Positions 1-64,000 of a stretch of DNA of 64,000 nucleotides are shown here, piece by piece. The translations under genes were made by a program, and so were the position numbers. This stretch comes from Duncaniella freteri (GTDB taxonomy: Bacteria > Bacteroidota > Bacteroidia > Bacteroidales > Muribaculaceae): assembly GCF_004766125.1 (NCBI RefSeq), contig NZ_SJSA01000001.1, positions 1,984,001 through 2,048,000 on the forward strand, read 5' to 3'. The notes beneath the pieces are model-generated. The model searched no databases. It was not told the origin of the DNA and worked only from the letters and a program-made list of their open reading frames with translations. Each line of letters opens with the position of its first letter. The stretch's first letter is position 1.

Positions 1-2
1 CT

Positions 3-2834
3 AAACAGGAGGTTAAGGCGGAAAAGAAGTCAAGCCTCACCAATACACCTATGATGCAACAGTATCAGGAGATGAAAAAGAAACATCCCGATGCTGTATT
101 GCTATTCAGAGTGGGCGATTTCTATGAGATTTTTGGCGAGGATGCGGTAAAAGCGTCGGCGATTTTAGGTATTACACTGACTCGCAGAGCCAACGGCAGT
201 GACAAATATATTGAGCTTGCCGGATTTCCGCATCATGCGCTCGACACCTACCTGCCCAAGCTCGTAAGAGCCGGACAACGTGTGGCAATATGTGAGCAGC
301 TCGAAGACCCGAAGCTGACAAAGACAGCCAAGCAAAAAGCTGTCGAGATTGTCACGCCCAATGCCGAAACTCAGAAGGTTGAGCAATCCGATAATGTGCC
401 TTCGGATTCCATTCCGCAACAGACGAAGGAAATCGAAACCGACGGCGGCCCGGATTACTCCGACAATCCCGACCCGCGTCTGTTTGCCTATAACCTTTTC
501 GGAGAACTGGAGCCGAGGGACGCGCCAAAACACCAGCGTCTCGCCGTGCCAAAGAAAGAGAAGGAGGAAAAGCCGGTCGAAAAGCCGAAACCGTGGGCTG
601 ATGCCAAACCGTTGCCGACAAATAAATTCCGACCGCTTACTGAAAAGGAGCTGGAATTTTACGGTTCTCTGAACTGGGACGATAATCCGCCTATCAACGG
701 GTTCTACGAGGCTATGATGTCAATCGCATACGCCCAGCTTGCGGAGCGTGAGCGTCAGGCGGCTGAAAAAGAAGCCGACAAGGATTATAAATCCGAAACT
801 ATCGTCGAGGGTGGCACTGTAATCGAGAAAACCGAAGGCTACTTCATTCCCGGCAGACAGCCAAGAGTGGCGGCACAGCAGCCGGAGAAAACCGAGGTCG
901 ATATGTCGCCCCGTCCTTTCTCGGAGGATATTCAGTTCTTTCACCACAACGGCAGTATGGTGGTGCAGGACGGTCTTGTGGGCTTCCTCTCGGAAGTACG
1001 CAAGAACAGCGCGACATTCAATCCGTTGGAGTTGAAACCGGAACAGGCGAAACGCGCCATGCTCTATGTCACTCTGTCGGAAACGTATCAGCAACTCTAC
1101 AACTATGAAGCTGAGACACATGAACCGTCGGAACATCTGCGCGAACACCTCAATCAGTATTATGATGAGTTTGTGGAGAAATATGGCAACCTCAATGAGA
1201 AAAAGAATGTAAGATTTATTCTCATGGATGCCAATGGCAGGGACGCATTGGCACTGGAGCGGGGCGAGAACGGTCGGTTTGTCAAGGCTGATATTTTCGA
1301 CCATCCGGTCTCATTCGCCGTTGACGAGGTTACTTCGGTTGATACCCCGCTGGAGGCACTGACCGCATCGCTCAATAAATACGGTGTCGTCAACCTTGAA
1401 TATATGTCATCGCTTGTGGATATGGATGAGGATTCATTGGTAGATAACCTCGAAGGTCACATATATTATAATCCGCTTGTCAGCAGCTATGAGGTCAGAG
1501 ACCGTTTCATTGCCGGAAATGTAGTGGCAAAAGCCGATAATGTCAGGGCATGGATTAACCATGAGGAAGAACGGATAAAGGACTTCCCCGGATATGACGG
1601 TGTAGAACCATTTATCGCCATGTCGAAAGATTCGCTCAAAGCGTTGGAGGATTCCCGACCCCGCCGCATAGAGTTTGACGAGCTGGACTTCAACTTCGGT
1701 GAGCGATGGATACCGACCGGCATCTACTCCGCCTATATGTCGTACCTCTACCATACCGATGTTAAGATTGCATATTCTGCCTCTATGGATGAATACTCGG
1801 CAGAGGCGAGTCGCAAGAATGTGACCATCTGGGAGGAATTCTGCGTAAGGGGTCACTATCGCACCTACGACGGCATGAACCTGTTGAAGCACGCTCTGCA
1901 CAATACTGTCCCCGACATAAAGAAATCAATCGGCAAGGACGATAACGGCAACGACATAAAAGTGCCGGACAGCGAGGCTATCCAACTTGCCAATACAAAG
2001 ATTGAGGAGATACGCAACGGATTCAGCGAATGGCTTGAAGCCCAGTCGCCTGAGTTCAAGGAGCGTCTTGTTGATTTGTATAATGACAAGTTCAACTGTT
2101 TCGTGCGTCCCCGCTACGATGGCTCACACCAGACATTCCCGGATTTGAACATGAAACTTCTCGGTGACCGTTATGGAATCAGCTCGATTTATCAGTCGCA
2201 GAAGGACTGTATATGGATGCTTAAACAGAATGGAGGTGGAGTGTGCGACTTCGAGGTGGGCTGTGGTAAAACGTTGATAATGTGTATTGCAGCGCATGAA
2301 ATGAAGCGTCTTGGACTGGCACACAAGCCTATGATTATCGGGCTGAAAGCCAATGTCGCCGAGATTGCCATGACGTACCAGACGGCATATCCCAATGCCC
2401 GGATTCTGTTTGCCGATGAAAAGAGTTTTAAGGCAGACAACCGCGTCAACTTCTTCAACCGGATCAAGAACAACGACTATGATTGCGTGATAATGTCGCA
2501 CGACCAGTTCTGCAAGATACCGCAGTCACCTGAGATGCAGCAGCAAATCCTTCAGGCGGAACTTGATACGGTTGAGGAAAACCTCGAAGTGCTGAAACAG
2601 CAGGGCCACGATGTTAGTCGTGGTATGCTCAAAGGCTTAATCAAACGTAAGGAGAACCTTACAGCCAAGATAGCTACCATTCAGTACCAGATGGATCAGA
2701 ACAAGGACGCGGTCGTTGACTTCAAGCAGATGGGAATCGACCACATCTTTGTGGACGAATCACATTATCAGAACTTTTATGAGTTTCCTATTAAATTACT
2801 CAATTATTTAGTAATCATTTGTTTTGATCCGTAA
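3..2834 (+). pseudogene. Conjugative-element MutS-I/helicase protein, N-terminal part (interrupted; continues left of window)
   Basis: This is the N-terminal part of a very large helicase found on Bacteroidales conjugative elements. The frame is open to the left edge, so the true start is probably outside; the first internal Met is at 51. Just after it lies a MutS domain-I-like segment ([14 protein letters not shown], then [12 protein letters not shown]). A low-complexity charged linker follows, then a helicase core with Walker A (VGCGKT, about residue 735 from that Met). Reading goes normally to VDES at about 2763, where the DExH Walker B box begins. It then enters the inverted repeat of a RIT element and stops at 2834 after a spurious tail. 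The matching C-terminal part resumes at 6262. As it stands the product lacks all helicase motifs from motif II on and should be inactive. Confidence 0.85.
2763..2790 (+). repeat. RIT left terminal inverted repeat
   Basis: The segment beginning CATTATCAGAACTTTTATGA matches the reverse complement of 6212-6239 at 27 of 28 positions. Confidence 0.9.
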
Positions 2835-2891
2835 ACAGTTCTGATTATATTCCGTCATAATTGTAGAATAACTTTTAAACAAGATGCGATT

Positions 2892-4103
2892 ATGGACATA
2901 TTTAATCTGAATGAAAAAGTCGAGGGGCTTGTTTCTTATTTACAAGAAACCGGTTATTCAGCCATGTACATAGGCTATGTGAAGAAAATGGCTGAGTGGC
3001 TATCGGAAAATGCTAACCATTATAAATGGCAGAGTTTCTCCGACGTTGAACCGACATTAAAAGAATTGTGGTCCAACAAGTATACCTACAGGAACAAGGT
3101 ACGCCTGTTGCGTGTAATCTGCCAATACATTGAGAATGGATTATTACCCGATGGTTGCAAACACTACAGCAAGCCTCACCACTATGAGTTGCTCGGCGCA
3201 GAATACAAGGATGTAACGGACATGGCTTTCAACATGGTAGACAGACGTTGCAAATTTTCAATAAATGTGAAGTATGCGCTATCTTCGTTCTTCTTCCGGC
3301 TACAGGAAATGGGAGTGTACTCATTCGAATCAATAACAGAAGATGCGGTATTAGAAGTGTTTTCCAAAGACATAAAACCGAAAATGGGCCATTCGCTCAA
3401 ATATTCGGTGGAATATGGGCTGAAAGCCTGTTTGCCTCACTATGGCAAATCCGTTGAACGTATAATCGCATACCTGCCGTCCATACCCAATATGCGGAAA
3501 AACATTCAATACCTTACGGAGCAAGAACTGACTGCTATCAGGCATACTTTAGAACACGATAGCACAATATCTCTACAGGACAAAGCCATCATAACCTTGG
3601 CCATGTACACGGGATTGCGTGGATGTGACATCTCTGCACTCACGCTTGACAGCTTCGATTGGGAACACGACCTGATAAAAATCACTCAGGCAAAGACGGG
3701 ACAGCCCCTGACATTGCCACTCCGTGCCGTGGTAGGAAACGCTGTATTTGATTACCTGCTCAAAGAACGTCCCCGAAGCCCGGAACCATATGTTTTTCTC
3801 ACAGTACAGGTGCCATACAGAAGGCTTCATACAAGCAATCTCGATGCTATATGCTCAAAAGTCATGTGCAAAGCAGGAATAAGACAAGGTGAAAATGAGA
3901 GAAAGAGTCTGCATCTGTTCCGCCACAATGTGGCAACGGCCCTGTTACAGGGCGGTGTGCAGCAACCTGTCATAAGTGCCACCCTCGGTCATGCGTCCCC
4001 GGATTCTCTCGACCGCTACCTTAGTGCGGAATTCAAGAGGCTGAAGGAATGTTCATTGAGCATAGAATACTTTCCCGTAGGAAAGGGGGTGTTTGACGTA
4101 TGA
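2892..4103 (+). CDS. RIT tyrosine recombinase A
   Basis: First of the three recombinases, 403 aa. The N-terminal half is a SAM-like core-binding region. The catalytic half shows the first arginine in TGLRGCDIS, then HLFRHNVAT (H-x-x-R box), LGHAS, and the probable nucleophile Tyr in SLDRYLSAEF. The active-site set therefore looks complete. Its stop overlaps the next start by 4 bp (ATGA), implying translational coupling. In RIT elements all three recombinases are conserved together, and the division of labour among them is not settled. The start follows a purine-rich stretch in the AT-rich left end of the element. Confidence 0.85.
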   Translation: MDIFNLNEKVEGLVSYLQETGYSAMYIGYVKKMAEWLSENANHYKWQSFSDVEPTLKELWSNKYTYRNKVRLLRVICQYIENGLLPDGCKHYSKPHHYELLGAEYKDVTDMAFNMVDRRCKFSINVKYALSSFFFRLQEMGVYSFESITEDAVLEVFSKDIKPKMGHSLKYSVEYGLKACLPHYGKSVERIIAYLPSIPNMRKNIQYLTEQELTAIRHTLEHDSTISLQDKAIITLAMYTGLRGCDISALTLDSFDWEHDLIKITQAKTGQPLTLPLRAVVGNAVFDYLLKERPRSPEPYVFLTVQVPYRRLHTSNLDAICSKVMCKAGIRQGENERKSLHLFRHNVATALLQGGVQQPVISATLGHASPDSLDRYLSAEFKRLKECSLSIEYFPVGKGVFDV

Positions 4104-5056
4104 AAACTATTTCATTCCTATCCAACGCTATAGAAGGGTATGTAAAATACCGCAAGGCTTCCGGGCGTAACAGCCATAGCTATGTCAAGAACGTAATACT
4201 GTTCGATCATTTTTGCGCAAGGGAATATCCGGGACAAACTGAGCTTACCCAAGAAATCGTGGACAGATGGTGCAGGCAACGTCCGACTGAATGCACAAAC
4301 TCCTGCGTGTCACGTGTCTATCCTGTCTTAGACTTCATCAAGTACATGAACAAGCGTGGAATGACGAAAATTGACTTGCCGCAAGTGCCAAGGTCTGTGC
4401 CGAGGACTTATACGCCGCATCCTTTTACACACTATGAATTGAAACGCTTCTTTGACGCTTGCGACAACATAAAGCCAAGGCGTGGCAGACTCGCGGCCAT
4501 CCAGCGCATGACACTGCCGGTGTTCTTCCGTTTACTGTACAGTTCAGGAATAAGGACAACCGAGGCCATCCTGCTGGAACGCGATGACGTAAACCTTGAA
4601 AATGGCGTGGTATCCATCAAACGTGGCAAAGGGTATGACCAGCATTATGTAGTCCTCCATGACACAATGTTGCCCCTGATGCGTACTTATGACGGAAAAA
4701 TAGATGGGCTGATTCCGAACCGTAGGGTGTTTTTCCCGACACCGGATGACAAGCCGCACCCTCCTGTATGGGTAACGTACCACTTCAGGGTGCTGTGGCA
4801 AAGCTGCAATTCATCCCGCGCAATCCCATACGAACTAAGGCACAACTACGCCATAGAGAACATAAACAGCTGGACACACCAAGGATTTGCCGTACATGAC
4901 AAATTACTGGCTCTAAGCAAGAGTATGGGGCACAGGCAAATAGAAAGTACATTGGCTTACTACTCTTTGACTCCGGCGATTTCGGACATAATGGCGTGTA
5001 CCGACAATGAAATCAGCCAACAATTAACGCAAGACGATTATGAAAAAGAAGATTAA
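4100..5056 (+). CDS. RIT tyrosine recombinase B
   Basis: Second recombinase, 318 aa. The catalytic region includes SSGIRTTEAILLERDDV with the first Arg, then YELRHNYAIENI, MGHRQIESTLAYYSLTP and a terminal acidic tail. The usual first His of the H-x-x-R box is Tyr here (Y-E-L-R-H), a substitution seen by eye that may affect activity. The nucleophile Tyr is one of the pair in LAYYSL. The gene overlaps recombinase A by 4 bp and recombinase C by 17 bp, so the trio is probably one transcript. Confidence 0.85.
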   Translation: MKTISFLSNAIEGYVKYRKASGRNSHSYVKNVILFDHFCAREYPGQTELTQEIVDRWCRQRPTECTNSCVSRVYPVLDFIKYMNKRGMTKIDLPQVPRSVPRTYTPHPFTHYELKRFFDACDNIKPRRGRLAAIQRMTLPVFFRLLYSSGIRTTEAILLERDDVNLENGVVSIKRGKGYDQHYVVLHDTMLPLMRTYDGKIDGLIPNRRVFFPTPDDKPHPPVWVTYHFRVLWQSCNSSRAIPYELRHNYAIENINSWTHQGFAVHDKLLALSKSMGHRQIESTLAYYSLTPAISDIMACTDNEISQQLTQDDYEKED

Positions 5057-6089
5057 CCCACAGGCCATGCAGATTGCCGCGTGCCTGCATGACTGGCTTG
5101 AACACCATGTGCCTTCCATCAAGGCGTGCAGCCGACATACCCTAAGAAACTACCATGTTTCCATGACGCTTTATGCAGAGTTCCTCAGAACGGTAAAAGG
5201 CATAACGCCCGAAACGTTGAATGCTGATTGCTTTTGCAAGAAAAACATTGAGGAGTGGATTGTTTGGATGAAAAAAGTCCGTAACTGTAGCCCGGCAACC
5301 TGCAATGTGAGATTGTCCGCCTTGCGCGCTTTTCTGAAATACCTATCAGATAATGACATATCATTCGTTTCAGTGTTCCTGCAGGCGGAGAATGTGCCGA
5401 ATGAAAAAACTCCAAAAAGGAAAGTGATCGGGCTCAGCAAGTTGGCTGTTGACACGCTTTTATCCATGCCAAACCAAAGAACCGCCATTGGTTTTCGTGA
5501 TTACACGCTTCTGCTTCTTCTGTATTCGACTGCCGTGCGCATCAATGAGCTTTTGACGCTGAAGATTTGCAATATTACCATGGACTGCGCAAAGCCTCAC
5601 ATAATTGTCATAGGAAAAGGACGAAAGAGACGCCCAATACCTCTTCTGGCAAAGCCTGTTCAATATTTGAAGAAATACCTTACCGAGTATCATCCTAATC
5701 CTGGCGATGCTGAAGCATTACTCTTCAGTTCAAAAAGCAGAGGTATATACACACCCATGTCTGCGGAAAATGTTAATAAAATGCTGAAAAGGTACGCAAA
5801 GATGGCGCATGGCAAATGTAGTGACGTTCCTTTGGACATACATGCGCATCAGTTCAGGCACGCCAAAGCATCCCATTGGCTTGAAAACGGCATGAACATT
5901 GCCCAAATCTCTTATTTGCTTGGGCATGAGAATATCCAAACGACAATGGTATATCTTGACATAACTACCGAACAAGAGGAAAAAGCATTGGAAACGCTTG
6001 AGGATGAAAACCAGAGGTGCGTTGGTAAGAAATGGAAATCGGCAAAAGGTAAAATGGAACTTGAGGTTTTCTTGGGTTTGCATAAATGA
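5040..6089 (+). CDS. RIT tyrosine recombinase C
   Basis: Third recombinase, 349 aa. It has an N-terminal SAM-like phage-integrase domain (YHVSMTLYAEFLR, then LSALRAFLKYL) and a complete catalytic domain: TAVRINELLTL with the first Arg, IHAHQFRHAKASHW (H-x-x-R), LLGHENIQTTMVYLDI with the His and the nucleophile Tyr. Among the trio it looks most like XerC/XerD recombinases. It ends 122 bp before the right inverted repeat. The intervening AT-rich stretch holds no gene and probably contains recombinase-binding sites. Confidence 0.87.
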   Translation: MKKKINPQAMQIAACLHDWLEHHVPSIKACSRHTLRNYHVSMTLYAEFLRTVKGITPETLNADCFCKKNIEEWIVWMKKVRNCSPATCNVRLSALRAFLKYLSDNDISFVSVFLQAENVPNEKTPKRKVIGLSKLAVDTLLSMPNQRTAIGFRDYTLLLLLYSTAVRINELLTLKICNITMDCAKPHIIVIGKGRKRRPIPLLAKPVQYLKKYLTEYHPNPGDAEALLFSSKSRGIYTPMSAENVNKMLKRYAKMAHGKCSDVPLDIHAHQFRHAKASHWLENGMNIAQISYLLGHENIQTTMVYLDITTEQEEKALETLEDENQRCVGKKWKSAKGKMELEVFLGLHK

Positions 6090-6211
6090 CGAATGTGGGG
6101 TATTGTGCTTGTAATAAGTACAATGCCTCATTTCATAACAACTCACTCAATAAATAATCCGAACTATATTAAAATGCAACAAAATAAGAATCAGCAACTT
6201 GATGCGAAATT

Positions 6212-6239
6212 TAGGAAATTCATAAAAGTTCTGATAATG
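6212..6239 (-). repeat. RIT right terminal inverted repeat
   Basis: Reverse complement of the left end with one mismatch (A for G). It ends at TAATG just before the resumed helicase reading frame. Confidence 0.9.
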
Positions 6240-6261
6240 ACATAAATCCAAAATTCCGGAT

Positions 6262-8379
6262 TTGAGCCACCAGTTCAAGAACCTGATGTTCAATACCCGA
6301 CACGACCGAGTGGCGGGATTAGGCAACTCGGAAGGCTCACAACGTGCGCTGAATCTTCTCTATGCCATACGCACCATTCAGGAGCGGACGGGCAAAGACC
6401 TCGGTGCGACTTTTCTCAGTGGTACTACAATCAGCAACTCGCTCACCGAATTGTACCTGCTGTTCAAGTATCTACGCCCGAAAGAGCTTGAAAGGCAGGA
6501 TATACGGTGCATCGACGCATGGCTGGCGATTTTCGCAAAGAAAACAACCGACTTCGAGTTTAATGTCACCAATAGAATTGTACAGAAAGAGCGTTTCCGT
6601 TACTTTATCAAAGTGCCGGAGCTTGCGGCATTCTACAACGAGATAACGGATTACCGCACGGCGGAGGATGTAGGCGTTGACCGTCCTGCAAAGAACGAGA
6701 TTCTGCATAATATCCCTCCGACACCGCAACAGGAGGCGTTCATCGAGAAACTGATGAAGTTTGCCGAGAGTGGCGACGCCACAATACTTGGCAGAGCACC
6801 ATTGTCGGAAACAGAGGAGAAGGCGAAGATGCTTATCGCCACGGACTATGCCCGCAAGATGGCTCTTGACATGAGGCTTATTTCTGCGGCATACGATGAC
6901 AATCCCGACAACAAAGCCTCGCACTGCGCCCGGATGATTGCCGAGTATTACCGCAAATACGATGAGCAGCGGGGTACTCAGTTTGTGTTCAGCGATCTCA
7001 GCACCTACAAGCCCGGCGAGTGGAACATCTATTCCGAAATCAAACGCAAACTGATTGAGGATTACGGTATTCCAGCGCATGAGATACGTTTCATTCAGGA
7101 GTGCAAGACAGAGAGGTCGAGAAAGGCTGTGATTGAGGCGATGAACAGCGGCGACGTGCGCGTGCTTTTCGGTTCGACGAGTATGCTCGGCACGGGAGTT
7201 AACGCCCAGCGCAGGGCTGTCGCCGTCCATGAACTGGAATGCCCGTGGCGTCCCAGCGACTTGGAACAACGCGAGGGACGTGCAATCCGTGCCGGCAACG
7301 AGATTGCCAAACTCTATGCCGACAATAAGGTGGATGTCATCATCTATGCCGTGGAGAAATCGCTGGACTCCTACAAGTTCAACCTTCTCCACTGCAAGGC
7401 GACATTCATCAGCCAGCTCAAGCGTGGCGCGCTCGGAGCGAGAACAATCGATGAGGGCGCGATGGACGAGCAGAACGGCATGAACTTCTCGGAGTACATG
7501 GCTATTCTCAGCGGCAACACCAACCTTCTCGAAAAGGCGAAACTTGAAAAGCGGATAGCCTCGATGGAGAGTGAGCGCAAATCATTCGGCAAGGGACGCG
7601 CGGATTCCGAATCAAAGTTGCAGATGATTACCCACGACATAGCCAACAACGAGGCTATCATAGCTCAGATGAAAGCAGACTGTGCCCGCTATCAGGAAGT
7701 GGTACAGCGTGACAAGGACGGCAACCCCGTCAACAATCTCACCATCGACACCTGTCAGCTTACCGACGAAAAGAACATGGGTATCCACTTGCAAGGACTG
7801 GCGATAAACACCAACACCAACCGCCGTTACCAGCGTATCGGTGAGATTTACGGATTCCCTATTTCCATCATATCCGAGCCGACGGTGGTTGACGGTCACG
7901 AGAGTGTGCAGAACCGCTTTGTAGTCGAAGGCAGCCTGAAATACAAGTACAACAACGGTTTCATCGCCATGAGTGACACTCACGCCGCCTGCATGAACTT
8001 CGTCAACGCTCTGGAAAAGATACCCGGCATCATCGCCCAGTATGAGGAACGCACCGCCAGACTCAAAGCCGATGTTCCCCAGCTCGAAGCCATTATCGCC
8101 AAGACATGGGGCAAGGATGACGAGTTGAAACAGCTCAAATCCGAGCTTGCCGCCATCGACCGCAAAATCACCGCCGAACTGGCACCGAAAAGGGAGGAGC
8201 AGGACGGCGTTGAAAACAAACAGGATTCCTCCGTAGAAGTCAATACCACCAAAGTGGACGCTCCTTCAACATCTGACGACCAGAAAAAGTCAATGGTAGC
8301 TGAACCGGAATATTGCTATGCTAAACGTGTTTCGGCGTTGTCTTATTCATCAACCGGATTTGGATATAAACATCTATGA
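6262..8379 (+). pseudogene. Conjugative-element helicase, C-terminal part
   Basis: Continuation of the gene broken at about 2760. It resumes with [20 protein letters not shown], the helicase motif II end and following segment. It includes the second RecA-like domain ([35 protein letters not shown]; the arginine-finger-like [18 protein letters not shown]) and a coiled-coil-rich C-terminus. The open frame begins at a TTG created near the RIT junction; no ribosome-binding site supports it as a real start. Without RIT the two parts give a protein of at least 1,600 aa. A terminator hairpin follows at 8413. Confidence 0.85.
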
Positions 8380-8412
8380 TGTAATTTAATTTGAAATTAA
8401 ACGATTGCTAAG

Positions 8413-8452
8413 GGCGGTATCATGTAGCACTCATGATACTGCCTTTATTTTT
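8413..8452 (+). terminator. Rho-independent terminator after the helicase gene
   Basis: GGCGGTATCATG and CATGATACTGCC form a 12-bp stem (one G-T pair) with a 7-nt loop, followed by TTTATTTTT. It lies between converging genes. Confidence 0.85.
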
Positions 8453-9240
8453 CATATTACATGAAATTTTATTAGAGCATTATAGATGCCATTGTCATCA
8501 ACTGATGATGTAATATAATCTGCCGCCTGTTTCAGTCATTGATTGGCATTTCCCATAGCAACGCCAGTTCCGGCTTCCATAATAATCGATAAATCATTAC
8601 CTCCATCGCCAAAAGCCATGGTTTCTGATAAATCGAATCCACGATATGCAGCTATTTCTCTAAGCCCTTTGGCTTTACTTACTCCTTTGGCTGTGAAATC
8701 AGCGAAATCCGGACACCATCGCCCCGACTCGATGTTTCCAAGATGGGGCAGTATCATGGATTCCTGCTTTTCGCTTATGAAAGGTGTTAGCTGCAAAATT
8801 CTCTGGTTTAATACATCTTCAACAGGTAATTCATATTCTATATCAGGCACATTAAGCATTTCAGCTATATGTTTTACTTTTTCCGGATTTGATGCCGTAT
8901 TATACATTGTGAGATTCGTATCCCCGACTACCATACATGGGAAATGCAATTCATTTGACTTGTCAAGAACAAACAAGACATCATTTTTAGGAATCTGGCT
9001 ACATGAAATAGCTGTCTCTCCGACAAAACAGTATGCACCGTTTGTTGTTATAAAGCCGTCAATCAAATGTTCAATCTGACTGATGTTGTTTATGAGGGCT
9101 AATGGCCTTCCTGTAGAAATATATATTTCCACTCCATTAGCTCTTGCAACAGCCAAAGCATCGATGGTTGAAGATGGTATTGTGTGAGTCTTGAAGCTGA
9201 CGAGAGTGCCATCTATATCGAAAAATAATGCTTTAATCAT
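8452..9240 (-). pseudogene. Cof-type HAD phosphatase with an in-frame TGA
   Basis: HAD-superfamily hydrolase of the Cof type, acting on small phosphorylated metabolites or nucleotides in this family. Motif I is DIDGT near the N-terminus, motif II STGRP, the conserved Lys lies in AKGVSKAKG, and motif IV is GDGGNDLSII. The reading frame stops at TGA 8536-8538 after MGNANQ. The same frame continues for 27 codons (LKQAADYITSSVDDNGIYNA) to a second stop at 8452. That continuation is exactly the usual Cof C-terminus, so TGA most likely arose from CGA by one transition. The truncated 234-aa form keeps all catalytic motifs and may still fold. It is the last gene of a six-gene operon, overlapping the Fic gene by 8 bp. 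Confidence 0.8.
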
Positions 9241-10069
9241 AATAGTCCAGATTTTTGATAGCCTGAATGGTATATTTTACGGATTCTGCCATTAGATCAA
9301 GCCAATATTTTATCCACAAGGATATGTCACCATTTTCATTGACGTATTGAATGGCATTGCAATACCGATTGTAATCTCTTGCGATGACATGAGATTGCAA
9401 TAATACCGGATATGACAAAACACCGTTTGCCAGTAAAAACAAAATATTGAGAAGACGCCCGATTCTTCCATTTGCGTCAATGAAGGGATGTATCATCTCA
9501 AACTGATAGTGGATTACAGCAGCCTTTATAAATACATTTTCAGGCGAATAGTTAATGTAATTCTCAAGATCTGTAATGGCAAAGTCCATATCCTCTGCCA
9601 CCGGAGGCACGAACAAAGCATCTGTAAGCACAGCATCAACGCCACCAATCCAGACAGGCGATGTTCTGTATTCTCCACGATATTTTTTGTCATAGTCCGG
9701 GCTTTGGCAGACAATATAGTGAACATTGCGTATCAGGCGTGAGCTTATTGGCAACTCGGTGACAGCCTCCACAGCATAATCAGTTGCATGCGCCAGATTC
9801 TCACTATTCTCATTGGGCTGAAACAATGAAAATGAGAAAGGATTACTTGGGGTGTCTTTCGAAAGCAGCCATGAATCATGAGCTTCGGTTTTAATCAGTC
9901 GGGTTCTTTGATCGTCTGATAAATCAATTATACATTTATCAAGCCGGGCAAACTCAGCTGATAACTCCGCCAACACCGTTTTGTCGGAATCAAATGAATA
10001 TTCTGATATTTTAGGTGGAACGAATGATTTATACTTCATTACACCAGAAAGATTTGTTCTAAAAGTCAT
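9233..10069 (-). CDS. Fic/DOC family protein
   Basis: Fic domain protein, 278 aa. The family transfers AMP or other phosphate-linked groups from nucleotides to hydroxyl side chains of target proteins. The active-site motif HPFIDANGRIGRLL (about residues 194-207) has the catalytic His, the D/N-G-N-R type phosphate-binding loop and both arginines. The N-terminal helix that in class II Fic proteins carries the inhibitory S/T-x-x-x-E-G/N motif reads EAHDSWLLSKD here, with no Glu at the expected place. It sits fifth in the operon, overlapping the HD gene by 4 bp and the HAD gene by 8 bp. The target is unknown. Confidence 0.88.
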   Translation of the reverse strand: MTFRTNLSGVMKYKSFVPPKISEYSFDSDKTVLAELSAEFARLDKCIIDLSDDQRTRLIKTEAHDSWLLSKDTPSNPFSFSLFQPNENSENLAHATDYAVEAVTELPISSRLIRNVHYIVCQSPDYDKKYRGEYRTSPVWIGGVDAVLTDALFVPPVAEDMDFAITDLENYINYSPENVFIKAAVIHYQFEMIHPFIDANGRIGRLLNILFLLANGVLSYPVLLQSHVIARDYNRYCNAIQYVNENGDISLWIKYWLDLMAESVKYTIQAIKNLDYYD

Positions 10070-10710
10070 AACTCACTATCTGCCAAATTTATCAAATCAT
10101 TCACAGTCTTTTCTATCTTATCAATCAATTCGGTGGACATAGTTTCTTTGACGATGCGATGGGAATAGTCTGTCATGTTTTTAGCCTTGGCTGTCCTCAG
10201 GTATTCAGGGTCAAGACCTCTATTCCCAAGCCTCCATCGGTCAAGGGCGTCGGCATCTTTGAAGATTGCATAAAGCTTCAGCACCCTGTCGGCCTCCGAA
10301 CCGAAGTGTTTTCGGATAGCCTCTTTCCCTAAAGCGTCATCAAGGTCGTGGTACCGCATAAGATACACCGATTCGGGATGAAAAGAAATTCCTCTGTTTA
10401 CACGGCAGAACTGTTCGTAATATACCGCCGCTCTTGCACCATGCCCAGTGTCGAGATATTCATCCTGTCGGCATGAATCGTGAAATATCGCCGCATGAGC
10501 GAGAATCTCAAAACCTATGCTGTCATTGCCTAATATATCATCACCTAATATCAGTGCATACAGAAGTACACGTTCGCAATGTGCCGTTGCATGTATTTCG
10601 CTATCCGGCATATTGAACCTGATATGACTATACATATAATCATCCCACCGCAAGAATTCATTTCTTACAGTGGGCTGAAGCCTGTTTATCTCTGATTGAG
10701 GGATGTTCAT
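10066..10710 (-). CDS. HD-domain phosphohydrolase-like protein
   Basis: HD-superfamily protein, 214 aa. Metal-ligand signature residues are visible: His in ATAHCERV (about 44), the HD pair in IFHDSC (77-78), His in DTGHGAR (90) and the later Asp in FKDADALDRWRLG (about 152-157). The family hydrolyses phosphomonoesters or phosphodiesters of nucleotides. It overlaps the upstream sirtuin and downstream Fic genes by 4 bp each (ATGA type), so it is made as part of the operon. The substrate is unknown; a nucleotide or an ADP-ribose product is conceivable from context, but that is inference. Confidence 0.82.
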   Translation of the reverse strand: MNIPQSEINRLQPTVRNEFLRWDDYMYSHIRFNMPDSEIHATAHCERVLLYALILGDDILGNDSIGFEILAHAAIFHDSCRQDEYLDTGHGARAAVYYEQFCRVNRGISFHPESVYLMRYHDLDDALGKEAIRKHFGSEADRVLKLYAIFKDADALDRWRLGNRGLDPEYLRTAKAKNMTDYSHRIVKETMSTELIDKIEKTVNDLINLADSEL

Positions 10711-11384
10711 TGATTGAGCTGCTTTAATGTATCTGCAATGTCTCCGGGGAGTACGATGGATTTAGCCGCAATTTCATCAGGAACATAAATCTCATGTGGA
10801 AGATTTAGTGTGATATATGTCGCATCAGTCTCGCGTAAGGCAAGCTGCATCATAGGCAGCTTTATAAGCCTGTTTAGACTGCCTATGCCAAGTTCGAGCA
10901 ACACAATGTTCCTACCATGCCAATGAGAAATAAATTCATTCAGGCGGGGCTGCTTGTCTTTTGGTGCGTCGCCTTTGACAAGATCCCGGAACGTTCCTTC
11001 TATTTCCCAGACATTATCCGGCGGGAATCCTGCTTTTTCCAGATGTTCATCAGCATTTGTAGTCAGCACAAAACATGGTTTGTCGCCTACTATGGCACGC
11101 AAATCGGTCATAACTACAGACGGGATATAATCATCGACCCAGAGTTTCACGAGCCTTTCAACGTATTTCTGATAGTCATCATGGGATATATGCTTGGCAA
11201 ATACTCCATCAAGCACTGATTTTATGCCGTAATGGTCTCTAAAATCACCAAATTGGCGGCGGAACATCTCGTTGTCGGCGAAAATATTATATCCTTCCGA
11301 AATGGACAGACCGTTGCTTGCGCCAATCAGTATGGCATCCGTATTTTTAAGTTTTATCCGTGCTTTTTCAATATTCTGTAACAT
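10707..11384 (-). CDS. Sirtuin-like (SIR2 fold) protein, short form
   Basis: SIR2-fold protein of 225 aa. The NAD-binding glycine/serine loop is GASNGLSISEGYN near residue 22, the T-x-N-x-D motif is TTNADEH, and a C-terminal LELGIGSLNRLIKLP segment matches the sirtuin fold. The position of the catalytic His-Gly in deacylase sirtuins reads EIEGTF, so the His is replaced by Glu. There is no zinc-ribbon cysteine cluster. It is related to the longer sirtuin-like gene two positions upstream. It starts 1 bp after the GNAT stop and overlaps the HD gene by 4 bp. A deacylase role is doubtful; ADP-ribosyl transfer or NAD binding alone is possible. Confidence 0.78.
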   Translation of the reverse strand: MLQNIEKARIKLKNTDAILIGASNGLSISEGYNIFADNEMFRRQFGDFRDHYGIKSVLDGVFAKHISHDDYQKYVERLVKLWVDDYIPSVVMTDLRAIVGDKPCFVLTTNADEHLEKAGFPPDNVWEIEGTFRDLVKGDAPKDKQPRLNEFISHWHGRNIVLLELGIGSLNRLIKLPMMQLALRETDATYITLNLPHEIYVPDEIAAKSIVLPGDIADTLKQLNQ

Positions 11385-11385
11385 G

Positions 11386-12000
11386 TCAGATTTCTTTTGT
11401 AAATGTCATGAGTACATAGTCTTCATCTGGTGTGGAGTATTCTGGAATTTTCAGGCTTGACTGTTGTGTAAATCCGTGAGAAGGATAATAGTCATAAGAA
11501 CAGCTTGTGTCTGTCCACAGGGCCATTCTTTTATAACCTTTTTCTTGTAGAATTCCAATAAGATGATCCAGAAGAAGACGACCGCTGCCTTTGACGGTAC
11601 TCATAAACAATGCCAGCTTAAACGTTGTGTCATCAAGCAATTTTTTACACTCAGTATCGGCTTTTATGTGATATGCACGTTGAGTTTTAAGCCATTCGCC
11701 TTCTCCCTTTTCAAGTACAGACAATCGGTCTTCATAGAACTTTTCGGGATTGGAAACTGAATCTGCCGTTCCTGCAAACACGATTGCTGCAATCTTACCG
11801 TTTTCAATCGCCTTGAATGACAGATCCGGTTCCAAGTAATTGTTTCTTACAATCATGCCACAAGCGGCATATAGCAGGGCTTCTGATGTGTCGGCGAAAT
11901 AATCCTTCCAACACTCGGAAACCAATTTCATTATTTCGGGTATATCTTCCGGAACAACAGGCTGTATCTCAATCATATCAATAAATTCTTCCTGAATCAA
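11386..12000 (-). CDS. GNAT family N-acetyltransferase
   Basis: Acetyl-CoA-dependent GNAT, 204 aa. The beta-bulge and P-loop region reads LALFMSTVKGSGRLLLDHLIG, with the Q/R-x-x-G-x-G/A-type loop as VKGSGR, followed by EKGYKRMALWTDTSCSYDYYPSHGF, the typical motif B with an aromatic-Gly-Phe end. The substrate is unknown. It starts 23 bp inside the end of the upstream sirtuin-like gene and is followed by the second one 1 bp later. Pairing of a GNAT with sirtuin-fold proteins suggests acylation or ADP-ribosylation control of a common target, by inference. Confidence 0.85.
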   Translation of the reverse strand: MIQEEFIDMIEIQPVVPEDIPEIMKLVSECWKDYFADTSEALLYAACGMIVRNNYLEPDLSFKAIENGKIAAIVFAGTADSVSNPEKFYEDRLSVLEKGEGEWLKTQRAYHIKADTECKKLLDDTTFKLALFMSTVKGSGRLLLDHLIGILQEKGYKRMALWTDTSCSYDYYPSHGFTQQSSLKIPEYSTPDEDYVLMTFTKEI

Positions 12001-12880
12001 ATATATTGTCTTTATCCTGACGCCGGAGATTGTCGGTTGACTTGCCGAGAACCCCCTTCAGTACAAAGGCGATGTCATCCTGAATATCCAGACTTTTGGA
12101 AGCTATCTCCTTAGGAATTATGGCATGCTTCGGATTGACGGTTATGTAGTAGGCATCGGGAAGCTGATATGTCATGTTCATAAAGGGTTCTTTAATGAAC
12201 ATGGGAGTCATCATGCCGACACCCAACTCAAGAAACAGAATTTTTCTATCTGCATTCCTGCGTATGAAATCAATATAGCGGTTATACTCCCGTTCATACT
12301 CTTTTCCTTGCAGGAACTCTCTTGACCGTACCCAGTCAACCATTTCTCCGCCACATCGCGGACATACGGGTATCAAGTCTTCGGGAAGCGAGTCATTCTG
12401 AATCTTTGGGATTAATTCATCTATAATCTCTTTGTTATAATAGATTTTATCATGACACCGGTTCTTGCACTGGAAGTAACGGGCATCGCCTTGCAGACGT
12501 GTGATTTTATCCTCAGGGAATACGCGAAACAGTTGAGCATCCTGATTAGTTGTCACAATATAATAGTTTTTCCCATGTAGGATTTCATACAGTTCGATAT
12601 ATACTTCCGGAATATCAATGTCATACAGATGCTTTATTGAGCGCAACAACAGTGCCCAATGTTCGCCTTTGGCAATCCTTCGGTCGTAGTACGCATCAAA
12701 GAGATTTTTATCGCCATATTTTTCGCGTAGTCCGCCTGCAATCTTTTTATAGTCGTCATCGTCCTGATAGTAGTATCTCAATCCTCCGGCTGCTGACATT
12801 CCTGATGCGGTGCCAACAACTATGGCATCCGCATCATTTATCTTCTTTATAAGAATTTGTATCTTCTCTTGTTCAGTCAT
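11978..12880 (-). CDS. Sirtuin-like (SIR2 fold, SirTM-like) protein with zinc ribbon
   Basis: First gene of the operon, 300 aa. NAD-binding loop GTASGMSAAGG near residue 22, TTNQDAQL motif, and a four-cysteine zinc ribbon (CKNRC and CPRCGG). The segment ELGVGMMTPMFIKEPF and a late VNPKHA complete the Rossmann fold. The site of the catalytic His-Gly reads RLQGDA: Gln instead of His. As far as I recall, class M sirtuins (SirTM), which are protein ADP-ribosyltransferases, have Gln there. Unlike known SirTM loci, no macrodomain or GcvH-like gene is adjacent. The start lies 38 bp from IS copy 1, which may have displaced the native promoter region. Confidence 0.82.
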   Translation of the reverse strand: MTEQEKIQILIKKINDADAIVVGTASGMSAAGGLRYYYQDDDDYKKIAGGLREKYGDKNLFDAYYDRRIAKGEHWALLLRSIKHLYDIDIPEVYIELYEILHGKNYYIVTTNQDAQLFRVFPEDKITRLQGDARYFQCKNRCHDKIYYNKEIIDELIPKIQNDSLPEDLIPVCPRCGGEMVDWVRSREFLQGKEYEREYNRYIDFIRRNADRKILFLELGVGMMTPMFIKEPFMNMTYQLPDAYYITVNPKHAIIPKEIASKSLDIQDDIAFVLKGVLGKSTDNLRRQDKDNIFDSGRIY

Positions 12881-12918
12881 AAGTTAGCCTTATTTATCGT
12901 AAAACAATTGCTGCTGTA

Positions 12919-14270
12919 CACTAGTGTCTCTTAAAAAGTGTTAATCAAATTCGAGGTCAAGAGTTGGATGGCAATTTGCTATTTGTGCTGGCACCGGTTC
13001 TGGAGTCAACAAGTCCTTGATATGCTCCTTGACAAGCAGGGAGCTGCCGAGGATTCTCATGACTTCGTAGATGTTTCTTTCAAGTTTCATTTTATGTTCG
13101 ATTATTGCGACAACGCAGTAAGTGCATATAGCCGCATAAATTTGTATTCTGACGGATGTCTCGGAATTACCCCAGAATGTGGTGACTCTAAGGTGCTGTT
13201 TGATCCATTTGAAGAAAAGCTCCACCTGCCATCGGTTCTTGTAAAGGAACACAATCTGTTCGGCAGACAGGAAGAAATTATTTGTGTAAAAAACAAAACT
13301 TCTCTTCAGGTCAGGGATATACGCTACAATACGTCTAATCCGGGAAGGGTAATTGGATGCATTGCGTCTACCGGTAAACCTTACGGTATAATCTTGAAGA
13401 ATGTTTCCATTCTCGGGCATGTCCAGACCATCCTCGACAATGAACTTCGGCTTAGCCTTCTCTCTTATGACAAAGAAGGCTCCAAGTTCCTCAATCTTAT
13501 GAAGCCTATCCAAGTCCCAGTATCCACGGTCGAAGATATAACCGGCCAACGGTTCATAATCAATGATATCCATCGCATTTACATCATGAACCGAGGCATT
13601 GGTGATGTTTATCATAACTGGAATCTGCGTCACTATATCAAGTTGGGTATGCAGTTTAATGCCGGACTTGGTGCTTCTGAACTTTGCCCAGTCATAAACA
13701 CTCATGCAAAGGTCAATCGTGGAGGAATCGAACGCATAGAACTTGCCGCCGATACAAAATTCCCGGTCTATACGGGCTTCCTGAGCCAGCACAATCATAT
13801 GGTTGGCGAACTCCTCGAACACATGCCAATCACGATTGGTATTGCATCTGGAGAGAATATTACGGTCTACCGCTTCTTTGCCAAATCCGAGATGAAAGGA
13901 TTTCTTGCGATGTGCTGTAGTGATATCCGAGAGTTCACGGAGACTTCGACATCCGAGCAGTTGACCGAATATAAGGACAAGCAACTGTCCCCAATAAGAC
14001 AACTGCCATCCGAGGGTTCTGTCCTCAACCTTATTTTTGGTACGATGCTCCATGATTCTTTCAAATTTGCGTTTTGGCAAAAAGTCAACAATCTGGCTGA
14101 AAATGTATCGTCCTGCATTCATGAAAAATTGGGGAACCGAGTTTTAAGGCTCCAACCCCAATGTAATCATTTGAAAAGTGCGACAAGGTTTGCAGGCCTG
14201 AAAATCGCGTAACCAACATGAATACAGAGTTTAACAATTTCGCATTAACAGATTTTAAAAGACGCCAGTG
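12919..14270 (-). mobile_element. IS4-type insertion sequence, copy 1 of 5
   Basis: 1352 bp, the same length as the other four copies and with no difference noticed. The ends are imperfect inverted repeats: CACTAGTGTCTCTTAAAAA on one side and CACTGGCGTCTTTTAAAAT on the other. The flanking 9-mers differ: GCTGCTGTA on the left (12910-12918) and ATGCAAAAT on the right (14271-14279). Each finds its partner next to copy 2, so this copy is a recombination junction and not a simple insertion. Confidence 0.95.
12941..14122 (-). CDS. IS4-family transposase (copy 1)
   Basis: 393-aa DDE transposase with an N-terminal DUF4372-like region (IFSQIVDFLPKRKFERI). The DDE residues are Asp in AFDSST, Asp in IFDRGYWDLDR and Glu in KNRWQVELFFKWIK, which fits the Y-(2)-R-(3)-E-(6)-K signature of IS4 elements. 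Full length, hence probably active. A long open frame on the opposite strand is a by-product of its codon use. Confidence 0.95.
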   Translation of the reverse strand: MNAGRYIFSQIVDFLPKRKFERIMEHRTKNKVEDRTLGWQLSYWGQLLVLIFGQLLGCRSLRELSDITTAHRKKSFHLGFGKEAVDRNILSRCNTNRDWHVFEEFANHMIVLAQEARIDREFCIGGKFYAFDSSTIDLCMSVYDWAKFRSTKSGIKLHTQLDIVTQIPVMINITNASVHDVNAMDIIDYEPLAGYIFDRGYWDLDRLHKIEELGAFFVIREKAKPKFIVEDGLDMPENGNILQDYTVRFTGRRNASNYPSRIRRIVAYIPDLKRSFVFYTNNFFLSAEQIVFLYKNRWQVELFFKWIKQHLRVTTFWGNSETSVRIQIYAAICTYCVVAIIEHKMKLERNIYEVMRILGSSLLVKEHIKDLLTPEPVPAQIANCHPTLDLEFD

Positions 14271-15867
14271 ATGCAAAATCATTCTTCTTGAACTCCGGCA
14301 CATCATTGTCGGTCTGTCCATATCCAAGCGAACGGGTGCGAATCTGCCATATTTCGCCACGCAATCCGGCTGAGAAAGTCAACTGTTCATAATGTCCGGA
14401 GAAGTTAAGATATAGGGCTGATATATCCGTATCATATTTGAATCTGTTATATAGATTGTCAAGAGGCTGGAGATTCTCGGCAGAGGAGCCGGCTGCGTAT
14501 GATGCAGGGCTGTTCTCATGATTGTAATTACCTTTATATCCGGTCTCAAGACGCAGCCATGGCAGAAATTTATAGGAATAGTCAAGTGCGGCTTCCCAAT
14601 TGCTGATTTTTACATCCTGATGCTGGCTCTGCCAAATCGTCTCCTCTGAGCCATCAGCCCATGTCTCGTCTTCTCGAAACCTGTTGTCATTCGGTCCCTG
14701 CCAGATGTTATAGCTTACATTCATGTCGATGTGATGGTCGTGTCCGAACAAGTGTCGGTATCCAAGCATGACATTCGCACCACGTGTATCACCGCTCTCA
14801 CGGGCATTGTTGATATTGCTTGTCCATTGTCCGGGAAGATTGCTCAGATGGGTTGTTGCCGTATGCCCCCACTTGTGACCGAATGTCCCGATTGCGCTCA
14901 GATAAAGCGTGTTATTCTCGTCGGGTTTGAAATTTGTCCCAAGACGTAGAAACGCACTGTTCTCATGTTTTTTGTTGTCGCCATCGGAATTAAGGAAATA
15001 CCCTTCATTGTATGAACGTCGGGATGTCACTCCTCCCGGATTGTGGTGAGACTTCAGCCCTAAACCGGCAAATGTCTCAAATTTACCTTCATTGTAATTT
15101 ATGTTGAAGTTGACATTGGCATTTCCGCGAGTGTCAATATCGGCCTCGGCACTGCCAAAATACCCGTGTCGATGATCTTCTTTGAGACGGATATTGATAA
15201 TACCGGCAGTTCCTTCGGTGCTATGTTTTGATGAAGGATTGGTCATGACTTCGATGCTCTCGATTGTTTCAGCAGGTATCTGACGAAGCAACTGGGCCCG
15301 GTTGTCGGCATTCATGCCCATTTCTTTACCGTTGATCCAGACAAGTACATCTGAATTTCCACGTAATGAAATCTCACCGTCGCTGTTGACATCTACAGAT
15401 GGAACGGCTGCCAGAAGTTCATCAGCTGACGCTCCTGTTGAAGCTATGTTTGAACTCACATTGAACACTCTGTGTTCCGAGTTGACAGACATCTGGCTTC
15501 GCTGTCCGGTCACGACCACTTCCTGAAGTAACTTGGCATCATCGGCAAGCTCTATCCGACCGATATTCACTTCCGAATCCCCAATCCGGATTTCACGTTC
15601 TTGCGTGATACTTCCGATATTGCTGAAACGGATAATATACGTCCCGGCAGGAGCGCGTTCTATGACAAAAGTTCCGTTTTCATCTGTCATAGTGCCAATC
15701 TGCATAGGCACTCCGGTAGTGGGATTTACAAGTTGTACACTCACAAAGTCGAGGGGCTCTGTTGAGTTTTTGCTGAAAACCGTGCCACGGATGTTTCCGT
15801 CGGCATAGGCGTTTGCGGCAATCATCAGTGCCGTCGCAAAAGCGAAAGGTAATCTTGGTCTTATCAT
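14271..15867 (-). pseudogene. TonB-dependent receptor, N-terminal part (split by IS-mediated inversion)
   Basis: Signal peptide (residues 1-22, ending ANAYA), a carboxypeptidase-regulatory-like domain (about 24-112), a plug domain (VVVTGQRSQM; LAAVPSVDVNSDGEISLRGN; IINIRLKED) and the first part of an outer-membrane beta-barrel. The last native residues are KKNDFA, then the frame runs into IS copy 1. The rest of the barrel lies 6.7 kb away at 20988-21877, reading the other way. Removing the IS, one ATTTTGCAT target copy and the inversion gives an uninterrupted 825-aa receptor. It probably imported a metal chelate, to judge from its neighbours. Confidence 0.9.
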
Positions 15868-15895
15868 AATTGCTGTGATATTTGTTTTCTGACTG

Positions 15896-15930
15896 CAAAG
15901 TTACCCTGCCGGTGCCGCAACCCGGTTACA
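15896..15930 (-). promoter_or_regulatory. TonB receptor promoter with operator-like box
   Basis: On the minus strand TGTAACCGGGTTGCG (15916-15930) is followed, 14 bp after its TTG, by the -7 element TAACTTTG (15896-15903). This is the same box and the same spacing as at three other promoters in the cluster. Confidence 0.7.
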
Positions 15931-15937
15931 GACGAAA

Positions 15938-15972
15938 AACGGATGATTGCCATATGTCGGCAATCATCCGTT
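15938..15972 (-). terminator. Hairpin terminator after the MBL gene
   Basis: AACGGATGATTGCC and GGCAATCATCCGTT form a perfect 14-bp stem with a 7-nt loop. On the minus strand it runs into TTTTT-CG, ending fur-MBL transcripts before the receptor promoter. Confidence 0.7.
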
Positions 15973-16057
15973 AAATACCTTGTAAATATGCGATTATAAA
16001 ACCTGAGAATACAGTAGCTGCCTCTAATGCGTATTATAGATGCAAAATCGAATAAGG

Positions 16058-16816
16058 TCAGAATGATATGGTTTCCCCATCACCCGGAATATGTAAAAGG
16101 TGTGAGAAATTATTGGTTTTTGAGAATTCTCTTAGCATGTCACGAGTTACCATGTTGTGGTTTACACCCTCAAGATGTGTCGCTATAATTGTTGCTTCAG
16201 GTGTGTATCTGTGGAGGGATAGTAAATCCTCGTGGTTCATAATAAGCCGATAGAATCCCTTGACTTTATTCCCTCCGGAATTTGCAACAATTATTTCAGG
16301 ATGGAATTTGTCAATTACCGTTTTAACGCCATCATACCAGATGGTATCACCTGCAACATATACTGTTTTCTCGTTTTTATGTTCAAATATGACACCGCAA
16401 GCCGCTCCCACATATATCAACAGCGGATATTTCCCATGCTTTGCTGGTGTCTTTGTCAGTTTAATATCGGAAAAATATGTTTCATCGCCCAATATTTCAA
16501 CATCTGTGAATCCTTTCCTGATAAACAGCTTACGGTTATTGTTATCCTTTACAAATATTTTCATATCCTTGGGGATAACCTTAAATGCGGTGGAATCAAG
16601 GTGGTCAAAATGGTAATGTGTAGCAATAACTGCGTCAATACCACTAAGAATCTGACTTATATCCATTGGCAAATCGACAACCGGATTCCATTTCCAGTTA
16701 CCGGCAAAGGGATATGGAGGGAATGAACCTTTGGGACCTAACATCGGATCGATCAAGAACCGCTTGCCGGCATATTCCACTATTATTGTGGCATTTCTTA
16801 TTTGCGTAATTCTCAT
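16058..16816 (-). CDS. MBL-fold metal-dependent hydrolase (UlaG-like)
   Basis: Metallo-beta-lactamase-fold protein, 252 aa. The metal-binding motif reads ATHYHFDHLDS (H-x-H-x-D-H). Further ligands are in PAKHGKYP, VYVAGDTIWYDG (Asp) and ATHLEGVNH (His). UlaG-like family members hydrolyse esters, lactones or phosphodiesters; the substrate here is unknown. It starts 17 bp downstream of the Fur-family gene and is probably cotranscribed with it. A hairpin at 15938 ends the transcript. No signal peptide, so cytoplasmic. Confidence 0.85.
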   Translation of the reverse strand: MRITQIRNATIIVEYAGKRFLIDPMLGPKGSFPPYPFAGNWKWNPVVDLPMDISQILSGIDAVIATHYHFDHLDSTAFKVIPKDMKIFVKDNNNRKLFIRKGFTDVEILGDETYFSDIKLTKTPAKHGKYPLLIYVGAACGVIFEHKNEKTVYVAGDTIWYDGVKTVIDKFHPEIIVANSGGNKVKGFYRLIMNHEDLLSLHRYTPEATIIATHLEGVNHNMVTRDMLREFSKTNNFSHLLHIPGDGETISF

Positions 16817-16833
16817 GACTTTACAATGGCGGT

Positions 16834-17256
16834 TTACTTATCGCACTTTGGGCATAGCCCTTTGAGCATGAAATTGACGGATTTTATCCTGAATGATTCG
16901 GGAATATCTACATAGGGTACTGTGATGTTATCAAAACAAAATACCGTGCCACATTTCTCACAGTAGAAGTGGACATGCTGGTCATTGACAGTGTGATGGT
17001 TCCCACTATGACATAGTTCATATTTCAGTGAGCGGCTGCCATCCTCGATGACATGGATTATCTCTTTCTCTGCAAAAAATTCAAGAACACGGAATATGCT
17101 TGCCTTATCAATCGTGTTTAAGGCAATCTCCAGATCGGCAAGGTTTACAGGATGAGAACTTTTCATAAGTTCTTTCATTACCAGAATCCTGTTAGGCGTC
17201 GGTTTAATTCCCTTGCTTGTCAGGATATTTTCAACGTCTTCTGTATTCATCTTCAA
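16834..17256 (-). CDS. Fur-family metalloregulator
   Basis: 140-aa Fur/Zur/PerR-type repressor: an N-terminal winged helix (KGIKPTPNRILVMKELM; IDKASIFRVLEFF), then the dimerisation half with metal ligands in CHSGNHHTVNDQHVHFYCEKCG and a C-terminal CPKC, giving two CxxC pairs for structural zinc. The gene is divergent from the HMA-ATPase genes. The intergenic region holds two perfect mirror copies of a 15-bp box, each placed at the -33 position of one promoter, so autoregulation plus control of the cluster is likely. The sensed metal cannot be read from the sequence; zinc is plausible. Confidence 0.9.
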   Translation of the reverse strand: MKMNTEDVENILTSKGIKPTPNRILVMKELMKSSHPVNLADLEIALNTIDKASIFRVLEFFAEKEIIHVIEDGSRSLKYELCHSGNHHTVNDQHVHFYCEKCGTVFCFDNITVPYVDIPESFRIKSVNFMLKGLCPKCDK

Positions 17257-17264
17257 TTTTTTTG

Positions 17265-17352
17265 CAAAGTTAACACTTTAAGTCTGCAAACCGGTTGCAT
17301 TGATTGATTATAATCTGTGCAACCGGTTTGCACTATTCTCATTGTAACTTTG
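17265..17352. promoter_or_regulatory. Divergent fur/HMA promoters with paired operator boxes
   Basis: TGCAAACCGGTTGCA (17285-17299) and TGCAACCGGTTTGCA (17318-17332) are exact reverse complements separated by 18 bp. Outward of each, 14 bp after its TTG, stands a TAACTTTG -7 element (17345-17352 for HMA; complement at 17265-17272 for fur). The arrangement is mirror-symmetric. The boxes replace the usual -33 TTTG, so a bound repressor would block both promoters. Confidence 0.85.
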
Positions 17353-17397
17353 CCGCTGTAAGTTTAAGTTCAAACAACGACATTAAATAATCTAACA

Positions 17398-17613
17398 ATG
17401 AGCAAAACTTTTAAGATTGAGGTGGACTGCGCCAACTGCGCCAACCTCGTGGAAGAGGCCGCCAAGAAGGTGGAAGGTGTAAAGGATCTGACAATTTCCT
17501 TTATGACTCAGAAAATGAAGGTGACATTCGATGAGGGTGTCGATGAGGATGCTGTCATGGCGAATGTTCTTAAAACCGCGAAGAAAGTGGAATCCGATTT
17601 TGAGATTCTCTAA
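17398..17613 (+). CDS. Heavy-metal-associated (HMA) domain protein
   Basis: 71-aa single-domain HMA protein with the metal-binding Cys pair in DCANCAN (C-x-x-C) and the typical EEAAKKVEGVKDLTISF and MKVTFDEGVDEDAV segments. It is a small cytoplasmic metal carrier or donor. It lies 31 bp upstream of the P1B ATPase gene, consistent with delivery of a metal ion to that pump, whose own N-terminus lacks an HMA domain. Expression is from the box-controlled promoter at 17318-17352. Confidence 0.9.
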   Translation: MSKTFKIEVDCANCANLVEEAAKKVEGVKDLTISFMTQKMKVTFDEGVDEDAVMANVLKTAKKVESDFEIL

Positions 17614-17644
17614 AGAAAAAACAATTGACAGTCCGGCAACATAA

Positions 17645-19588
17645 ATGTCGGACTGCCTGTATAATCCTATATGGCGCATGAATAAGAAACAACGTAACAT
17701 GCTGACGCGAATCATTATCGCTCTTGTAATGACAATCGCGCTACAATTTATTGATGCTACAGGGTGGATACTTTTAGGTCTGTATCTTGTAGTCTATATC
17801 ATCATTGGCGGTGATATATTGAAAAAAGCATGGTCCGGAATTGTCAACGGACGGGTGTTTGACGAGAATTTCCTTATGGCAGTGGCTACAGTCGGGGCTT
17901 TTGCGTTGGCCATATATGAAAAAAGCGGAGATTATCTTGAGGCTATCGCAGTGATGCTGTTCTATCAGATCGGAGAGTTCTTCCAGAGCTATGCCGTAGG
18001 AAAGAGTCGCCGTAATATTGCAGCATTGATGGATATACGTCCGGATTACGCCAACATGGAGAGAGACGGAAAAATAGTAAAGGTAGATCCTGATGATGTG
18101 GAGGTAGGTCAGACGATAATAGTACAGCCGGGTGAGAAAATCCCCATCGATGGCGTGGTTGAATCCGGCGATTCCTCACTTAACACATCTGCGCTTACAG
18201 GTGAGTCTCTGCCGCGTGAGGTCAGAAAGGGTGATGAGGTTATAAGTGGCAGTGTAAATCTGTCGGGATTGCTTAGAATACGGACTACCAAAGAATTCGG
18301 AGACTCTACGGTTTCCAAAATACTTGAACTTGTTGAGGATTCGGCATCGAGAAAATCCAAATCAGAGAATTTTATAGCCAAGTTTGCCCGTATCTATACC
18401 CCTGCCGTGTGCTATGGAGCATTGGCACTTGCGCTTCTTCCACCTCTGTTTCTTATTCTGTTTAATGGTGCGCCGTTTGGATTCGTCACATTCGAGACAT
18501 GGGTTTATCGAGCACTTGTTTTTCTTGTGATAAGCTGTCCGTGTGCCTTGGTAGTCAGCATACCTCTCTCTTTCTTTGCCGGAATCGGAGGCGCAAGCCG
18601 CGAAGGGATACTCGTAAAAGGTGCGAATATTCTTGAGACTCTCTCAAAGGTAAAAACCGTAGTGTTCGACAAGACCGGCACATTGACAGAGGGCGTGTTT
18701 GAGGTAAACGCTTTTCATGACCATGAAGATAAAGATCTTGAAGAAAACAAGACGAAGCTACTCGAATATGCTGCCATTGCAGAATCTTCATCTTCACACC
18801 CTATAGCAAAGTCACTCCAGCGGGCATACGGTCATAAGATTGACCGCGACAGGATGTCGGAGCTGCATGAGGTAAGCGGTCAGGGTGTAATTGCGGTTAT
18901 CAACGGGAAACAGGTAGCTGCCGGCAATGAAAAACTGATGAAAAGCATCGGTGTCGAATCCTGTAACTGTCACAAGGCCGGGACTATTGTCCATATAGCC
19001 ATTGACAGCAGATATGCCGGGCATATCGTGCTTGGCGACGTAATCAAGGCAACCTCCGCCAATGCGATAAAAGACCTTCATCGCTCCGGAGTGATACAGA
19101 CGGTGATGCTTACAGGCGATTCCAAAGCTGTGGCAGAACAGACAGCCTCACAAATCGGAATAGATAAGGTTTACAGTCAGTTGCTCCCGGCCGACAAGGT
19201 ATCGCGGCTTGAGGATATACTTAAAGAAGAAAATGGAGATGACAAGGTGGCGTTTGTAGGCGACGGCATCAACGATGCCCCGGTACTGTCACGGGCTGAC
19301 CTCGGCATAGCAATGGGCGCAATGGGCAGCGATGCCGCAATCGAGGCTGCCGACGTGGTCTTGATGGACGATGACCCTGCAAAAATAGGCAAGGCTATTC
19401 GCATTTCCCGCAAGTGTCTGCGTATAGTGTGGGAAAATATCATCATGGCTTTAGGAATAAAAGGTGTGTGTCTGATACTTGGTATATTCGGCATAGTAAA
19501 TATGTGGCTTGCAATCTTCGCTGATGTAGGAGTAATGATTCTTGCAGTCCTGAATGCTATCCGGGCCATGTATGTCAGAAAAATATGA
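17645..19588 (+). CDS. P1B-type heavy-metal-transporting ATPase (Zn/Cd/Pb type)
   Basis: 647-aa metal-exporting P-type ATPase. It shows TGES (about residue 185, actuator), the intramembrane CPC in SCPCALV (about 297-299), DKTGTLTEG (phosphorylated Asp about 342), an HP pair in SSSHPIAKSL and GDGINDAPVLSRAD (about 539). The last membrane helices read MALGIKG and FADVGVMILAVLN; Lys and Asp-x-Gly there are the mark of the ZntA/CadA (P1B-2) group. The N-terminal metal-binding domain is absent and supplied by the separate HMA gene. An alternative start at 17678 (MNKKQRN) is as likely. The gene lies inside the inverted segment. Confidence 0.92.
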   Translation: MSDCLYNPIWRMNKKQRNMLTRIIIALVMTIALQFIDATGWILLGLYLVVYIIIGGDILKKAWSGIVNGRVFDENFLMAVATVGAFALAIYEKSGDYLEAIAVMLFYQIGEFFQSYAVGKSRRNIAALMDIRPDYANMERDGKIVKVDPDDVEVGQTIIVQPGEKIPIDGVVESGDSSLNTSALTGESLPREVRKGDEVISGSVNLSGLLRIRTTKEFGDSTVSKILELVEDSASRKSKSENFIAKFARIYTPAVCYGALALALLPPLFLILFNGAPFGFVTFETWVYRALVFLVISCPCALVVSIPLSFFAGIGGASREGILVKGANILETLSKVKTVVFDKTGTLTEGVFEVNAFHDHEDKDLEENKTKLLEYAAIAESSSSHPIAKSLQRAYGHKIDRDRMSELHEVSGQGVIAVINGKQVAAGNEKLMKSIGVESCNCHKAGTIVHIAIDSRYAGHIVLGDVIKATSANAIKDLHRSGVIQTVMLTGDSKAVAEQTASQIGIDKVYSQLLPADKVSRLEDILKEENGDDKVAFVGDGINDAPVLSRADLGIAMGAMGSDAAIEAADVVLMDDDPAKIGKAIRISRKCLRIVWENIIMALGIKGVCLILGIFGIVNMWLAIFADVGVMILAVLNAIRAMYVRKI

Positions 19589-19635
19589 TTGAAGCACTAT
19601 GCAGCCGGATAAGTCATTAAACCATGTACAGCAGC

Positions 19636-20987
19636 CACTGGCGTCTTTTAAAATCTGTTAATGCGAAATTGTTAAACTCTGTATTCATGTTGGTTACGCG
19701 ATTTTCAGGCCTGCAAACCTTGTCGCACTTTTCAAATGATTACATTGGGGTTGGAGCCTTAAAACTCGGTTCCCCAATTTTTCATGAATGCAGGACGATA
19801 CATTTTCAGCCAGATTGTTGACTTTTTGCCAAAACGCAAATTTGAAAGAATCATGGAGCATCGTACCAAAAATAAGGTTGAGGACAGAACCCTCGGATGG
19901 CAGTTGTCTTATTGGGGACAGTTGCTTGTCCTTATATTCGGTCAACTGCTCGGATGTCGAAGTCTCCGTGAACTCTCGGATATCACTACAGCACATCGCA
20001 AGAAATCCTTTCATCTCGGATTTGGCAAAGAAGCGGTAGACCGTAATATTCTCTCCAGATGCAATACCAATCGTGATTGGCATGTGTTCGAGGAGTTCGC
20101 CAACCATATGATTGTGCTGGCTCAGGAAGCCCGTATAGACCGGGAATTTTGTATCGGCGGCAAGTTCTATGCGTTCGATTCCTCCACGATTGACCTTTGC
20201 ATGAGTGTTTATGACTGGGCAAAGTTCAGAAGCACCAAGTCCGGCATTAAACTGCATACCCAACTTGATATAGTGACGCAGATTCCAGTTATGATAAACA
20301 TCACCAATGCCTCGGTTCATGATGTAAATGCGATGGATATCATTGATTATGAACCGTTGGCCGGTTATATCTTCGACCGTGGATACTGGGACTTGGATAG
20401 GCTTCATAAGATTGAGGAACTTGGAGCCTTCTTTGTCATAAGAGAGAAGGCTAAGCCGAAGTTCATTGTCGAGGATGGTCTGGACATGCCCGAGAATGGA
20501 AACATTCTTCAAGATTATACCGTAAGGTTTACCGGTAGACGCAATGCATCCAATTACCCTTCCCGGATTAGACGTATTGTAGCGTATATCCCTGACCTGA
20601 AGAGAAGTTTTGTTTTTTACACAAATAATTTCTTCCTGTCTGCCGAACAGATTGTGTTCCTTTACAAGAACCGATGGCAGGTGGAGCTTTTCTTCAAATG
20701 GATCAAACAGCACCTTAGAGTCACCACATTCTGGGGTAATTCCGAGACATCCGTCAGAATACAAATTTATGCGGCTATATGCACTTACTGCGTTGTCGCA
20801 ATAATCGAACATAAAATGAAACTTGAAAGAAACATCTACGAAGTCATGAGAATCCTCGGCAGCTCCCTGCTTGTCAAGGAGCATATCAAGGACTTGTTGA
20901 CTCCAGAACCGGTGCCAGCACAAATAGCAAATTGCCATCCAACTCTTGACCTCGAATTTGATTAACACTTTTTAAGAGACACTAGTG
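19636..20987 (+). mobile_element. IS4-type insertion sequence, copy 2 of 5
   Basis: Inverted relative to copy 1. The left flank 9-mer is TACAGCAGC (19627-19635), the reverse complement of copy 1's left flank. The right flank is ATTTTGCAT (20988-20996), the reverse complement of copy 1's right flank. This is the signature of inversion by recombination between copies 1 and 2. Confidence 0.95.
19784..20965 (+). CDS. IS4-family transposase (copy 2)
   Basis: 393 aa, same protein sequence as the transposase at 12941-14122. Confidence 0.95.
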   Translation: MNAGRYIFSQIVDFLPKRKFERIMEHRTKNKVEDRTLGWQLSYWGQLLVLIFGQLLGCRSLRELSDITTAHRKKSFHLGFGKEAVDRNILSRCNTNRDWHVFEEFANHMIVLAQEARIDREFCIGGKFYAFDSSTIDLCMSVYDWAKFRSTKSGIKLHTQLDIVTQIPVMINITNASVHDVNAMDIIDYEPLAGYIFDRGYWDLDRLHKIEELGAFFVIREKAKPKFIVEDGLDMPENGNILQDYTVRFTGRRNASNYPSRIRRIVAYIPDLKRSFVFYTNNFFLSAEQIVFLYKNRWQVELFFKWIKQHLRVTTFWGNSETSVRIQIYAAICTYCVVAIIEHKMKLERNIYEVMRILGSSLLVKEHIKDLLTPEPVPAQIANCHPTLDLEFD

Positions 20988-21877
20988 ATTTTGCATTATT
21001 CCCGTCTGCGTCACTTGGCTGGAATTTCTTTGAAAACAACGAATTGAAGTTGAATTATTCCCGTCGAATCCACCGCCCGTTCGGGCCTCAGTTAAACACA
21101 TTCGAGAACATTTCCGACCCTTCGGAAGTACACCTCGGAAACCCGCTGATTCTGCCTGAATACAGTAATGCTGTCGAACTTTCGTATATCAGAAACTGGA
21201 GAAGCCACATGCTTTCGGTATCAGGTTATCTTCGTTCCAACACTGATATGATAAGTCACGTGAGTTTCCTTGCCCCGATGGCATCTGACCCTGATGTCAA
21301 TACAATGTATTATGGTCATGCGAATGTTGGAAACATGATGAATACCGGTGTGGAGATAATCTCACGCAACACTCTTTTCAACCGTCTGACGCTGACAACC
21401 ACTGTCAATCTCTACAACAGCCACCTCAAAGCGTGGAATACCGATTATCCTTTGCATGATGATTTTTATGCCGTTCATGGCAACAGACAAAACCGTTTTG
21501 TGTGGGATGTTCGCTGTATGGCGTCAGTACGTCTGCCGTGGGATATGACATTTCAGGCTACCGGTCGCTACAATTCACGGCGTGTGACCGCACAGGGTAC
21601 TCTCGAATCAGACTGGGATGTAGAGGCTGGTCTGCGCAAAAACATCGGAGCTTGGGGTATCTCTCTTATGTGCAAGGATATATTCGATTCCAAAAAGACG
21701 CATAATATCCTTTATGGCAACGGATATACGCAGTCGATCAGCAAATGGAGCGGAGGTCGGACATTGCGTCTTGCAGTGACATTCAACTTCGGAAAGACTC
21801 ACAGTCACGACCATGGACCTCACAATCATATCGACACGGGAGGTTATGGTGACGAGCATCATCATCACAATCATTGA
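20988..21877 (+). pseudogene. TonB-dependent receptor, C-terminal part
   Basis: Continues the receptor broken at 14271: after the shared ATTTTGCAT the frame reads LFPSASLGWNFFENNELKLN, a typical barrel segment of the outer-membrane beta-barrel (OMP_b-brl_3-like) group, and runs to a proper end. The C-terminus is GKTHSHDHGPHNHIDTGGYG followed by a short Asp-Glu-His-rich run: a histidine-rich metal-binding tail. As present it has no promoter, start codon or signal peptide. A perfect palindromic terminator follows at 21894. Confidence 0.9.
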
Positions 21878-21893
21878 CATACTTTTACAGATA

Positions 21894-21927
21894 AAAATGG
21901 GGATAGTGCCGGCACTATCCCCATTTT
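21894..21927 (+). terminator. Palindromic terminator after the TonB receptor
   Basis: A perfect 34-bp palindrome: AAAATGGGGATAGTGCC and its exact complement GGCACTATCCCCATTTT. Confidence 0.9.
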
Positions 21928-21930
21928 CTA

Positions 21931-21965
21931 TGCAAGCGGGTTGCGGTCGGAGAGATGTAATTTTG
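21931..21965 (+). promoter_or_regulatory. Efflux operon promoter with operator-like box
   Basis: TGCAAGCGGGTTGCG (21931-21945), then 14 bp after its TTG the -7 element TAATTTTG (21958-21965), 16 bp before the TolC-like gene. Same box and spacing as the fur, HMA and TonB promoters. Confidence 0.75.
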
Positions 21966-21981
21966 CATCAAATTTCAAACA

Positions 21982-23316
21982 ATGATGAAAAGAGTAATAT
22001 CAACTATTGGCATATGCCTTTTATTTCTATCCTCATATGGGCAGGAGCTGACCTTGAGGGAATGTATAGATATGGGGTTGAAAAATAACCTGTCTATACA
22101 GCGTGGCAACATATCGATAGATATTGCCACAAATAGTCTTTCAGAAAACAGGAGTAAGTTGTTACCGGTGCTCAATGCCGACATACAGTTTGCAGATTTT
22201 CTGATGAAGCCTACGAATGTAACCACCGGTGCATTACTGGGCAATGATTTTCCGGACAATCCAACGTGGCAGCAGATACGCAGTATGCAATATAGCGTGG
22301 GAGCTGGAATCCAGCTTACTATGCCTCTTTTCAACAAAACTATTTATAGCGGAATCGAGGTGGCTAAAACTATGGTTGAAATAAGCCGATTGTCAACACA
22401 ACAGGCAGAACAACAACTGACAGTGGCTATCGCTAATACTTACTATACGGCGCAGGCATTTAATGAACAGGCAAAGTTGCTTGATGCCAACATTAAACGT
22501 ATGTCAGAGCTGTCTGATATCACACGAGCGATGTTTGAGGGTGGAGTCGCGCTGGAAATTGATTTGAATCGTGTAAAAATCAATATAAGCAACATTGAAG
22601 TCCTACGCAAACAGTATGCAACCGCCTATGAAACTCAATTGAACCTTTTACGATTTCTTCTTGACATATCTCCTGATCAAAAGATCAGCGTCTGCTCTAT
22701 GAAAAGTCTATCTTTCTCTCCGGATAATGTGTCGGAAGTTTCTGACAATCTTCCTGAACTGAATATCATCAGACAGCGGAAAGATCTTGTTGCAAGACAA
22801 ATTAGTATGACGAAGGCCGGATATCTGCCTACAATAGCTTTGTTCGGTCAGTTAGGCGTCAATGGCTATCAAGATAGTTTCAAGGGATTTTTCAACGACA
22901 ACAGTCACCATTGGTTTGGGAATACCTACTTGGGGATCAAAGTCAATATACCAATATTTGATGCCAACAGTAAGCGTAAAAAGATTAAAGGGCATTCTCT
23001 TGAACTTACACAGATGGACATTGCCTTGGATGAGCAACGTAAATCTCTTGAAAGGGATTTTTCCGATACTTATAGAAAACTTGATTTGAACATATCCTCA
23101 TTCAATACTCAAAAGAGCAATTATAATCTGGCTCTCAGCGTGTATAACGTTACCGAGGAACGATATAAAGAGGGTGTAGCGTCCATGACAGACCTGCTGC
23201 AAGATGAAATGCGCATGCGCGAATCGCAAATAGCTTGTATCCATGCTCTATGTGAATGTCACATCGCTAATATACAGCTTCTGAAATTAACAGATAACCT
23301 TCATCAACTGAAATAA
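21982..23316 (+). CDS. TolC-like outer membrane efflux protein
   Basis: 444 aa with an N-terminal signal (MKRVISTIGICLLFLSSYGQ) and two outer membrane efflux protein repeats. Each repeat has a LxLxEAxxxxxxNN-type start (ELTLRECIDMGLKNNLSIQRG) and long amphipathic helices (STQQAEQQLTVAIANTYYTA; YKEGVASMTDLLQDEMRMRE). It would form the trimeric outer-membrane duct of a tripartite exporter. It is followed 10 bp later by the HlyD-type adaptor and then the MFS pump. The boxed promoter ties this operon to the Fur-family regulator upstream. Confidence 0.9.
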   Translation: MMKRVISTIGICLLFLSSYGQELTLRECIDMGLKNNLSIQRGNISIDIATNSLSENRSKLLPVLNADIQFADFLMKPTNVTTGALLGNDFPDNPTWQQIRSMQYSVGAGIQLTMPLFNKTIYSGIEVAKTMVEISRLSTQQAEQQLTVAIANTYYTAQAFNEQAKLLDANIKRMSELSDITRAMFEGGVALEIDLNRVKINISNIEVLRKQYATAYETQLNLLRFLLDISPDQKISVCSMKSLSFSPDNVSEVSDNLPELNIIRQRKDLVARQISMTKAGYLPTIALFGQLGVNGYQDSFKGFFNDNSHHWFGNTYLGIKVNIPIFDANSKRKKIKGHSLELTQMDIALDEQRKSLERDFSDTYRKLDLNISSFNTQKSNYNLALSVYNVTEERYKEGVASMTDLLQDEMRMRESQIACIHALCECHIANIQLLKLTDNLHQLK

Positions 23317-23326
23317 AAATAAGACA

Positions 23327-24376
23327 ATGGAACAAAATAAAAAGCATAAAATGAACAAAGCCCGTACTACCGCAACTGTCATCATGACAATTGTCATAAT
23401 CATTGCCGCCGCATTGGGGGTACAGTCATTCATGGCTGCTAAGAATTTTGAAACAACGGACAATGCTACTGTCGAACAATATATGTCTCCCATAAATGTA
23501 CGTGTACCCGGATATATAAAGGAAATACGCTTCAAAGAGCATCAGCATGTAGCCAAGGGTGATACTTTGATGATTATTGACGACCGTGAGTTTATAATCA
23601 ACCTCAAGCAGGCCCAAGCCAATCTTCAGGATGCAATGACAGGACGTAGAGTGATAGACAATACAGCCAATACGGCATCTACATCTGCATCGGTTTTTGA
23701 TGAGTCCATAGCGGAGGCGCGCATAAGGGTTTCCAAACTTGAAGCCGACTATGCCCGATTTTCTGCTCTCTTGGAAAAGAATGCGACAACACCTATTGTA
23801 GTCGAGCAGTATAAGACAGAACTTGATATGGCCCATGCTCGCGTAAACGCTTTGGAACGGCAGCGGAGCAGCGCGCAATCGTCTGTTTCAGAAGTGAATC
23901 AACGTAAGGGCAATGCAGATGCAGCCATACTACGTGCTGAGGCGGCACTTGAAATGGCCGAGCTTAATTTATCATACACTGTCGTAACAGCACCTTGTGA
24001 TGGCTATCTTGGAAAACGAAACATCGAAGTAGGACAGTTTGTAAATCCGGGGCAGACAATGACTACCCTCATACCCGATAATGAAAAATGGATTGTAGCA
24101 AACTTCAAAGAGACACAAATCCAGAATTTGCATATCGGACAGGAGGTGGATGTCGAGATCGATGCTTTTCCGGGAAGAAAATTCAAAGGTCTGGTGTCTT
24201 CTATAAGTTCAGCAACAGGCACGAAATATTCAATGATTCCAACAGATAATGCAAGTGGCAATTTCGTGAAAATACGTCAGCGTATACCTGTCCGCATAGA
24301 TTTGGTAGATATTTCTTCCGAAGACAACCAATTACTTGCAGCCGGAATGATGTGCAACATAAAAGCTAAAATATAA
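23327..24376 (+). CDS. HlyD/EmrA-type membrane fusion protein
   Basis: 349-aa periplasmic adaptor. One N-terminal membrane anchor (about residues 15-36, VIMTIVIIIAAALGVQSFMA), then the biotinyl-lipoyl half motif (VRVPGYIKEIRFKEHQHVAK; DTLMIIDDREF), a coiled-coil hairpin (about 85-210) and the second lipoyl half (APCDGYLGKRNIEVGQFVNP) with the beta-barrel domain. This is the EmrA subclass that pairs with MFS drug exporters. It lies between the TolC-like and MFS genes with short gaps (10 and 4 bp). Confidence 0.92.
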   Translation: MEQNKKHKMNKARTTATVIMTIVIIIAAALGVQSFMAAKNFETTDNATVEQYMSPINVRVPGYIKEIRFKEHQHVAKGDTLMIIDDREFIINLKQAQANLQDAMTGRRVIDNTANTASTSASVFDESIAEARIRVSKLEADYARFSALLEKNATTPIVVEQYKTELDMAHARVNALERQRSSAQSSVSEVNQRKGNADAAILRAEAALEMAELNLSYTVVTAPCDGYLGKRNIEVGQFVNPGQTMTTLIPDNEKWIVANFKETQIQNLHIGQEVDVEIDAFPGRKFKGLVSSISSATGTKYSMIPTDNASGNFVKIRQRIPVRIDLVDISSEDNQLLAAGMMCNIKAKI

Positions 24377-24380
24377 CGAA

Positions 24381-25173
24381 ATGGAAATCAATTCTGCAAC
24401 AGCCCAGTATCCATTCCCATTTCACCGACAAATCCCCAAATTTCTGGGTGTAATTGTCTTCTACTGGGTCTTTGTTCCACTCTTTTTTATGGGTGGAACT
24501 TACGTTGGCAGTCTGAATGAGATAACCGCAGGTTCAGGTGAACTCATAGAGAATTTCTAACTAATCAACTTGTGTGCGTATATCGGTATGGCTCTTGTAT
24601 TCCCTATAATGATGCCATATCTACATACCCGCAATGTACGTCTGGTATATGTGGTTGGATTCCTCATTCTTGCAGCACTCAACTTAATCTGCGCCAATCT
24701 GGAAACACCATTGTCCATGCTTGTCTGTGCAATAGCAATGGGTATGGCAAGAATGTTTATTGTTTTGAATACCACATTCTCAATGTCAACCTATTTTACA
24801 GGGATGCCTATTGTTAGTTTCTTTTCTCTTAAAGAAATGCCGGCTCCGGAAAGACAATATAAGATGGATCACATGAGGGCTTGGTTTTTCCCGTGTCTTT
24901 ATGGATATATCTTTTGTATTGTGCAGATTGGTAATTTCTGTTCATCTTGGATTGCGACTGATTTGTCATGGACAGATTATTACTATCTTGTTGCCGGAAT
25001 GATGGTTCTGACATCTGTACTTGTATATTTTATTATGCCGGCTTATCAGTCCGAGGGTAAATATGAAATTCCTTTCAGCCGTATGATTGACATAGTTTTG
25101 GCCGCAATTACCCTATGTGCATTTTGCTATATGATGTTCTTCGGTAAAACTTTAGATTGGTTTGAATCCGAAT
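24381..25173 (+). pseudogene. MFS efflux pump, N-terminal part (nonsense codon and IS insertion)
   Basis: Inner-membrane pump of the EmrB/DHA2-like type, starting 4 bp after the adaptor gene (MEINSATAQYPFPFHRQIPK). Codon 60 is an in-frame TAA (24558-24560) after GELIENF. The frame then goes on as LINLCAYIGMALVFPIMMPYL with clear membrane helices, so the stop interrupts the first extracytoplasmic loop. At 25165-25173 the 9-bp target AATCCGAAT precedes IS copy 3. Joined to the part after the IS, the gene has 549 codons plus stop. Two independent lesions make it a pseudogene and probably disable the exporter. Confidence 0.88.
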
Positions 25174-26525
25174 CACTAGTGTCTCTTAAAAAGTGTTAAT
25201 CAAATTCGAGGTCAAGAGTTGGATGGCAATTTGCTATTTGTGCTGGCACCGGTTCTGGAGTCAACAAGTCCTTGATATGCTCCTTGACAAGCAGGGAGCT
25301 GCCGAGGATTCTCATGACTTCGTAGATGTTTCTTTCAAGTTTCATTTTATGTTCGATTATTGCGACAACGCAGTAAGTGCATATAGCCGCATAAATTTGT
25401 ATTCTGACGGATGTCTCGGAATTACCCCAGAATGTGGTGACTCTAAGGTGCTGTTTGATCCATTTGAAGAAAAGCTCCACCTGCCATCGGTTCTTGTAAA
25501 GGAACACAATCTGTTCGGCAGACAGGAAGAAATTATTTGTGTAAAAAACAAAACTTCTCTTCAGGTCAGGGATATACGCTACAATACGTCTAATCCGGGA
25601 AGGGTAATTGGATGCATTGCGTCTACCGGTAAACCTTACGGTATAATCTTGAAGAATGTTTCCATTCTCGGGCATGTCCAGACCATCCTCGACAATGAAC
25701 TTCGGCTTAGCCTTCTCTCTTATGACAAAGAAGGCTCCAAGTTCCTCAATCTTATGAAGCCTATCCAAGTCCCAGTATCCACGGTCGAAGATATAACCGG
25801 CCAACGGTTCATAATCAATGATATCCATCGCATTTACATCATGAACCGAGGCATTGGTGATGTTTATCATAACTGGAATCTGCGTCACTATATCAAGTTG
25901 GGTATGCAGTTTAATGCCGGACTTGGTGCTTCTGAACTTTGCCCAGTCATAAACACTCATGCAAAGGTCAATCGTGGAGGAATCGAACGCATAGAACTTG
26001 CCGCCGATACAAAATTCCCGGTCTATACGGGCTTCCTGAGCCAGCACAATCATATGGTTGGCGAACTCCTCGAACACATGCCAATCACGATTGGTATTGC
26101 ATCTGGAGAGAATATTACGGTCTACCGCTTCTTTGCCAAATCCGAGATGAAAGGATTTCTTGCGATGTGCTGTAGTGATATCCGAGAGTTCACGGAGACT
26201 TCGACATCCGAGCAGTTGACCGAATATAAGGACAAGCAACTGTCCCCAATAAGACAACTGCCATCCGAGGGTTCTGTCCTCAACCTTATTTTTGGTACGA
26301 TGCTCCATGATTCTTTCAAATTTGCGTTTTGGCAAAAAGTCAACAATCTGGCTGAAAATGTATCGTCCTGCATTCATGAAAAATTGGGGAACCGAGTTTT
26401 AAGGCTCCAACCCCAATGTAATCATTTGAAAAGTGCGACAAGGTTTGCAGGCCTGAAAATCGCGTAACCAACATGAATACAGAGTTTAACAATTTCGCAT
26501 TAACAGATTTTAAAAGACGCCAGTG
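25174..26525 (-). mobile_element. IS4-type insertion sequence, copy 3 of 5
   Basis: 1352 bp, a simple insertion with direct 9-bp duplications AATCCGAAT at 25165-25173 and 26526-26534. This copy establishes that the element makes 9-bp duplications. Confidence 0.97.
25196..26377 (-). CDS. IS4-family transposase (copy 3)
   Basis: 393 aa, same protein sequence as the transposase at 12941-14122. Confidence 0.95.
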   Translation of the reverse strand: MNAGRYIFSQIVDFLPKRKFERIMEHRTKNKVEDRTLGWQLSYWGQLLVLIFGQLLGCRSLRELSDITTAHRKKSFHLGFGKEAVDRNILSRCNTNRDWHVFEEFANHMIVLAQEARIDREFCIGGKFYAFDSSTIDLCMSVYDWAKFRSTKSGIKLHTQLDIVTQIPVMINITNASVHDVNAMDIIDYEPLAGYIFDRGYWDLDRLHKIEELGAFFVIREKAKPKFIVEDGLDMPENGNILQDYTVRFTGRRNASNYPSRIRRIVAYIPDLKRSFVFYTNNFFLSAEQIVFLYKNRWQVELFFKWIKQHLRVTTFWGNSETSVRIQIYAAICTYCVVAIIEHKMKLERNIYEVMRILGSSLLVKEHIKDLLTPEPVPAQIANCHPTLDLEFD

Positions 26526-27391
26526 AATCCGAATATATCATTTTGGCATTCATTATAACTTTAGTTGCCGGTGCAGGATTTATGTTACTGCAAATTCATG
26601 CAGGAAGTTACCGTTATCTCGAACTTGGAATATTCCGCTATCGTAACACTTGGATCGGCATACTGATTTTTCTGCTTGTAATGCTTGTGAATACTCCATC
26701 TCAGATGTTCATCGGATCATTTGCCAAACTTGGTTCTGCCGCCGGGAATCTGGAGGCTCAGGCATTGATGAAGTATGCGATTTATGGTTGCCTTTTAGGT
26801 GTGATACTTTCTTTGATTCTTATTCTTAGAAGAATGAGGTTCAGAACACTTTTCGCACTCGGCTTTATGCTTATGGCAGTGTCGAATGCCTATATGTACT
26901 TCTTGTATCAGACCGACTCCGATTTGCCTTCAATGCGTTGGCCGATGCTGCTTAACTATATGGGGTGGATTATGCCTTATGCGGTTGTATGTGCGCATGG
27001 CATGAAAAATCTTCCGGCAAAATTCTTGCCGACATGGCTATTTCTAATAGTTACAGTCCGTAATGTGATGGCACCGGCAATTGGAGTATCGGTTTATTCA
27101 AACTGGCTTCAAGAACGTACCCAGTTCCATAAAGAACTATTGGCATCAGAAATCAATCATTCCAATAATGTGGCAGTAAACACATATAACACAACTCAGC
27201 GAATAGGCGCATTTTCCGGAAATGGCACTTTCGACTCCGAAAAACTGGCAAGTATCCAACTTTCTGCGAGAGTACAAAAACAGGCAACTATTGTGGCGTT
27301 CAAAGATATGACAGGAACAACTGTATGGTTATGTCTCGGTTGTATGCTTATTTGCCTTTTATTGCCATATCGTAAAAAGGAATTTATGTAG
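26526..27391 (+). pseudogene. MFS efflux pump, C-terminal part
   Basis: Continues the MFS gene after IS copy 3: ESEYIILAFIITLVAG resumes in frame, followed by about six hydrophobic helices (WIGILIFLLVMLVNTPSQMF; AIYGCLLGVILSLILILR; TLFALGFMLMAVSNAYMYF; LPTWLFLIVTVRNVMAPA; TTVWLCLGCMLICLLLPY) and a basic C-terminus. Frame arithmetic across the IS is exact. An inverted-repeat terminator follows at 27435. Confidence 0.88.
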
Positions 27392-27434
27392 GCTGATATC
27401 AATAAAATATCATATCTGATGTATCTCATTTGAA

Positions 27435-27473
27435 ATCCAATGTTATCGGAGATTACTGCCGATAGCATTGGAT
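27435..27473 (+). terminator. Terminator after the efflux operon
   Basis: ATCCAATGTTATCGG (27435-27449) pairs with CCGATAGCATTGGAT (27459-27473) with one mismatch and a 9-nt loop. No strong T tract. Confidence 0.6.
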
Positions 27474-27527
27474 CAGAAATGAGCCGGAATCTTTTGACTA
27501 TAACTATACATCATACAAAGTGTGACC

Positions 27528-28313
27528 ATGAGAGTGCTTGGAGTGATTATTATAATGCTGTTGTCGTCAGCGGCTGTATATGCAAACGAAAGACTTTTGG
27601 ATAACACTTTAGATATGACATCTATTGGACGCATAAGACTAATGAATGATATCAATGTCGTATGTGTAGTCGATTCTTTTGCCAAAAATATTATTGAATT
27701 TCCGGATACAATCAGAGATTGGTCAAATATTTTATTCCTTACACACGAACGCGAGACTCTGACTATACAAATATTAGATAACAATATCGCGGAAAGATAT
27801 GTCGGTAAATACCAGAACGACACCTTATTGATTAAGGTTAATGCCAATATAACCGAGATCGAAAATGGATACAATTCCACTCTGAAAGTAAGAGGCCGAT
27901 TATCAGTTCCGGAATTAAAAATTATCCAATCCGGTAATGGCTCAATAGAAATTGATAGTGTGTATGCCTCAAAAGCGAGTCTCTCTATCGTAACAGGTAA
28001 TGGCTCTATTATTATCAGGGAACTTGCTTCTGATAATATTTCATGCAACATTTTAGGAACCGGCTCAATAACAGTTAAAGGTGGTGTTTGTGACAATCTG
28101 AAATGTAGGATTATTGGGACTGGCAAGATAGACGTGGTCAGACTTGTTGCTGAAAATGCAAAAATTAAGTACTCCGGCGGGGGGTATGTGAAGTGCAACG
28201 TTATCCGTTTACTATCAACACATGGATTAGGTACTACAAAAATTAGCTATAAGGGAAATCCACATATCAAGCGTAGAAGTAATGTCAAACCGAAGAAGAT
28301 TAGTGACAAATAG
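27528..28313 (+). CDS. DUF2807 (GIN-domain) secreted protein
   Basis: About 261 aa. The signal peptide MRVLGVIIIMLLSSAAVYA favours the ATG at 27528 over a GTG 6 bp upstream. The body is a right-handed beta-repeat with recurring G-N/T-G-S-I units (SGNGSIEIDS; TGNGSIIIRE; LGTGSITVKG; IGTGKIDVVR), which marks DUF2807 'head GIN domain' or putative auto-transporter adhesin proteins, common in Bacteroidota envelopes. Molecular function is unknown. It overlaps the next gene's start region with essentially no gap, so the two probably form an operon. Confidence 0.82.
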   Translation: MRVLGVIIIMLLSSAAVYANERLLDNTLDMTSIGRIRLMNDINVVCVVDSFAKNIIEFPDTIRDWSNILFLTHERETLTIQILDNNIAERYVGKYQNDTLLIKVNANITEIENGYNSTLKVRGRLSVPELKIIQSGNGSIEIDSVYASKASLSIVTGNGSIIIRELASDNISCNILGTGSITVKGGVCDNLKCRIIGTGKIDVVRLVAENAKIKYSGGGYVKCNVIRLLSTHGLGTTKISYKGNPHIKRRSNVKPKKISDK

Positions 28314-29453
28314 ATGACTCAAATACCTCGCTTTGGATTACTTTTAGTTTTGATGTGCAGTATGTTCCCACTCTGTATGTATGGAGAGGAATGTACATCT
28401 AAGCAGTTGCCTGATTCCACGCTTGAATTGTCAGGCAACTGGTTTAATCAGTTGAGCCAATGCAATTTTAGGATAAATGACCCTCGTATAAAATATCCTC
28501 GTTTTGTCAATTTTTGTCGTACTGTTTATAACTGGGGGGACACGACCTTTAATAGATATGATTCTGCTTATGTCATCGGAACGGGACAAAATTGGAAACT
28601 CTATGCCAACAGTTATAATTGGCACCAGTCCTATGCGTTTATATTTCACGACCAGCCTGTTATACTCCATAGTAAGATAAATTCGGATTTAGGAATTTCA
28701 TTGAATTTTATGGCTGTCAGCATTGGCTATACGTGGAATGTCAATAGGCTGATTACCGGGAAACGAGACCAACGACGAATTTTTAACTTTTCATTCACAT
28801 GCGCCTTGTTTTCGGCTGAGATTACTTCTTGGAATACTTATGGAGATACAAAACTCACTAAATTTGGCAATTACAAGAATGTCGATGGCTCTAATCCTGA
28901 CATACCTATAGATAATATGAATCACAAGGCTTTCAATCTGAATGCGTACTATTTTTTCAATCACAATAAGTACTCGCAAGCGGCTGCATATAACTTTTCA
29001 AAATATCAGCTAAAAAGTGCCGGATCATGGATATTAGGTATAAATTACGGCAGACACACAATTGCTATGGACTTTGAGCATCTTCCTCCGTCCATGACTG
29101 ATGACATCCCGGATTTTGCTTCTAAATATGATTTCAGCTATACCGATTATACAATACTTGGAGGATATGGATATAGTCATGTCCTGCCTCATAATTGGTT
29201 GTATAATGTAACAATCCTACCTTCAGTCGGATATAAGCGTACAGAAATGACGAATACAGACGTAAAGAAAGACAACGATTTCAATAATACGATATCCCTG
29301 AACTATCAGGGGAAAATGTCAATGACCTATAATCATCGTTCACTATTTGTGTCAGCAACGATACGACTTGATGGCAATTGCTATTTTGATGAGAGTTACA
29401 CTTTCTTCAATACAAGATGCTCGGCGTCTGCCATTGTTGGCGTGAGATTTTAG
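28314..29453 (+). CDS. DUF4421 family outer-membrane-like protein
   Basis: 379 aa with an N-terminal signal (FGLLLVLMCSMFPLCMYG). Conserved DUF4421 features are seen early (NFCRTVYNWGDTTFNRYDS, then YVIGTGQNWKLYANSY), followed by alternating amphipathic beta strands and ending in an aromatic strand (SASAIVGVRF), so a beta-barrel is likely. DUF4421 proteins are found almost only in Bacteroidota; no function is established. It directly follows the DUF2807 gene. Neither has an obvious link to the metal cluster beyond position. Confidence 0.8.
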   Translation: MTQIPRFGLLLVLMCSMFPLCMYGEECTSKQLPDSTLELSGNWFNQLSQCNFRINDPRIKYPRFVNFCRTVYNWGDTTFNRYDSAYVIGTGQNWKLYANSYNWHQSYAFIFHDQPVILHSKINSDLGISLNFMAVSIGYTWNVNRLITGKRDQRRIFNFSFTCALFSAEITSWNTYGDTKLTKFGNYKNVDGSNPDIPIDNMNHKAFNLNAYYFFNHNKYSQAAAYNFSKYQLKSAGSWILGINYGRHTIAMDFEHLPPSMTDDIPDFASKYDFSYTDYTILGGYGYSHVLPHNWLYNVTILPSVGYKRTEMTNTDVKKDNDFNNTISLNYQGKMSMTYNHRSLFVSATIRLDGNCYFDESYTFFNTRCSASAIVGVRF

Positions 29454-29499
29454 AAACTAAAACTGCTTTACAGTGAATAAATAACTAAATTACAAATCA

Positions 29500-30774
29500 A
29501 TGAACAAGGTGTTAATTGTAGATGCCTCCGAATCAGACCGTCGGCTTATGTCGGGCTTGCTTGTCAAGTCCGGCTATGAGCCGATTGCCGTTGAGACGAT
29601 GGAGGCAGCAAAGGACGAGGTGGCGAAATTGCCACCCGGCGCAGTGATTGTCGCGGACGTTTCACTCCGTGACGGTTCTGCGAAAGAGTTAATCAACTGG
29701 CAGAAGGCTGAGGGATTCACTTTCCCGGTCATCGCCATAGTGAATAACCTGAACGGCCCCGACCTTCTTGAAGTGATGAAAGGCGGCGGAGCGGTAGATG
29801 TGGTGCAACGGGCCGGTATTGACAAGCAGCTCGTTGAAACGGTAGGCAAATACGCAAAACCGGAGAACATCATAATCCAGCTTGACAATGCCCTGATTCC
29901 ACGGAGGAGCAACAGTTTCCGTGAAATAGGGAAGGCAATCGGACGTGTGGCGACAACAAACGCCAACTGTATCATTTTCGGCGAAAGCGGTATGGGCAAG
30001 GAGCAGATTGCGCGACAGATCTATCTCCAAAGCTCGCGGACACAGAAGCCGTTGAAGGTTCTCGAAGCCGGAGGCGCGCCGCTTGTCGGCAAGCATGACC
30101 CGGAGTCAGACCGCAGCGAAATCTATAACCGCATCGAGGGTTACTTTCAGGAAGTGAAAGGCGGCACACTGATAATCAAGAATATCCAGTTGCTGACATT
30201 CGAGACCCAATCAGTGCTGTTGCACATTCTTGAACAGGAACACCCCGATGTGAGAATTATCAGCACTGCAAACGGAAATCTGTTGAAGATGGTAGCAGAC
30301 GGTAGCTTCCGTGACAATCTTTTCTATATGCTTCGGCAGACGAGTATTTCAGTACCGTCTCTTCGTGAATCCACTGAGGATATAGCTGATATTGCAGACT
30401 ATCTTCTTCAGAGATACGCACAGAAGAAACAGCGACCGAAACAGCATCTTGACGCTTCTGCAATAAAGGCGTTAAAACTACATCCGTGGCCCGGCAACGT
30501 CCGAGAGCTGAAAGACACCGTTCTTTTCGCCGCCTTTCATACGAAAGATGATACCATTACCGCTGAGGACATCAGATTTGATGATGCCACTCCCGACAAT
30601 GCCGAAGATTTGACGCATCGAAATCCGAGAACGGAAAAGGAGAATATCATCAAAGCCTTCAATCGGGCAGGTACATGGCGAGGTGCTGCAAAACTTCTCG
30701 GAGTGTCAGAGAAAACCCTCATACAACTTCGTAAAAAGCACCATATCAATCCTGACGGAGAAATCGAGGCTTGA
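29500..30774 (+). CDS. RteB-like response regulator with AAA+ domain
   Basis: 424 aa: an N-terminal receiver domain (VLIVDASESDRR; phospho-acceptor Asp in VIVADVSLRDG), a sigma-54-activator-type AAA+ domain (Walker A GESGMGKEQIA; GGTLIIKNIQLL in place of the usual Walker B; RDNLFYMLRQTSISVPSLRE), and a C-terminal Fis-type HTH (GAAKLLGVSEKTLIQLRKKH). The GAFTGA loop that contacts sigma-54 is absent (the region reads EGYFQEVKGG) and Walker B acidic residues are replaced. It therefore probably acts as a DNA-binding regulator of the conjugative element, not as a sigma-54 ATPase. Its stop overlaps the promoter at 30771. Confidence 0.85.
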   Translation: MNKVLIVDASESDRRLMSGLLVKSGYEPIAVETMEAAKDEVAKLPPGAVIVADVSLRDGSAKELINWQKAEGFTFPVIAIVNNLNGPDLLEVMKGGGAVDVVQRAGIDKQLVETVGKYAKPENIIIQLDNALIPRRSNSFREIGKAIGRVATTNANCIIFGESGMGKEQIARQIYLQSSRTQKPLKVLEAGGAPLVGKHDPESDRSEIYNRIEGYFQEVKGGTLIIKNIQLLTFETQSVLLHILEQEHPDVRIISTANGNLLKMVADGSFRDNLFYMLRQTSISVPSLRESTEDIADIADYLLQRYAQKKQRPKQHLDASAIKALKLHPWPGNVRELKDTVLFAAFHTKDDTITAEDIRFDDATPDNAEDLTHRNPRTEKENIIKAFNRAGTWRGAAKLLGVSEKTLIQLRKKHHINPDGEIEA

Positions 30775-30800
30775 CAACCTCAGGAAAATTTCGTAACTTT
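30771..30800 (+). promoter_or_regulatory. Bacteroidetes-type promoter upstream of the structured leader
   Basis: TTGA at 30771-30774, 19-bp spacer, then TAACTTTG at 30793-30800: a near-consensus -33/-7 pair. Confidence 0.75.
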
Positions 30801-31035
30801 GCACCGCAAAATAGCAAAGATTCGCGATTGGAGAGCCAACCGCATCAACAATATAGGATAACATAACTTCCGCAGAAGTTCCATTGTAAATCTGCAAATT
30901 TAACAAAAGGACGAACTTGGCGTGAGGCTATGCTATGCTTATCGCATAGCGTATAGTCACTCAAGCTTTTCGTCCGGGCTTTGCAGAGCCTTCAATGGTA
31001 AGCGTAGGTTTCTATACGCTATATTTTTATGTCTT
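30801..31035 (+). ncRNA. Candidate structured RNA or long leader
   Basis: No gene occupies 30775-31263. Downstream of the promoter lies a long hairpin, 30909-30975. Its outer stem GGACGAA pairs with TTCGTCC, and inner arms CTTG-GTGA-CTATGC pair with GCATAG-type, TCAC and CAAG segments. Next comes a short GGCTTTGCAGAGCC near-palindrome (30978-30991), then AGCGTA/TACGCT (31001-31020) followed by ATATTTTTA, which looks like a terminator. Either a small RNA of about 220 nt or an attenuated leader of the operon at 31264. I cannot name a known family. Confidence 0.55.
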
Positions 31036-31263
31036 AATCAACCGAAAAGCACAGCCAAATCCTTTACCATAAGAAAATCACTATTTACGGTTCACCAATC
31101 ATAAAGATTTAACTTTCAAAATATTTTGCCGATATAAAATCCATCAATACAGCATATTGGCGATATTAACCATCGTTAAACAACCATTTTCATAATCCCT
31201 TCGGTTATAATTGCAAAACGAAGTACAATCCTCGATAAGTCTAACGTAAAAACATATAACCGC

Positions 31264-31512
31264 ATGGAGATTACAATTCCCCAAAACGCATCCGGCTTCA
31301 ACAGGAAGCCCAAATCAAAGAGCGGCAAATCAGACCGCAGCCGCAAGACCCGCAACCGCAGACCCGGCAACAATCCTATAGATGAACTGCCCGCGGATGC
31401 CAACGCGTGGCTGTTCGGATCAATGTTCCTCATGGCGGCCGCCAGACTTCTCGCACCGTTCTTTTCATACGGACAGGCGAAAACCACGGCACCGTCCGCC
31501 ACACCCGAATAA
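31264..31512 (+). CDS. Small basic protein with C-terminal membrane segment
   Basis: 82 aa, not recognised. The N-terminal half is very basic (KPKSKSGKSDRSRKTRNRR) and the C-terminal half has one hydrophobic stretch (WLFGSMFLMAAARLLAPFF). It ends 4 bp before the next start. It opens the operon of conjugative-element genes running to about 33.5 kb. A role in DNA or membrane attachment of the transfer machinery is only a guess. Confidence 0.6.
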   Translation: MEITIPQNASGFNRKPKSKSGKSDRSRKTRNRRPGNNPIDELPADANAWLFGSMFLMAAARLLAPFFSYGQAKTTAPSATPE

Positions 31513-31516
31513 GCGT

Positions 31517-31900
31517 ATGGCGCAGCCTACCGACAAGGATGCGGATTTCAAGACCGCCGCGCAAGCCTATGTCTCACTCGTAGAGCAGCGTGCCAGAAGC
31601 CCCTGCCTTTATCCCGCGAGAGACAGACCGCGACTGACCTTCCACGGAGAGCCTGTAATCCTTCTCGACGACATCATAACCGGGCTTGACATCAGCGAGA
31701 AGACAATAAGGCGATACCGCGACGCAGGAAAAATCAAGGTCTATGAGAGCATAGAGGGAAACATAAAGTTCGTCCTTCAATGCGACCTCGACGAGTTTCT
31801 CGAAAAGTGCTTCATCAGTTCGTCCCATCCAGACTACAGGACTGTGAAGTGCAGAACCAACTCCGGCGGAAACGCCAAAACAACCACCACTAAATCATAA
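31517..31900 (+). CDS. Excisionase/MerR-like helix-turn-helix protein
   Basis: 127 aa from ATG at 31517. The central winged-HTH reads LDDIITGLDISEKTIRRYRDAGKIKVYESIEGNIKF, the pattern of Bacteroidales element-encoded excisionase-like proteins (sheet Y-R-D-x-G-K-I). No catalytic residues. It lies 6 bp before the DUF3945 gene. Likely a DNA-binding factor acting in excision or regulation of the element. Confidence 0.7.
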   Translation: MAQPTDKDADFKTAAQAYVSLVEQRARSPCLYPARDRPRLTFHGEPVILLDDIITGLDISEKTIRRYRDAGKIKVYESIEGNIKFVLQCDLDEFLEKCFISSSHPDYRTVKCRTNSGGNAKTTTTKS

Positions 31901-31906
31901 TTCATT

Positions 31907-33472
31907 ATGGACCAGACTCCCGATCAGCAGGAAGTGCTGATGGCCCGCGACAACACAAGCGGGAAAGTCGGGGCGGTCGTAGGGCAGAATCCCGACGGCA
32001 CCCCGAAGATGGCGGACGTAAAGTCAACGCCACTCAGTGAACTCATCAAGTTCAACAAAGGGCAGAACCCCCTCGAAGCGTTCATGTCGAATTTTCTCCG
32101 GCAGGCCAAGAACCCTACGATGTTCAGCTTTTTCAGACTGCCGGCCGACAGGTATGAAATGGTCGCGCCCGCAATGGCGGACATAATTCAGGAAGCGGAG
32201 AAAAACGCAGAGATGCTCAGACCCTACGCGGTGGAAACGGACGTCCCCGCCCATACAGTGAATCCTGAGCGACAGACAACTCCGGAGCCTCCGGCTCAGC
32301 AGGAACAACAGGCAGTCGAGACACCCCAGCCGCCACAACAGGCACAGACCCCGGAGCCTGAACAATCAGCGCAGGCACAACAGCCCCAACAGCCTGAACA
32401 GACACCCGCGCCACCTGTCAGGAATGCCCCCATAAACGCGGACAGCATAGACTGGGACAAGATACAGAAGCAATGGGGCATCACGCGCGAAGACCTTGAA
32501 AAATCAGGCGCACTCGACCAGATGGTATATAACCACAAATCGCCGCAGCTTTTCACTGTGACGCCACAATTCGGCGACGAGAAGTTCTCGATTCAGGCAA
32601 AACTCTCTTTCCGCACCAACCCCGATGGCTCATACTCACTTGTGCCACATTTCGTCCGCAACGAGCCGCAGCTCGACAAGGAATACAAGGGCTATACATT
32701 CACAGGCGAGGACAAGGCCGAACTGCGCAAGACCGGCAACCTCGGCAGGGCGGTGGAACTTGCCGACCCCAAGACCGGAGAAATCAAGAGATGCCTCGTG
32801 AGCATAGACAGGCTCACCAATGAAATCGAGTCAATGCCGATAGACAACATCTATATCCGGCGCAAAGTGGCGAACATAGAACTCGATATGCAGGCAGTCG
32901 GCATACTGAAGAACGGCGGCACCATACGGGCGCAGAGCGTCGAACTGCCCAACGGCGCGAAATTTGTCGCCGACCTGCAATACAACGTATCCAAGCGTGA
33001 TGTCGTTTTCGTCAACTCCGACCTCTACCGCCAGTTGCAGGAGCAGGGCGGAAAGTCGCAGCAGCAACAGCAGACCCAACAGAAGCCGGAAGAACGCTGG
33101 CACAATGCCGACGGAACTGTCAAACGCCTTGCCCACTGGTGCAAGATAGAGCTGAGCGAACAGTAGCAGAACGACTATCTCGCCGGTAAGAAAGTCCTCG
33201 TGGGCGAAGCCAAAGACCTGTTCGGCAACAACTGCACCGTCTATTTCCAGTATGACCCTGAAAAGCGTGCGCCGATCACCACCCGCGTATATCCTGACCG
33301 CGACAAGGTGGTGGGCATCGCCGAGGAAAGCAAGACACAGATGGCTGTCAACAATGACGGTGCCACAAACGAGGCTACCAAGAACGTGAAAGAGCCTCTC
33401 CAGCGCGGACAGACCGCGCCAAAGGACGAAAACCAGCAAAGGCAGCAGAAGCCCAAAGGTCCCAGACCCTGA
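31907..33472 (+). pseudogene. DUF4099/DUF3945 conjugative-element protein with in-frame amber
   Basis: A protein of 521 codons if read through. N-terminal region PLSELIKFNKGQNPLEAFMS, a Pro/Gln-rich linker (about residues 110-175), then DUF4099 (DKIQKQWGITREDLEKSGAL) and DUF3945-like segments (KEYKGYTFTGEDKAELRKTG; LVSIDRLTNEI). Codon 420 is TAG at 33164-33166, after IELSEQ. The frame then continues as QNDYLAGKKVLVGEAKDLFG, a second DUF3945-type segment, to 33472. TAG probably arose from CAG. The family is found on Bacteroidales mobile elements next to topoisomerase genes, as here; molecular role unknown. Confidence 0.78.
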
Positions 33473-33620
33473 AAGCCTCTCACCATCCGTCCACAATCAA
33501 CACACTGTGATTCAACCGATATGATTGCCGGGTTATGACTGTAATCCCGACCACTGAATCCACGTCACGTCCGTAAATATCCCCTCCGGCAACCGTATCA
33601 CCCAGACAAGTTATCCCCAC

Positions 33621-33654
33621 GGCACGGGGATAAGGGCGACCCAATCCCCGTGCC
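33621..33654 (+). other. Hairpin in the DUF3945-topoisomerase gap
   Basis: GGCACGGGGAT (33621-33631) and ATCCCCGTGCC (33644-33654) form a perfect 11-bp stem with a 12-nt loop, 33 bp before the next start. There is no T tract, so it may be a processing or attenuation site. The remaining gap (33473-33620) shows nothing. Confidence 0.5.
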
Positions 33655-33687
33655 TTCAATAAATTCACCCTAAACCCACATTAGATT

Positions 33688-35307
33688 ATGATCCTTATTA
33701 TCTGCGAGAGCATTCTCGCCACCAAGACTGTCGCCATTGCACTTGGCGCAAACAACGAGACAAGCGAGGGCATCCACACCTCCGGCACATTGACAGTTGC
33801 CGCAGTGCCGCCCCGTTTCATCCGCCACACGCCCCTCGGCGAGATGGCGGAAGGAAAGAGTCCGTTCATCCCGGAGAAGTTCAGGATGTCCGTCACCGAC
33901 AAGGGACTGGAACGCGAGCTGAAGCCCCTGTTCCGCGAGGCATCCGAAGTAGTGTTCGCCTCCGACGGCGGAGCCGACGCACAGGCGCGCTTCTTCAACA
34001 TCTGCCGCCACTTCCGCGTGGGCTGTCCCCGAAGCCGTATGTGGATGACCCGGCTCAGCTACGGCGCAATCCGCGGGGCATTCCATTTCCGTGAGTCGGG
34101 CCGTCACCTCCACCGCCTCGCCCAGACAGGACTCGTGTCAAAAGGTATGGATATGCTGTTCGGCTACAATATCAACCAGACATTACTGCACATGGGGCTT
34201 CCCGCCTGCAACCTCACCCGTCAGGAAGCTGTCGCGCTCTTATTTCTCGGAGAACTGTCCGACCATATAGACTATGTGCAAATGCCGGCGCATCCCGCAT
34301 ATTCAATCCTCGTCAACGCAAACAGCGGCACGGTGTTCGAGTCCGCTGAGAGATGGGACGATGAGGCTGATGCCGGAGCCGCGCTCGAATCCGTACCCGT
34401 TGGCGAAACAGTACCCGCCACACTGACCATAGAGGAGACCGACAGGTTCAACCTGCGTTTCCACACCCTCCTGACACTCCAGATGGACGCATTCAACAAT
34501 CTCGGCTTCATGCCCGGCAAGACGCTGAAAGTGGCGCAGAAACTTTATGACAGAGGGCTTATATCGTCGCCTCTGACCGACTGCCCGCACCTTCCCGAAA
34601 AACTGCGTGGTCACATCATGACGGTGTTCCCCGATGCCGGAGGCTACCGGTGGGGAGACAACGGGGCAACAATCGACAGCCATGCCATAATAACCCTGCG
34701 CGCCGCCGACGAGGTGCTGACCGCGAGCGAGCTGCAACTCTATCGTCTTATCCTCAACCGTATGAGAGCTGTCATGGAGCAGAAACCAGTCCGCAAGTAT
34801 GCCACACTGGAGTTCACCGTCGGCGACAACCGTTTCAGCCGCCGCTGGGAGATAACCGGTGATGCCTATGACGTGACCGAGGCAGGCACTTTCCAGACGC
34901 AGGTCGAGATTGCCGATGCAGGGGTGTATCCCTTCGACCGTCCTGTGGAGTCAAGAGCGTTTGCCGATGTCATCGGCAAACTCACGACAGTGGCAGGCTG
35001 TGTCGATGAATTCATGCACACCGGTGTGCCATACACCAAGGAGACAAACGACTACGGCAGCGCGATGGGCAGCCTTGTGAACAAGGGACTCGCCATGCTT
35101 GACGGCGACGAGATATACCTCACCCCCGAAGGTCAGGCAATATTCGATGAGTTTTTCGGACACGAGATTGCCGAGTTGATACTGACATGGCAGTTCGAGG
35201 CAAACGACCTCTACGGAGGCGACCGGACCGGACGCAGTGTCATCGAAGGCTTCTCCGGCGCGCTTCTTGACCTGATCGGCGAACTTGACCCCGATTGTGG
35301 GGAATAA
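33688..35307 (+). CDS. Type IA topoisomerase-like protein lacking the active-site Tyr
   Basis: 539 aa. The fold order matches TopB-type enzymes carried by Bacteroidales conjugative elements: Toprim start MILIICESILATKTVAIALG, then SDGGADAQARFFNICRHF, YNINQTLLHMG, the active-site segment, and late PYTKETNDYGSAMGSL. Key residues are changed. The G-L-I-S/T-Y-x-R-T-D-S active site reads GLISSPLTDCPHLPE, so both Tyr and Arg are missing, and the Toprim D-x-D-R-E reads DGGADAQ. Length is also short of the usual 600-700 aa. It is probably a non-catalytic paralogue that keeps a DNA-binding or assembly role. Confidence 0.8.
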   Translation: MILIICESILATKTVAIALGANNETSEGIHTSGTLTVAAVPPRFIRHTPLGEMAEGKSPFIPEKFRMSVTDKGLERELKPLFREASEVVFASDGGADAQARFFNICRHFRVGCPRSRMWMTRLSYGAIRGAFHFRESGRHLHRLAQTGLVSKGMDMLFGYNINQTLLHMGLPACNLTRQEAVALLFLGELSDHIDYVQMPAHPAYSILVNANSGTVFESAERWDDEADAGAALESVPVGETVPATLTIEETDRFNLRFHTLLTLQMDAFNNLGFMPGKTLKVAQKLYDRGLISSPLTDCPHLPEKLRGHIMTVFPDAGGYRWGDNGATIDSHAIITLRAADEVLTASELQLYRLILNRMRAVMEQKPVRKYATLEFTVGDNRFSRRWEITGDAYDVTEAGTFQTQVEIADAGVYPFDRPVESRAFADVIGKLTTVAGCVDEFMHTGVPYTKETNDYGSAMGSLVNKGLAMLDGDEIYLTPEGQAIFDEFFGHEIAELILTWQFEANDLYGGDRTGRSVIEGFSGALLDLIGELDPDCGE

Positions 35308-35375
35308 TACGCTGTCTCCGGCATTCCTATCCAAAATAATCGGCACTACATAGCTGAAAATCGGATAGAAATCGC

Positions 35376-35462
35376 TAACTTTGCCACTGAATCGCAGTCA
35401 TAATTTATTTTGATTGTGGATTTAGTGGTGAGGCAGCGGGAGGGATACCCGCTGCCTTTTTA
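35376..35462 (+). promoter_or_regulatory. Promoter followed by terminator hairpin (attenuator or small RNA)
   Basis: TAACTTTG (35376-35383) is followed about 50 bp later by a strong hairpin, AGGCAGCGGG/CCCGCTGCCT (35431-35457), and TTTTTA. The HTH gene starts at 35502, beyond it. The hairpin may end a short RNA, or limit read-through into the HTH genes, or simply end the topoisomerase transcript. Confidence 0.6.
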
Positions 35463-35501
35463 ATATCCATATCCACCCACCGCTAAATCCCACAAATCAT
35501 T

Positions 35502-35786
35502 ATGGAAATTGTAGCAATCGACAAGGAGGTCCTTGACGCGATGTTCGAGCGTATGGCCTACCTTCATAATATGCTTCACACGCTCTTTGAGAGAGTCCGC
35601 GACAAAAATCCCGACGACTGGCTTTCGCTTGAAGAAACCTGCCGTTTGCTGAACATCTCGGAGCGGAAAGTCCGCAACCTTCAGTCAGGCGGCAGAATCG
35701 GCTTCGTAAGATGCGGTAAGAAATGCAAATACAGTGCGCAGGATGTGTCAGCCATTATCGCGAAAGGAGGTGCCGACATTGAGTGA
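35502..35786 (+). CDS. Excisionase-like HTH protein (first of pair)
   Basis: 94 aa. An N-terminal helix (VLDAMFERMAYLHNMLHTLF) is followed by a winged HTH (LSLEETCRLLNISERKVRNLQSGGRI; KKCKYSAQDVSAII). The family is common beside integrases of Bacteroidales elements, where such proteins serve as excisionases or accessory DNA-bending factors. It overlaps the second HTH gene by 8 bp. A structurally parallel pair occurs at 48335-48979. Confidence 0.78.
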   Translation: MEIVAIDKEVLDAMFERMAYLHNMLHTLFERVRDKNPDDWLSLEETCRLLNISERKVRNLQSGGRIGFVRCGKKCKYSAQDVSAIIAKGGADIE

Positions 35787-36078
35787 CAGAATATACACAG
35801 GGGCAGACGAGTCTGTAAGACTGTTCTTCTCTCAGTGCAGGCATTCCCTTGAAATGGCGGAGCGGCTGGTGAAGGAATGCCGGCCGTCGCTTATGGGCAG
35901 GCGGTTCATCACTGACGCACAGCTTTCAGAGAGGCTGGGCATATCCCGAAGGACGCTTCAGGACTACCGCGACAAAGGGAAGATTCCGTTCTACCGTCTT
36001 GACGGCAAGATACTTTATGACGAGGACGACATCGAAAAATTCCTGTCGGGGACATACCGGCCGAAATTCGATGAATAG
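35779..36078 (+). CDS. Excisionase-like HTH protein (second of pair)
   Basis: 99 aa, from a TTG at 35779 preceded by a strong AAAGGAGG ribosome-binding site (35763-35770); an upstream in-frame extension has no such site. The HTH segment reads FITDAQLSERLGISRRTLQDYRDKGKIPFYRLDGKI, then DEDDIEKFL. Same family as the protein at 48674. Together with the previous gene it would form the excision/regulation unit of the outer element, close to its integrase. Confidence 0.78.
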   Translation: MSDRIYTGADESVRLFFSQCRHSLEMAERLVKECRPSLMGRRFITDAQLSERLGISRRTLQDYRDKGKIPFYRLDGKILYDEDDIEKFLSGTYRPKFDE

Positions 36079-36098
36079 ACACCAACATCCGGCAATGC

Positions 36099-36138
36099 AA
36101 AAGACGGCAGCAGGGCAGAAATCCTGTTGCCGTCTTTT
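36099..36138. terminator. Bidirectional terminator
   Basis: AAAAGACGGCAGCAGG (36099-36114) and CCTGTTGCCGTCTTTT (36123-36138) pair along 16 bp with a G-T pair. A/T flanks serve both strands between the HTH gene and the convergent integrase fragment. Confidence 0.88.
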
Positions 36139-36154
36139 ACCGTATATGTCGTTC

Positions 36155-36349
36155 TCAGCCTAGTCGCGCCCCGTTGAACTTGGCGCGCATGACCTCCATA
36201 TCCTCCGATATTGTATTGTCCAAAAGTCTGGCGTATATCTGCGTCGTCTTTATATCGCTGTGACCGAGCATCTTTGAGATTGTCTCAAGCGGTACATGGT
36301 TGTTGAGCGACATGGTCGCGAACGTATGACGGGCGATGTGAAAAGTGAG
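36155..36349 (-). pseudogene. Tyrosine integrase, C-terminal fragment
   Basis: On the minus strand the frame reads LTFHIARHTFATMSLNNHVP, then ISKMLGHSDIKTTQIYARLL and a normal stop at 36155. This is the catalytic end of a Bacteroidetes integrase with the H-x-x-R box, the GH box and the nucleophile Tyr. Upstream of LTF the frame is not integrase sequence. The fragment lacks its first ~330 residues. A same-strand integrase lacking precisely this end is found at 63347-64000, so the two may be halves of the outer element's integrase, separated by a 27-kb insertion. Confidence 0.8.
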
Positions 36350-36627
36350 TATTGGAATTGGCGGAAGAAAGGTGATGAAGATAAAACGTAATAGGTTGTT
36401 TGATAGGTGATTTTCGTTTTCAGCAGTGCTGAAATAAAGCAGACGGGAGCGGAATATTGCAGGGGTTCGGTTACCAGAACGTTAGCCGGGCAGTTACCGA
36501 TGCAGGATATGGTAACTCCCGGAAGATAAAATAACGATGCCGTGGGTGCTTATTCTCTGTAATACACCATTTTGCATATCGGAAAACGCTTATAAACAGG
36601 CTAATTTTGTCATTAAAACATAAGCGT

Positions 36628-37857
36628 ATGAAAATCGAAAAATTCAAGGTGCTGCTCTACCTTAAAAAGAGCGGACTCGACAGGAACGGGAAAGCACCCA
36701 TAATGGGGCGCATAACCGTCAACCGCACGATGGCGCAGTTCAGCTGCAAGCTGTCATGCACGCCCGGGTTGTGGAACCCGCGTGAGAGCCGGCTTGACGG
36801 CAAAAGCCGTGAGGCGGTGGAGACAAACGCAGCAATAGACCGCCTGCTGCTTGGTGTAAATGCCGCCTTTGACTTCCTTGTCAACCGTGGCGGTGACTTC
36901 GACGCCAACGATGTCAAGGAACAGTTCCAGGGCAGCATGGAAACCCGCGTAACTCTGATGAGAATGACCGATGCGGTATGTGAGGAGTTGAAGAGCCGAA
37001 TAGGAATAGACCGCGCAAAGACTTCCTATGCCACCTACCATTACACCCGCCGGGCTTTGGCGGAGTTCGTTCAAAGACGCTTCAAGGTGACTGATCTTGC
37101 TTTTGACCAACTTACCGAGCGTTTCATCTATGAGTTCCAGACCTTCGTCACCGATGACAAGGGGTTGTCGATAGAGACGGCCAGGCATTATCTCGCCATC
37201 CTCAAGAAAGTATGCCGGCGAGCTTTCAGGGAGGGGCACTCCGCAATATGCCATTTCCATAACTTCTCGCTTCCGAAACAGACGCTTAAAACACCGAGGG
37301 CGCTAAGCCGGGAATCATTCGAGAAAATCCGGGATGTGGAGATACCTCCGCACCGCAGGACACACCGCCTGGCGCGGGATCTTTTTCTATTCGCCTGTTA
37401 TACGGGTACAGCGTACATAGACACCGTCACCATAACCCGTGAGAATCTGTACACGGATGAGACGGGGGCGTTGTGGCTCAGATACAACCGCCGGAAAAAC
37501 GAATTGCGTGCCACTGTGAAACTCCTGCCCGAAGCCGTGGAACTGATAGAACGGTACCGGGACGATGAGAGGGAGACATTGTTCCCGATGATATACCATC
37601 CCAACCTGAAACGCCACATGAAGGCACTGGCGGCACTCGCCGGAATAAAGGATGACCTGTGCTTCCATCAGGCAAGGCACAGTTTCGCGAGCCTGATCAC
37701 GCTTGATGCGGGTGTGCCGATAGAGACCATAAGCCGGATGCTTGGCCACTCCAGCATAAAGACGACACAGGCATACGCCCGTGTGACCCCGCGTAAACTT
37801 TTCGAGGACATGGGCCGGTTCATCGCGGCGACATCCGACCTTGAACTGACTCTGTAA
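36628..37857 (+). CDS. Tyrosine-type integrase (first of tandem pair)
   Basis: 409 aa from the ATG at 36628 (a farther start at 36607 is less likely). N-terminal Arm-binding domain typical of Bacteroidetes integrases (KVLLYLKKSGLDRNGKAPIM; LWNPRESRLDGKS), SAM-like core-binding domain (about 115-215), catalytic domain with ACYTGTAYIDTVTI (the usual first Arg position is not Arg by eye), then LCFHQARHSFASL, MLGHSSIKTTQAYARV with the nucleophile Tyr. It probably integrates and excises the nested element, together with the next integrase, which starts 40 bp downstream. Confidence 0.85.
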   Translation: MKIEKFKVLLYLKKSGLDRNGKAPIMGRITVNRTMAQFSCKLSCTPGLWNPRESRLDGKSREAVETNAAIDRLLLGVNAAFDFLVNRGGDFDANDVKEQFQGSMETRVTLMRMTDAVCEELKSRIGIDRAKTSYATYHYTRRALAEFVQRRFKVTDLAFDQLTERFIYEFQTFVTDDKGLSIETARHYLAILKKVCRRAFREGHSAICHFHNFSLPKQTLKTPRALSRESFEKIRDVEIPPHRRTHRLARDLFLFACYTGTAYIDTVTITRENLYTDETGALWLRYNRRKNELRATVKLLPEAVELIERYRDDERETLFPMIYHPNLKRHMKALAALAGIKDDLCFHQARHSFASLITLDAGVPIETISRMLGHSSIKTTQAYARVTPRKLFEDMGRFIAATSDLELTL

Positions 37858-37916
37858 AAATCCCTAATCAGATAATCATCATTAAACATACAGAACATGC
37901 GCAGCACATTCTCAAT

Positions 37917-39339
37917 TATTACTGTCCGCTAAACTTTTTTAGTAGCGGTTGAAAATTAGGGCTGGCACCTATTGCAGGAGTCAGCCCTAAATGGTTATTT
38001 TGATGTCGCCAAACTATCTTAAATAACCATGAGTAAAAGTAGTAATTTCTTCGGACAGCCGACATATGGTCAGCTGATAAAATCACTTGATCGTGAAAAA
38101 ATAGTTGAAATCAGCCGAAAACACGGCGGAGAGAAGTATGTCAAGAGCTTTGACGGCTATACGCATTTGCTTACGATGCTATATGCTGTCATACAGCGCT
38201 TCGATTCATTGCGTGAGATAGAGACTTCTATGACAGCCGAGGTACGCAAACTCCATCATGTAGGCATTGACACTGTGCCCAGGCGGAGCACCTTGTCGGA
38301 TGCAAATGCCAGACGTTCAGAGAAGTTCTTTGAAGATGTATACCGCGACTTGTATGCAGCCAATAAAGACATTCTTTCCTCGGACAGCCGACGCAATGGC
38401 ACGGAAGAGTGGATAAGACGGCTTAGAATCATCGATTCCACTACAATCACGTTGTTCTCCAATGCTATTTTCAAGGGTGTTGGCCGTCATCCGAAGACGG
38501 GAAAGAAGAAAGGCGGCATCAAGGTACACTCGGTCATACATGCCAACGAGGGCGTTCACTGCGACGTACAGTTCACTTCGGCAGCGACCAATGACTCCTT
38601 CATGCTTGCACCGAGCCATTACAGCCACAACGAGATAGTAGCACTTGACCGTGCATATATCAACTATGCCAAATTCGAGGAACTGACGGATCGAGGGGTG
38701 GTATATGTAACCAAAATGAAGAAAAACCTCAGTTATGAAATACTTGTGGACTGTATGCACCAGAATCCGCAGGGACTGATGGAGTACCGTGAACAGGTCG
38801 TAGTGTTCCGTAAAGACGGCATCAACCACATTGCAAGAATAATCACATACGTTGACATTAAGAAAGGCAAGAAGCCAAAACTTATATCGCTTCTCACCAA
38901 TGACTTCGACATGCCTCTGGAGACAATCGTGGCCATCTACCGTCGCCGATGGCAGATTGAGTCGCTTTTCAAGCAGATAAAGCAGAACTTCCCTTTGCGA
39001 TACTTCTATGGCGAAAGTGCCAATGCCATAAAAATACAGATTTGGGTAACGCTCATAGCTAATCTGTTGCTCTCGGTCTTACAAAGCACCTTGCAAAGGC
39101 GTTGGAGCTTTTCTGGACTGGCTACAATCGTCAGAATTGTACTGATGTATTATCTGAATCTCGAAAAGTTCCTAAATCAGCCCGACGCTGACTTGAAAAT
39201 CATGCTCGCAGAGGCCTCGGAATCCCCTCCTGAAGATCCCGAAAACTGCTGAGGGGGCTTGTCAAATACAAAAAGTAAGCCCAACTTCTGCTGTTCAAGA
39301 AGTTGGACTCACCCTTTTATGGTTTAGCGGACAGTAAAA
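37917..39339 (+). mobile_element. Second IS4-type insertion sequence
   Basis: About 1423 bp. The ends carry an inverted repeat TACTGTCCGCTAAAC/GTTTAGCGGACAGTA. 9-bp direct repeats ATTCTCAAT flank it (37908-37916 and 39340-39348). Near the left end a hairpin (TTAGGGCTG/CAGCCCTAA, 37956-37990) may shield the transposase from outside transcription. Different from the five-copy IS. Confidence 0.9.
38029..39252 (+). CDS. IS4-family transposase
   Basis: 407 aa. N-terminal DUF4372-type segment ([20 protein letters not shown]), DDE triad in [24 protein letters not shown] and [16 protein letters not shown], the last fitting the IS4 Y-(2)-R-(3)-E-(6)-K signature. The C-terminal tail is acidic and proline-rich. 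Full length and probably functional. Confidence 0.93.
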
Positions 39340-40540
39340 ATTCTCAATACTATTCTACATCAACCGTGGCAAGACACGTTCCGACGGAACCACATCCGTG
39401 CTTTGCCGTATAACCGTGGATGGTAAAAGCACAGTCATGACCACCTGCATATCATGCAGACCCATAGACTGGAACCCCAAAACCGGCGAGACAAAATGCG
39501 TCAGAGACAACGCCCGGCTTGCCGCTATGCGAGGCGACATCGAGGAAGCCTACGCTGATATTCTTAAACGGCAGGGTGTTGTAAGTGCCGAGCTACTTAA
39601 AAACAACGTTGCGGGAAGCGTTACTGTCCCATCCGGACTTCTCGGTATCGGAGAGGCGGAGCGACTCCGTTTGAAGGCGCGCTCCGAGGAGACCGGCTCC
39701 AATTCCACATACCGCGAGTCGGGTTACAACCAGAGATATCTTGCGGAATATATCACATCCACGGGTAAATCCGACATCCCGGTTGCGGACGTGACCGGGG
39801 AATTCGGCCACGCATACAAGGCGTATCTGGTACGGCGCAAGAACTTCTCGCCCCAGTACGTCAACCGGTGTATGCGCTGGCTGAGCCGCCTGCTCTACAT
39901 AGCCGTCGACAACGGCACGATACGTGTCAACCCCATAGAGGATATGGACTACGAGAGACGTCCCGATGCCCGTCACCGTTACATAACCCGTGACGAACTG
40001 AGGCGCATCCTTGCGACACCCATGCGCGACACGCGCCAGGAACTCGGACGCAGGGCTTTCATATTCTCCTGCTTCACCGGACTTGCCTATGCTGACGTAC
40101 AGCTGCTTTACCCGCACCATATCGGCACGACCTCCGACGAACGCCGGTACATACGCATCAACCGCCGAAAGACAAAGGTGGAGGCGTTCATCCCACTGCA
40201 TCCCATAGCGGAGCGGATACTGTCGCTCTACAACACCTCGGACGATGAAAAGCCGGTGTTTCCCCTGCCGTCACGCGACGCCATGTGGTTCGAGATACAC
40301 GAACTCGGTGTGGCGATAGGCAAGGATGACAACCTGTCCTACCATCAGGCGAGGCACAGTTTCGGTACCATGCTGATATCGGAGAGCATACCTATCGAGA
40401 GCATAGCCGGGATGATGGGACACTCCAATATATCCACCACACAGGGTTATGCGAAAATCACGGAGGAAAAGATTGCCAGAGAGATGGACCGGCTCATCAA
40501 GCGGAGGAAAAGCGGAACGGCTTATGAGAGAAAAGAATAA

Positions 40541-40945
40541 CGTAACAGTTCCGGCCGTGTTCCGCTGTGATTCAAGATAGTCCGGAGCCCCGGCGGTGAC
40601 AAGGTCGGGCGGCTGTGCCGTTGCGTGTCAAATCTTCCTCGGCTGTGCCGAGAGTATTTGCCCCGCAAACCTTGCCCCCGTCGGTGCTGCGGACTGCGGC
40701 ATCGGCACAGCGGAAACGACCGATCCGACAGGAACAGTCACATAAAGTAAAAATCCATACTGCCGTCAGCAGAAATATGGAGACGGATATGGATCTCAAA
40801 CAGTGGCATTGAATCACCAAAATGCCGGGCGGAGGGCGGCTTTGTGCCAAAGTCCTGTCCGGCGTTTCTTTTTCCAGACGGCAAACTCCCTCACCTCTAA
40901 GAAACAAGTCATGGCTGACGCAAACAGATGTAAATACCTCTCTGC
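40541..40945. other. Gap between integrase and response regulator
   Basis: 405 bp without a gene that I can support. It is GC-rich and contains a weak GCCGG...CCGGC pairing (about 40824-40863) followed by TTTCTTTTT that could end transcription from the integrase. Nothing else seen. Confidence 0.5.
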
Positions 40946-41357
40946 TTAATTCTTAGGCGTAATTCGTTTAATTGAATTATGTATTCCCAAGTCTATCTCT
41001 TTTGATGAACCATCACTATAATAGTCAGTTTGTTTGGTGTATAATTTTGGTGTTTGCTTAGATACAATAATAGAGATGTATTTTGATTGTTTACACCAAA
41101 AACAAACTTTTTGAATCACAATTTTATACAATTGTAAAACAGGGAACTGTTCTATAACCCTTCGTGATACATGTTTGATATTTGGATTCTCTGAAGTATG
41201 TAAACTATACGTTTGTTTATGTGTTTCTGTTTTTTGAGAAAGAAACGAATATAATTTTGAAAATTGGCATACTATACTATGATTGACTTTAGTTGCCAAA
41301 TGTCTAATTTCATTTGGGGACAATGAAAGTTCCGATACAAGTTTGTGCTCAATCTTA

Positions 41358-42226
41358 GAAACTGTTTAAAATTAGAATTGAAAAAATGTTATAGGGCATA
41401 ACAAACCCTCAGCCAAAGTGTTGAAGGAGAAAAACATTGTTCACATGCATAGAATCAATCTCTATCAGACACTTTTGACCGAGGGTCAATGGTCTTATAT
41501 AAACAAAGTATTCTTCGAAAATGATTGTCGCAAACGTAAAAATTCACTACGGAGCCTATTCGAAGCGGTATTATACCTACTGGTCACAGGATGTCAGTGG
41601 AGGATGCTTCCGCACGATTATCCCAAGTGGCAACTGGTGTACTATTACTTCCGAAAGTGGTCCAAAGAAGGTAGAATCGAACATTTGCTCAACAAACTTG
41701 TACGAAAGGTGAGGAAGAAACGAAATCAATCAGAAAGTCCCTCTGTAGGAGCATTGGACGCACAAAGCGTTAAATGGGGCAACCGTAAGAGTGACAATGG
41801 ATTTGACGCAAACAAGAAAGTCAAGGGCATCAAACGTAACATAGTGGTTGACCGCAATGGCTTTATTCTTGCCCGGACAGTATGCAGTGCATCGGTTCAT
41901 GATTCCCATCAGGCTCACCCATTGTGTAATGCAGCAGACAGAGAGTGGGAACGGCTTGAAAAGGTTCTTGTTGACCGGGGTTACCGAGGGGAGATTGCTA
42001 AAGATATTGAAAAAGATTTTGCAATCAGCCTTGAGGTTTCCAATACTCCAAACGGGACTAAGGGATTCATACCGAAACCTCTCAGATGGGTGGTCGAGAG
42101 AACTTTCTCATGGCTTGACTGGTTCCGTCGCCTTTCACGCAATTATGAAGAATCAACCGAGGTCGCTGAAGAAATGATTGATTTGGCTGCCATAAAAATT
42201 TTATTGAATCAAATTTAAACAGTTTC
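41358..42226 (+). mobile_element. IS5-type insertion sequence
   Basis: 869 bp. Inverted ends GAAACTGTTTAAA/TTTAAACAGTTTC. Flanked by TTA on both sides (41355-41357, 42227-42229), the T-N-A duplication of the IS427 group of IS5. Confidence 0.88.
41418..42218 (+). CDS. IS5-family transposase
   Basis: 266 aa as read from 41418; the Met at 41445 (MHRINLYQTLLTEGQW) is an equally good start. N-terminal DUF4096-like region (FEAVLYLLVTGCQWRMLPHD, the mark of IS5/IS427 transposases). DDE residues lie in GALDAQSVKWG, VLVDRGYRGEI and WVVERTFSWLDWFRRLSR. A single uninterrupted frame, so probably active. Confidence 0.93.
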   Translation: MLKEKNIVHMHRINLYQTLLTEGQWSYINKVFFENDCRKRKNSLRSLFEAVLYLLVTGCQWRMLPHDYPKWQLVYYYFRKWSKEGRIEHLLNKLVRKVRKKRNQSESPSVGALDAQSVKWGNRKSDNGFDANKKVKGIKRNIVVDRNGFILARTVCSASVHDSHQAHPLCNAADREWERLEKVLVDRGYRGEIAKDIEKDFAISLEVSNTPNGTKGFIPKPLRWVVERTFSWLDWFRRLSRNYEESTEVAEEMIDLAAIKILLNQI

Positions 42227-42812
42227 TTAGATTCTATTTGAACATTGTTTTCAATATTTATTGTAGAATTCCATTCTTTTTCTTCTCCAGCATATATATC
42301 AAGCACGATTTCTCCTTCATCCGCAATTATATGTCCACCATGAGGTATACAACTAATTAAATAGCATGGTGAAAATAGCTTTTTCCACCGAGGAAATAAT
42401 GCAGTGGGTTTATTTAATTTCAGGTCTTTGCTTATTTTTACTTCATAACTTGTGTATAGTTCTAACACAATTCCAGATAACTTGGAAATTTCGTTTTTGT
42501 TTAAAAATTTAGAAAATCCTAAATTTATCGCATAGCTTAGGTCTTCTCGTGAGGCCTCACCGGTAAGCATGATTGCTTGTATATTAGGATCTATTTGATT
42601 TATTTTTTCAAATAAGTCAGTTCCTTTAATATCTGGCATAACCTGATCTAAAATCGCAATTTTTACATTCGCATGTGAAATGTAATCTAGCAAATCCGAT
42701 GGATTTGAAAACGCTTTTGTTTTTAGCCCAGTTTGTGCCTCAATCAAATCTGCAAAATCTTGTGCCGCATTTGGAGCATCATCAATCACTACAATTTCAG
42801 GTATATCCAATT

Positions 42813-44153
42813 TCATTTGCATGGTATATATAATACAAATTTAACAATATTATTTATAACATCAACCTGTAAATTTCGACCTTTCAGCAGGTTCAAGAAA
42901 TGCCTAACGGTTTCAAGCCCTGTTCCATAATGATTTTCTTTGGATGAGAATCCAGATGTTTGCAAATCAGACACTTTTGGCGTTTGAATGCTTTCGTTTT
43001 CAATTGTTATTTTAGTTTCGGCCTCAACTGACTTTATGTCTAATCTTACTTCTGTATTATCAGGAGAAGCACACACAGCATTTTCTAATAATGGTGATAT
43101 TATTGAAAATAACACATTGCCTGAAATTTTTATATCTTTATCATTTTTGATATTGAGCTTCAGATTGCGCTTCTCATATTTAGCGCAATACATATCAAAA
43201 CTTTCATTTAAATTAGTAATGTAACTACCAGCTTCGCCAGTCAATGTTGAAGACAACAACTCTTTATATGCTAATATTGTACATCTACAGAAATTGACAT
43301 ATTGTATAATTTTGTTCAGTTGATGTAACGATAAGCCTTTTACTTTGGATTTTAATAGCTCACAATTCGCCTCAATCTGTGAAAGAGGAGTTGCTAAAGA
43401 ATGGTTCAATTCTGTTATTATTGAAAAATCTGAAGGGAACTCAATCGAAGAGTTTTGTTTAGATACCAAATCATTTAAGCGTGATATATCTGCACTCATA
43501 TTATAAATCATTGGACGTAATTCATCCATGCTAAGTGAGTATATGTTGTTTGGTAACGGTGGCTTTTTAGAAAGTGTTTGTATTTCGTTAATATAATGTT
43601 GTATTAATAATTCTAATTGCTTAAATTTAGCATTTGCTTCATAAGACCATAATTTTTCCATAGGATAACGAAAACTATCACTCCTTGAATGTAATGAGAT
43701 GGTTTCTTGTAATAATTGTGCTAATTTATAGTCAGATGCAGAACGTTTTGTTCGCTTCATTATTACAAATGTGCATATAACAAAAATACACGATACAATT
43801 ATAGTAATAATTGAAACTAGATAATCAACTCGTATGAAGATGCTTTCTGCACCAACAGAGAGTGGCGTTTCTGTTTCAGAGAAAACTAAAACATTATAAA
43901 ATGGACATATTATAAGAACACCGCTGATTAGCGCAACAATAATTGCATGATACTTGCTATCTTTATTAAGCAGAATTGCAATTAAAGAACATAAGAACTC
44001 AATACTAAATGTAATTTGCCATATTCTTGATGCAATTAAAGGTGAATATAATTCCTTTAGAGGAAATATACATATGGTTGCAAAAAACAATGTCGTTAAT
44101 AGGATATACGCATTTTTGCCTTCATCCTTTACTGTTGCAAGAGTACCAATTAT
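42813..44153 (-). pseudogene. Membrane histidine kinase, all but the first 23 residues
   Basis: The body of a sensor kinase: several membrane helices (ILLTTLFFATICIFPL; AIIVALISGVLIICPF; YLVSIITIIVSCIFVICTF), a coiled linker, the HisKA-like H box ELNHSLATPLSQIEANCEL with the phospho-His, an N box (SPLLENAVCASP) and a G box (HYGTGLETVRHFL). The frame at the upstream end runs into IS copy 4 and now begins only at an IS-derived GTG. The true N-terminus lies at 51166-51234. Restored protein: 466 aa. The response regulator gene overlaps its stop. Confidence 0.88.
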
Positions 44154-45505
44154 CACTGGCGTCTTTTAAAATCTGTTAATGCGAAATTGTTAAACTCTGT
44201 ATTCATGTTGGTTACGCGATTTTCAGGCCTGCAAACCTTGTCGCACTTTTCAAATGATTACATTGGGGTTGGAGCCTTAAAACTCGGTTCCCCAATTTTT
44301 CATGAATGCAGGACGATACATTTTCAGCCAGATTGTTGACTTTTTGCCAAAACGCAAATTTGAAAGAATCATGGAGCATCGTACCAAAAATAAGGTTGAG
44401 GACAGAACCCTCGGATGGCAGTTGTCTTATTGGGGACAGTTGCTTGTCCTTATATTCGGTCAACTGCTCGGATGTCGAAGTCTCCGTGAACTCTCGGATA
44501 TCACTACAGCACATCGCAAGAAATCCTTTCATCTCGGATTTGGCAAAGAAGCGGTAGACCGTAATATTCTCTCCAGATGCAATACCAATCGTGATTGGCA
44601 TGTGTTCGAGGAGTTCGCCAACCATATGATTGTGCTGGCTCAGGAAGCCCGTATAGACCGGGAATTTTGTATCGGCGGCAAGTTCTATGCGTTCGATTCC
44701 TCCACGATTGACCTTTGCATGAGTGTTTATGACTGGGCAAAGTTCAGAAGCACCAAGTCCGGCATTAAACTGCATACCCAACTTGATATAGTGACGCAGA
44801 TTCCAGTTATGATAAACATCACCAATGCCTCGGTTCATGATGTAAATGCGATGGATATCATTGATTATGAACCGTTGGCCGGTTATATCTTCGACCGTGG
44901 ATACTGGGACTTGGATAGGCTTCATAAGATTGAGGAACTTGGAGCCTTCTTTGTCATAAGAGAGAAGGCTAAGCCGAAGTTCATTGTCGAGGATGGTCTG
45001 GACATGCCCGAGAATGGAAACATTCTTCAAGATTATACCGTAAGGTTTACCGGTAGACGCAATGCATCCAATTACCCTTCCCGGATTAGACGTATTGTAG
45101 CGTATATCCCTGACCTGAAGAGAAGTTTTGTTTTTTACACAAATAATTTCTTCCTGTCTGCCGAACAGATTGTGTTCCTTTACAAGAACCGATGGCAGGT
45201 GGAGCTTTTCTTCAAATGGATCAAACAGCACCTTAGAGTCACCACATTCTGGGGTAATTCCGAGACATCCGTCAGAATACAAATTTATGCGGCTATATGC
45301 ACTTACTGCGTTGTCGCAATAATCGAACATAAAATGAAACTTGAAAGAAACATCTACGAAGTCATGAGAATCCTCGGCAGCTCCCTGCTTGTCAAGGAGC
45401 ATATCAAGGACTTGTTGACTCCAGAACCGGTGCCAGCACAAATAGCAAATTGCCATCCAACTCTTGACCTCGAATTTGATTAACACTTTTTAAGAGACAC
45501 TAGTG
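44154..45505 (+). mobile_element. IS4-type insertion sequence, copy 4 of 5
   Basis: 1352 bp. The left flank ACCAATTAT (44145-44153) does not match the right flank ATAATATCA (45506-45514). It is instead the reverse complement of copy 5's left flank ATAATTGGT. This copy is therefore a junction of an inversion with copy 5. Confidence 0.95.
44302..45483 (+). CDS. IS4-family transposase (copy 4)
   Basis: 393 aa, same protein sequence as the transposase at 12941-14122. Confidence 0.95.
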   Translation: MNAGRYIFSQIVDFLPKRKFERIMEHRTKNKVEDRTLGWQLSYWGQLLVLIFGQLLGCRSLRELSDITTAHRKKSFHLGFGKEAVDRNILSRCNTNRDWHVFEEFANHMIVLAQEARIDREFCIGGKFYAFDSSTIDLCMSVYDWAKFRSTKSGIKLHTQLDIVTQIPVMINITNASVHDVNAMDIIDYEPLAGYIFDRGYWDLDRLHKIEELGAFFVIREKAKPKFIVEDGLDMPENGNILQDYTVRFTGRRNASNYPSRIRRIVAYIPDLKRSFVFYTNNFFLSAEQIVFLYKNRWQVELFFKWIKQHLRVTTFWGNSETSVRIQIYAAICTYCVVAIIEHKMKLERNIYEVMRILGSSLLVKEHIKDLLTPEPVPAQIANCHPTLDLEFD

Positions 45506-46183
45506 ATAATATCAGAAAGTTTTTTTTGCTCCGCTATCATATTATTTACCGACTTTGGAGGGAAAATCGCAAGTCCGCGCCGGCAGGCGTGGACTTGCTG
45601 TTTTCGGGTGCCAGAATTAATTTCGGGCGTCCCAAAACACAACTTGCTGTGTTCGCTTGAACACGAATTTTCCTGTCGAAAAATTAGAGTCCGACGGATA
45701 ACCCATATCAAGCCGAAATCAATTACTTTTTTCATGCTTTTGCCGACCGTGGTTCTTCATACAAGGATACGCAGAAAGTCCCGGTTCGAAGTAACAAGGT
45801 GACATACGGTGCCATAAATCGTCAGCAGACCTTACAGATAGTGTGAATCCGGAATTTTTATAGTTATTTTGGCACATGTTCGAATGCGCACGTATGCATA
45901 ATCGTACATTTACGCACCGGAAATTGTCAGACTGCACACGTTATCTCGTTCCGTAAGGCGTGAACATCCACACATACAACCACGAGGATGTGTACGGATG
46001 TAGAGTTCCGAATATGAGCAGGACGCAATGCCGGACTGCGCACATATGGATAACCGGACATGCAAAAGCAGACACGTCATTGGAGCATACCAAAATATGA
46101 AAACGGCTGTATTTCCGCATATGGGATTTCCGGAAATGACAGCCCTCACGAAACAGATTTTTCAACCACTAAAAATAAGTATT
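45506..46183. other. Gene-free stretch with a cluster of hairpins
   Basis: 678 bp without a credible gene. It holds a strong 30-nt hairpin (45569-45598; GCAAGTCC...GGACTTGC with a GC-rich inner stem). Two further hairpins share bases: AACACA/TGTGTT (45636-45653) and GTGTTC/GAACAC (45649-45664). They cannot form together, so the region could switch between structures. A transfer origin, a regulatory RNA or terminator debris are all possible. 45670-46183 shows nothing further. Confidence 0.5.
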
Positions 46184-46633
46184 ATGGAAGAACGAAAAAA
46201 AGTTGAAATCAACGAGAAAGAGATACTCAGAATGATGGCGGCAGACATCCCTCCCTCTTTAATGACGGGGACCGGAGAGCCTACATCCCGTCTTGCCGGG
46301 GAAGACAGAAGTGAAAACAAATCACCAGCTCCCGATGAATCCGCACAGCCGAAGAAATCCCCGTCTGAAGCCGGCCGTGACAGGACGCCCCATAAAAAGT
46401 CTAATGTGCAGGGATATCCCGAACACCTATTTGACGACAAGGTTGTGCGGGGTCGCCGCCAGACATATGTCAGCGAGGGAAACTACGACCGTGTGCGCAC
46501 CCTGCTTTCAGTGATAGCCCCGGCAGTAAGCATCTCATGCTATATCGACAATATCCTCTCGGACCATCTTGATAGGTATCGTGACGAACTGAACGCCATA
46601 TACAGCAGCCGGCTTAACCTGAAGCCATTATGA
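46184..46633 (+). CDS. DUF3408 conjugation-associated protein
   Basis: 149 aa from ATG 46184. The N-terminal half is polar and disordered (TGTGEPTSRLAGEDRSENKS). The C-terminal half carries the DUF3408 core: DKVVRGRRQTYVSEGNYDRV, then VIAPAVSISCYIDNILSDHL and YRDELNAIYSS. DUF3408 proteins sit near the mobilisation/transfer genes of Bacteroidales conjugative transposons (TraB-like annotation). The sheet-helix-helix core resembles ribbon-helix-helix DNA binders. It is convergent with the next gene; the shared terminator is at 46661. Confidence 0.8.
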   Translation: MEERKKVEINEKEILRMMAADIPPSLMTGTGEPTSRLAGEDRSENKSPAPDESAQPKKSPSEAGRDRTPHKKSNVQGYPEHLFDDKVVRGRRQTYVSEGNYDRVRTLLSVIAPAVSISCYIDNILSDHLDRYRDELNAIYSSRLNLKPL

Positions 46634-46660
46634 TTCCTATGCCTGTAAGAATGAAACAAA

Positions 46661-46704
46661 GGGCAACCGGCTGTCTGAAAGGTATTCTTTCCAGCCGACT
46701 GCCC
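46661..46704. terminator. Hairpin between convergent genes
   Basis: GGGCAACCGGCTG (46661-46673) pairs with CAGCCGACTGCCC (46692-46704) with two mismatches, 28 bp after the DUF3408 stop. Confidence 0.55.
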
Positions 46705-46735
46705 CCTGCTGTTATATATCATCTATTTTTGCCCG

Positions 46736-47155
46736 TCATACCACCTTGTCGCGAATGGCACGTAGTCCCTTCGGGATGGGGTTGGTGAGGATTATCCGGT
46801 AGCACTTCATGCCCCCGTTCTCCACAGGGTCCTTGTCAACCATGAAGCCTGCGCATCTCTCCACCTTTGCGGCATCGAGTATCATCCCGGCGATGTAGCT
46901 GTTTGAGAACCGTCCGCACCGTGCGTCATTCCATATCGTGAATCCCTGTTCGTCGTCGGTGCGGAACAGATACCAGTCCTTCGGCTTTTCCTCGTCGTTG
47001 GCCACGCATACCCTGTCGCCCGGTTTGAGTCCGAGTTCGAGGGTGAGCACCTTGCTCAGATAGATCGTGCCGTCACGGTTGACGGTCACAACGCGCTTTC
47101 CCTTGTAGGTCATCGCCGGATGCGAGTTGCCCTTGTCATATACGGTAAGTTTCAT
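46736..47155 (-). CDS. Unrecognised element protein with AbrB-like segment
   Basis: 139 aa, not firmly recognised. The segment VVTVNRDGTIYLSKVLTLEL-GLKPGDRV resembles a swapped-hairpin AbrB/SpoVT DNA-binding strand pattern (x-V-x-x-x-G-x-I-x-L-P-x-x-x-R). The rest (WYLFRTDDEQGFTIWNDARC; VDKDPVENGGMKCYRIILTN) is soluble alpha/beta. No signal peptide. It is followed on the same strand, in reverse order, by a sigma-like gene. A transcriptional role is possible but unproven. Confidence 0.55.
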   Translation of the reverse strand: MKLTVYDKGNSHPAMTYKGKRVVTVNRDGTIYLSKVLTLELGLKPGDRVCVANDEEKPKDWYLFRTDDEQGFTIWNDARCGRFSNSYIAGMILDAAKVERCAGFMVDKDPVENGGMKCYRIILTNPIPKGLRAIRDKVV

Positions 47156-47357
47156 AATACATCAGTTTTTTATCGGTGAATATTCCTGTACAACAGTTCG
47201 GTAATTTTTGAGCAGGCATAGCTGTATCGCACTGATACACAATAGTTTGCATTGATATTGAATTATTATTGCATCTTATTGATATTCAATTGAATATGCA
47301 AATTTTACCGAACTATTGCTGTAAGTAAATTTCTGAATTGAGCACTGCCGGTAAGGG

Positions 47358-47918
47358 TCATGCGGCATATCTGGCCGCAAGCCTGCGACCTCTTGTACCG
47401 AGTGCCGGATGGTTGCGCAATGATTCCAGCATGGCTTGCGCCTTCCGTGTCAGCACCGACACCTTTTCTCCCGTATGCCTCGCTATCGTGCGGAACGAGC
47501 TTCCGCTCTCATAGAAACGCAGCATGAACATCCGGTAGTCTTCGTATGAAAAATGCCTCCGCAGGAAACGCTGTATGTCCCTGACAAGACGGTCGCATCC
47601 GGTCATCAGTTCCTCCCGTTCAGTGCTTTCCTCCGCCGTGTCGGTTTCTGCAAGAGTGATGAAATACTCGTCACCCGGATATGTGGTCCTCGCATCCTCC
47701 CGTTCCGTTACTTGCGCCATGCGCCGGTAGCAGCCGATGAAATAGGATTCGAGATCCATGATACCGTCCTTTGAAGACATCACCTGCTTCCTCACCGCCA
47801 GATACGCGTCATGGAAGCGGTCCTCGTCGAGCCGACCGTGTATCGAAACTTTTTCTTTCAGTCTTTCATACATGCGGCTGAACCATTCGTTGAATTCCTT
47901 GAGATCTCTTGTAGCCAT
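47358..47918 (-). CDS. Sigma-70-like RNA polymerase factor
   Basis: 186 aa from ATG at 47918; a longer open frame upstream lacks coding character. Region 2-like helices (RLDEDRFHDAYLAVRKQV; YFIGCYRRMAQVTE) and a region 4-like HTH (YEDYRMFMLRFYESGSSFRT, then IARHTGEKVSVLTRKAQAML) give the general ECF/sigma-70 layout with a divergent sequence. Similar factors are carried by Bacteroidales mobile elements. The 416-bp gap up to 48334 holds a candidate plus-strand promoter, TTGC (48091)-18 bp-TACCTTTG (48113-48120), and no gene. Confidence 0.65.
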   Translation of the reverse strand: MATRDLKEFNEWFSRMYERLKEKVSIHGRLDEDRFHDAYLAVRKQVMSSKDGIMDLESYFIGCYRRMAQVTEREDARTTYPGDEYFITLAETDTAEESTEREELMTGCDRLVRDIQRFLRRHFSYEDYRMFMLRFYESGSSFRTIARHTGEKVSVLTRKAQAMLESLRNHPALGTRGRRLAARYAA

Positions 47919-48334
47919 AATCGTTTGTTTTTTATGTGAGACATTGCGGCCTGCGTCGGCAGGCACACTTTTTTCTTTGAGAGCCTCACAGCTGCCGGAG
48001 TGTCGCCACGGTGTCAAGGCTCGGCAAGGAAAAATACCGCAGCGGAGCGAGGATGTTTTTTCTGCAGCCGACCCCGCAGGGGCCACGGCCTTGCACGGCG
48101 ACACACGGCGGCTACCTTTGCGTCAAAGAAAACATGTGTGCTTCCAAATCCATTTGTCCGTCTCCTTCGCTCTCTTTTCCTTTGCATCCACTTTATCGGC
48201 TTTCATATCTCCGGATCTCCCCACAGTCCCTTTGCGGTGACACGGACTGACACCTGGGGACATGTGTCGGCACATCCATTGCATATCAGCATTTTATATA
48301 TTTCTTTGTGGTGTAACATTAAATTTTGAAGAAT

Positions 48335-48646
48335 ATGGAAGTTGTGATAATTGATGCCGCCACGTTCAACAGGATGCTGGCCGGATTCGGTGAGCTTGCC
48401 GAAAAAGTGGAGCGGCTCTGCCGCGAACATGCCGACATGGGTGACATGCAGTGGCTCGACAGCGGCGACGTATGTCGGCTGCTCGACATCAGCCCCCGGA
48501 CATTGCAGACAATGCGTGAGAACGGCACGATGCCGTTCAGCCGTATATGCAACAAGGTCTATTACAAGCCGGAGGATGTACGGCGCATCCTGCCGGTGGT
48601 GGATGTAAAGCGCAGGATTGCCGCCCGCCGGGGCAAAGGAATTTGA
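48335..48646 (+). CDS. Excisionase-like HTH protein (first of second pair)
   Basis: 103 aa from ATG 48335 (an in-frame TTG 9 bp earlier is less likely). An N-terminal coiled helix (FNRMLAGFGELAEKVERL) precedes the winged HTH (LDSGDVCRLLDISPRTLQTM; RENGTMPFSRICNKVYYKPE). Basic tail RRIAARRGKGI. It parallels the protein at 35502 in both layout and position before a second HTH gene, suggesting that outer and nested elements use the same two-protein excision module. Confidence 0.78.
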   Translation: MEVVIIDAATFNRMLAGFGELAEKVERLCREHADMGDMQWLDSGDVCRLLDISPRTLQTMRENGTMPFSRICNKVYYKPEDVRRILPVVDVKRRIAARRGKGI

Positions 48647-48673
48647 ATCAGTAACGATAAAAACGAATGATAT

Positions 48674-48979
48674 ATGGAAAGCGACAACATCAGGCTGCTG
48701 TCAGCAGGCAGCGATCCGAGGGTGAAGGATTATTTCTCCGCCCTCGCAACCCTCTCGTCACGGGTAGATGAACTGCGTGGGCGGTTCCGACCGACGCTAT
48801 TCGGCGAGAGTTATTATTCCGACAGCGAGCTTGCGGCAATGCTGAAAGTGAGCCGGCGCTCGCTTCAAGACTACCGCAACAACGGTACTATACCGTTTAT
48901 ACGTCTCGGCGGCAAGATACTCTACCGACGCTCCGACATCGAAAGGGTGCTTGAGAAAAACTATACCGCTTCATTCTGA
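48674..48979 (+). CDS. Excisionase-like HTH protein (second of second pair)
   Basis: 101 aa. The HTH part YYSDSELAAMLKVSRRSLQDYR is followed by NNGTIPFIRLGGKILYRRSD and a short tail. Very close in layout to the protein at 35779 (same R-R-x-L-Q-D-Y-R core and G-G/D-K-I-L-Y strand). It lies 27 bp after its partner and 6 bp before the MobC-like gene, so probably cotranscribed. Confidence 0.8.
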   Translation: MESDNIRLLSAGSDPRVKDYFSALATLSSRVDELRGRFRPTLFGESYYSDSELAAMLKVSRRSLQDYRNNGTIPFIRLGGKILYRRSDIERVLEKNYTASF

Positions 48980-48985
48980 CACATC

Positions 48986-49429
48986 ATGCTTATGGATAAA
49001 GTCAAAAGAAAACGCGGTCGTCCCCCAAAGAAACAGAGGGCCATATACCAATATTCGGTACGGTTCAACGAAGCCGAGAATGCCCGGTTCGAGGTACTGT
49101 TCTTAAAATCGGGCATACGCTACCGTTCGTGGTACATCAAAAAGCAGGTTCTTGAGGGAAAGGCAAAGATAATCCACATAGATCCGGTGGATACGGATTT
49201 CTACATCCGGCTGACCAACTTCTACGCGCAGTTCGCCGCCATAGGCAGGAACTACACTCAGGTGGTGGAGGATATCCGAAGGAAGTTCGGAGACAGGCGT
49301 GCCGCCATCATGCTCACCCCTCTTGCCAAAGCCACCATAGAACTTGTCAAACTGTCCCAGGCCCACAAAAGCATGACAGAAGATTTCCGCACCACGGTCG
49401 TAGATTATCACTGGAATGGCAATAAATAA
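48986..49429 (+). CDS. MobC-like mobilisation accessory protein
   Basis: 147 aa. A basic, AT-hook-like N-terminus (KVKRKRGRPPKKQ), then a ribbon-helix-helix segment (YSVRFNEAENARFEVLFLKS) and a helical region with FYAQFAAIGRNYTQVVEDIR, matching the relaxosome accessory proteins (MobC/MbpB type) that help a relaxase bind oriT. No relaxase gene follows; the next gene is an AlbA/Schlafen protein. The mobilisation unit is thus incomplete here and may depend on a relaxase elsewhere. Confidence 0.7.
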   Translation: MLMDKVKRKRGRPPKKQRAIYQYSVRFNEAENARFEVLFLKSGIRYRSWYIKKQVLEGKAKIIHIDPVDTDFYIRLTNFYAQFAAIGRNYTQVVEDIRRKFGDRRAAIMLTPLAKATIELVKLSQAHKSMTEDFRTTVVDYHWNGNK

Positions 49430-49588
49430 AACGATTTTCGGGCTAAAACACGCACTTTCGTTCATTTTTTGTGCAGTATTCTCTTGTTTTTCGTTCATTT
49501 CATGTGATTTTGGTCGTAATAATCCGGGCATCAATCATAACTCCACGAACAAATAATCTGATATCGTATACTAAATGGTAGAAAAAGA

Positions 49589-49618
49589 TTGTCATCTCAA
49601 AAAAAATGCGTAATTTTG
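49589..49618 (+). promoter_or_regulatory. Promoter of the AlbA/Schlafen gene
   Basis: TTGT (49589-49592), 18 bp, TAATTTTG (49611-49618), 22 bp before the start codon. The leader is therefore very short. Confidence 0.7.
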
Positions 49619-49640
49619 TATATATAAACCTGTCAATCAC

Positions 49641-51149
49641 ATGGCATTACCAATCAACATAGAGGAGCTCCTCAAAAAACGCAGGGTGGAATCCAGCCGT
49701 ATTGAGTTCAAGAGCGGATGGAATCCGGAAAGGATATACCGCAGCATCGGTGCTTTCGCCAACGACTTCGACAATATCGGAGGCGGTTATATCCTCGTCG
49801 GTGTTGAGGAAGAAAACGGTATGGCCAAACGGCCGGTCAAAGGACTGGAACCGGAACAGCTTGACAGGATACAGAGGGAAATGCAGGGATATAATAATCT
49901 TATCGAGCCATTTTATCTCCCGCGCCCCTCGGTTGAGGAGATTGACGGGCGGAACATACTGGTCATATGGGTTCCCGGCGGTGAACATCGTCCATATGCG
50001 GTCCCTGAAAACGTCACGGCAAAGACAAAGGTCGCCAGATATTATATCAGGAACGGCTCAACCACTATTGAAGCCAAAGGTGATGTTTTGGAAGAGCTAC
50101 GCGATATGGCCAATCGCACTCCGTTTGATGAGCGCGGTAATCCCGACATCAAGTTGTCGGATATCTCCCCATGGCTTGTCCGGGACTATTTACGCACTGT
50201 TGACAGCCGTCTTGATGAAAAGCTTGAAACAGATGGCTCCGGTGAGGCATTGATGGATGTTCTTGAACAGATGGATCTGTTGACTGGACCGACAGAACAC
50301 AGGATATTCCGCAATGTCGCGGCCATGATGTTCTGCGAGAAACCGGAAAAGTTCTTTCCATATTCCCGTATCGAGATCGTTGTTTTTGAGAAGAGCCGCA
50401 TTGAAACGCCGGACAGGTTTACAGAGATAGGTCCGATTTCAGGCTCTGTCCCTCGGATGGTCAAAGAGACCATGCGGATTTTCAAGTCGTTGGTAATAAA
50501 AGAGCAGGTAAGAAAAATCCCGACACAAAGCGAGGCTTTGAGGGCGTTCAATTACCCGGAGGAAGCTTTGGAGGAAGCCGTGGTAAACAGTCTTTATCAC
50601 AGGAGCTGGCAAGAACGGGAGCCTGTTGAAATCACCATCGAGGAGGATGGAATCTCTATACTTAATTTTCCCGGCCCCGACCGCTCCATCCCTGACGAGG
50701 CGATAAGGGAAGGTCGCATCCTGAAAAGCCGACGCTACCGCAACAAGCGTCTCGGGGAGTTCCTTAAGGAACTTGACCTTACTGAGGGCCGTTCTACCGG
50801 CATCCCTACGATACAGCGCGCCCTTGCCGTAAACGGATCACCGTCTGCCACCATAGAAACGGCTCCCGAACGCCTGTTCTGCATAATCCATATACCTGTG
50901 CATCCTGCATTCAGGGGAGAAAAAACAGTGGATGTCCCTAAAAATGTCCTCTTAAATGTCCCTAAAAAACTTACTGAACGGCAATCGCACATTATTGAGA
51001 TTATAAAAGAAAATCCCCGGATAACAAGAGCGGAGATAGCCGCAATACTCGAAGTTACCGTCAAAACAGTTGGCCGGGAACTATCATCGCTTTCAGACCT
51101 CGTACAATATGTAGGCTCAAAGAAAGGCGGTCACTGGGAAATTTTATAA
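49641..51149 (+). CDS. Schlafen/AlbA_2-domain ATP-binding regulator
   Basis: 502 aa. N-terminal AlbA_2 (Schlafen) domain with ESSRIEFKSGWNPERIYRSI, AFANDFDNIGGGYILVGVEE and a typical RNGSTTIEA end. Then an HATPase_c_4-like domain (EALEEAVVNSLYHRSWQERE; ILNFPGPDRSIPDEAI; KRLGEFLKELDLTEGRSTGI) and a C-terminal winged helix (ENPRITRAEIAAILEVTVKT). Such proteins are called transcriptional regulators and some are tied to phage or element control. Its own promoter is close. The severed start of a histidine kinase gene lies 16 bp downstream, so originally this gene led an AlbA-kinase-response regulator operon. Confidence 0.85.
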   Translation: MALPINIEELLKKRRVESSRIEFKSGWNPERIYRSIGAFANDFDNIGGGYILVGVEEENGMAKRPVKGLEPEQLDRIQREMQGYNNLIEPFYLPRPSVEEIDGRNILVIWVPGGEHRPYAVPENVTAKTKVARYYIRNGSTTIEAKGDVLEELRDMANRTPFDERGNPDIKLSDISPWLVRDYLRTVDSRLDEKLETDGSGEALMDVLEQMDLLTGPTEHRIFRNVAAMMFCEKPEKFFPYSRIEIVVFEKSRIETPDRFTEIGPISGSVPRMVKETMRIFKSLVIKEQVRKIPTQSEALRAFNYPEEALEEAVVNSLYHRSWQEREPVEITIEEDGISILNFPGPDRSIPDEAIREGRILKSRRYRNKRLGEFLKELDLTEGRSTGIPTIQRALAVNGSPSATIETAPERLFCIIHIPVHPAFRGEKTVDVPKNVLLNVPKKLTERQSHIIEIIKENPRITRAEIAAILEVTVKTVGRELSSLSDLVQYVGSKKGGHWEIL

Positions 51150-51165
51150 ACGATTTTATATAATT

Positions 51166-51234
51166 ATGCTTACGATTATCTGCTGGACCATAATATCTAT
51201 ATTTGGACTCTTGTATCTGAGTTGTATAATTGGT
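51166..51234 (+). pseudogene. Histidine kinase, first 23 codons
   Basis: MLTIICWTIISIFGLLYLSC-IIG is a start codon plus one membrane helix, ending exactly at the 9-bp flank ATAATTGGT of IS copy 5. The same three codons (IIG) begin the kinase body next to copy 4. Joining them restores 466 aa in frame. The gap to the AlbA gene is 16 bp. Confidence 0.85.
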
Positions 51235-52586
51235 CACTAGTGTCTCTTAAAAAGTGTTAATCAAATTCGAGGTCAAGAGTTGGATGGCAATTTGCTATTT
51301 GTGCTGGCACCGGTTCTGGAGTCAACAAGTCCTTGATATGCTCCTTGACAAGCAGGGAGCTGCCGAGGATTCTCATGACTTCGTAGATGTTTCTTTCAAG
51401 TTTCATTTTATGTTCGATTATTGCGACAACGCAGTAAGTGCATATAGCCGCATAAATTTGTATTCTGACGGATGTCTCGGAATTACCCCAGAATGTGGTG
51501 ACTCTAAGGTGCTGTTTGATCCATTTGAAGAAAAGCTCCACCTGCCATCGGTTCTTGTAAAGGAACACAATCTGTTCGGCAGACAGGAAGAAATTATTTG
51601 TGTAAAAAACAAAACTTCTCTTCAGGTCAGGGATATACGCTACAATACGTCTAATCCGGGAAGGGTAATTGGATGCATTGCGTCTACCGGTAAACCTTAC
51701 GGTATAATCTTGAAGAATGTTTCCATTCTCGGGCATGTCCAGACCATCCTCGACAATGAACTTCGGCTTAGCCTTCTCTCTTATGACAAAGAAGGCTCCA
51801 AGTTCCTCAATCTTATGAAGCCTATCCAAGTCCCAGTATCCACGGTCGAAGATATAACCGGCCAACGGTTCATAATCAATGATATCCATCGCATTTACAT
51901 CATGAACCGAGGCATTGGTGATGTTTATCATAACTGGAATCTGCGTCACTATATCAAGTTGGGTATGCAGTTTAATGCCGGACTTGGTGCTTCTGAACTT
52001 TGCCCAGTCATAAACACTCATGCAAAGGTCAATCGTGGAGGAATCGAACGCATAGAACTTGCCGCCGATACAAAATTCCCGGTCTATACGGGCTTCCTGA
52101 GCCAGCACAATCATATGGTTGGCGAACTCCTCGAACACATGCCAATCACGATTGGTATTGCATCTGGAGAGAATATTACGGTCTACCGCTTCTTTGCCAA
52201 ATCCGAGATGAAAGGATTTCTTGCGATGTGCTGTAGTGATATCCGAGAGTTCACGGAGACTTCGACATCCGAGCAGTTGACCGAATATAAGGACAAGCAA
52301 CTGTCCCCAATAAGACAACTGCCATCCGAGGGTTCTGTCCTCAACCTTATTTTTGGTACGATGCTCCATGATTCTTTCAAATTTGCGTTTTGGCAAAAAG
52401 TCAACAATCTGGCTGAAAATGTATCGTCCTGCATTCATGAAAAATTGGGGAACCGAGTTTTAAGGCTCCAACCCCAATGTAATCATTTGAAAAGTGCGAC
52501 AAGGTTTGCAGGCCTGAAAATCGCGTAACCAACATGAATACAGAGTTTAACAATTTCGCATTAACAGATTTTAAAAGACGCCAGTG
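51235..52586 (-). mobile_element. IS4-type insertion sequence, copy 5 of 5
   Basis: 1352 bp. The left flank ATAATTGGT pairs with copy 4's left flank. The right flank AAACTGAAA (52587-52595) has no partner in the window, nor does copy 4's right flank ATAATATCA, so a further deletion or recombination occurred on that side. Confidence 0.95.
51257..52438 (-). CDS. IS4-family transposase (copy 5)
   Basis: 393 aa, same protein sequence as the transposase at 12941-14122. Confidence 0.95.
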   Translation of the reverse strand: MNAGRYIFSQIVDFLPKRKFERIMEHRTKNKVEDRTLGWQLSYWGQLLVLIFGQLLGCRSLRELSDITTAHRKKSFHLGFGKEAVDRNILSRCNTNRDWHVFEEFANHMIVLAQEARIDREFCIGGKFYAFDSSTIDLCMSVYDWAKFRSTKSGIKLHTQLDIVTQIPVMINITNASVHDVNAMDIIDYEPLAGYIFDRGYWDLDRLHKIEELGAFFVIREKAKPKFIVEDGLDMPENGNILQDYTVRFTGRRNASNYPSRIRRIVAYIPDLKRSFVFYTNNFFLSAEQIVFLYKNRWQVELFFKWIKQHLRVTTFWGNSETSVRIQIYAAICTYCVVAIIEHKMKLERNIYEVMRILGSSLLVKEHIKDLLTPEPVPAQIANCHPTLDLEFD

Positions 52587-52964
52587 AAACTGAAAGATAA
52601 GAACACTGGCAAATTTATTGGTGTGGCGACTATTAGCGGCATACTGACTTTCGCTATCGCTTGCGGATTGTGGTATATGGTTTCAGGCGAGAAGTGGTTG
52701 GATTTTTGGGGGATTCCTGTCACAATCATTTCGTTTTGGATAATCGGGGCTTTGATAGCGTGGCTTATCATCCCTGACAGGAAAAGCTATCTGTTAGGCA
52801 TCGCAGCGTATTTATCCACTATCGGGGTTAATTTCATTATAGCGGCTTTTAATTTCCTCAACGGAGAAAACGGATGGATTGTCCTGATCGCAATAGGTTT
52901 CGCAATTATCTCCATTCCCGGAGCTATTCTGCTGAATTTAGTAACAATACGGATTATCAAATGA
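52584..52964 (+). CDS. Small four-helix membrane protein (array gene 1)
   Basis: 126 aa, unrecognised. Four hydrophobic helices (ATISGILTFAIACGLWYM; IPVTIISFWIIGALIAWLI; GIAAYLSTIGVNFIIAAFNF; IGFAIISIPGAILLN). The present GTG start belongs to the end of IS copy 5, so the native start codon has been replaced. The first codons KLKDKN resemble the KLTDKR start of other array genes. Its stop overlaps the next start (ATGA). Confidence 0.6.
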   Translation: MKLKDKNTGKFIGVATISGILTFAIACGLWYMVSGEKWLDFWGIPVTIISFWIIGALIAWLIIPDRKSYLLGIAAYLSTIGVNFIIAAFNFLNGENGWIVLIAIGFAIISIPGAILLNLVTIRIIK

Positions 52965-53404
52965 AAGTTAAGAAAATTCATATAGCCATCGCGACGGCAA
53001 TATTGTCATTAATCGTAATCGCCGGTTGCTCCCGAAGTATTGACTATAACGATGGTGAGCCTGTGATGTTCTCTGAACTGCCGAAAGAGGTTCAGGACAC
53101 TCTAATTTGGTGGGGAGAACATACAATCGTATCCGTTGGAGATACGGTTGTTGTGGAACTGGACGATGTGATATGTTTTGAATCAGACTATACTTTTTTG
53201 CGCTCTACTTTCGGGCCGTGGATAACATCAAGAGGTTTGCGTCGAAATAATGACGGGAAAGAATGGAAATTTAGTGGTAATCTGAATGTGCCGACCCCTA
53301 TTGTCACCATAGGCGACACCATTTATATCCCGTCTGGTTATAATCTTGTCACTTGCGGAGAAGTGGAGCCAGATGCTGTTTTTTATCGGCAAATATTAAA
53401 ATAA
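52961..53404 (+). CDS. Lipoprotein of unknown function (array gene 2)
   Basis: 147 aa from the ATG overlapping the previous stop. Lipoprotein signal: MKVKKIHIAIATAILSLIVI followed by AGC, giving a lipobox with Cys near residue 23. The mature part is polar with a beta-rich look (DTVVVELDDVICFESDYTFL; VTIGDTIYIPSGYNL). No family recognised. Probably anchored in the envelope. Confidence 0.6.
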   Translation: MKVKKIHIAIATAILSLIVIAGCSRSIDYNDGEPVMFSELPKEVQDTLIWWGEHTIVSVGDTVVVELDDVICFESDYTFLRSTFGPWITSRGLRRNNDGKEWKFSGNLNVPTPIVTIGDTIYIPSGYNLVTCGEVEPDAVFYRQILK

Positions 53405-53412
53405 ATGATTGA

Positions 53413-54417
53413 ATGAAAGGTAAGGCATTAAAGAAAACGGCGGCTGATCTAAGGCGCAACGTGAGCCGGGAGCATGGCTTCCGGCAGAGTGCGTACATCA
53501 ACTTCAAAGTTGATGGCGGCTATTTCTTCTGCCTTTACTTTTTTGCAAACGGTTCAGCGTTTCCAAACGAAGCAAAGCTGACGGTCAAGCCGATGTATGC
53601 AGATACTCTTTGGTGGGAAATATGGGATTCACTGGAATGTATCGATGCGCCCATTAGTCTGCGCGGTACTGGAGCTTACGCGTTGTCGGGAATGGTGTTG
53701 GCAAAATATGAGAATTTAATTGACCCGAAAGAGTCCGGTGATTCCGAAATGAAGGATTTGTATGAACATATTTTCAGCCAAGCTGATACCGAAATCTCAC
53801 GATTCATTTCTGAAAATCCCGATGCCGATACATTCTATCCTGATGAAACAAAAATGGATTATGACCCCGACAGGTTGCTTTATCTCATGGCTCTTATCCA
53901 TAACAAACAGGAGGACGAAGCTTTATCAATAATAAAGGAAGCTCACAGTAATAAGCATCATTGTGTGTTCCGCAGCGGATGGAACAGCGACAGCTACACC
54001 TACATCAAGCGTTGGTGCAACCGAAATAGATCCGCAGAACGAATCCGACACCGGATAGATAATATATTAAATGCCGTTATAAGATTCCGTGCCTTTGTCA
54101 TAATGTCGATGTCACGCTCCCGTAGATATGATCTTCCGAATTTCTGGGATTATCGACCGTTGGACGTCGGCATATATATTGCGATTATATTCTCATGGAT
54201 ATTCCTCATGAAGAATTTTACTATGGTATGGATTTCACTGGCTATACTTGTCATAATGCAGTTTATGGTTGATGGGAAAAGAGCTAAACGCTATTATCGT
54301 GAATTTATGAATCTACCGATGACAATCAGGCGAAAATGGACTATTGGGTCATGGAGTGTAACTGTTGCATTATGGGTATATGTTATCTTTTTGATTATTA
54401 AACCGCTAAAACAATGA
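53413..54417 (+). CDS. Immunity-like protein with C-terminal membrane segments (array gene 3)
   Basis: 334 aa. The N-terminal ~110 residues (KKTAADLRRNVSREHGFRQS; YINFKVDGGYFFCLYFFANG; LTVKPMYADTLWWEIWD) resemble DUF4304-type cytoplasmic immunity proteins, but I am not certain. A helical, acidic middle (DPDRLLYLMALIHNKQEDEA) leads to three membrane helices near the end (GIYIAIIFSWIFLMKN; ISLAILVIMQFMV; WSVTVALWVYVIFLII). Overlaps the next gene by 4 bp. Confidence 0.55.
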   Translation: MKGKALKKTAADLRRNVSREHGFRQSAYINFKVDGGYFFCLYFFANGSAFPNEAKLTVKPMYADTLWWEIWDSLECIDAPISLRGTGAYALSGMVLAKYENLIDPKESGDSEMKDLYEHIFSQADTEISRFISENPDADTFYPDETKMDYDPDRLLYLMALIHNKQEDEALSIIKEAHSNKHHCVFRSGWNSDSYTYIKRWCNRNRSAERIRHRIDNILNAVIRFRAFVIMSMSRSRRYDLPNFWDYRPLDVGIYIAIIFSWIFLMKNFTMVWISLAILVIMQFMVDGKRAKRYYREFMNLPMTIRRKWTIGSWSVTVALWVYVIFLIIKPLKQ

Positions 54418-55049
54418 TATTATTCAGCATAATAATACAACTGGTTATCTTTACTTTGCTGGCAGTGGTGATTGCGCTACCATTGGCTGGGATTGTATGT
54501 TGGCGAAGCAGGAAGCATCGGAAACGTAATACCATATTGGCATTGTTATCGCCATTCGTGTTTATATATTCGTTCTATTTCACTTGTCTAATCGGAGGTT
54601 TCGCCTGTGCATCAATCTTTGACACCGGTTGCGGAATGGACGGATACTATAAGGCCGATTTGCCTAACGGTTATCAGATAGAATCCCTTGCGGATGACTT
54701 CGACCGCGAATATTTCACAGGATATGTCCGCAAAGACGGAACGCGCATCGTGGAATTGGTTGCAAAAATCAAGGTCTCAGGTGATTCGTTTTATGGAGAA
54801 CAGTCTTTTGAGTTTTTTCCAAGAGAGCATTATTTTGTCATTGACACTAAAACTGACAGCATAACTCAATATAAATCACTCAGTGAAGCAAAGGAAAAAG
54901 CTCCTACCGTTGTAACGGGCTTAACGTCCTTAGAGGCATTCTATTACAAGAGTTGGCCGTGGGTAATTCCTTTGACAATCCTCTCCATTGTCGTATCATC
55001 TGGTTTAGTATTCCTTTTATGGTTTATTGTCATCAAAATCTCAAAATAG
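54414..55049 (+). CDS. Membrane protein of unknown function (array gene 4)
   Basis: 211 aa. Two N-terminal membrane helices (IIIQLVIFTLLAVVIALPLA; ILALLSPFVFIYSFYFTCL), an extracytoplasmic domain of ~100 residues (YQIESLADDFDREYFTGYVR; SFEFFPREHYFVIDTKTDSI) and a last helix (VIPLTILSIVVSSGLVFLLW). No family recognised. ATGA overlap with the gene before it and a 3-bp gap to the next. Confidence 0.55.
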   Translation: MILFSIIIQLVIFTLLAVVIALPLAGIVCWRSRKHRKRNTILALLSPFVFIYSFYFTCLIGGFACASIFDTGCGMDGYYKADLPNGYQIESLADDFDREYFTGYVRKDGTRIVELVAKIKVSGDSFYGEQSFEFFPREHYFVIDTKTDSITQYKSLSEAKEKAPTVVTGLTSLEAFYYKSWPWVIPLTILSIVVSSGLVFLLWFIVIKISK

Positions 55050-55052
55050 AGT

Positions 55053-56162
55053 ATGATTCAGATTATTATAATTATATGCGTTATTATCCTGCTTGTCGGC
55101 CTTATGGTAAAGTGGCCGAAGCCAGGCTTGTATCTTTTCAAGATTGTATGTTTGATGCTTCTGCTGTCCGGGCTGTTCTTCGCTCTGTTCTTTACTCTTA
55201 TGGGGCTTGGAAAGCAAGCTTTAAACATTGACCTTCATCCTTGGCGGGAATATGTAGGCCCTCGTTTCATTGGAGCATTGATTGTAACAACGGTTATCTT
55301 CATAATATCTCAAATTCCTCTTCTTTTCTTGAAGAAATTATCAAGCAAGGTAAAATCGAAAATCTTGAAAATTGAAGGACTGGTATATGTGGCATTGTTG
55401 ATACTTGGCACAGGCTTGCTATATGTGGCTGTGAGTGACAGGAATTATCCCGAAAACCAAGTTATTGACAAAATTGAGGATTTCCACGCCAGACACGGAC
55501 AATATCCTAAAGATTTGAGCGACATTAATGTCAACATCGATAACGATAGCCTGTTCATAAATGATAATGTTCATCTCGGATATTCCTGCGATAAAAACGC
55601 TTATACGTTATCTATGAATTATGAATATGGCAGTTATGTTTATGATAGTAGGAAAGATAGATGGAGTAAGATTCAGGAAGGCTCGTCGATTGAGAATTAT
55701 ATGATTGCGATTCCAAAGGAGGCCGATGATGTAATTATAAGCGATTATGTTGATGAAGATATTGGTTCCTCTGGAATAAGCCGTTCTGAATTTTATCAGC
55801 TCACACAATCGCAATATGAAAAGGCTCGTGAAATATTGATAAAGCATTTCGCCGATTCCATACAGCCGTCTACCAATGGTGAATACCTTATAGAACATCC
55901 CGGAGGCTGGCTGGAATATATAGTATATCCGTATGAACAATATCGCCGTCAATATTTCGGTTGGAAAGACCGGGATGGAACGCATTTTGCTATGGTTATA
56001 CTCATCAGCAAGAAGCTTATTGAGCATTATATTTCATTGGGCAATTTTGAAGATAATGGTCAACTGTTTTGGATTGAAGATGGTGGAAGCGATGAAGTCG
56101 ATGCCCTAATCAATCTTGATGAGAGCAAACTGGAAACCTTCGTAGTACACCAACATGGGTAA
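55053..56162 (+). CDS. Membrane-anchored protein of unknown function (array gene 5)
   Basis: 369 aa. Four N-terminal membrane segments (IIIIICVIILLVGLMVKW; IVCLMLLLSGLFFALFFTLM; FIGALIVTTVIFIISQIPLL; VYVALLILGTGLLYVAVSD), then a soluble domain with FHARHGQYPKDLSDI, a segment reminiscent of pilin-like or secreted domains with a 'GxYPxxL' turn, and a long mixed C-terminus. No family assigned. 3-bp gaps on both sides place it in the same transcript. Confidence 0.55.
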   Translation: MIQIIIIICVIILLVGLMVKWPKPGLYLFKIVCLMLLLSGLFFALFFTLMGLGKQALNIDLHPWREYVGPRFIGALIVTTVIFIISQIPLLFLKKLSSKVKSKILKIEGLVYVALLILGTGLLYVAVSDRNYPENQVIDKIEDFHARHGQYPKDLSDINVNIDNDSLFINDNVHLGYSCDKNAYTLSMNYEYGSYVYDSRKDRWSKIQEGSSIENYMIAIPKEADDVIISDYVDEDIGSSGISRSEFYQLTQSQYEKAREILIKHFADSIQPSTNGEYLIEHPGGWLEYIVYPYEQYRRQYFGWKDRDGTHFAMVILISKKLIEHYISLGNFEDNGQLFWIEDGGSDEVDALINLDESKLETFVVHQHG

Positions 56163-56165
56163 AAA

Positions 56166-57053
56166 ATGAAATCAGACAGCAAAATATATCGGTTTTTCTT
56201 TGGGCGGCGGGGTGAAACTCGCTTGCCATTTGGTGCTATGTTGCTGATTCTTGTGCCTTTTCTTATTGGAGGTATGTATTTCCAAAACCGCAAATACAAT
56301 GCATTGTCGGCAAATCCGGAACATACATCGACTGTGATTTCAAATATCGGCTATATAGGCAACAGTGGTCCTATAATACATTACAAATTTACAGTGAACG
56401 GTGTAACATATAAAGGTGGTATGCATGCCAATGGTTTTGCTGTTGGCGACAGCATAGGTGTGGTATATCAGAAAGACAACCCGGAGAATAATATGACGGT
56501 GTTTGAATATTATGATGGCCCGTCGTATGGTTCGGTCGCAATATTCGTCCTCGCTGCGATTATTTTGGCTCTATACCGGTGGAGAAAAATCAATCGAAAA
56601 TACAACGACAGCTGCCCGGAGTTGGATGGCTCTGGAAGGTGTAGTATTTACCGCACCGACAAGGAATATATATTTGTTACAGTATATAATGTCACAGCGA
56701 ATCTCCCGATTAAATTCCTCCCCATAGGCTGTAGTAACGGAGAATTTGAGAATACTCTCATGGAAATATTCCATGCAAGTCTGCATGGCAAATATGTGGA
56801 GCTGAAAAACGCGGAACTGATCAAAGCCATGAAGCAACGCTCATGGCGACAGCTTTACCAACACTCCACAGGTGTGCTTCTGAAACACGACAGCCGCACT
56901 TTGGAGATTTTGCCCACCCGGAAAGCTACTGATGGCAAAGGTCTTGACTGGGATTATGACCGCGCTATTTCCTTCGAACTTGATACGGCATCATGGAAAA
57001 ACATAATAACATCAACCCGAAAACTCCTCAACAATAATGAAGCTGACCGATAA
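56166..57053 (+). CDS. DUF3592-like membrane protein (array gene 6)
   Basis: 295 aa. Helix GAMLLILVPFLIGGMYF, a DUF3592-like extracytoplasmic beta domain (HTSTVISNIGYIGNSGPIIH; YKFTVNGVTYKGG; VGDSIGVVYQKDNPENN) and a second helix (SVAIFVLAAIILALY). A soluble C-terminal domain follows (IKAMKQRSWRQLYQHSTGVL; WDYDRAISFELD). The last residues NNNEADR and stop are encoded by the same bases as the start of the next gene (MKLTDKR), a 17-bp overlap. Confidence 0.58.
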   Translation: MKSDSKIYRFFFGRRGETRLPFGAMLLILVPFLIGGMYFQNRKYNALSANPEHTSTVISNIGYIGNSGPIIHYKFTVNGVTYKGGMHANGFAVGDSIGVVYQKDNPENNMTVFEYYDGPSYGSVAIFVLAAIILALYRWRKINRKYNDSCPELDGSGRCSIYRTDKEYIFVTVYNVTANLPIKFLPIGCSNGEFENTLMEIFHASLHGKYVELKNAELIKAMKQRSWRQLYQHSTGVLLKHDSRTLEILPTRKATDGKGLDWDYDRAISFELDTASWKNIITSTRKLLNNNEADR

Positions 57054-57063
57054 ACGATTCTGG
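57037..57063 (+). repeat. Recurring start segment, copy 1
   Basis: ATGAAGCTGACCGATAAACG and 7 more bases encode MKLTDKRFW; in another frame the bases give the upstream gene's EADR-stop. Confidence 0.85.
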
Positions 57064-57480
57064 AAATTTGAGGCATTTACCTTTTTATATGCCATCGGAC
57101 TAATACTGCTTGTTGGGTTTCTATTCGATAAGCCTATCCCGTTTGAAAGAACTGTATATTTTTCATCGTTATTTCTTTTATCCGGGCTGGTTGCTTGGCT
57201 GGTTGCTAATGGTAAACATTGGTTTGTATTCGGTATTGTTTATGAAATCATATTTATGATTTTATGGGCCTTGATGTTAGCCGTTGCGCATTATATAGAA
57301 TATGATAGTCTTAATCATGCCATAGAAGACGGAATAATTGATGCTTGTGTATTTGTATATTTACTCGTGGGACCGGCAATCGTCATGTTTATTCCGTCAC
57401 TTGTATTGGCTTTCTTTGGCTATCATCTAATCAATAAGAAAAGCAGGGATAATGAAATTGATAAAAATGTAATATCATGA
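57037..57480 (+). CDS. MKLTDKRFW-start membrane protein (array gene 7)
   Basis: 147 aa. Starts MKLTDKRFWKFEAF, followed by about four membrane helices (TFLYAIGLILLVGFLF; TVYFSSLFLLSGLVAWLV; FGIVYEIIFMILWALMLAV; CVFVYLLVGPAIVMFIPSLV). No family recognised. The first 27 bp are one of the recurring start segments of the array. The stop overlaps the next start by 4 bp. Confidence 0.6.
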   Translation: MKLTDKRFWKFEAFTFLYAIGLILLVGFLFDKPIPFERTVYFSSLFLLSGLVAWLVANGKHWFVFGIVYEIIFMILWALMLAVAHYIEYDSLNHAIEDGIIDACVFVYLLVGPAIVMFIPSLVLAFFGYHLINKKSRDNEIDKNVIS

Positions 57481-57497
57481 AACTGACCGATAAAGAA
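57477..57497 (+). repeat. Recurring start segment, copy 2 (partial)
   Basis: ATGAAACTGACCGATAAAG encodes MKLTDK; the match ends before RFW. Confidence 0.75.
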
Positions 57498-57869
57498 ATA
57501 TCTGCACTACTTGACAAATCTGCGGAAGTGCGTTACCGATATTCCATCAAGCGAATTGCCGACGCATACTGCTTGTGGACTATTATCTCAAGTGATGGCA
57601 GTTATTGTCTGATTGTCGGTAACGGATGCCAAATGCTTCCGATATGGCCTTTCAAGGAATATGTGGAGATATATCTGTGTGGGAAAACAGTCGGATTCGA
57701 TGTCGTTTCAATAGATCTGAATAAATTTGAAAATGAAGTGATTAACATTATTTGCGATAACAACTTCCCAATCTCTGTTTTCCCTGTATCGGATGAAGAC
57801 ACTGGAAAGATTGTAGATCTTGATACTTTTGTAAAGGATTTATCCGTTGATCTTGAAAACTACCGATAA
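57477..57869 (+). CDS. DUF2750 family immunity-like protein (array gene 8)
   Basis: 130 aa cytoplasmic protein: EISALLDKSAEVRYRYSIKR, CLWTIISSDGSYCLIVGNGC, MLPIWPFKEYVEIY and FPISVFPVSDEDTGK follow the DUF2750 pattern (a 'LPVWPHPEYA'-type central motif). DUF2750 members are frequent in polymorphic-toxin immunity clusters. It starts with MKLTDKE, sharing the first 19 bp of the recurring start segment. It overlaps the next gene by 1 bp (TAATG). Confidence 0.72.
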   Translation: MKLTDKEISALLDKSAEVRYRYSIKRIADAYCLWTIISSDGSYCLIVGNGCQMLPIWPFKEYVEIYLCGKTVGFDVVSIDLNKFENEVINIICDNNFPISVFPVSDEDTGKIVDLDTFVKDLSVDLENYR

Positions 57870-58243
57870 TGGATTGCGACAACGAAAAATATAAGAACCT
57901 TTGGCATATATTTGTCAATATCGAAGCTATTGAAGGCTATAATTTCAATGATCTTATTGATACATCCGATTGCGATACTACTGTTAGCAAATATATCGGA
58001 GCATGGACCAACATTTTAGTCAAGGCCGATACAATCAATGAAGCCATTGAAATAATCCCGTTAGGGTTGAAAGAAAAGAACTTCAAGGTCATATTTATTG
58101 AACGTGCTGTAAATCTTCAATCAATGGCTGATGAAAACGACGTTGATGAAGAAGAGTTGGAAGAAGCCGACTGGTTACTCTCGACATCATACAGATTCAA
58201 AATTGTTGACCGTTTATATCCTTATATCGCAGATGAAGAATGA
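57869..58243 (+). CDS. Acidic protein of unknown function (array gene 9)
   Basis: 124 aa, very acidic (DENDVDEEELEEADWLLS). The start (WHIFVNIEAIEGYNFNDLID) and the central AWTNILVKADTINEAIEIIP-LGLKEKNF segment suggest a small alpha/beta fold; the DTINEAIEIIPLGL pattern recalls proteins that cover one target domain, as immunity proteins do. No family assigned. It overlaps the next gene by 11 bp. Confidence 0.55.
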   Translation: MDCDNEKYKNLWHIFVNIEAIEGYNFNDLIDTSDCDTTVSKYIGAWTNILVKADTINEAIEIIPLGLKEKNFKVIFIERAVNLQSMADENDVDEEELEEADWLLSTSYRFKIVDRLYPYIADEE

Positions 58244-58982
58244 GATATTGAATAAGTCACTGCTTGAGCTTGGTGAGTGGACTTGGCTCCGGCAGCCGTC
58301 TGGCGATGATTTGCAGTCAGACCGCCTTACTATGGAGTTGGACTGTCTAAGTAAGAAGAAACTTTGCGATTATAGCAATTCTGATATATACCTTGCGGTG
58401 AGTCAAGAAAAAGGGTTGCGATTTACTCTGCCATTGGCTATCAGACTTATTGAAGATGATATACTAATTGAATGTGAGTTTTATGAAGGAGATTTGTTAA
58501 AGGCGGTTCTTCAAATACCAACGACATATTACCAGCTTAATGTCGATGATTTCATCAAAGTGGCAAGTCTGATTTCTTTGAAAGACAACAAAAGAATCAT
58601 GTCTGATTATCATGGCAACAGAGAACTCCGTCTGTTATTTGATTTATGGTGCGATTACCGCAAATCATATAGGGTAAGGATTATCACTAACAATTATCGG
58701 CTACCGATAGATGATGTAAAGGAATTTCTATATCAGACTGTTGGAGATGACTCGTCTTCCGAAGTTGATTTTTCAGACTATACACACTATTGGAAATCAG
58801 ACAATCAAGGAGAAATCACAGCGATGATTTCAACTGTAATACCTTTTGATATTCTTCGCCAACGCATAGCCGAACAATGGACTATAGCTGATAAAATTGG
58901 CAATTCATTTGTTGTTGACTCTCGTATGTCTAAAATTTTCAACAAGCTCATTTATTGGATGAGTATTGACTTAGATTCATGA
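58233..58982 (+). CDS. CdiI-like contact-dependent inhibition immunity protein (array gene 10)
   Basis: 249 aa from the ATG at 58233 (an earlier in-frame Met would overlap the previous gene by over 100 bp). The segment LNKSLLELGEWTW, then LDCLSKKKLCDYSNSDIYLA, KGLRFTLPLAIRLIEDDILI and ECEFYEGDLLKAVL is the order of motifs seen in CdiI-family immunity proteins (LRxKPLxxFTVEDLR, GLKYLIPLA, FYPGDLL). The second half looks like a second, different domain. Binding to a toxin C-terminal domain is the expected role. Confidence 0.7.
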   Translation: MKNEILNKSLLELGEWTWLRQPSGDDLQSDRLTMELDCLSKKKLCDYSNSDIYLAVSQEKGLRFTLPLAIRLIEDDILIECEFYEGDLLKAVLQIPTTYYQLNVDDFIKVASLISLKDNKRIMSDYHGNRELRLLFDLWCDYRKSYRVRIITNNYRLPIDDVKEFLYQTVGDDSSSEVDFSDYTHYWKSDNQGEITAMISTVIPFDILRQRIAEQWTIADKIGNSFVVDSRMSKIFNKLIYWMSIDLDS

Positions 58983-59024
58983 GTTGCAAACTTCTCTACA
59001 ATAACCAGACTCAAAAATTCTTCA

Positions 59025-59675
59025 ATGAAATTCTATAAGCTATCACACGATTTAGAAACAGGCAAGAAATATCCACAGGTGGAATGCCTAAGACCTTTCA
59101 CTGCGTCTCAAATAAGTCCGTGGAATAAATTGTCGTGTAATCCTGATTTGAGGTTCAAATTAAGGAGAGGTGCCGTAATATCTGACTTTCTCTCAACAAC
59201 AGCCGGACCGGGTTGCGATATGCTTATATCTCCTGAATTATATGAATGTATCAGGCATTTCAATGTCATGCCACATCAAATTTTTCCGGTGACAGTAGAA
59301 ACCAATAAAGATGTTAGGGAATATTTGTGGGTGCATTTATATGGGCCATCATTTGTCGATTCAATAGATTATGAAAAATCATCTTTTATTCGGACAGAGT
59401 GGACTATCCCACAAGAGCCTATAACATTGGAGTCATTCAGTCAATATCAGCAATTAAAATTAAAGGATAAGACCGGGGCTTTTGGTGTAACTTTTAATTC
59501 ACTTGCGCTACGCGATAAAAGCACAACTTGGGATCTGTTTTTCCCATTTCCATTCGACAGTACAATCTTTATTTCTGAAAGGTTGACAGATGAACTAATA
59601 AGGTCTAATTATACCGGTTTGTCAATAGAACCGACAAATCTAATCACTTGCACATTGAATAATGAAACTGACTGA
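59025..59675 (+). CDS. Imm11/DUF1629-like immunity protein (array gene 11)
   Basis: 216 aa. N-terminal MKFYKLSHDLETGKKYPQVE and central FKLRRGAVISDFLSTTAGPG, CDMLISPELYECIRHFNVMP and YLWVHLYGPSFVDSIDYEKS fit the Imm11 (DUF1629) family of toxin immunity proteins. Its last residues NNETD and stop use the same bases as the start of the next gene (MKLTDKRFW), a 14-bp overlap. A 42-bp gap separates it from the gene before. Confidence 0.7.
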   Translation: MKFYKLSHDLETGKKYPQVECLRPFTASQISPWNKLSCNPDLRFKLRRGAVISDFLSTTAGPGCDMLISPELYECIRHFNVMPHQIFPVTVETNKDVREYLWVHLYGPSFVDSIDYEKSSFIRTEWTIPQEPITLESFSQYQQLKLKDKTGAFGVTFNSLALRDKSTTWDLFFPFPFDSTIFISERLTDELIRSNYTGLSIEPTNLITCTLNNETD

Positions 59676-59688
59676 TAAACGATTTTGG
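59662..59688 (+). repeat. Recurring start segment, copy 3
   Basis: ATGAAACTGACTGATAAACG and 7 more bases encode MKLTDKRFW; in another frame the bases give ETD-stop of the upstream gene. Confidence 0.85.
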
Positions 59689-60246
59689 AACAGATTAGGA
59701 AACACGGTCAATGAGTTATTCTTTTGGCTCTTTATTGTGTTTGCCGTGTTGCTAACCATTGATTTATGGTGTTTGTTGGCGACTGTCATAGTATGCCTGT
59801 TTGGTGCGATGGATAAGTCATTGACATTGTTGAAAATATTTGGAGCATTTGGGATAATTCTCATGCTTTTCTCCAATTTTACATTATGGCTGACAATGTA
59901 TTCGCCAAAGATATACAAATGGCTTGTGTCAGTGGTCCGTAGTAAACGACTGAGACTATTGTATTTCCTGACATTAGGCTATGTGAACGTATATCTGCTG
60001 AACCTCTATTATATCAGATTCAGATATAACCAGTATGAACTGACACAGTATCGTGTAAATGTGTTATATTCGGTTTTGGTCATGTTCCCAATCATAAATA
60101 TCCCGGTCTATGTAGCGGCCATTCGTCGTAGCGGGCGACAAGTGCCCTTGGGCTATGCGGCAAAGTTATATATGCAGGGAAGATTAGCAACGTACCTGAT
60201 ACAAAAGGATTATTCATCATTGATTAAAGATGGAAATGAACAGTGA
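59662..60246 (+). CDS. MKLTDKRFW-start membrane protein (array gene 12)
   Basis: 194 aa. MKLTDKRFWNRLG, then two long hydrophobic helices (ELFFWLFIVFAVLLTIDLWC; KIFGAFGIILMLFSNFTLWL), a further pair (LLYFLTLGYVNVYLLNLYYI; NVLYSVLVMFPIINIPVYVA) and a basic cytoplasmic tail. No family recognised. It overlaps genes on both sides (14 and 17 bp). Confidence 0.6.
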   Translation: MKLTDKRFWNRLGNTVNELFFWLFIVFAVLLTIDLWCLLATVIVCLFGAMDKSLTLLKIFGAFGIILMLFSNFTLWLTMYSPKIYKWLVSVVRSKRLRLLYFLTLGYVNVYLLNLYYIRFRYNQYELTQYRVNVLYSVLVMFPIINIPVYVAAIRRSGRQVPLGYAAKLYMQGRLATYLIQKDYSSLIKDGNEQ

Positions 60247-60604
60247 AATATACCATCCTATAAATTTGATTGATTGCGAGTGTTCAATCAACTCAATAGA
60301 CTACAATGCTACGGATCTTATTGTCGAGCTGGAACGGTTCGACAACAAAGGCATAGTCAGAGTTGAGTTCAAAGAAGTGTTCGCATATCGCGTGACTTTG
60401 GAACATTTCAGAATTACAGAGGTTATGGATGGCTTGACTTTACAGCCTCTATATATTGTTGAAAATTCCTCTTATTTGAAAGAAATCATGGCAACGGGGA
60501 TGAAAGTATTGTATGGCACTTCTCTTAACGTGACTCACTATGCAATAAAGACAGCCGAACACATCGTTGATATATTAACCACTGAAGATTATATCATAGA
60601 ATGA
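60230..60604 (+). CDS. Small soluble protein, immunity-like (array gene 13)
   Basis: 124 aa, no signal or membrane segment. Beta-rich start (INLIDCECSINSIDYNATDL; IVELERFDNKGIVRVEFKEV) and FAYRVTLEHFRITEV are reminiscent of small immunity folds, but no family is assigned. The ATG lies inside the end of the previous gene (17-bp overlap) and its own stop overlaps the next by 4 bp. Confidence 0.55.
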   Translation: MEMNSEIYHPINLIDCECSINSIDYNATDLIVELERFDNKGIVRVEFKEVFAYRVTLEHFRITEVMDGLTLQPLYIVENSSYLKEIMATGMKVLYGTSLNVTHYAIKTAEHIVDILTTEDYIIE

Positions 60605-61125
60605 AAAGACGAGGCTTAAAGAGATATTACCGTAATCTATTCAACAGGAACTTAGCCGAGAATTTTATTATAAATCTAAAAAGTGGAGCCGCAAAGTATG
60701 ATTTTGCACATATCCACTTTGATGGTTATGTTCTTAATCGGTGGAATGAAATTAAACTCCACCTTGATGCATTGTTTAGACAGTTAAGTCTTTTCAAATC
60801 AAATGCCATTAATATTACTATGCCTTTTCAAGTCTGGGGGCATGTTTGTTTTCAACGGGACTTAGGTTGTCAGGTTTCGTTATATGTTCATACACCCAAC
60901 AGTGATTATGATGATTTTCCTATGGTCTTCACAAATGTCTCTGATTACATGATAACTAATCGAAAAGAGTTGCATGATTATCTTAATAAAAGACAACGCG
61001 AAGGCTATGAAATACGATATTCAAGGAATTGCGATAATGAGCAGGAAATCGTTATTGCGATTATGAATGTTGGGCTACCGATTTTCACACCAATTAAAGA
61101 CACAAGCGATGAAACTGACCGATAA
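60601..61125 (+). CDS. Soluble protein of unknown function (array gene 14)
   Basis: 174 aa, basic N-terminus (MKRRGLKRYYRNLFNRNLAE), then mixed alpha/beta (YDFAHIHFDGYVLNRWNEIK; QVWGHVCFQRDLGCQVSLYV). The C-terminus TSDETDR and stop share bases with the start of the next gene (MKLTDKRFW), a 17-bp overlap of the kind also seen at 57037. No family recognised. Confidence 0.55.
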   Translation: MKRRGLKRYYRNLFNRNLAENFIINLKSGAAKYDFAHIHFDGYVLNRWNEIKLHLDALFRQLSLFKSNAINITMPFQVWGHVCFQRDLGCQVSLYVHTPNSDYDDFPMVFTNVSDYMITNRKELHDYLNKRQREGYEIRYSRNCDNEQEIVIAIMNVGLPIFTPIKDTSDETDR

Positions 61126-61135
61126 AAGATTTTGG
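61109..61135 (+). repeat. Recurring start segment, copy 4
   Basis: ATGAAACTGACCGATAAAAG and 7 more bases encode MKLTDKRFW; in another frame they give ETDR-stop of the upstream gene. Confidence 0.85.
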
Positions 61136-61504
61136 ATAGTGATTATTTTAGCGCCCTTCTTGATGGCGTGCAGTGACAGGCACGACATAACCGACAATTA
61201 TTCCGTATTTACATATGGAGAGGGGTTGTATGGAGAAAAGGAAACGGATTATCCGATATTTGCTGAGAAACTTGGATATAAAGAATCGCCTAATTTTATC
61301 CCTCATATCAAACAGTCCTGGTGGAACCAAAAATATATCGTACTCAAACAATCCGGCGACATATTTTGGATTATAAAACCACAGAACCGGGAGCTGGAAG
61401 CCGGAGATATTTATTTAGGCCCATTAACCGCTTATCAGAAAGACAGCATATTGACAGCCGAAAGAATTGATTTGAACCAAATGAACCATAAGGCATATGA
61501 ATAA
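61109..61504 (+). CDS. MKLTDKRFW-start lipoprotein (array gene 15)
   Basis: 131 aa from ATG 61109. The recurring MKLTDKRFW start here forms the n-region of a lipoprotein signal: IVIILAPFLMAC, with the lipobox Cys at about residue 21. The mature part is a small polar domain (YGEGLYGEKETDYPIFAEKL; ILKPQNRELEAG-type segment). Thus the same start segment heads both membrane proteins and a lipoprotein. 8-bp overlap with the next gene. Confidence 0.62.
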   Translation: MKLTDKRFWIVIILAPFLMACSDRHDITDNYSVFTYGEGLYGEKETDYPIFAEKLGYKESPNFIPHIKQSWWNQKYIVLKQSGDIFWIIKPQNRELEAGDIYLGPLTAYQKDSILTAERIDLNQMNHKAYE

Positions 61505-62165
61505 GCGACAGTTTATGAAAATCATGTGTGATACTTTTAATCTTGGAAGTATCACTCCAAGTATCGTTGGCTATCATATAGATTGTATACTTATGGGTAT
61601 GAATCTTATAAAAGTTCCGGGACGAACCGGATACAAACTGTTTTTCTCTATTTATCCATTATGGCGACAATCTTTGAGAGCGTGTCTTGGCTATCCGTCG
61701 TTTCTTCAACCGATCCTCGATAATAAGAATATGGACTATATTCTCCCTGAGGATATGGCTGAAAATGAAATTGATGATGCGTTGCATTTATATCAATCGC
61801 AGATTTCATACAGTCATTCAGAGGATGTATCTTTCACAGAATTAAGAAAATACCTGAAATCATGTATATCGAATCATGTTGGGATAAGAAGTAACTTTGT
61901 GCTTCAAATGAAAATATATGAACTGCTTTACGGGATTGCTTTATATCGCGATGATAAAGAAACAGCTAACGACATATGCAAGACAATATCAGACAATATA
62001 ATACAGTGGGATGATAAGATATTTAAATACTGGTATGGCGATAAGGCTGAATATCTTTTGCGCCTTATGGATTTTGATTCCAATAGAATCAATCTTTTTG
62101 ATAATGTTTCGCTAAATTTAGCCGAGCCCAAAGTACAGAAATTACCACACTTTTCTTTTTTATAG
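61497..62165 (+). CDS. Soluble protein of unknown function (array gene 16)
   Basis: 222 aa, helical. CDTFNLGSITPSIVGYHIDC, YPLWRQSLRACLGYPSFLQP and IYELLYGIALYRDDKETAND suggest an all-alpha fold without a signal peptide. No family recognised. It ends 5 bp before the next start. Confidence 0.55.
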   Translation: MNKRQFMKIMCDTFNLGSITPSIVGYHIDCILMGMNLIKVPGRTGYKLFFSIYPLWRQSLRACLGYPSFLQPILDNKNMDYILPEDMAENEIDDALHLYQSQISYSHSEDVSFTELRKYLKSCISNHVGIRSNFVLQMKIYELLYGIALYRDDKETANDICKTISDNIIQWDDKIFKYWYGDKAEYLLRLMDFDSNRINLFDNVSLNLAEPKVQKLPHFSFL

Positions 62166-62170
62166 GAATA

Positions 62171-62521
62171 ATGAATATGAAACTGATCGATAAACGATTC
62201 TGGATAGCATGGACGGCTGTGGCAATGCTGATGGTGGTTGTTACTGCACAATGTTGTTTTAATGAGGACACGGTAATTCTTGGTATAGCCTATGCTTTGT
62301 CGTTAATCTCAACGTGGCTATGCCACCGAATCAGACCAAAGGCAACTTTTAGCAATCTACTGGTTATGTTCCTATACAATACCATACTTGGCTATAACTT
62401 GATTTTCAACAATCATGGTGGAGCCGGATTTACATGGTGGTTCTATCTTCTATTACTTAACGGAGTCCACTCGATTGTGCTATTGATATATACCTCATGT
62501 ATTTACATAAAGAAACGATGA
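62171..62521 (+). CDS. MKLIDKRFW-start membrane protein (array gene 17)
   Basis: 116 aa from ATG 62171; the second Met at 62177 begins the recurring start segment (MKLIDKRFW) and may be the real start. Three to four hydrophobic helices (IAWTAVAMLMVVVTAQCCF; VILGIAYALSLISTWLC; LLVMFLYNTILGYNLIF; FYLLLLNGVHSIVLLIYTSC). Unrecognised. Stop overlaps next start by 4 bp. Confidence 0.58.
   Translation: MNMKLIDKRFWIAWTAVAMLMVVVTAQCCFNEDTVILGIAYALSLISTWLCHRIRPKATFSNLLVMFLYNTILGYNLIFNNHGGAGFTWWFYLLLLNGVHSIVLLIYTSCIYIKKR
62177..62203 (+). repeat. Recurring start segment, copy 5
   Basis: ATGAAACTGATCGATAAACG and 7 more bases encode MKLIDKRFW. Here the upstream gene ended earlier, so the bases are not shared. 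Confidence 0.85.
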
Positions 62522-63030
62522 AACCTAAGAAAATCATCATTCTGACGATTATAGTGCTATTTGGAATAATGGGTGCGACTGTCTGCTATCGTCATGACAT
62601 AAGCTATCAACAAATATGCTGCATTAAGAATCCGGATAGTAAAGACAATGCCAATACTTTGTTCTATCCTTATGGATTCGCCCTGTTGCATGACAGCATT
62701 TCTCTGCAATCATACCGTGGCATAAACGAGAGCACCTTACGTATTGCAGACAATGTGGGTCAATGGGATTTTGAAAAATATTCCTATCTGATAACCTACG
62801 GCAATAATGTGGAACAGCTATCATACAGTTGGCTTGACACATTCATTTATGATGAGTCTCCCAGCTATGCCAAATGTTGGAAAGAAGGCAAACAATTACT
62901 GATTGTAGATTATCTGGGGTTCAATTACCGTCAACATTCACTTCTCAATGATAAAGAAATAAAAGGCAATGACAGCATATATGTCTATCGACTACCACAT
63001 TCACCATTCTTACGTGGCTTGCAAAACTAA
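62518..63030 (+). CDS. Secreted or anchored protein of unknown function (array gene 18)
   Basis: 170 aa from the ATG at 62518, which overlaps the previous stop. N-terminal signal or anchor MKPKKIIILTIIVLFGIMGA, then a polar extracytoplasmic domain (CCIKNPDSKDNANTLFYPYG; IADNVGQWDFEKYSYLITYG). Short and without a known family. Last gene of the array. Confidence 0.55.
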   Translation: MKPKKIIILTIIVLFGIMGATVCYRHDISYQQICCIKNPDSKDNANTLFYPYGFALLHDSISLQSYRGINESTLRIADNVGQWDFEKYSYLITYGNNVEQLSYSWLDTFIYDESPSYAKCWKEGKQLLIVDYLGFNYRQHSLLNDKEIKGNDSIYVYRLPHSPFLRGLQN

Positions 63031-63346
63031 TAACCACAAAAATATTCAAGACTTATGTAGCGGAGACTCTTCAATGGTAAATCGGAATCATGCAATGGCA
63101 ATAAGACCGAAGTAGCGAGAATACTCTACATCAATCCTCCGACACGATATCGCAAAACGAATAAATACGGCATAGTGCAAACCTCATAAAAAGTTGTTGC
63201 ACGAAAATAATTCTATGTAATTCCCTGAATTATATACACGAAAATCCAAATAAAAAACTTACCTTTGCATTGAAGAAAAGCGTTTTTTGAATTGATGCAA
63301 AATCAGGCCGAACAAAGCATCTCGCTCGTTTCTAAATCGTTACCTA
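63031..63346. other. Gap between the array and the integrase fragment
   Basis: 316 bp without a credible gene. A short open stretch (about 63070-63189, RILYINPPTRYRKTN) has no start codon and is probably a gene remnant. A TTACCTTTG sequence at about 63260 could be a promoter -7 element, but a -33 partner is not clear. Confidence 0.45.
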
Positions 63347-64000
63347 TTAAACCGTAAATCTCGGTAACTCATTAACAGCAAGCCGATAAAAATTTGAATA
63401 ATGTCTTGCGATGTGTGACGTGAGATGTTTGGAGATTTTCGCAAGGTCGGCAATCTCCTTGAGATACGCGTTGACTTTCTGGTTCGACATCACAGGAAGC
63501 ACCACACCGGTTGTCAGCACGACAGGGTGACCGCTGTATTTGCGCATGATTGTCTGCGGCACGTCAAGGAGCGGTATTACGCTCAGCTCCTCGGTCTTCT
63601 CACGGTTCTTCCTTATCCACATATTGCCGTTGGCGTCAGCCGATATGTCTGAACGTTTCAGCGTCTTGACATCAATGAACGCCAGCCCTGTGAAGCAGCA
63701 GAACACGAAAGTGTCCCTGACACATTCAAGTCTTGGAAAAGCCTTCAGGTCGAGAGCCATTATGCTTTTCAGCTCCGGCTCAGTGAGGAAGCCGCGGTCC
63801 GCCTTAGTGCGCTTGAAACGCTTTCCAAGAAACGGGTCGTCGCTGATCCACTTGTTGGCGATGGCATACTGGATCACATTCTTCAGGTAGCGCAGATACC
63901 GGACAGCGGTATTGTTGGCGCACTCCTTGCTCACACGCAGGAAATGCTCGAAATCCTGCACGAAACCGGCTGTCACATCCTTTATGGCTATATCCCTGTC
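63347..64000 (-). pseudogene. Tyrosine integrase lacking its catalytic end (continues right of window)
   Basis: Minus-strand Bacteroidetes integrase, open to the right edge, so its N-terminus is outside. Seen: core-binding domain (DFEHFLRVSKECANNTAVRY; LKNVIQYAIANKWISDDPF), start of the catalytic domain (FCCFTGLAFIDVKTLKRSDI, with Ala in place of the usual Arg context) and KHLTSHIARH. After HIARH the sequence leaves the family (YSNFYRLAVNELPRF) and stops at 63347; the GH box and nucleophile Tyr are missing. A matching C-terminal piece is at 36155-36349 on the same strand. Confidence 0.82.

What the first reader, a model, noticed from the sequence alone, without database searches (positions are those of the whole stretch)
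57037..62203. Array of immunity-like genes whose stop/start junctions share one recurring segment (MKLTDKRFW)
Five genes in an 18-gene, AT-rich, same-strand array begin with nearly the same 19-27 bp (57037, 57477, 59662, 61109, 62177). The proteins differ completely after it: membrane proteins, a DUF2750 protein, a lipoprotein. At three junctions the same bases, in another frame, also encode the end of an unrelated upstream protein (EADR, ETD or ETDR plus stop). So the segment is a two-frame adaptor: it ends one gene and starts the next. This is what modules exchanged by recombination at a short conserved seam would look like. Neighbours include DUF2750, Imm11/DUF1629 and CdiI-like families, and tyrosine recombinases flank the region. 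The layout recalls the recombinase-associated acquired interbacterial defence (rAID) clusters of gut Bacteroidales, but the coding seam is, to my knowledge, not part of that description.
Basis: partly seen in the sequence, partly recalled or inferred. Interest (0 to 1): 0.82.

Follow-up and report, generated by a model that had tools for sequence, protein, structure and literature searches.

The report
Gene array shuffled at stop-start seam
A gut bacterium carries a row of small defence-like genes joined by one short DNA segment that ends one gene and starts the next, and comparison with relatives shows that whole genes are swapped in and out at that segment.

Summary
A 27-bp segment encoding MKLTDKRFW (one copy MKLIDKRFW) starts four genes; an 18-bp core starts a fifth (57477). 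It is not chance, not paralogy and not confined to this window. Mostly in Muribaculaceae I collected 122 non-redundant copies. The same upstream gene is followed at the seam by many unrelated downstream genes, and the reverse; homology breaks at the seam's first and 28th base. The window takes part: one relative lacks 57037-59661, seam to seam; another joins the DNA left of 62177 to the gene that starts here at 59662. In 72 of 110 junctions the upstream stop codon lies inside the seam, which also gives the next gene its start codon and first 6-9 codons. The enzyme is not shown. The tyrosine recombinase beside many sister arrays belongs to a mobilizable element that also carries other cargo, and 27 of 41 seam-bearing genomes lack it at full length; homologous recombination across the seam is likelier. 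Immunity function is inferred (CdiI_3 and DUF2750 here; Imm32 in relatives). The array is rAID-like, not proven rAID.

The parts
52584..63030 (+). array of 18 co-oriented small genes
   Evidence: ORFs; GC 38.9%
57037..57064 (+). seam 1; ends the gene 56166-57053 (...EADR*) and starts the 147-aa membrane-type protein gene
   Evidence: homology to L130 ends at 57065
57477..57494 (+). short seam (18-bp core) starting the DUF2750 gene; ATGA overlap with the upstream stop
59662..59689 (+). seam 3; ends the gene 59025-59675 (...ETD*) and starts a 194-aa membrane-type protein gene
   Evidence: homology to a second array of the same genome (L011) ends at 59689; homology to L130 resumes at 59662
61109..61136 (+). 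seam 4; ends the gene 60601-61125 (...ETDR*) and starts a lipoprotein-like gene
62177..62204 (+). seam 5 (MKLIDKRFW); starts a 114-aa membrane-type protein gene; upstream stop at 62163-62165
   Evidence: 98.4% identity to L145 ends at 62204
57037..59661 (+). 2625-bp seam-to-seam module, absent in relative L130
58233..58982 (+). CdiI_3 immunity-family gene
   Evidence: PF18616 E = 5.2e-17
57477..57869 (+). DUF2750 gene
   Evidence: PF11042 E = 1.5e-12
52584..52600 (+). degenerate seam-like start of the first array gene (GTGAAACTGAAAGATAA)
   Evidence: sequence; the same gene start with ATG in L186
63347..64000 (-). tyrosine recombinase (372 aa, runs on to 64465), tail-to-tail with the array
   Evidence: L014; role in seam exchange not shown

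Best explanation
The segment is a genuine module joint. The junctions carry a core of about 16-18 bp (ATGAAACTGACCGATAAA), extended to 28 bp in the largest group of genes, whose identity lets arrays exchange whole genes or gene blocks at gene starts. In one reading frame it closes the upstream gene (TGA in ATGA, or TGA/TAA after E-T-D or E-T-D-R); in another it supplies the start codon and first residues of the next gene. A seam-to-seam exchange therefore leaves both neighbours readable: this point follows from the sequence. SHOWN: reassortment with breakpoints at the seam, module presence/absence between seams, and occurrence of the same junction DNA in different genera. INFERRED: exchange by general homologous recombination over the 18-28 bp of identity, helped by longer matches where neighbours are alike, between arrays brought together by mobilizable elements; and the benefit, a changing repertoire of orphan immunity proteins.
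For: Breakpoints (108 copies): for 92 pairs with the same upstream and different downstream DNA, identity averages 0.88 upstream, stays high through base +27 and falls to background at +28; for 223 pairs of the opposite kind it is at background up to -1 and high from base 0. Promiscuity: 122 copies, 67 upstream and 57 downstream clusters, 108 combinations (3 of the 122 lie in loci that look like chance matches). Hotspot: 305 of 1538 homology left ends fall at -3..+8 of a seam (203 exactly at its first base; uniform expectation 0.2%), 2.5 per seam (121) against 0.42 per other gene start (655). Modules: one 1.63-kb block in 6 outer contexts; 8 distinct presence/absence signatures. Window: L130 lacks 57037-59661, the two flanking matches overlapping there in 29 bases, the seam; the 59025 gene has a 95.4% copy elsewhere in the same genome followed by another gene; L145 joins the left side of 62177 to the 59662 gene. 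Recent events: 100% identity over 2409 bp (L124/L145) ending at the seam, and 99.7% over 2278 bp (L113/L129) ending 13-14 bases past it. De novo 14-mer scan: seam words have the most diverse contexts, up to 33 left and 23 right; Markov control none. Synonymous identity: a search open to all codons found 47 starts, with GAT in 47, CTG in 39, CGA in 36, against array-wide shares of 60, 18 and 18%. For homologous recombination over a fixed site: the 3' edge differs between gene families (16, 18, 19, 21, 22, 27-28 bp), there is no hairpin, and the one candidate recombinase is not always present.
Against: Pair-weighted linkage inside the seam places the exchange near bases 17-22, which would suit a fixed site; weighted by cluster, the clear signal left is that the 3' end (22-29) follows the downstream gene, and bases 3-8 follow both sides weakly. 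18-28 bp is short for efficient homologous recombination. That route spreads an existing seam but does not explain how unrelated genes first gained it. The loci were chosen for holding the seam, so its first rank and the ratio are biased upward. Immunity function was not tested.
Confidence: 0.7

Rival explanations
1. A dedicated site-specific recombinase exchanges start-less gene cassettes at the seam, integron-like, each cassette carrying its own stop and the next gene's start.
For: Sister arrays follow a 478-aa tyrosine recombinase and a RhuM/Fic gene in 11 loci; seam borders are constant in the main group; pair-weighted linkage switches at bases 17-22; cassette-like presence/absence and an end-to-start junction.
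Against: Only 14 of 41 seam-bearing genomes hold this recombinase at full length (at least 50% identity), against 8 of 39 seam-free ones (some genomes are incomplete); a 99%-identical recombinase element in G049 carries unrelated cargo without a seam, so it looks like the element's own integrase; 3' edges vary between families; no hairpin; cluster-weighted linkage is not sharp.
Confidence: 0.2
2. The five genes are duplicated paralogues that diverged after a conserved N-terminus.
For: Shared N-terminus; several downstream proteins of relatives continue with similar residues (IFEAF, KFEA).
Against: No similarity beyond residue 9 among the five; DUF2750, pentapeptide-repeat and lipoprotein-like genes share the start; upstream genes differ before a shared downstream gene as well.
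Confidence: 0.03
3. The segment is conserved for translation start, coupling or membrane targeting, and recombination is incidental.
For: It sits at gene starts, overlaps stops and gives a basic stretch before hydrophobic segments.
Against: Proteins without such segments share it (DUF2750, pentapeptide repeats); minority synonymous codons are kept; breakpoints are about six times denser there than at other gene starts (biased upward by the choice of loci). A role in translation may coexist.
Confidence: 0.07

Closest known systems
[quoted passage not shown] the original 2019 paper is not held)
   Same: Co-oriented short genes of low GC with immunity families, in gut Bacteroidales; conserved sequence at gene junctions; many sister arrays have a tyrosine recombinase upstream
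   Different: Here the junction sequence is coding in two frames, where the paper speaks of intergenic motifs; the window's array has no recombinase directly upstream; kinship to the rAID recombinase could not be tested; the sister recombinase also accompanies non-array cargo
Integron gene cassettes (features recalled)
   Same: Array of small genes gained and lost as units at a repeated short sequence
   Different: No folded attC-like hairpin, no integron integrase found beside the window's array, joint lies inside coding sequence and carries the next start codon
Conserved boundary sequences between phage modules (idea cited in PMC3029335, passages seen)
   Same: Short shared sequence at gene boundaries allowing homologous exchange of unrelated neighbours
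   Different: One sequence repeated at many junctions of one array and across genera; overlaps stop and start
Orphan toxin/immunity modules of CDI and Rhs loci (recalled, no call)
   Same: Variable immunity-type modules exchanged next to a conserved coding motif
   Different: There the conserved motif is in the toxin; here it is the first codons of the array genes

Membership tests
rAID | tyrosine recombinase upstream of the array | tested here: not met
   window: insertion sequence 51254-52528 and an SLFN/AlbA_2 gene upstream, nearest upstream recombinase about 12 kb away; met in 11 sister loci, with a RhuM/Fic gene between
rAID | recombinase homologous to BF9343_RS08045 | not testable with these tools
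   reference sequence not held; of 13 Bacteroides homologues of the sister recombinase besides that of B. acidifaciens (one 68%, the rest 28-42%), 12 were fetched and none was seen beside such an array (by eye)
rAID | two or more co-directional genes under 41% GC | tested here: met
   18 genes, 38.9% over the array; not computed gene by gene
rAID | conserved intergenic sequence motifs | tested here: inconclusive
   conserved junction motif present but coding; the rAID motif itself was not available
rAID | orphan immunity genes that neutralize T6SS effectors | tested here: inconclusive
   CdiI_3 and DUF2750 in the window, Imm32 in relatives; no activity test
integron | attC sites folding as single-strand hairpins | tested here: not met
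   z-scores -0.46 to 0.73 for four seams and one reverse strand
integron | integron integrase next to the array | tested here: not met
   the two neighbouring recombinases tested match Phage_int_SAM_5 (one also Arm-DNA-bind_5) and only weakly XerC/XerD/XerA models, far below their cut-offs

The most novel reading that the evidence does not exclude
An integron-like cassette system whose recombination site is coding: each cassette is a gene without its own start, ending in a 17-18 bp tail that holds its own stop codon and, in another frame, the start codon and first codons of whatever gene is inserted next; a recombinase acting on this tail shuffles immunity genes across gut Bacteroidales.
Probability: 0.2. 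Interest if true: 0.93.

Novelty: new variant of a known kind. Interest (0 to 1): 0.77.

Why it matters
How orphan-immunity clusters gain and exchange genes is open; PMC12247911 (section 14, read) calls the mechanism of rAID biogenesis an area of active research. Here the joint itself is visible, nearly to the base, in many genomes, including cultured mouse-gut isolates. That makes gene exchange directly testable with a reporter, and it shows a simple solution to a general problem: a recombination joint that does not break reading frames, because it is both a stop and a start. It also gives a 27-bp tag for finding and typing such arrays in metagenomes.

Tried and rejected
Paralogy and chance were rejected. 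The reversed-pattern control was 0 in the genomes listed; it had 1 hit (G531). attC-like hairpin: rejected. The 478-aa recombinase as a necessary enzyme: weakened. A fixed exchange point inside the seam: suggested, not upheld. rAID in Bacteroides as comparator: recombinase homologues were not seen beside arrays, and a CdiI_3 search found nothing in 99 genomes and nothing in the 14 control genomes, so it shows nothing. Imm11 for 59025: no hit. Papers: the string MKLTDKRFW is in no held paper; of the papers listed by searches on rAID, integrons and Muribaculaceae immunity genes (others listed of 431, 973, 873 and 35), none describes such a seam in its title or the abstract start shown. Most subscription papers, among them the original rAID paper, are not held.

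Rows dropped before counts: one search used 108 copies (up to 4 mismatches, enough flank, L062 removed); one search left out L053, L060, L062 and L064 as likely chance and also L073; (up to 5 mismatches) dropped none, so 3 of their 122 copies lie in L053, L060 and L062; one search used one copy per combination (108 of 122). Loci were selected by a DNA pattern; one search is the check open to all codons (one of its 47 matches encodes Phe for Leu). My third notebook entry says that 10 of 10 shell loci end in a seam gene; this was wrong: of 12 examined, 9 reach DUF6043, and in 5 of these 9 the seam gene is the last one, in 4 a further short frame without a seam follows.
Full report
WHAT IS THERE. 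The window (genus Duncaniella, family Muribaculaceae, by inference: genome G011 of the same genus has a contig of the length, 91,682, of the Duncaniella muris record) holds 18 co-oriented genes from 52584 to 63030. Four begin with the same 27 bp (0 or 1 mismatch to the pattern) and one with its first 18 bp. The same genome has further copies on another contig, in three more gene arrays (C2 near 92, 102-107 and 1034 kb).

SPREAD. With up to 3 mismatches the seam is in 22 of 198 relatives, all in the window's family (0 of 79 same-order genomes outside it), 41 of 397 genomes of a family draw and 5 of 393 of an order draw, of which 2 lie outside the family (one control hit). A named scan gave 47 stretches, among them Duncaniella, Heminiphilus, Barnesiella, Bacteroides acidifaciens, Phocaeicola sartorii and Xylanibacter; some rows (such as Pseudomonadota, Lachnospiraceae) look like chance or mis-binned matches.

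REASSORTMENT. In 108 copies with enough flank, 15 of 20 upstream clusters with two or more members have several downstream partners, and 14 of 18 downstream clusters have several upstream partners; only 20 pairs agree on both sides, against 92 and 223 that agree on one. One upstream gene (ending STRKLLEHHETDR in most copies) has 11 members with 9 different partners. The similarity profile drops between base +27 and +28 on one side and at base 0 on the other. Blast homology ends pile up at base 0 (203 of 1538 left ends) and +28 (100 of 1645 right ends). A 14-mer scan of 803 kb ranks seam words first, though the loci were chosen for the seam, and finds a second, weaker joint around GAAAGGAGGCAAGCGATGAA (10 left x 11 right contexts).

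THE WINDOW ITSELF. Relative L130 matches 55912-57065 (86.7%) and 59662-60400 (89.3%) in one stretch; the two matches overlap there by 29 bases, the seam and one base more, and 57037-59661 is absent. L145 is 98.4% identical to 60601-62204 and then continues with DNA 92.4% identical to the window from 59656, so the left side of one window seam is joined to the right side of another. The gene at 59025 has a 95.4% copy in another array of the same genome; similarity ends at 59689, at the seam's end, and another gene follows. A third, 80% copy in that genome is followed by yet another gene, starting MKLTDNIS. Even the short seam of 57477 reassorts.

TWO FRAMES. Of 110 junctions with a clear upstream frame (of 122), 72 have the upstream stop inside the seam: 29 at ATGA, 32 at the TAA after E-T-D-R type tails, 11 at other stops. 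In 9 of 20 multi-member upstream clusters the stop position differs between copies, so the junction can decide the protein's last residues. Downstream, 103 of 122 copies have a start codon and a frame of 60 or more residues; 15 have shorter frames, 3 a long frame without a standard start codon, and 1 runs off its locus.

DNA-LEVEL IDENTITY. A search that allowed every codon for the nine residues still returned mostly one spelling: of 47 matches in 32 of 397 genomes, GAT 47, CTG 39, CGA 36.

CARRIERS. Eleven loci share a nearly constant shell: tyrosine recombinase, RhuM/Fic gene, leader, array; in those followed further, DUF6043, DUF3987, NikA-like and relaxase genes come after. Of 12 loci examined, 9 reach DUF6043; in 5 of them a seam gene, cut short, is the last before it, and in 4 one more short frame without a seam stands between. 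The recombinase is identical or nearly so in B. acidifaciens and P. sartorii, which points to recent transfer between families. The same shell holds unrelated cargo in G049 and others, so the recombinase is probably the element's integrase. It is full-length in 14 of 41 seam-bearing and 8 of 39 seam-free genomes. The window's own array has no such shell.

MECHANISM. Exchange at the seam is shown by comparison; the enzyme is not. Varying 3' edges, absence of a constant recombinase and lack of structure favour homologous recombination over short identity (about 0.6 in my judgement); a dedicated recombinase stays possible (about 0.2). How a new gene first acquires the seam is unexplained; joining at short matches within the seam would fit the variable edges.

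FUNCTION. Families found among 60 representative proteins include CdiI_3, Imm32, DUF2750, DUF4304 and pentapeptide repeats. The set was drawn from co-oriented runs and may include neighbouring genes (radical-SAM and TonB families also appear), so this list is an outline, and many members matched nothing by name. Immunity to delivered toxins is an inference. A T6SS element in a Muribaculaceae species and mouse Bacteroides is reported (PMC12694586, passages seen), so attackers exist in this habitat.

CLASS. It works like a gene-cassette array and resembles rAID, but one defining rAID feature is not met in the window and one could not be tested, so I do not file it as rAID. I rate it a new variant of a known kind.

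Noticed in passing
L110, L106, L118, L125, L182 and other relatives (not seen in the window): A second recurring joint around GAAAGGAGGCAAGCGATGAA ends unrelated proteins with KGGKR-like tails and starts the next gene; 10 left x 11 right contexts.
   Followed up: partly
window 12938-14212, 19694-20968, 25193-26467, 44212-45486, 51254-52528: Five copies of one insertion sequence (same 393-aa and 424-aa frames on opposite strands); one copy lies just before the array.
   Followed up: no
window 2892-6089: Three tandem tyrosine recombinases stand between two large frames that may be halves of one interrupted gene (ending 2834, resuming 6262); a pair of recombinases of the same sizes recurs at two other sites of the genome.
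   Followed up: no
L212 (G049), L221, L224 and others: The same kind of recombinase element carries other cargo at the array's position, some of it looking like defence or ATPase operons.
   Followed up: partly
L011 near 4135-4340 and ten further shell loci: Between RhuM/Fic and the first array gene a conserved leader ends in a TTTG/TAnnTTTG-like promoter (motif recalled); the first gene differs between loci.
   Followed up: no
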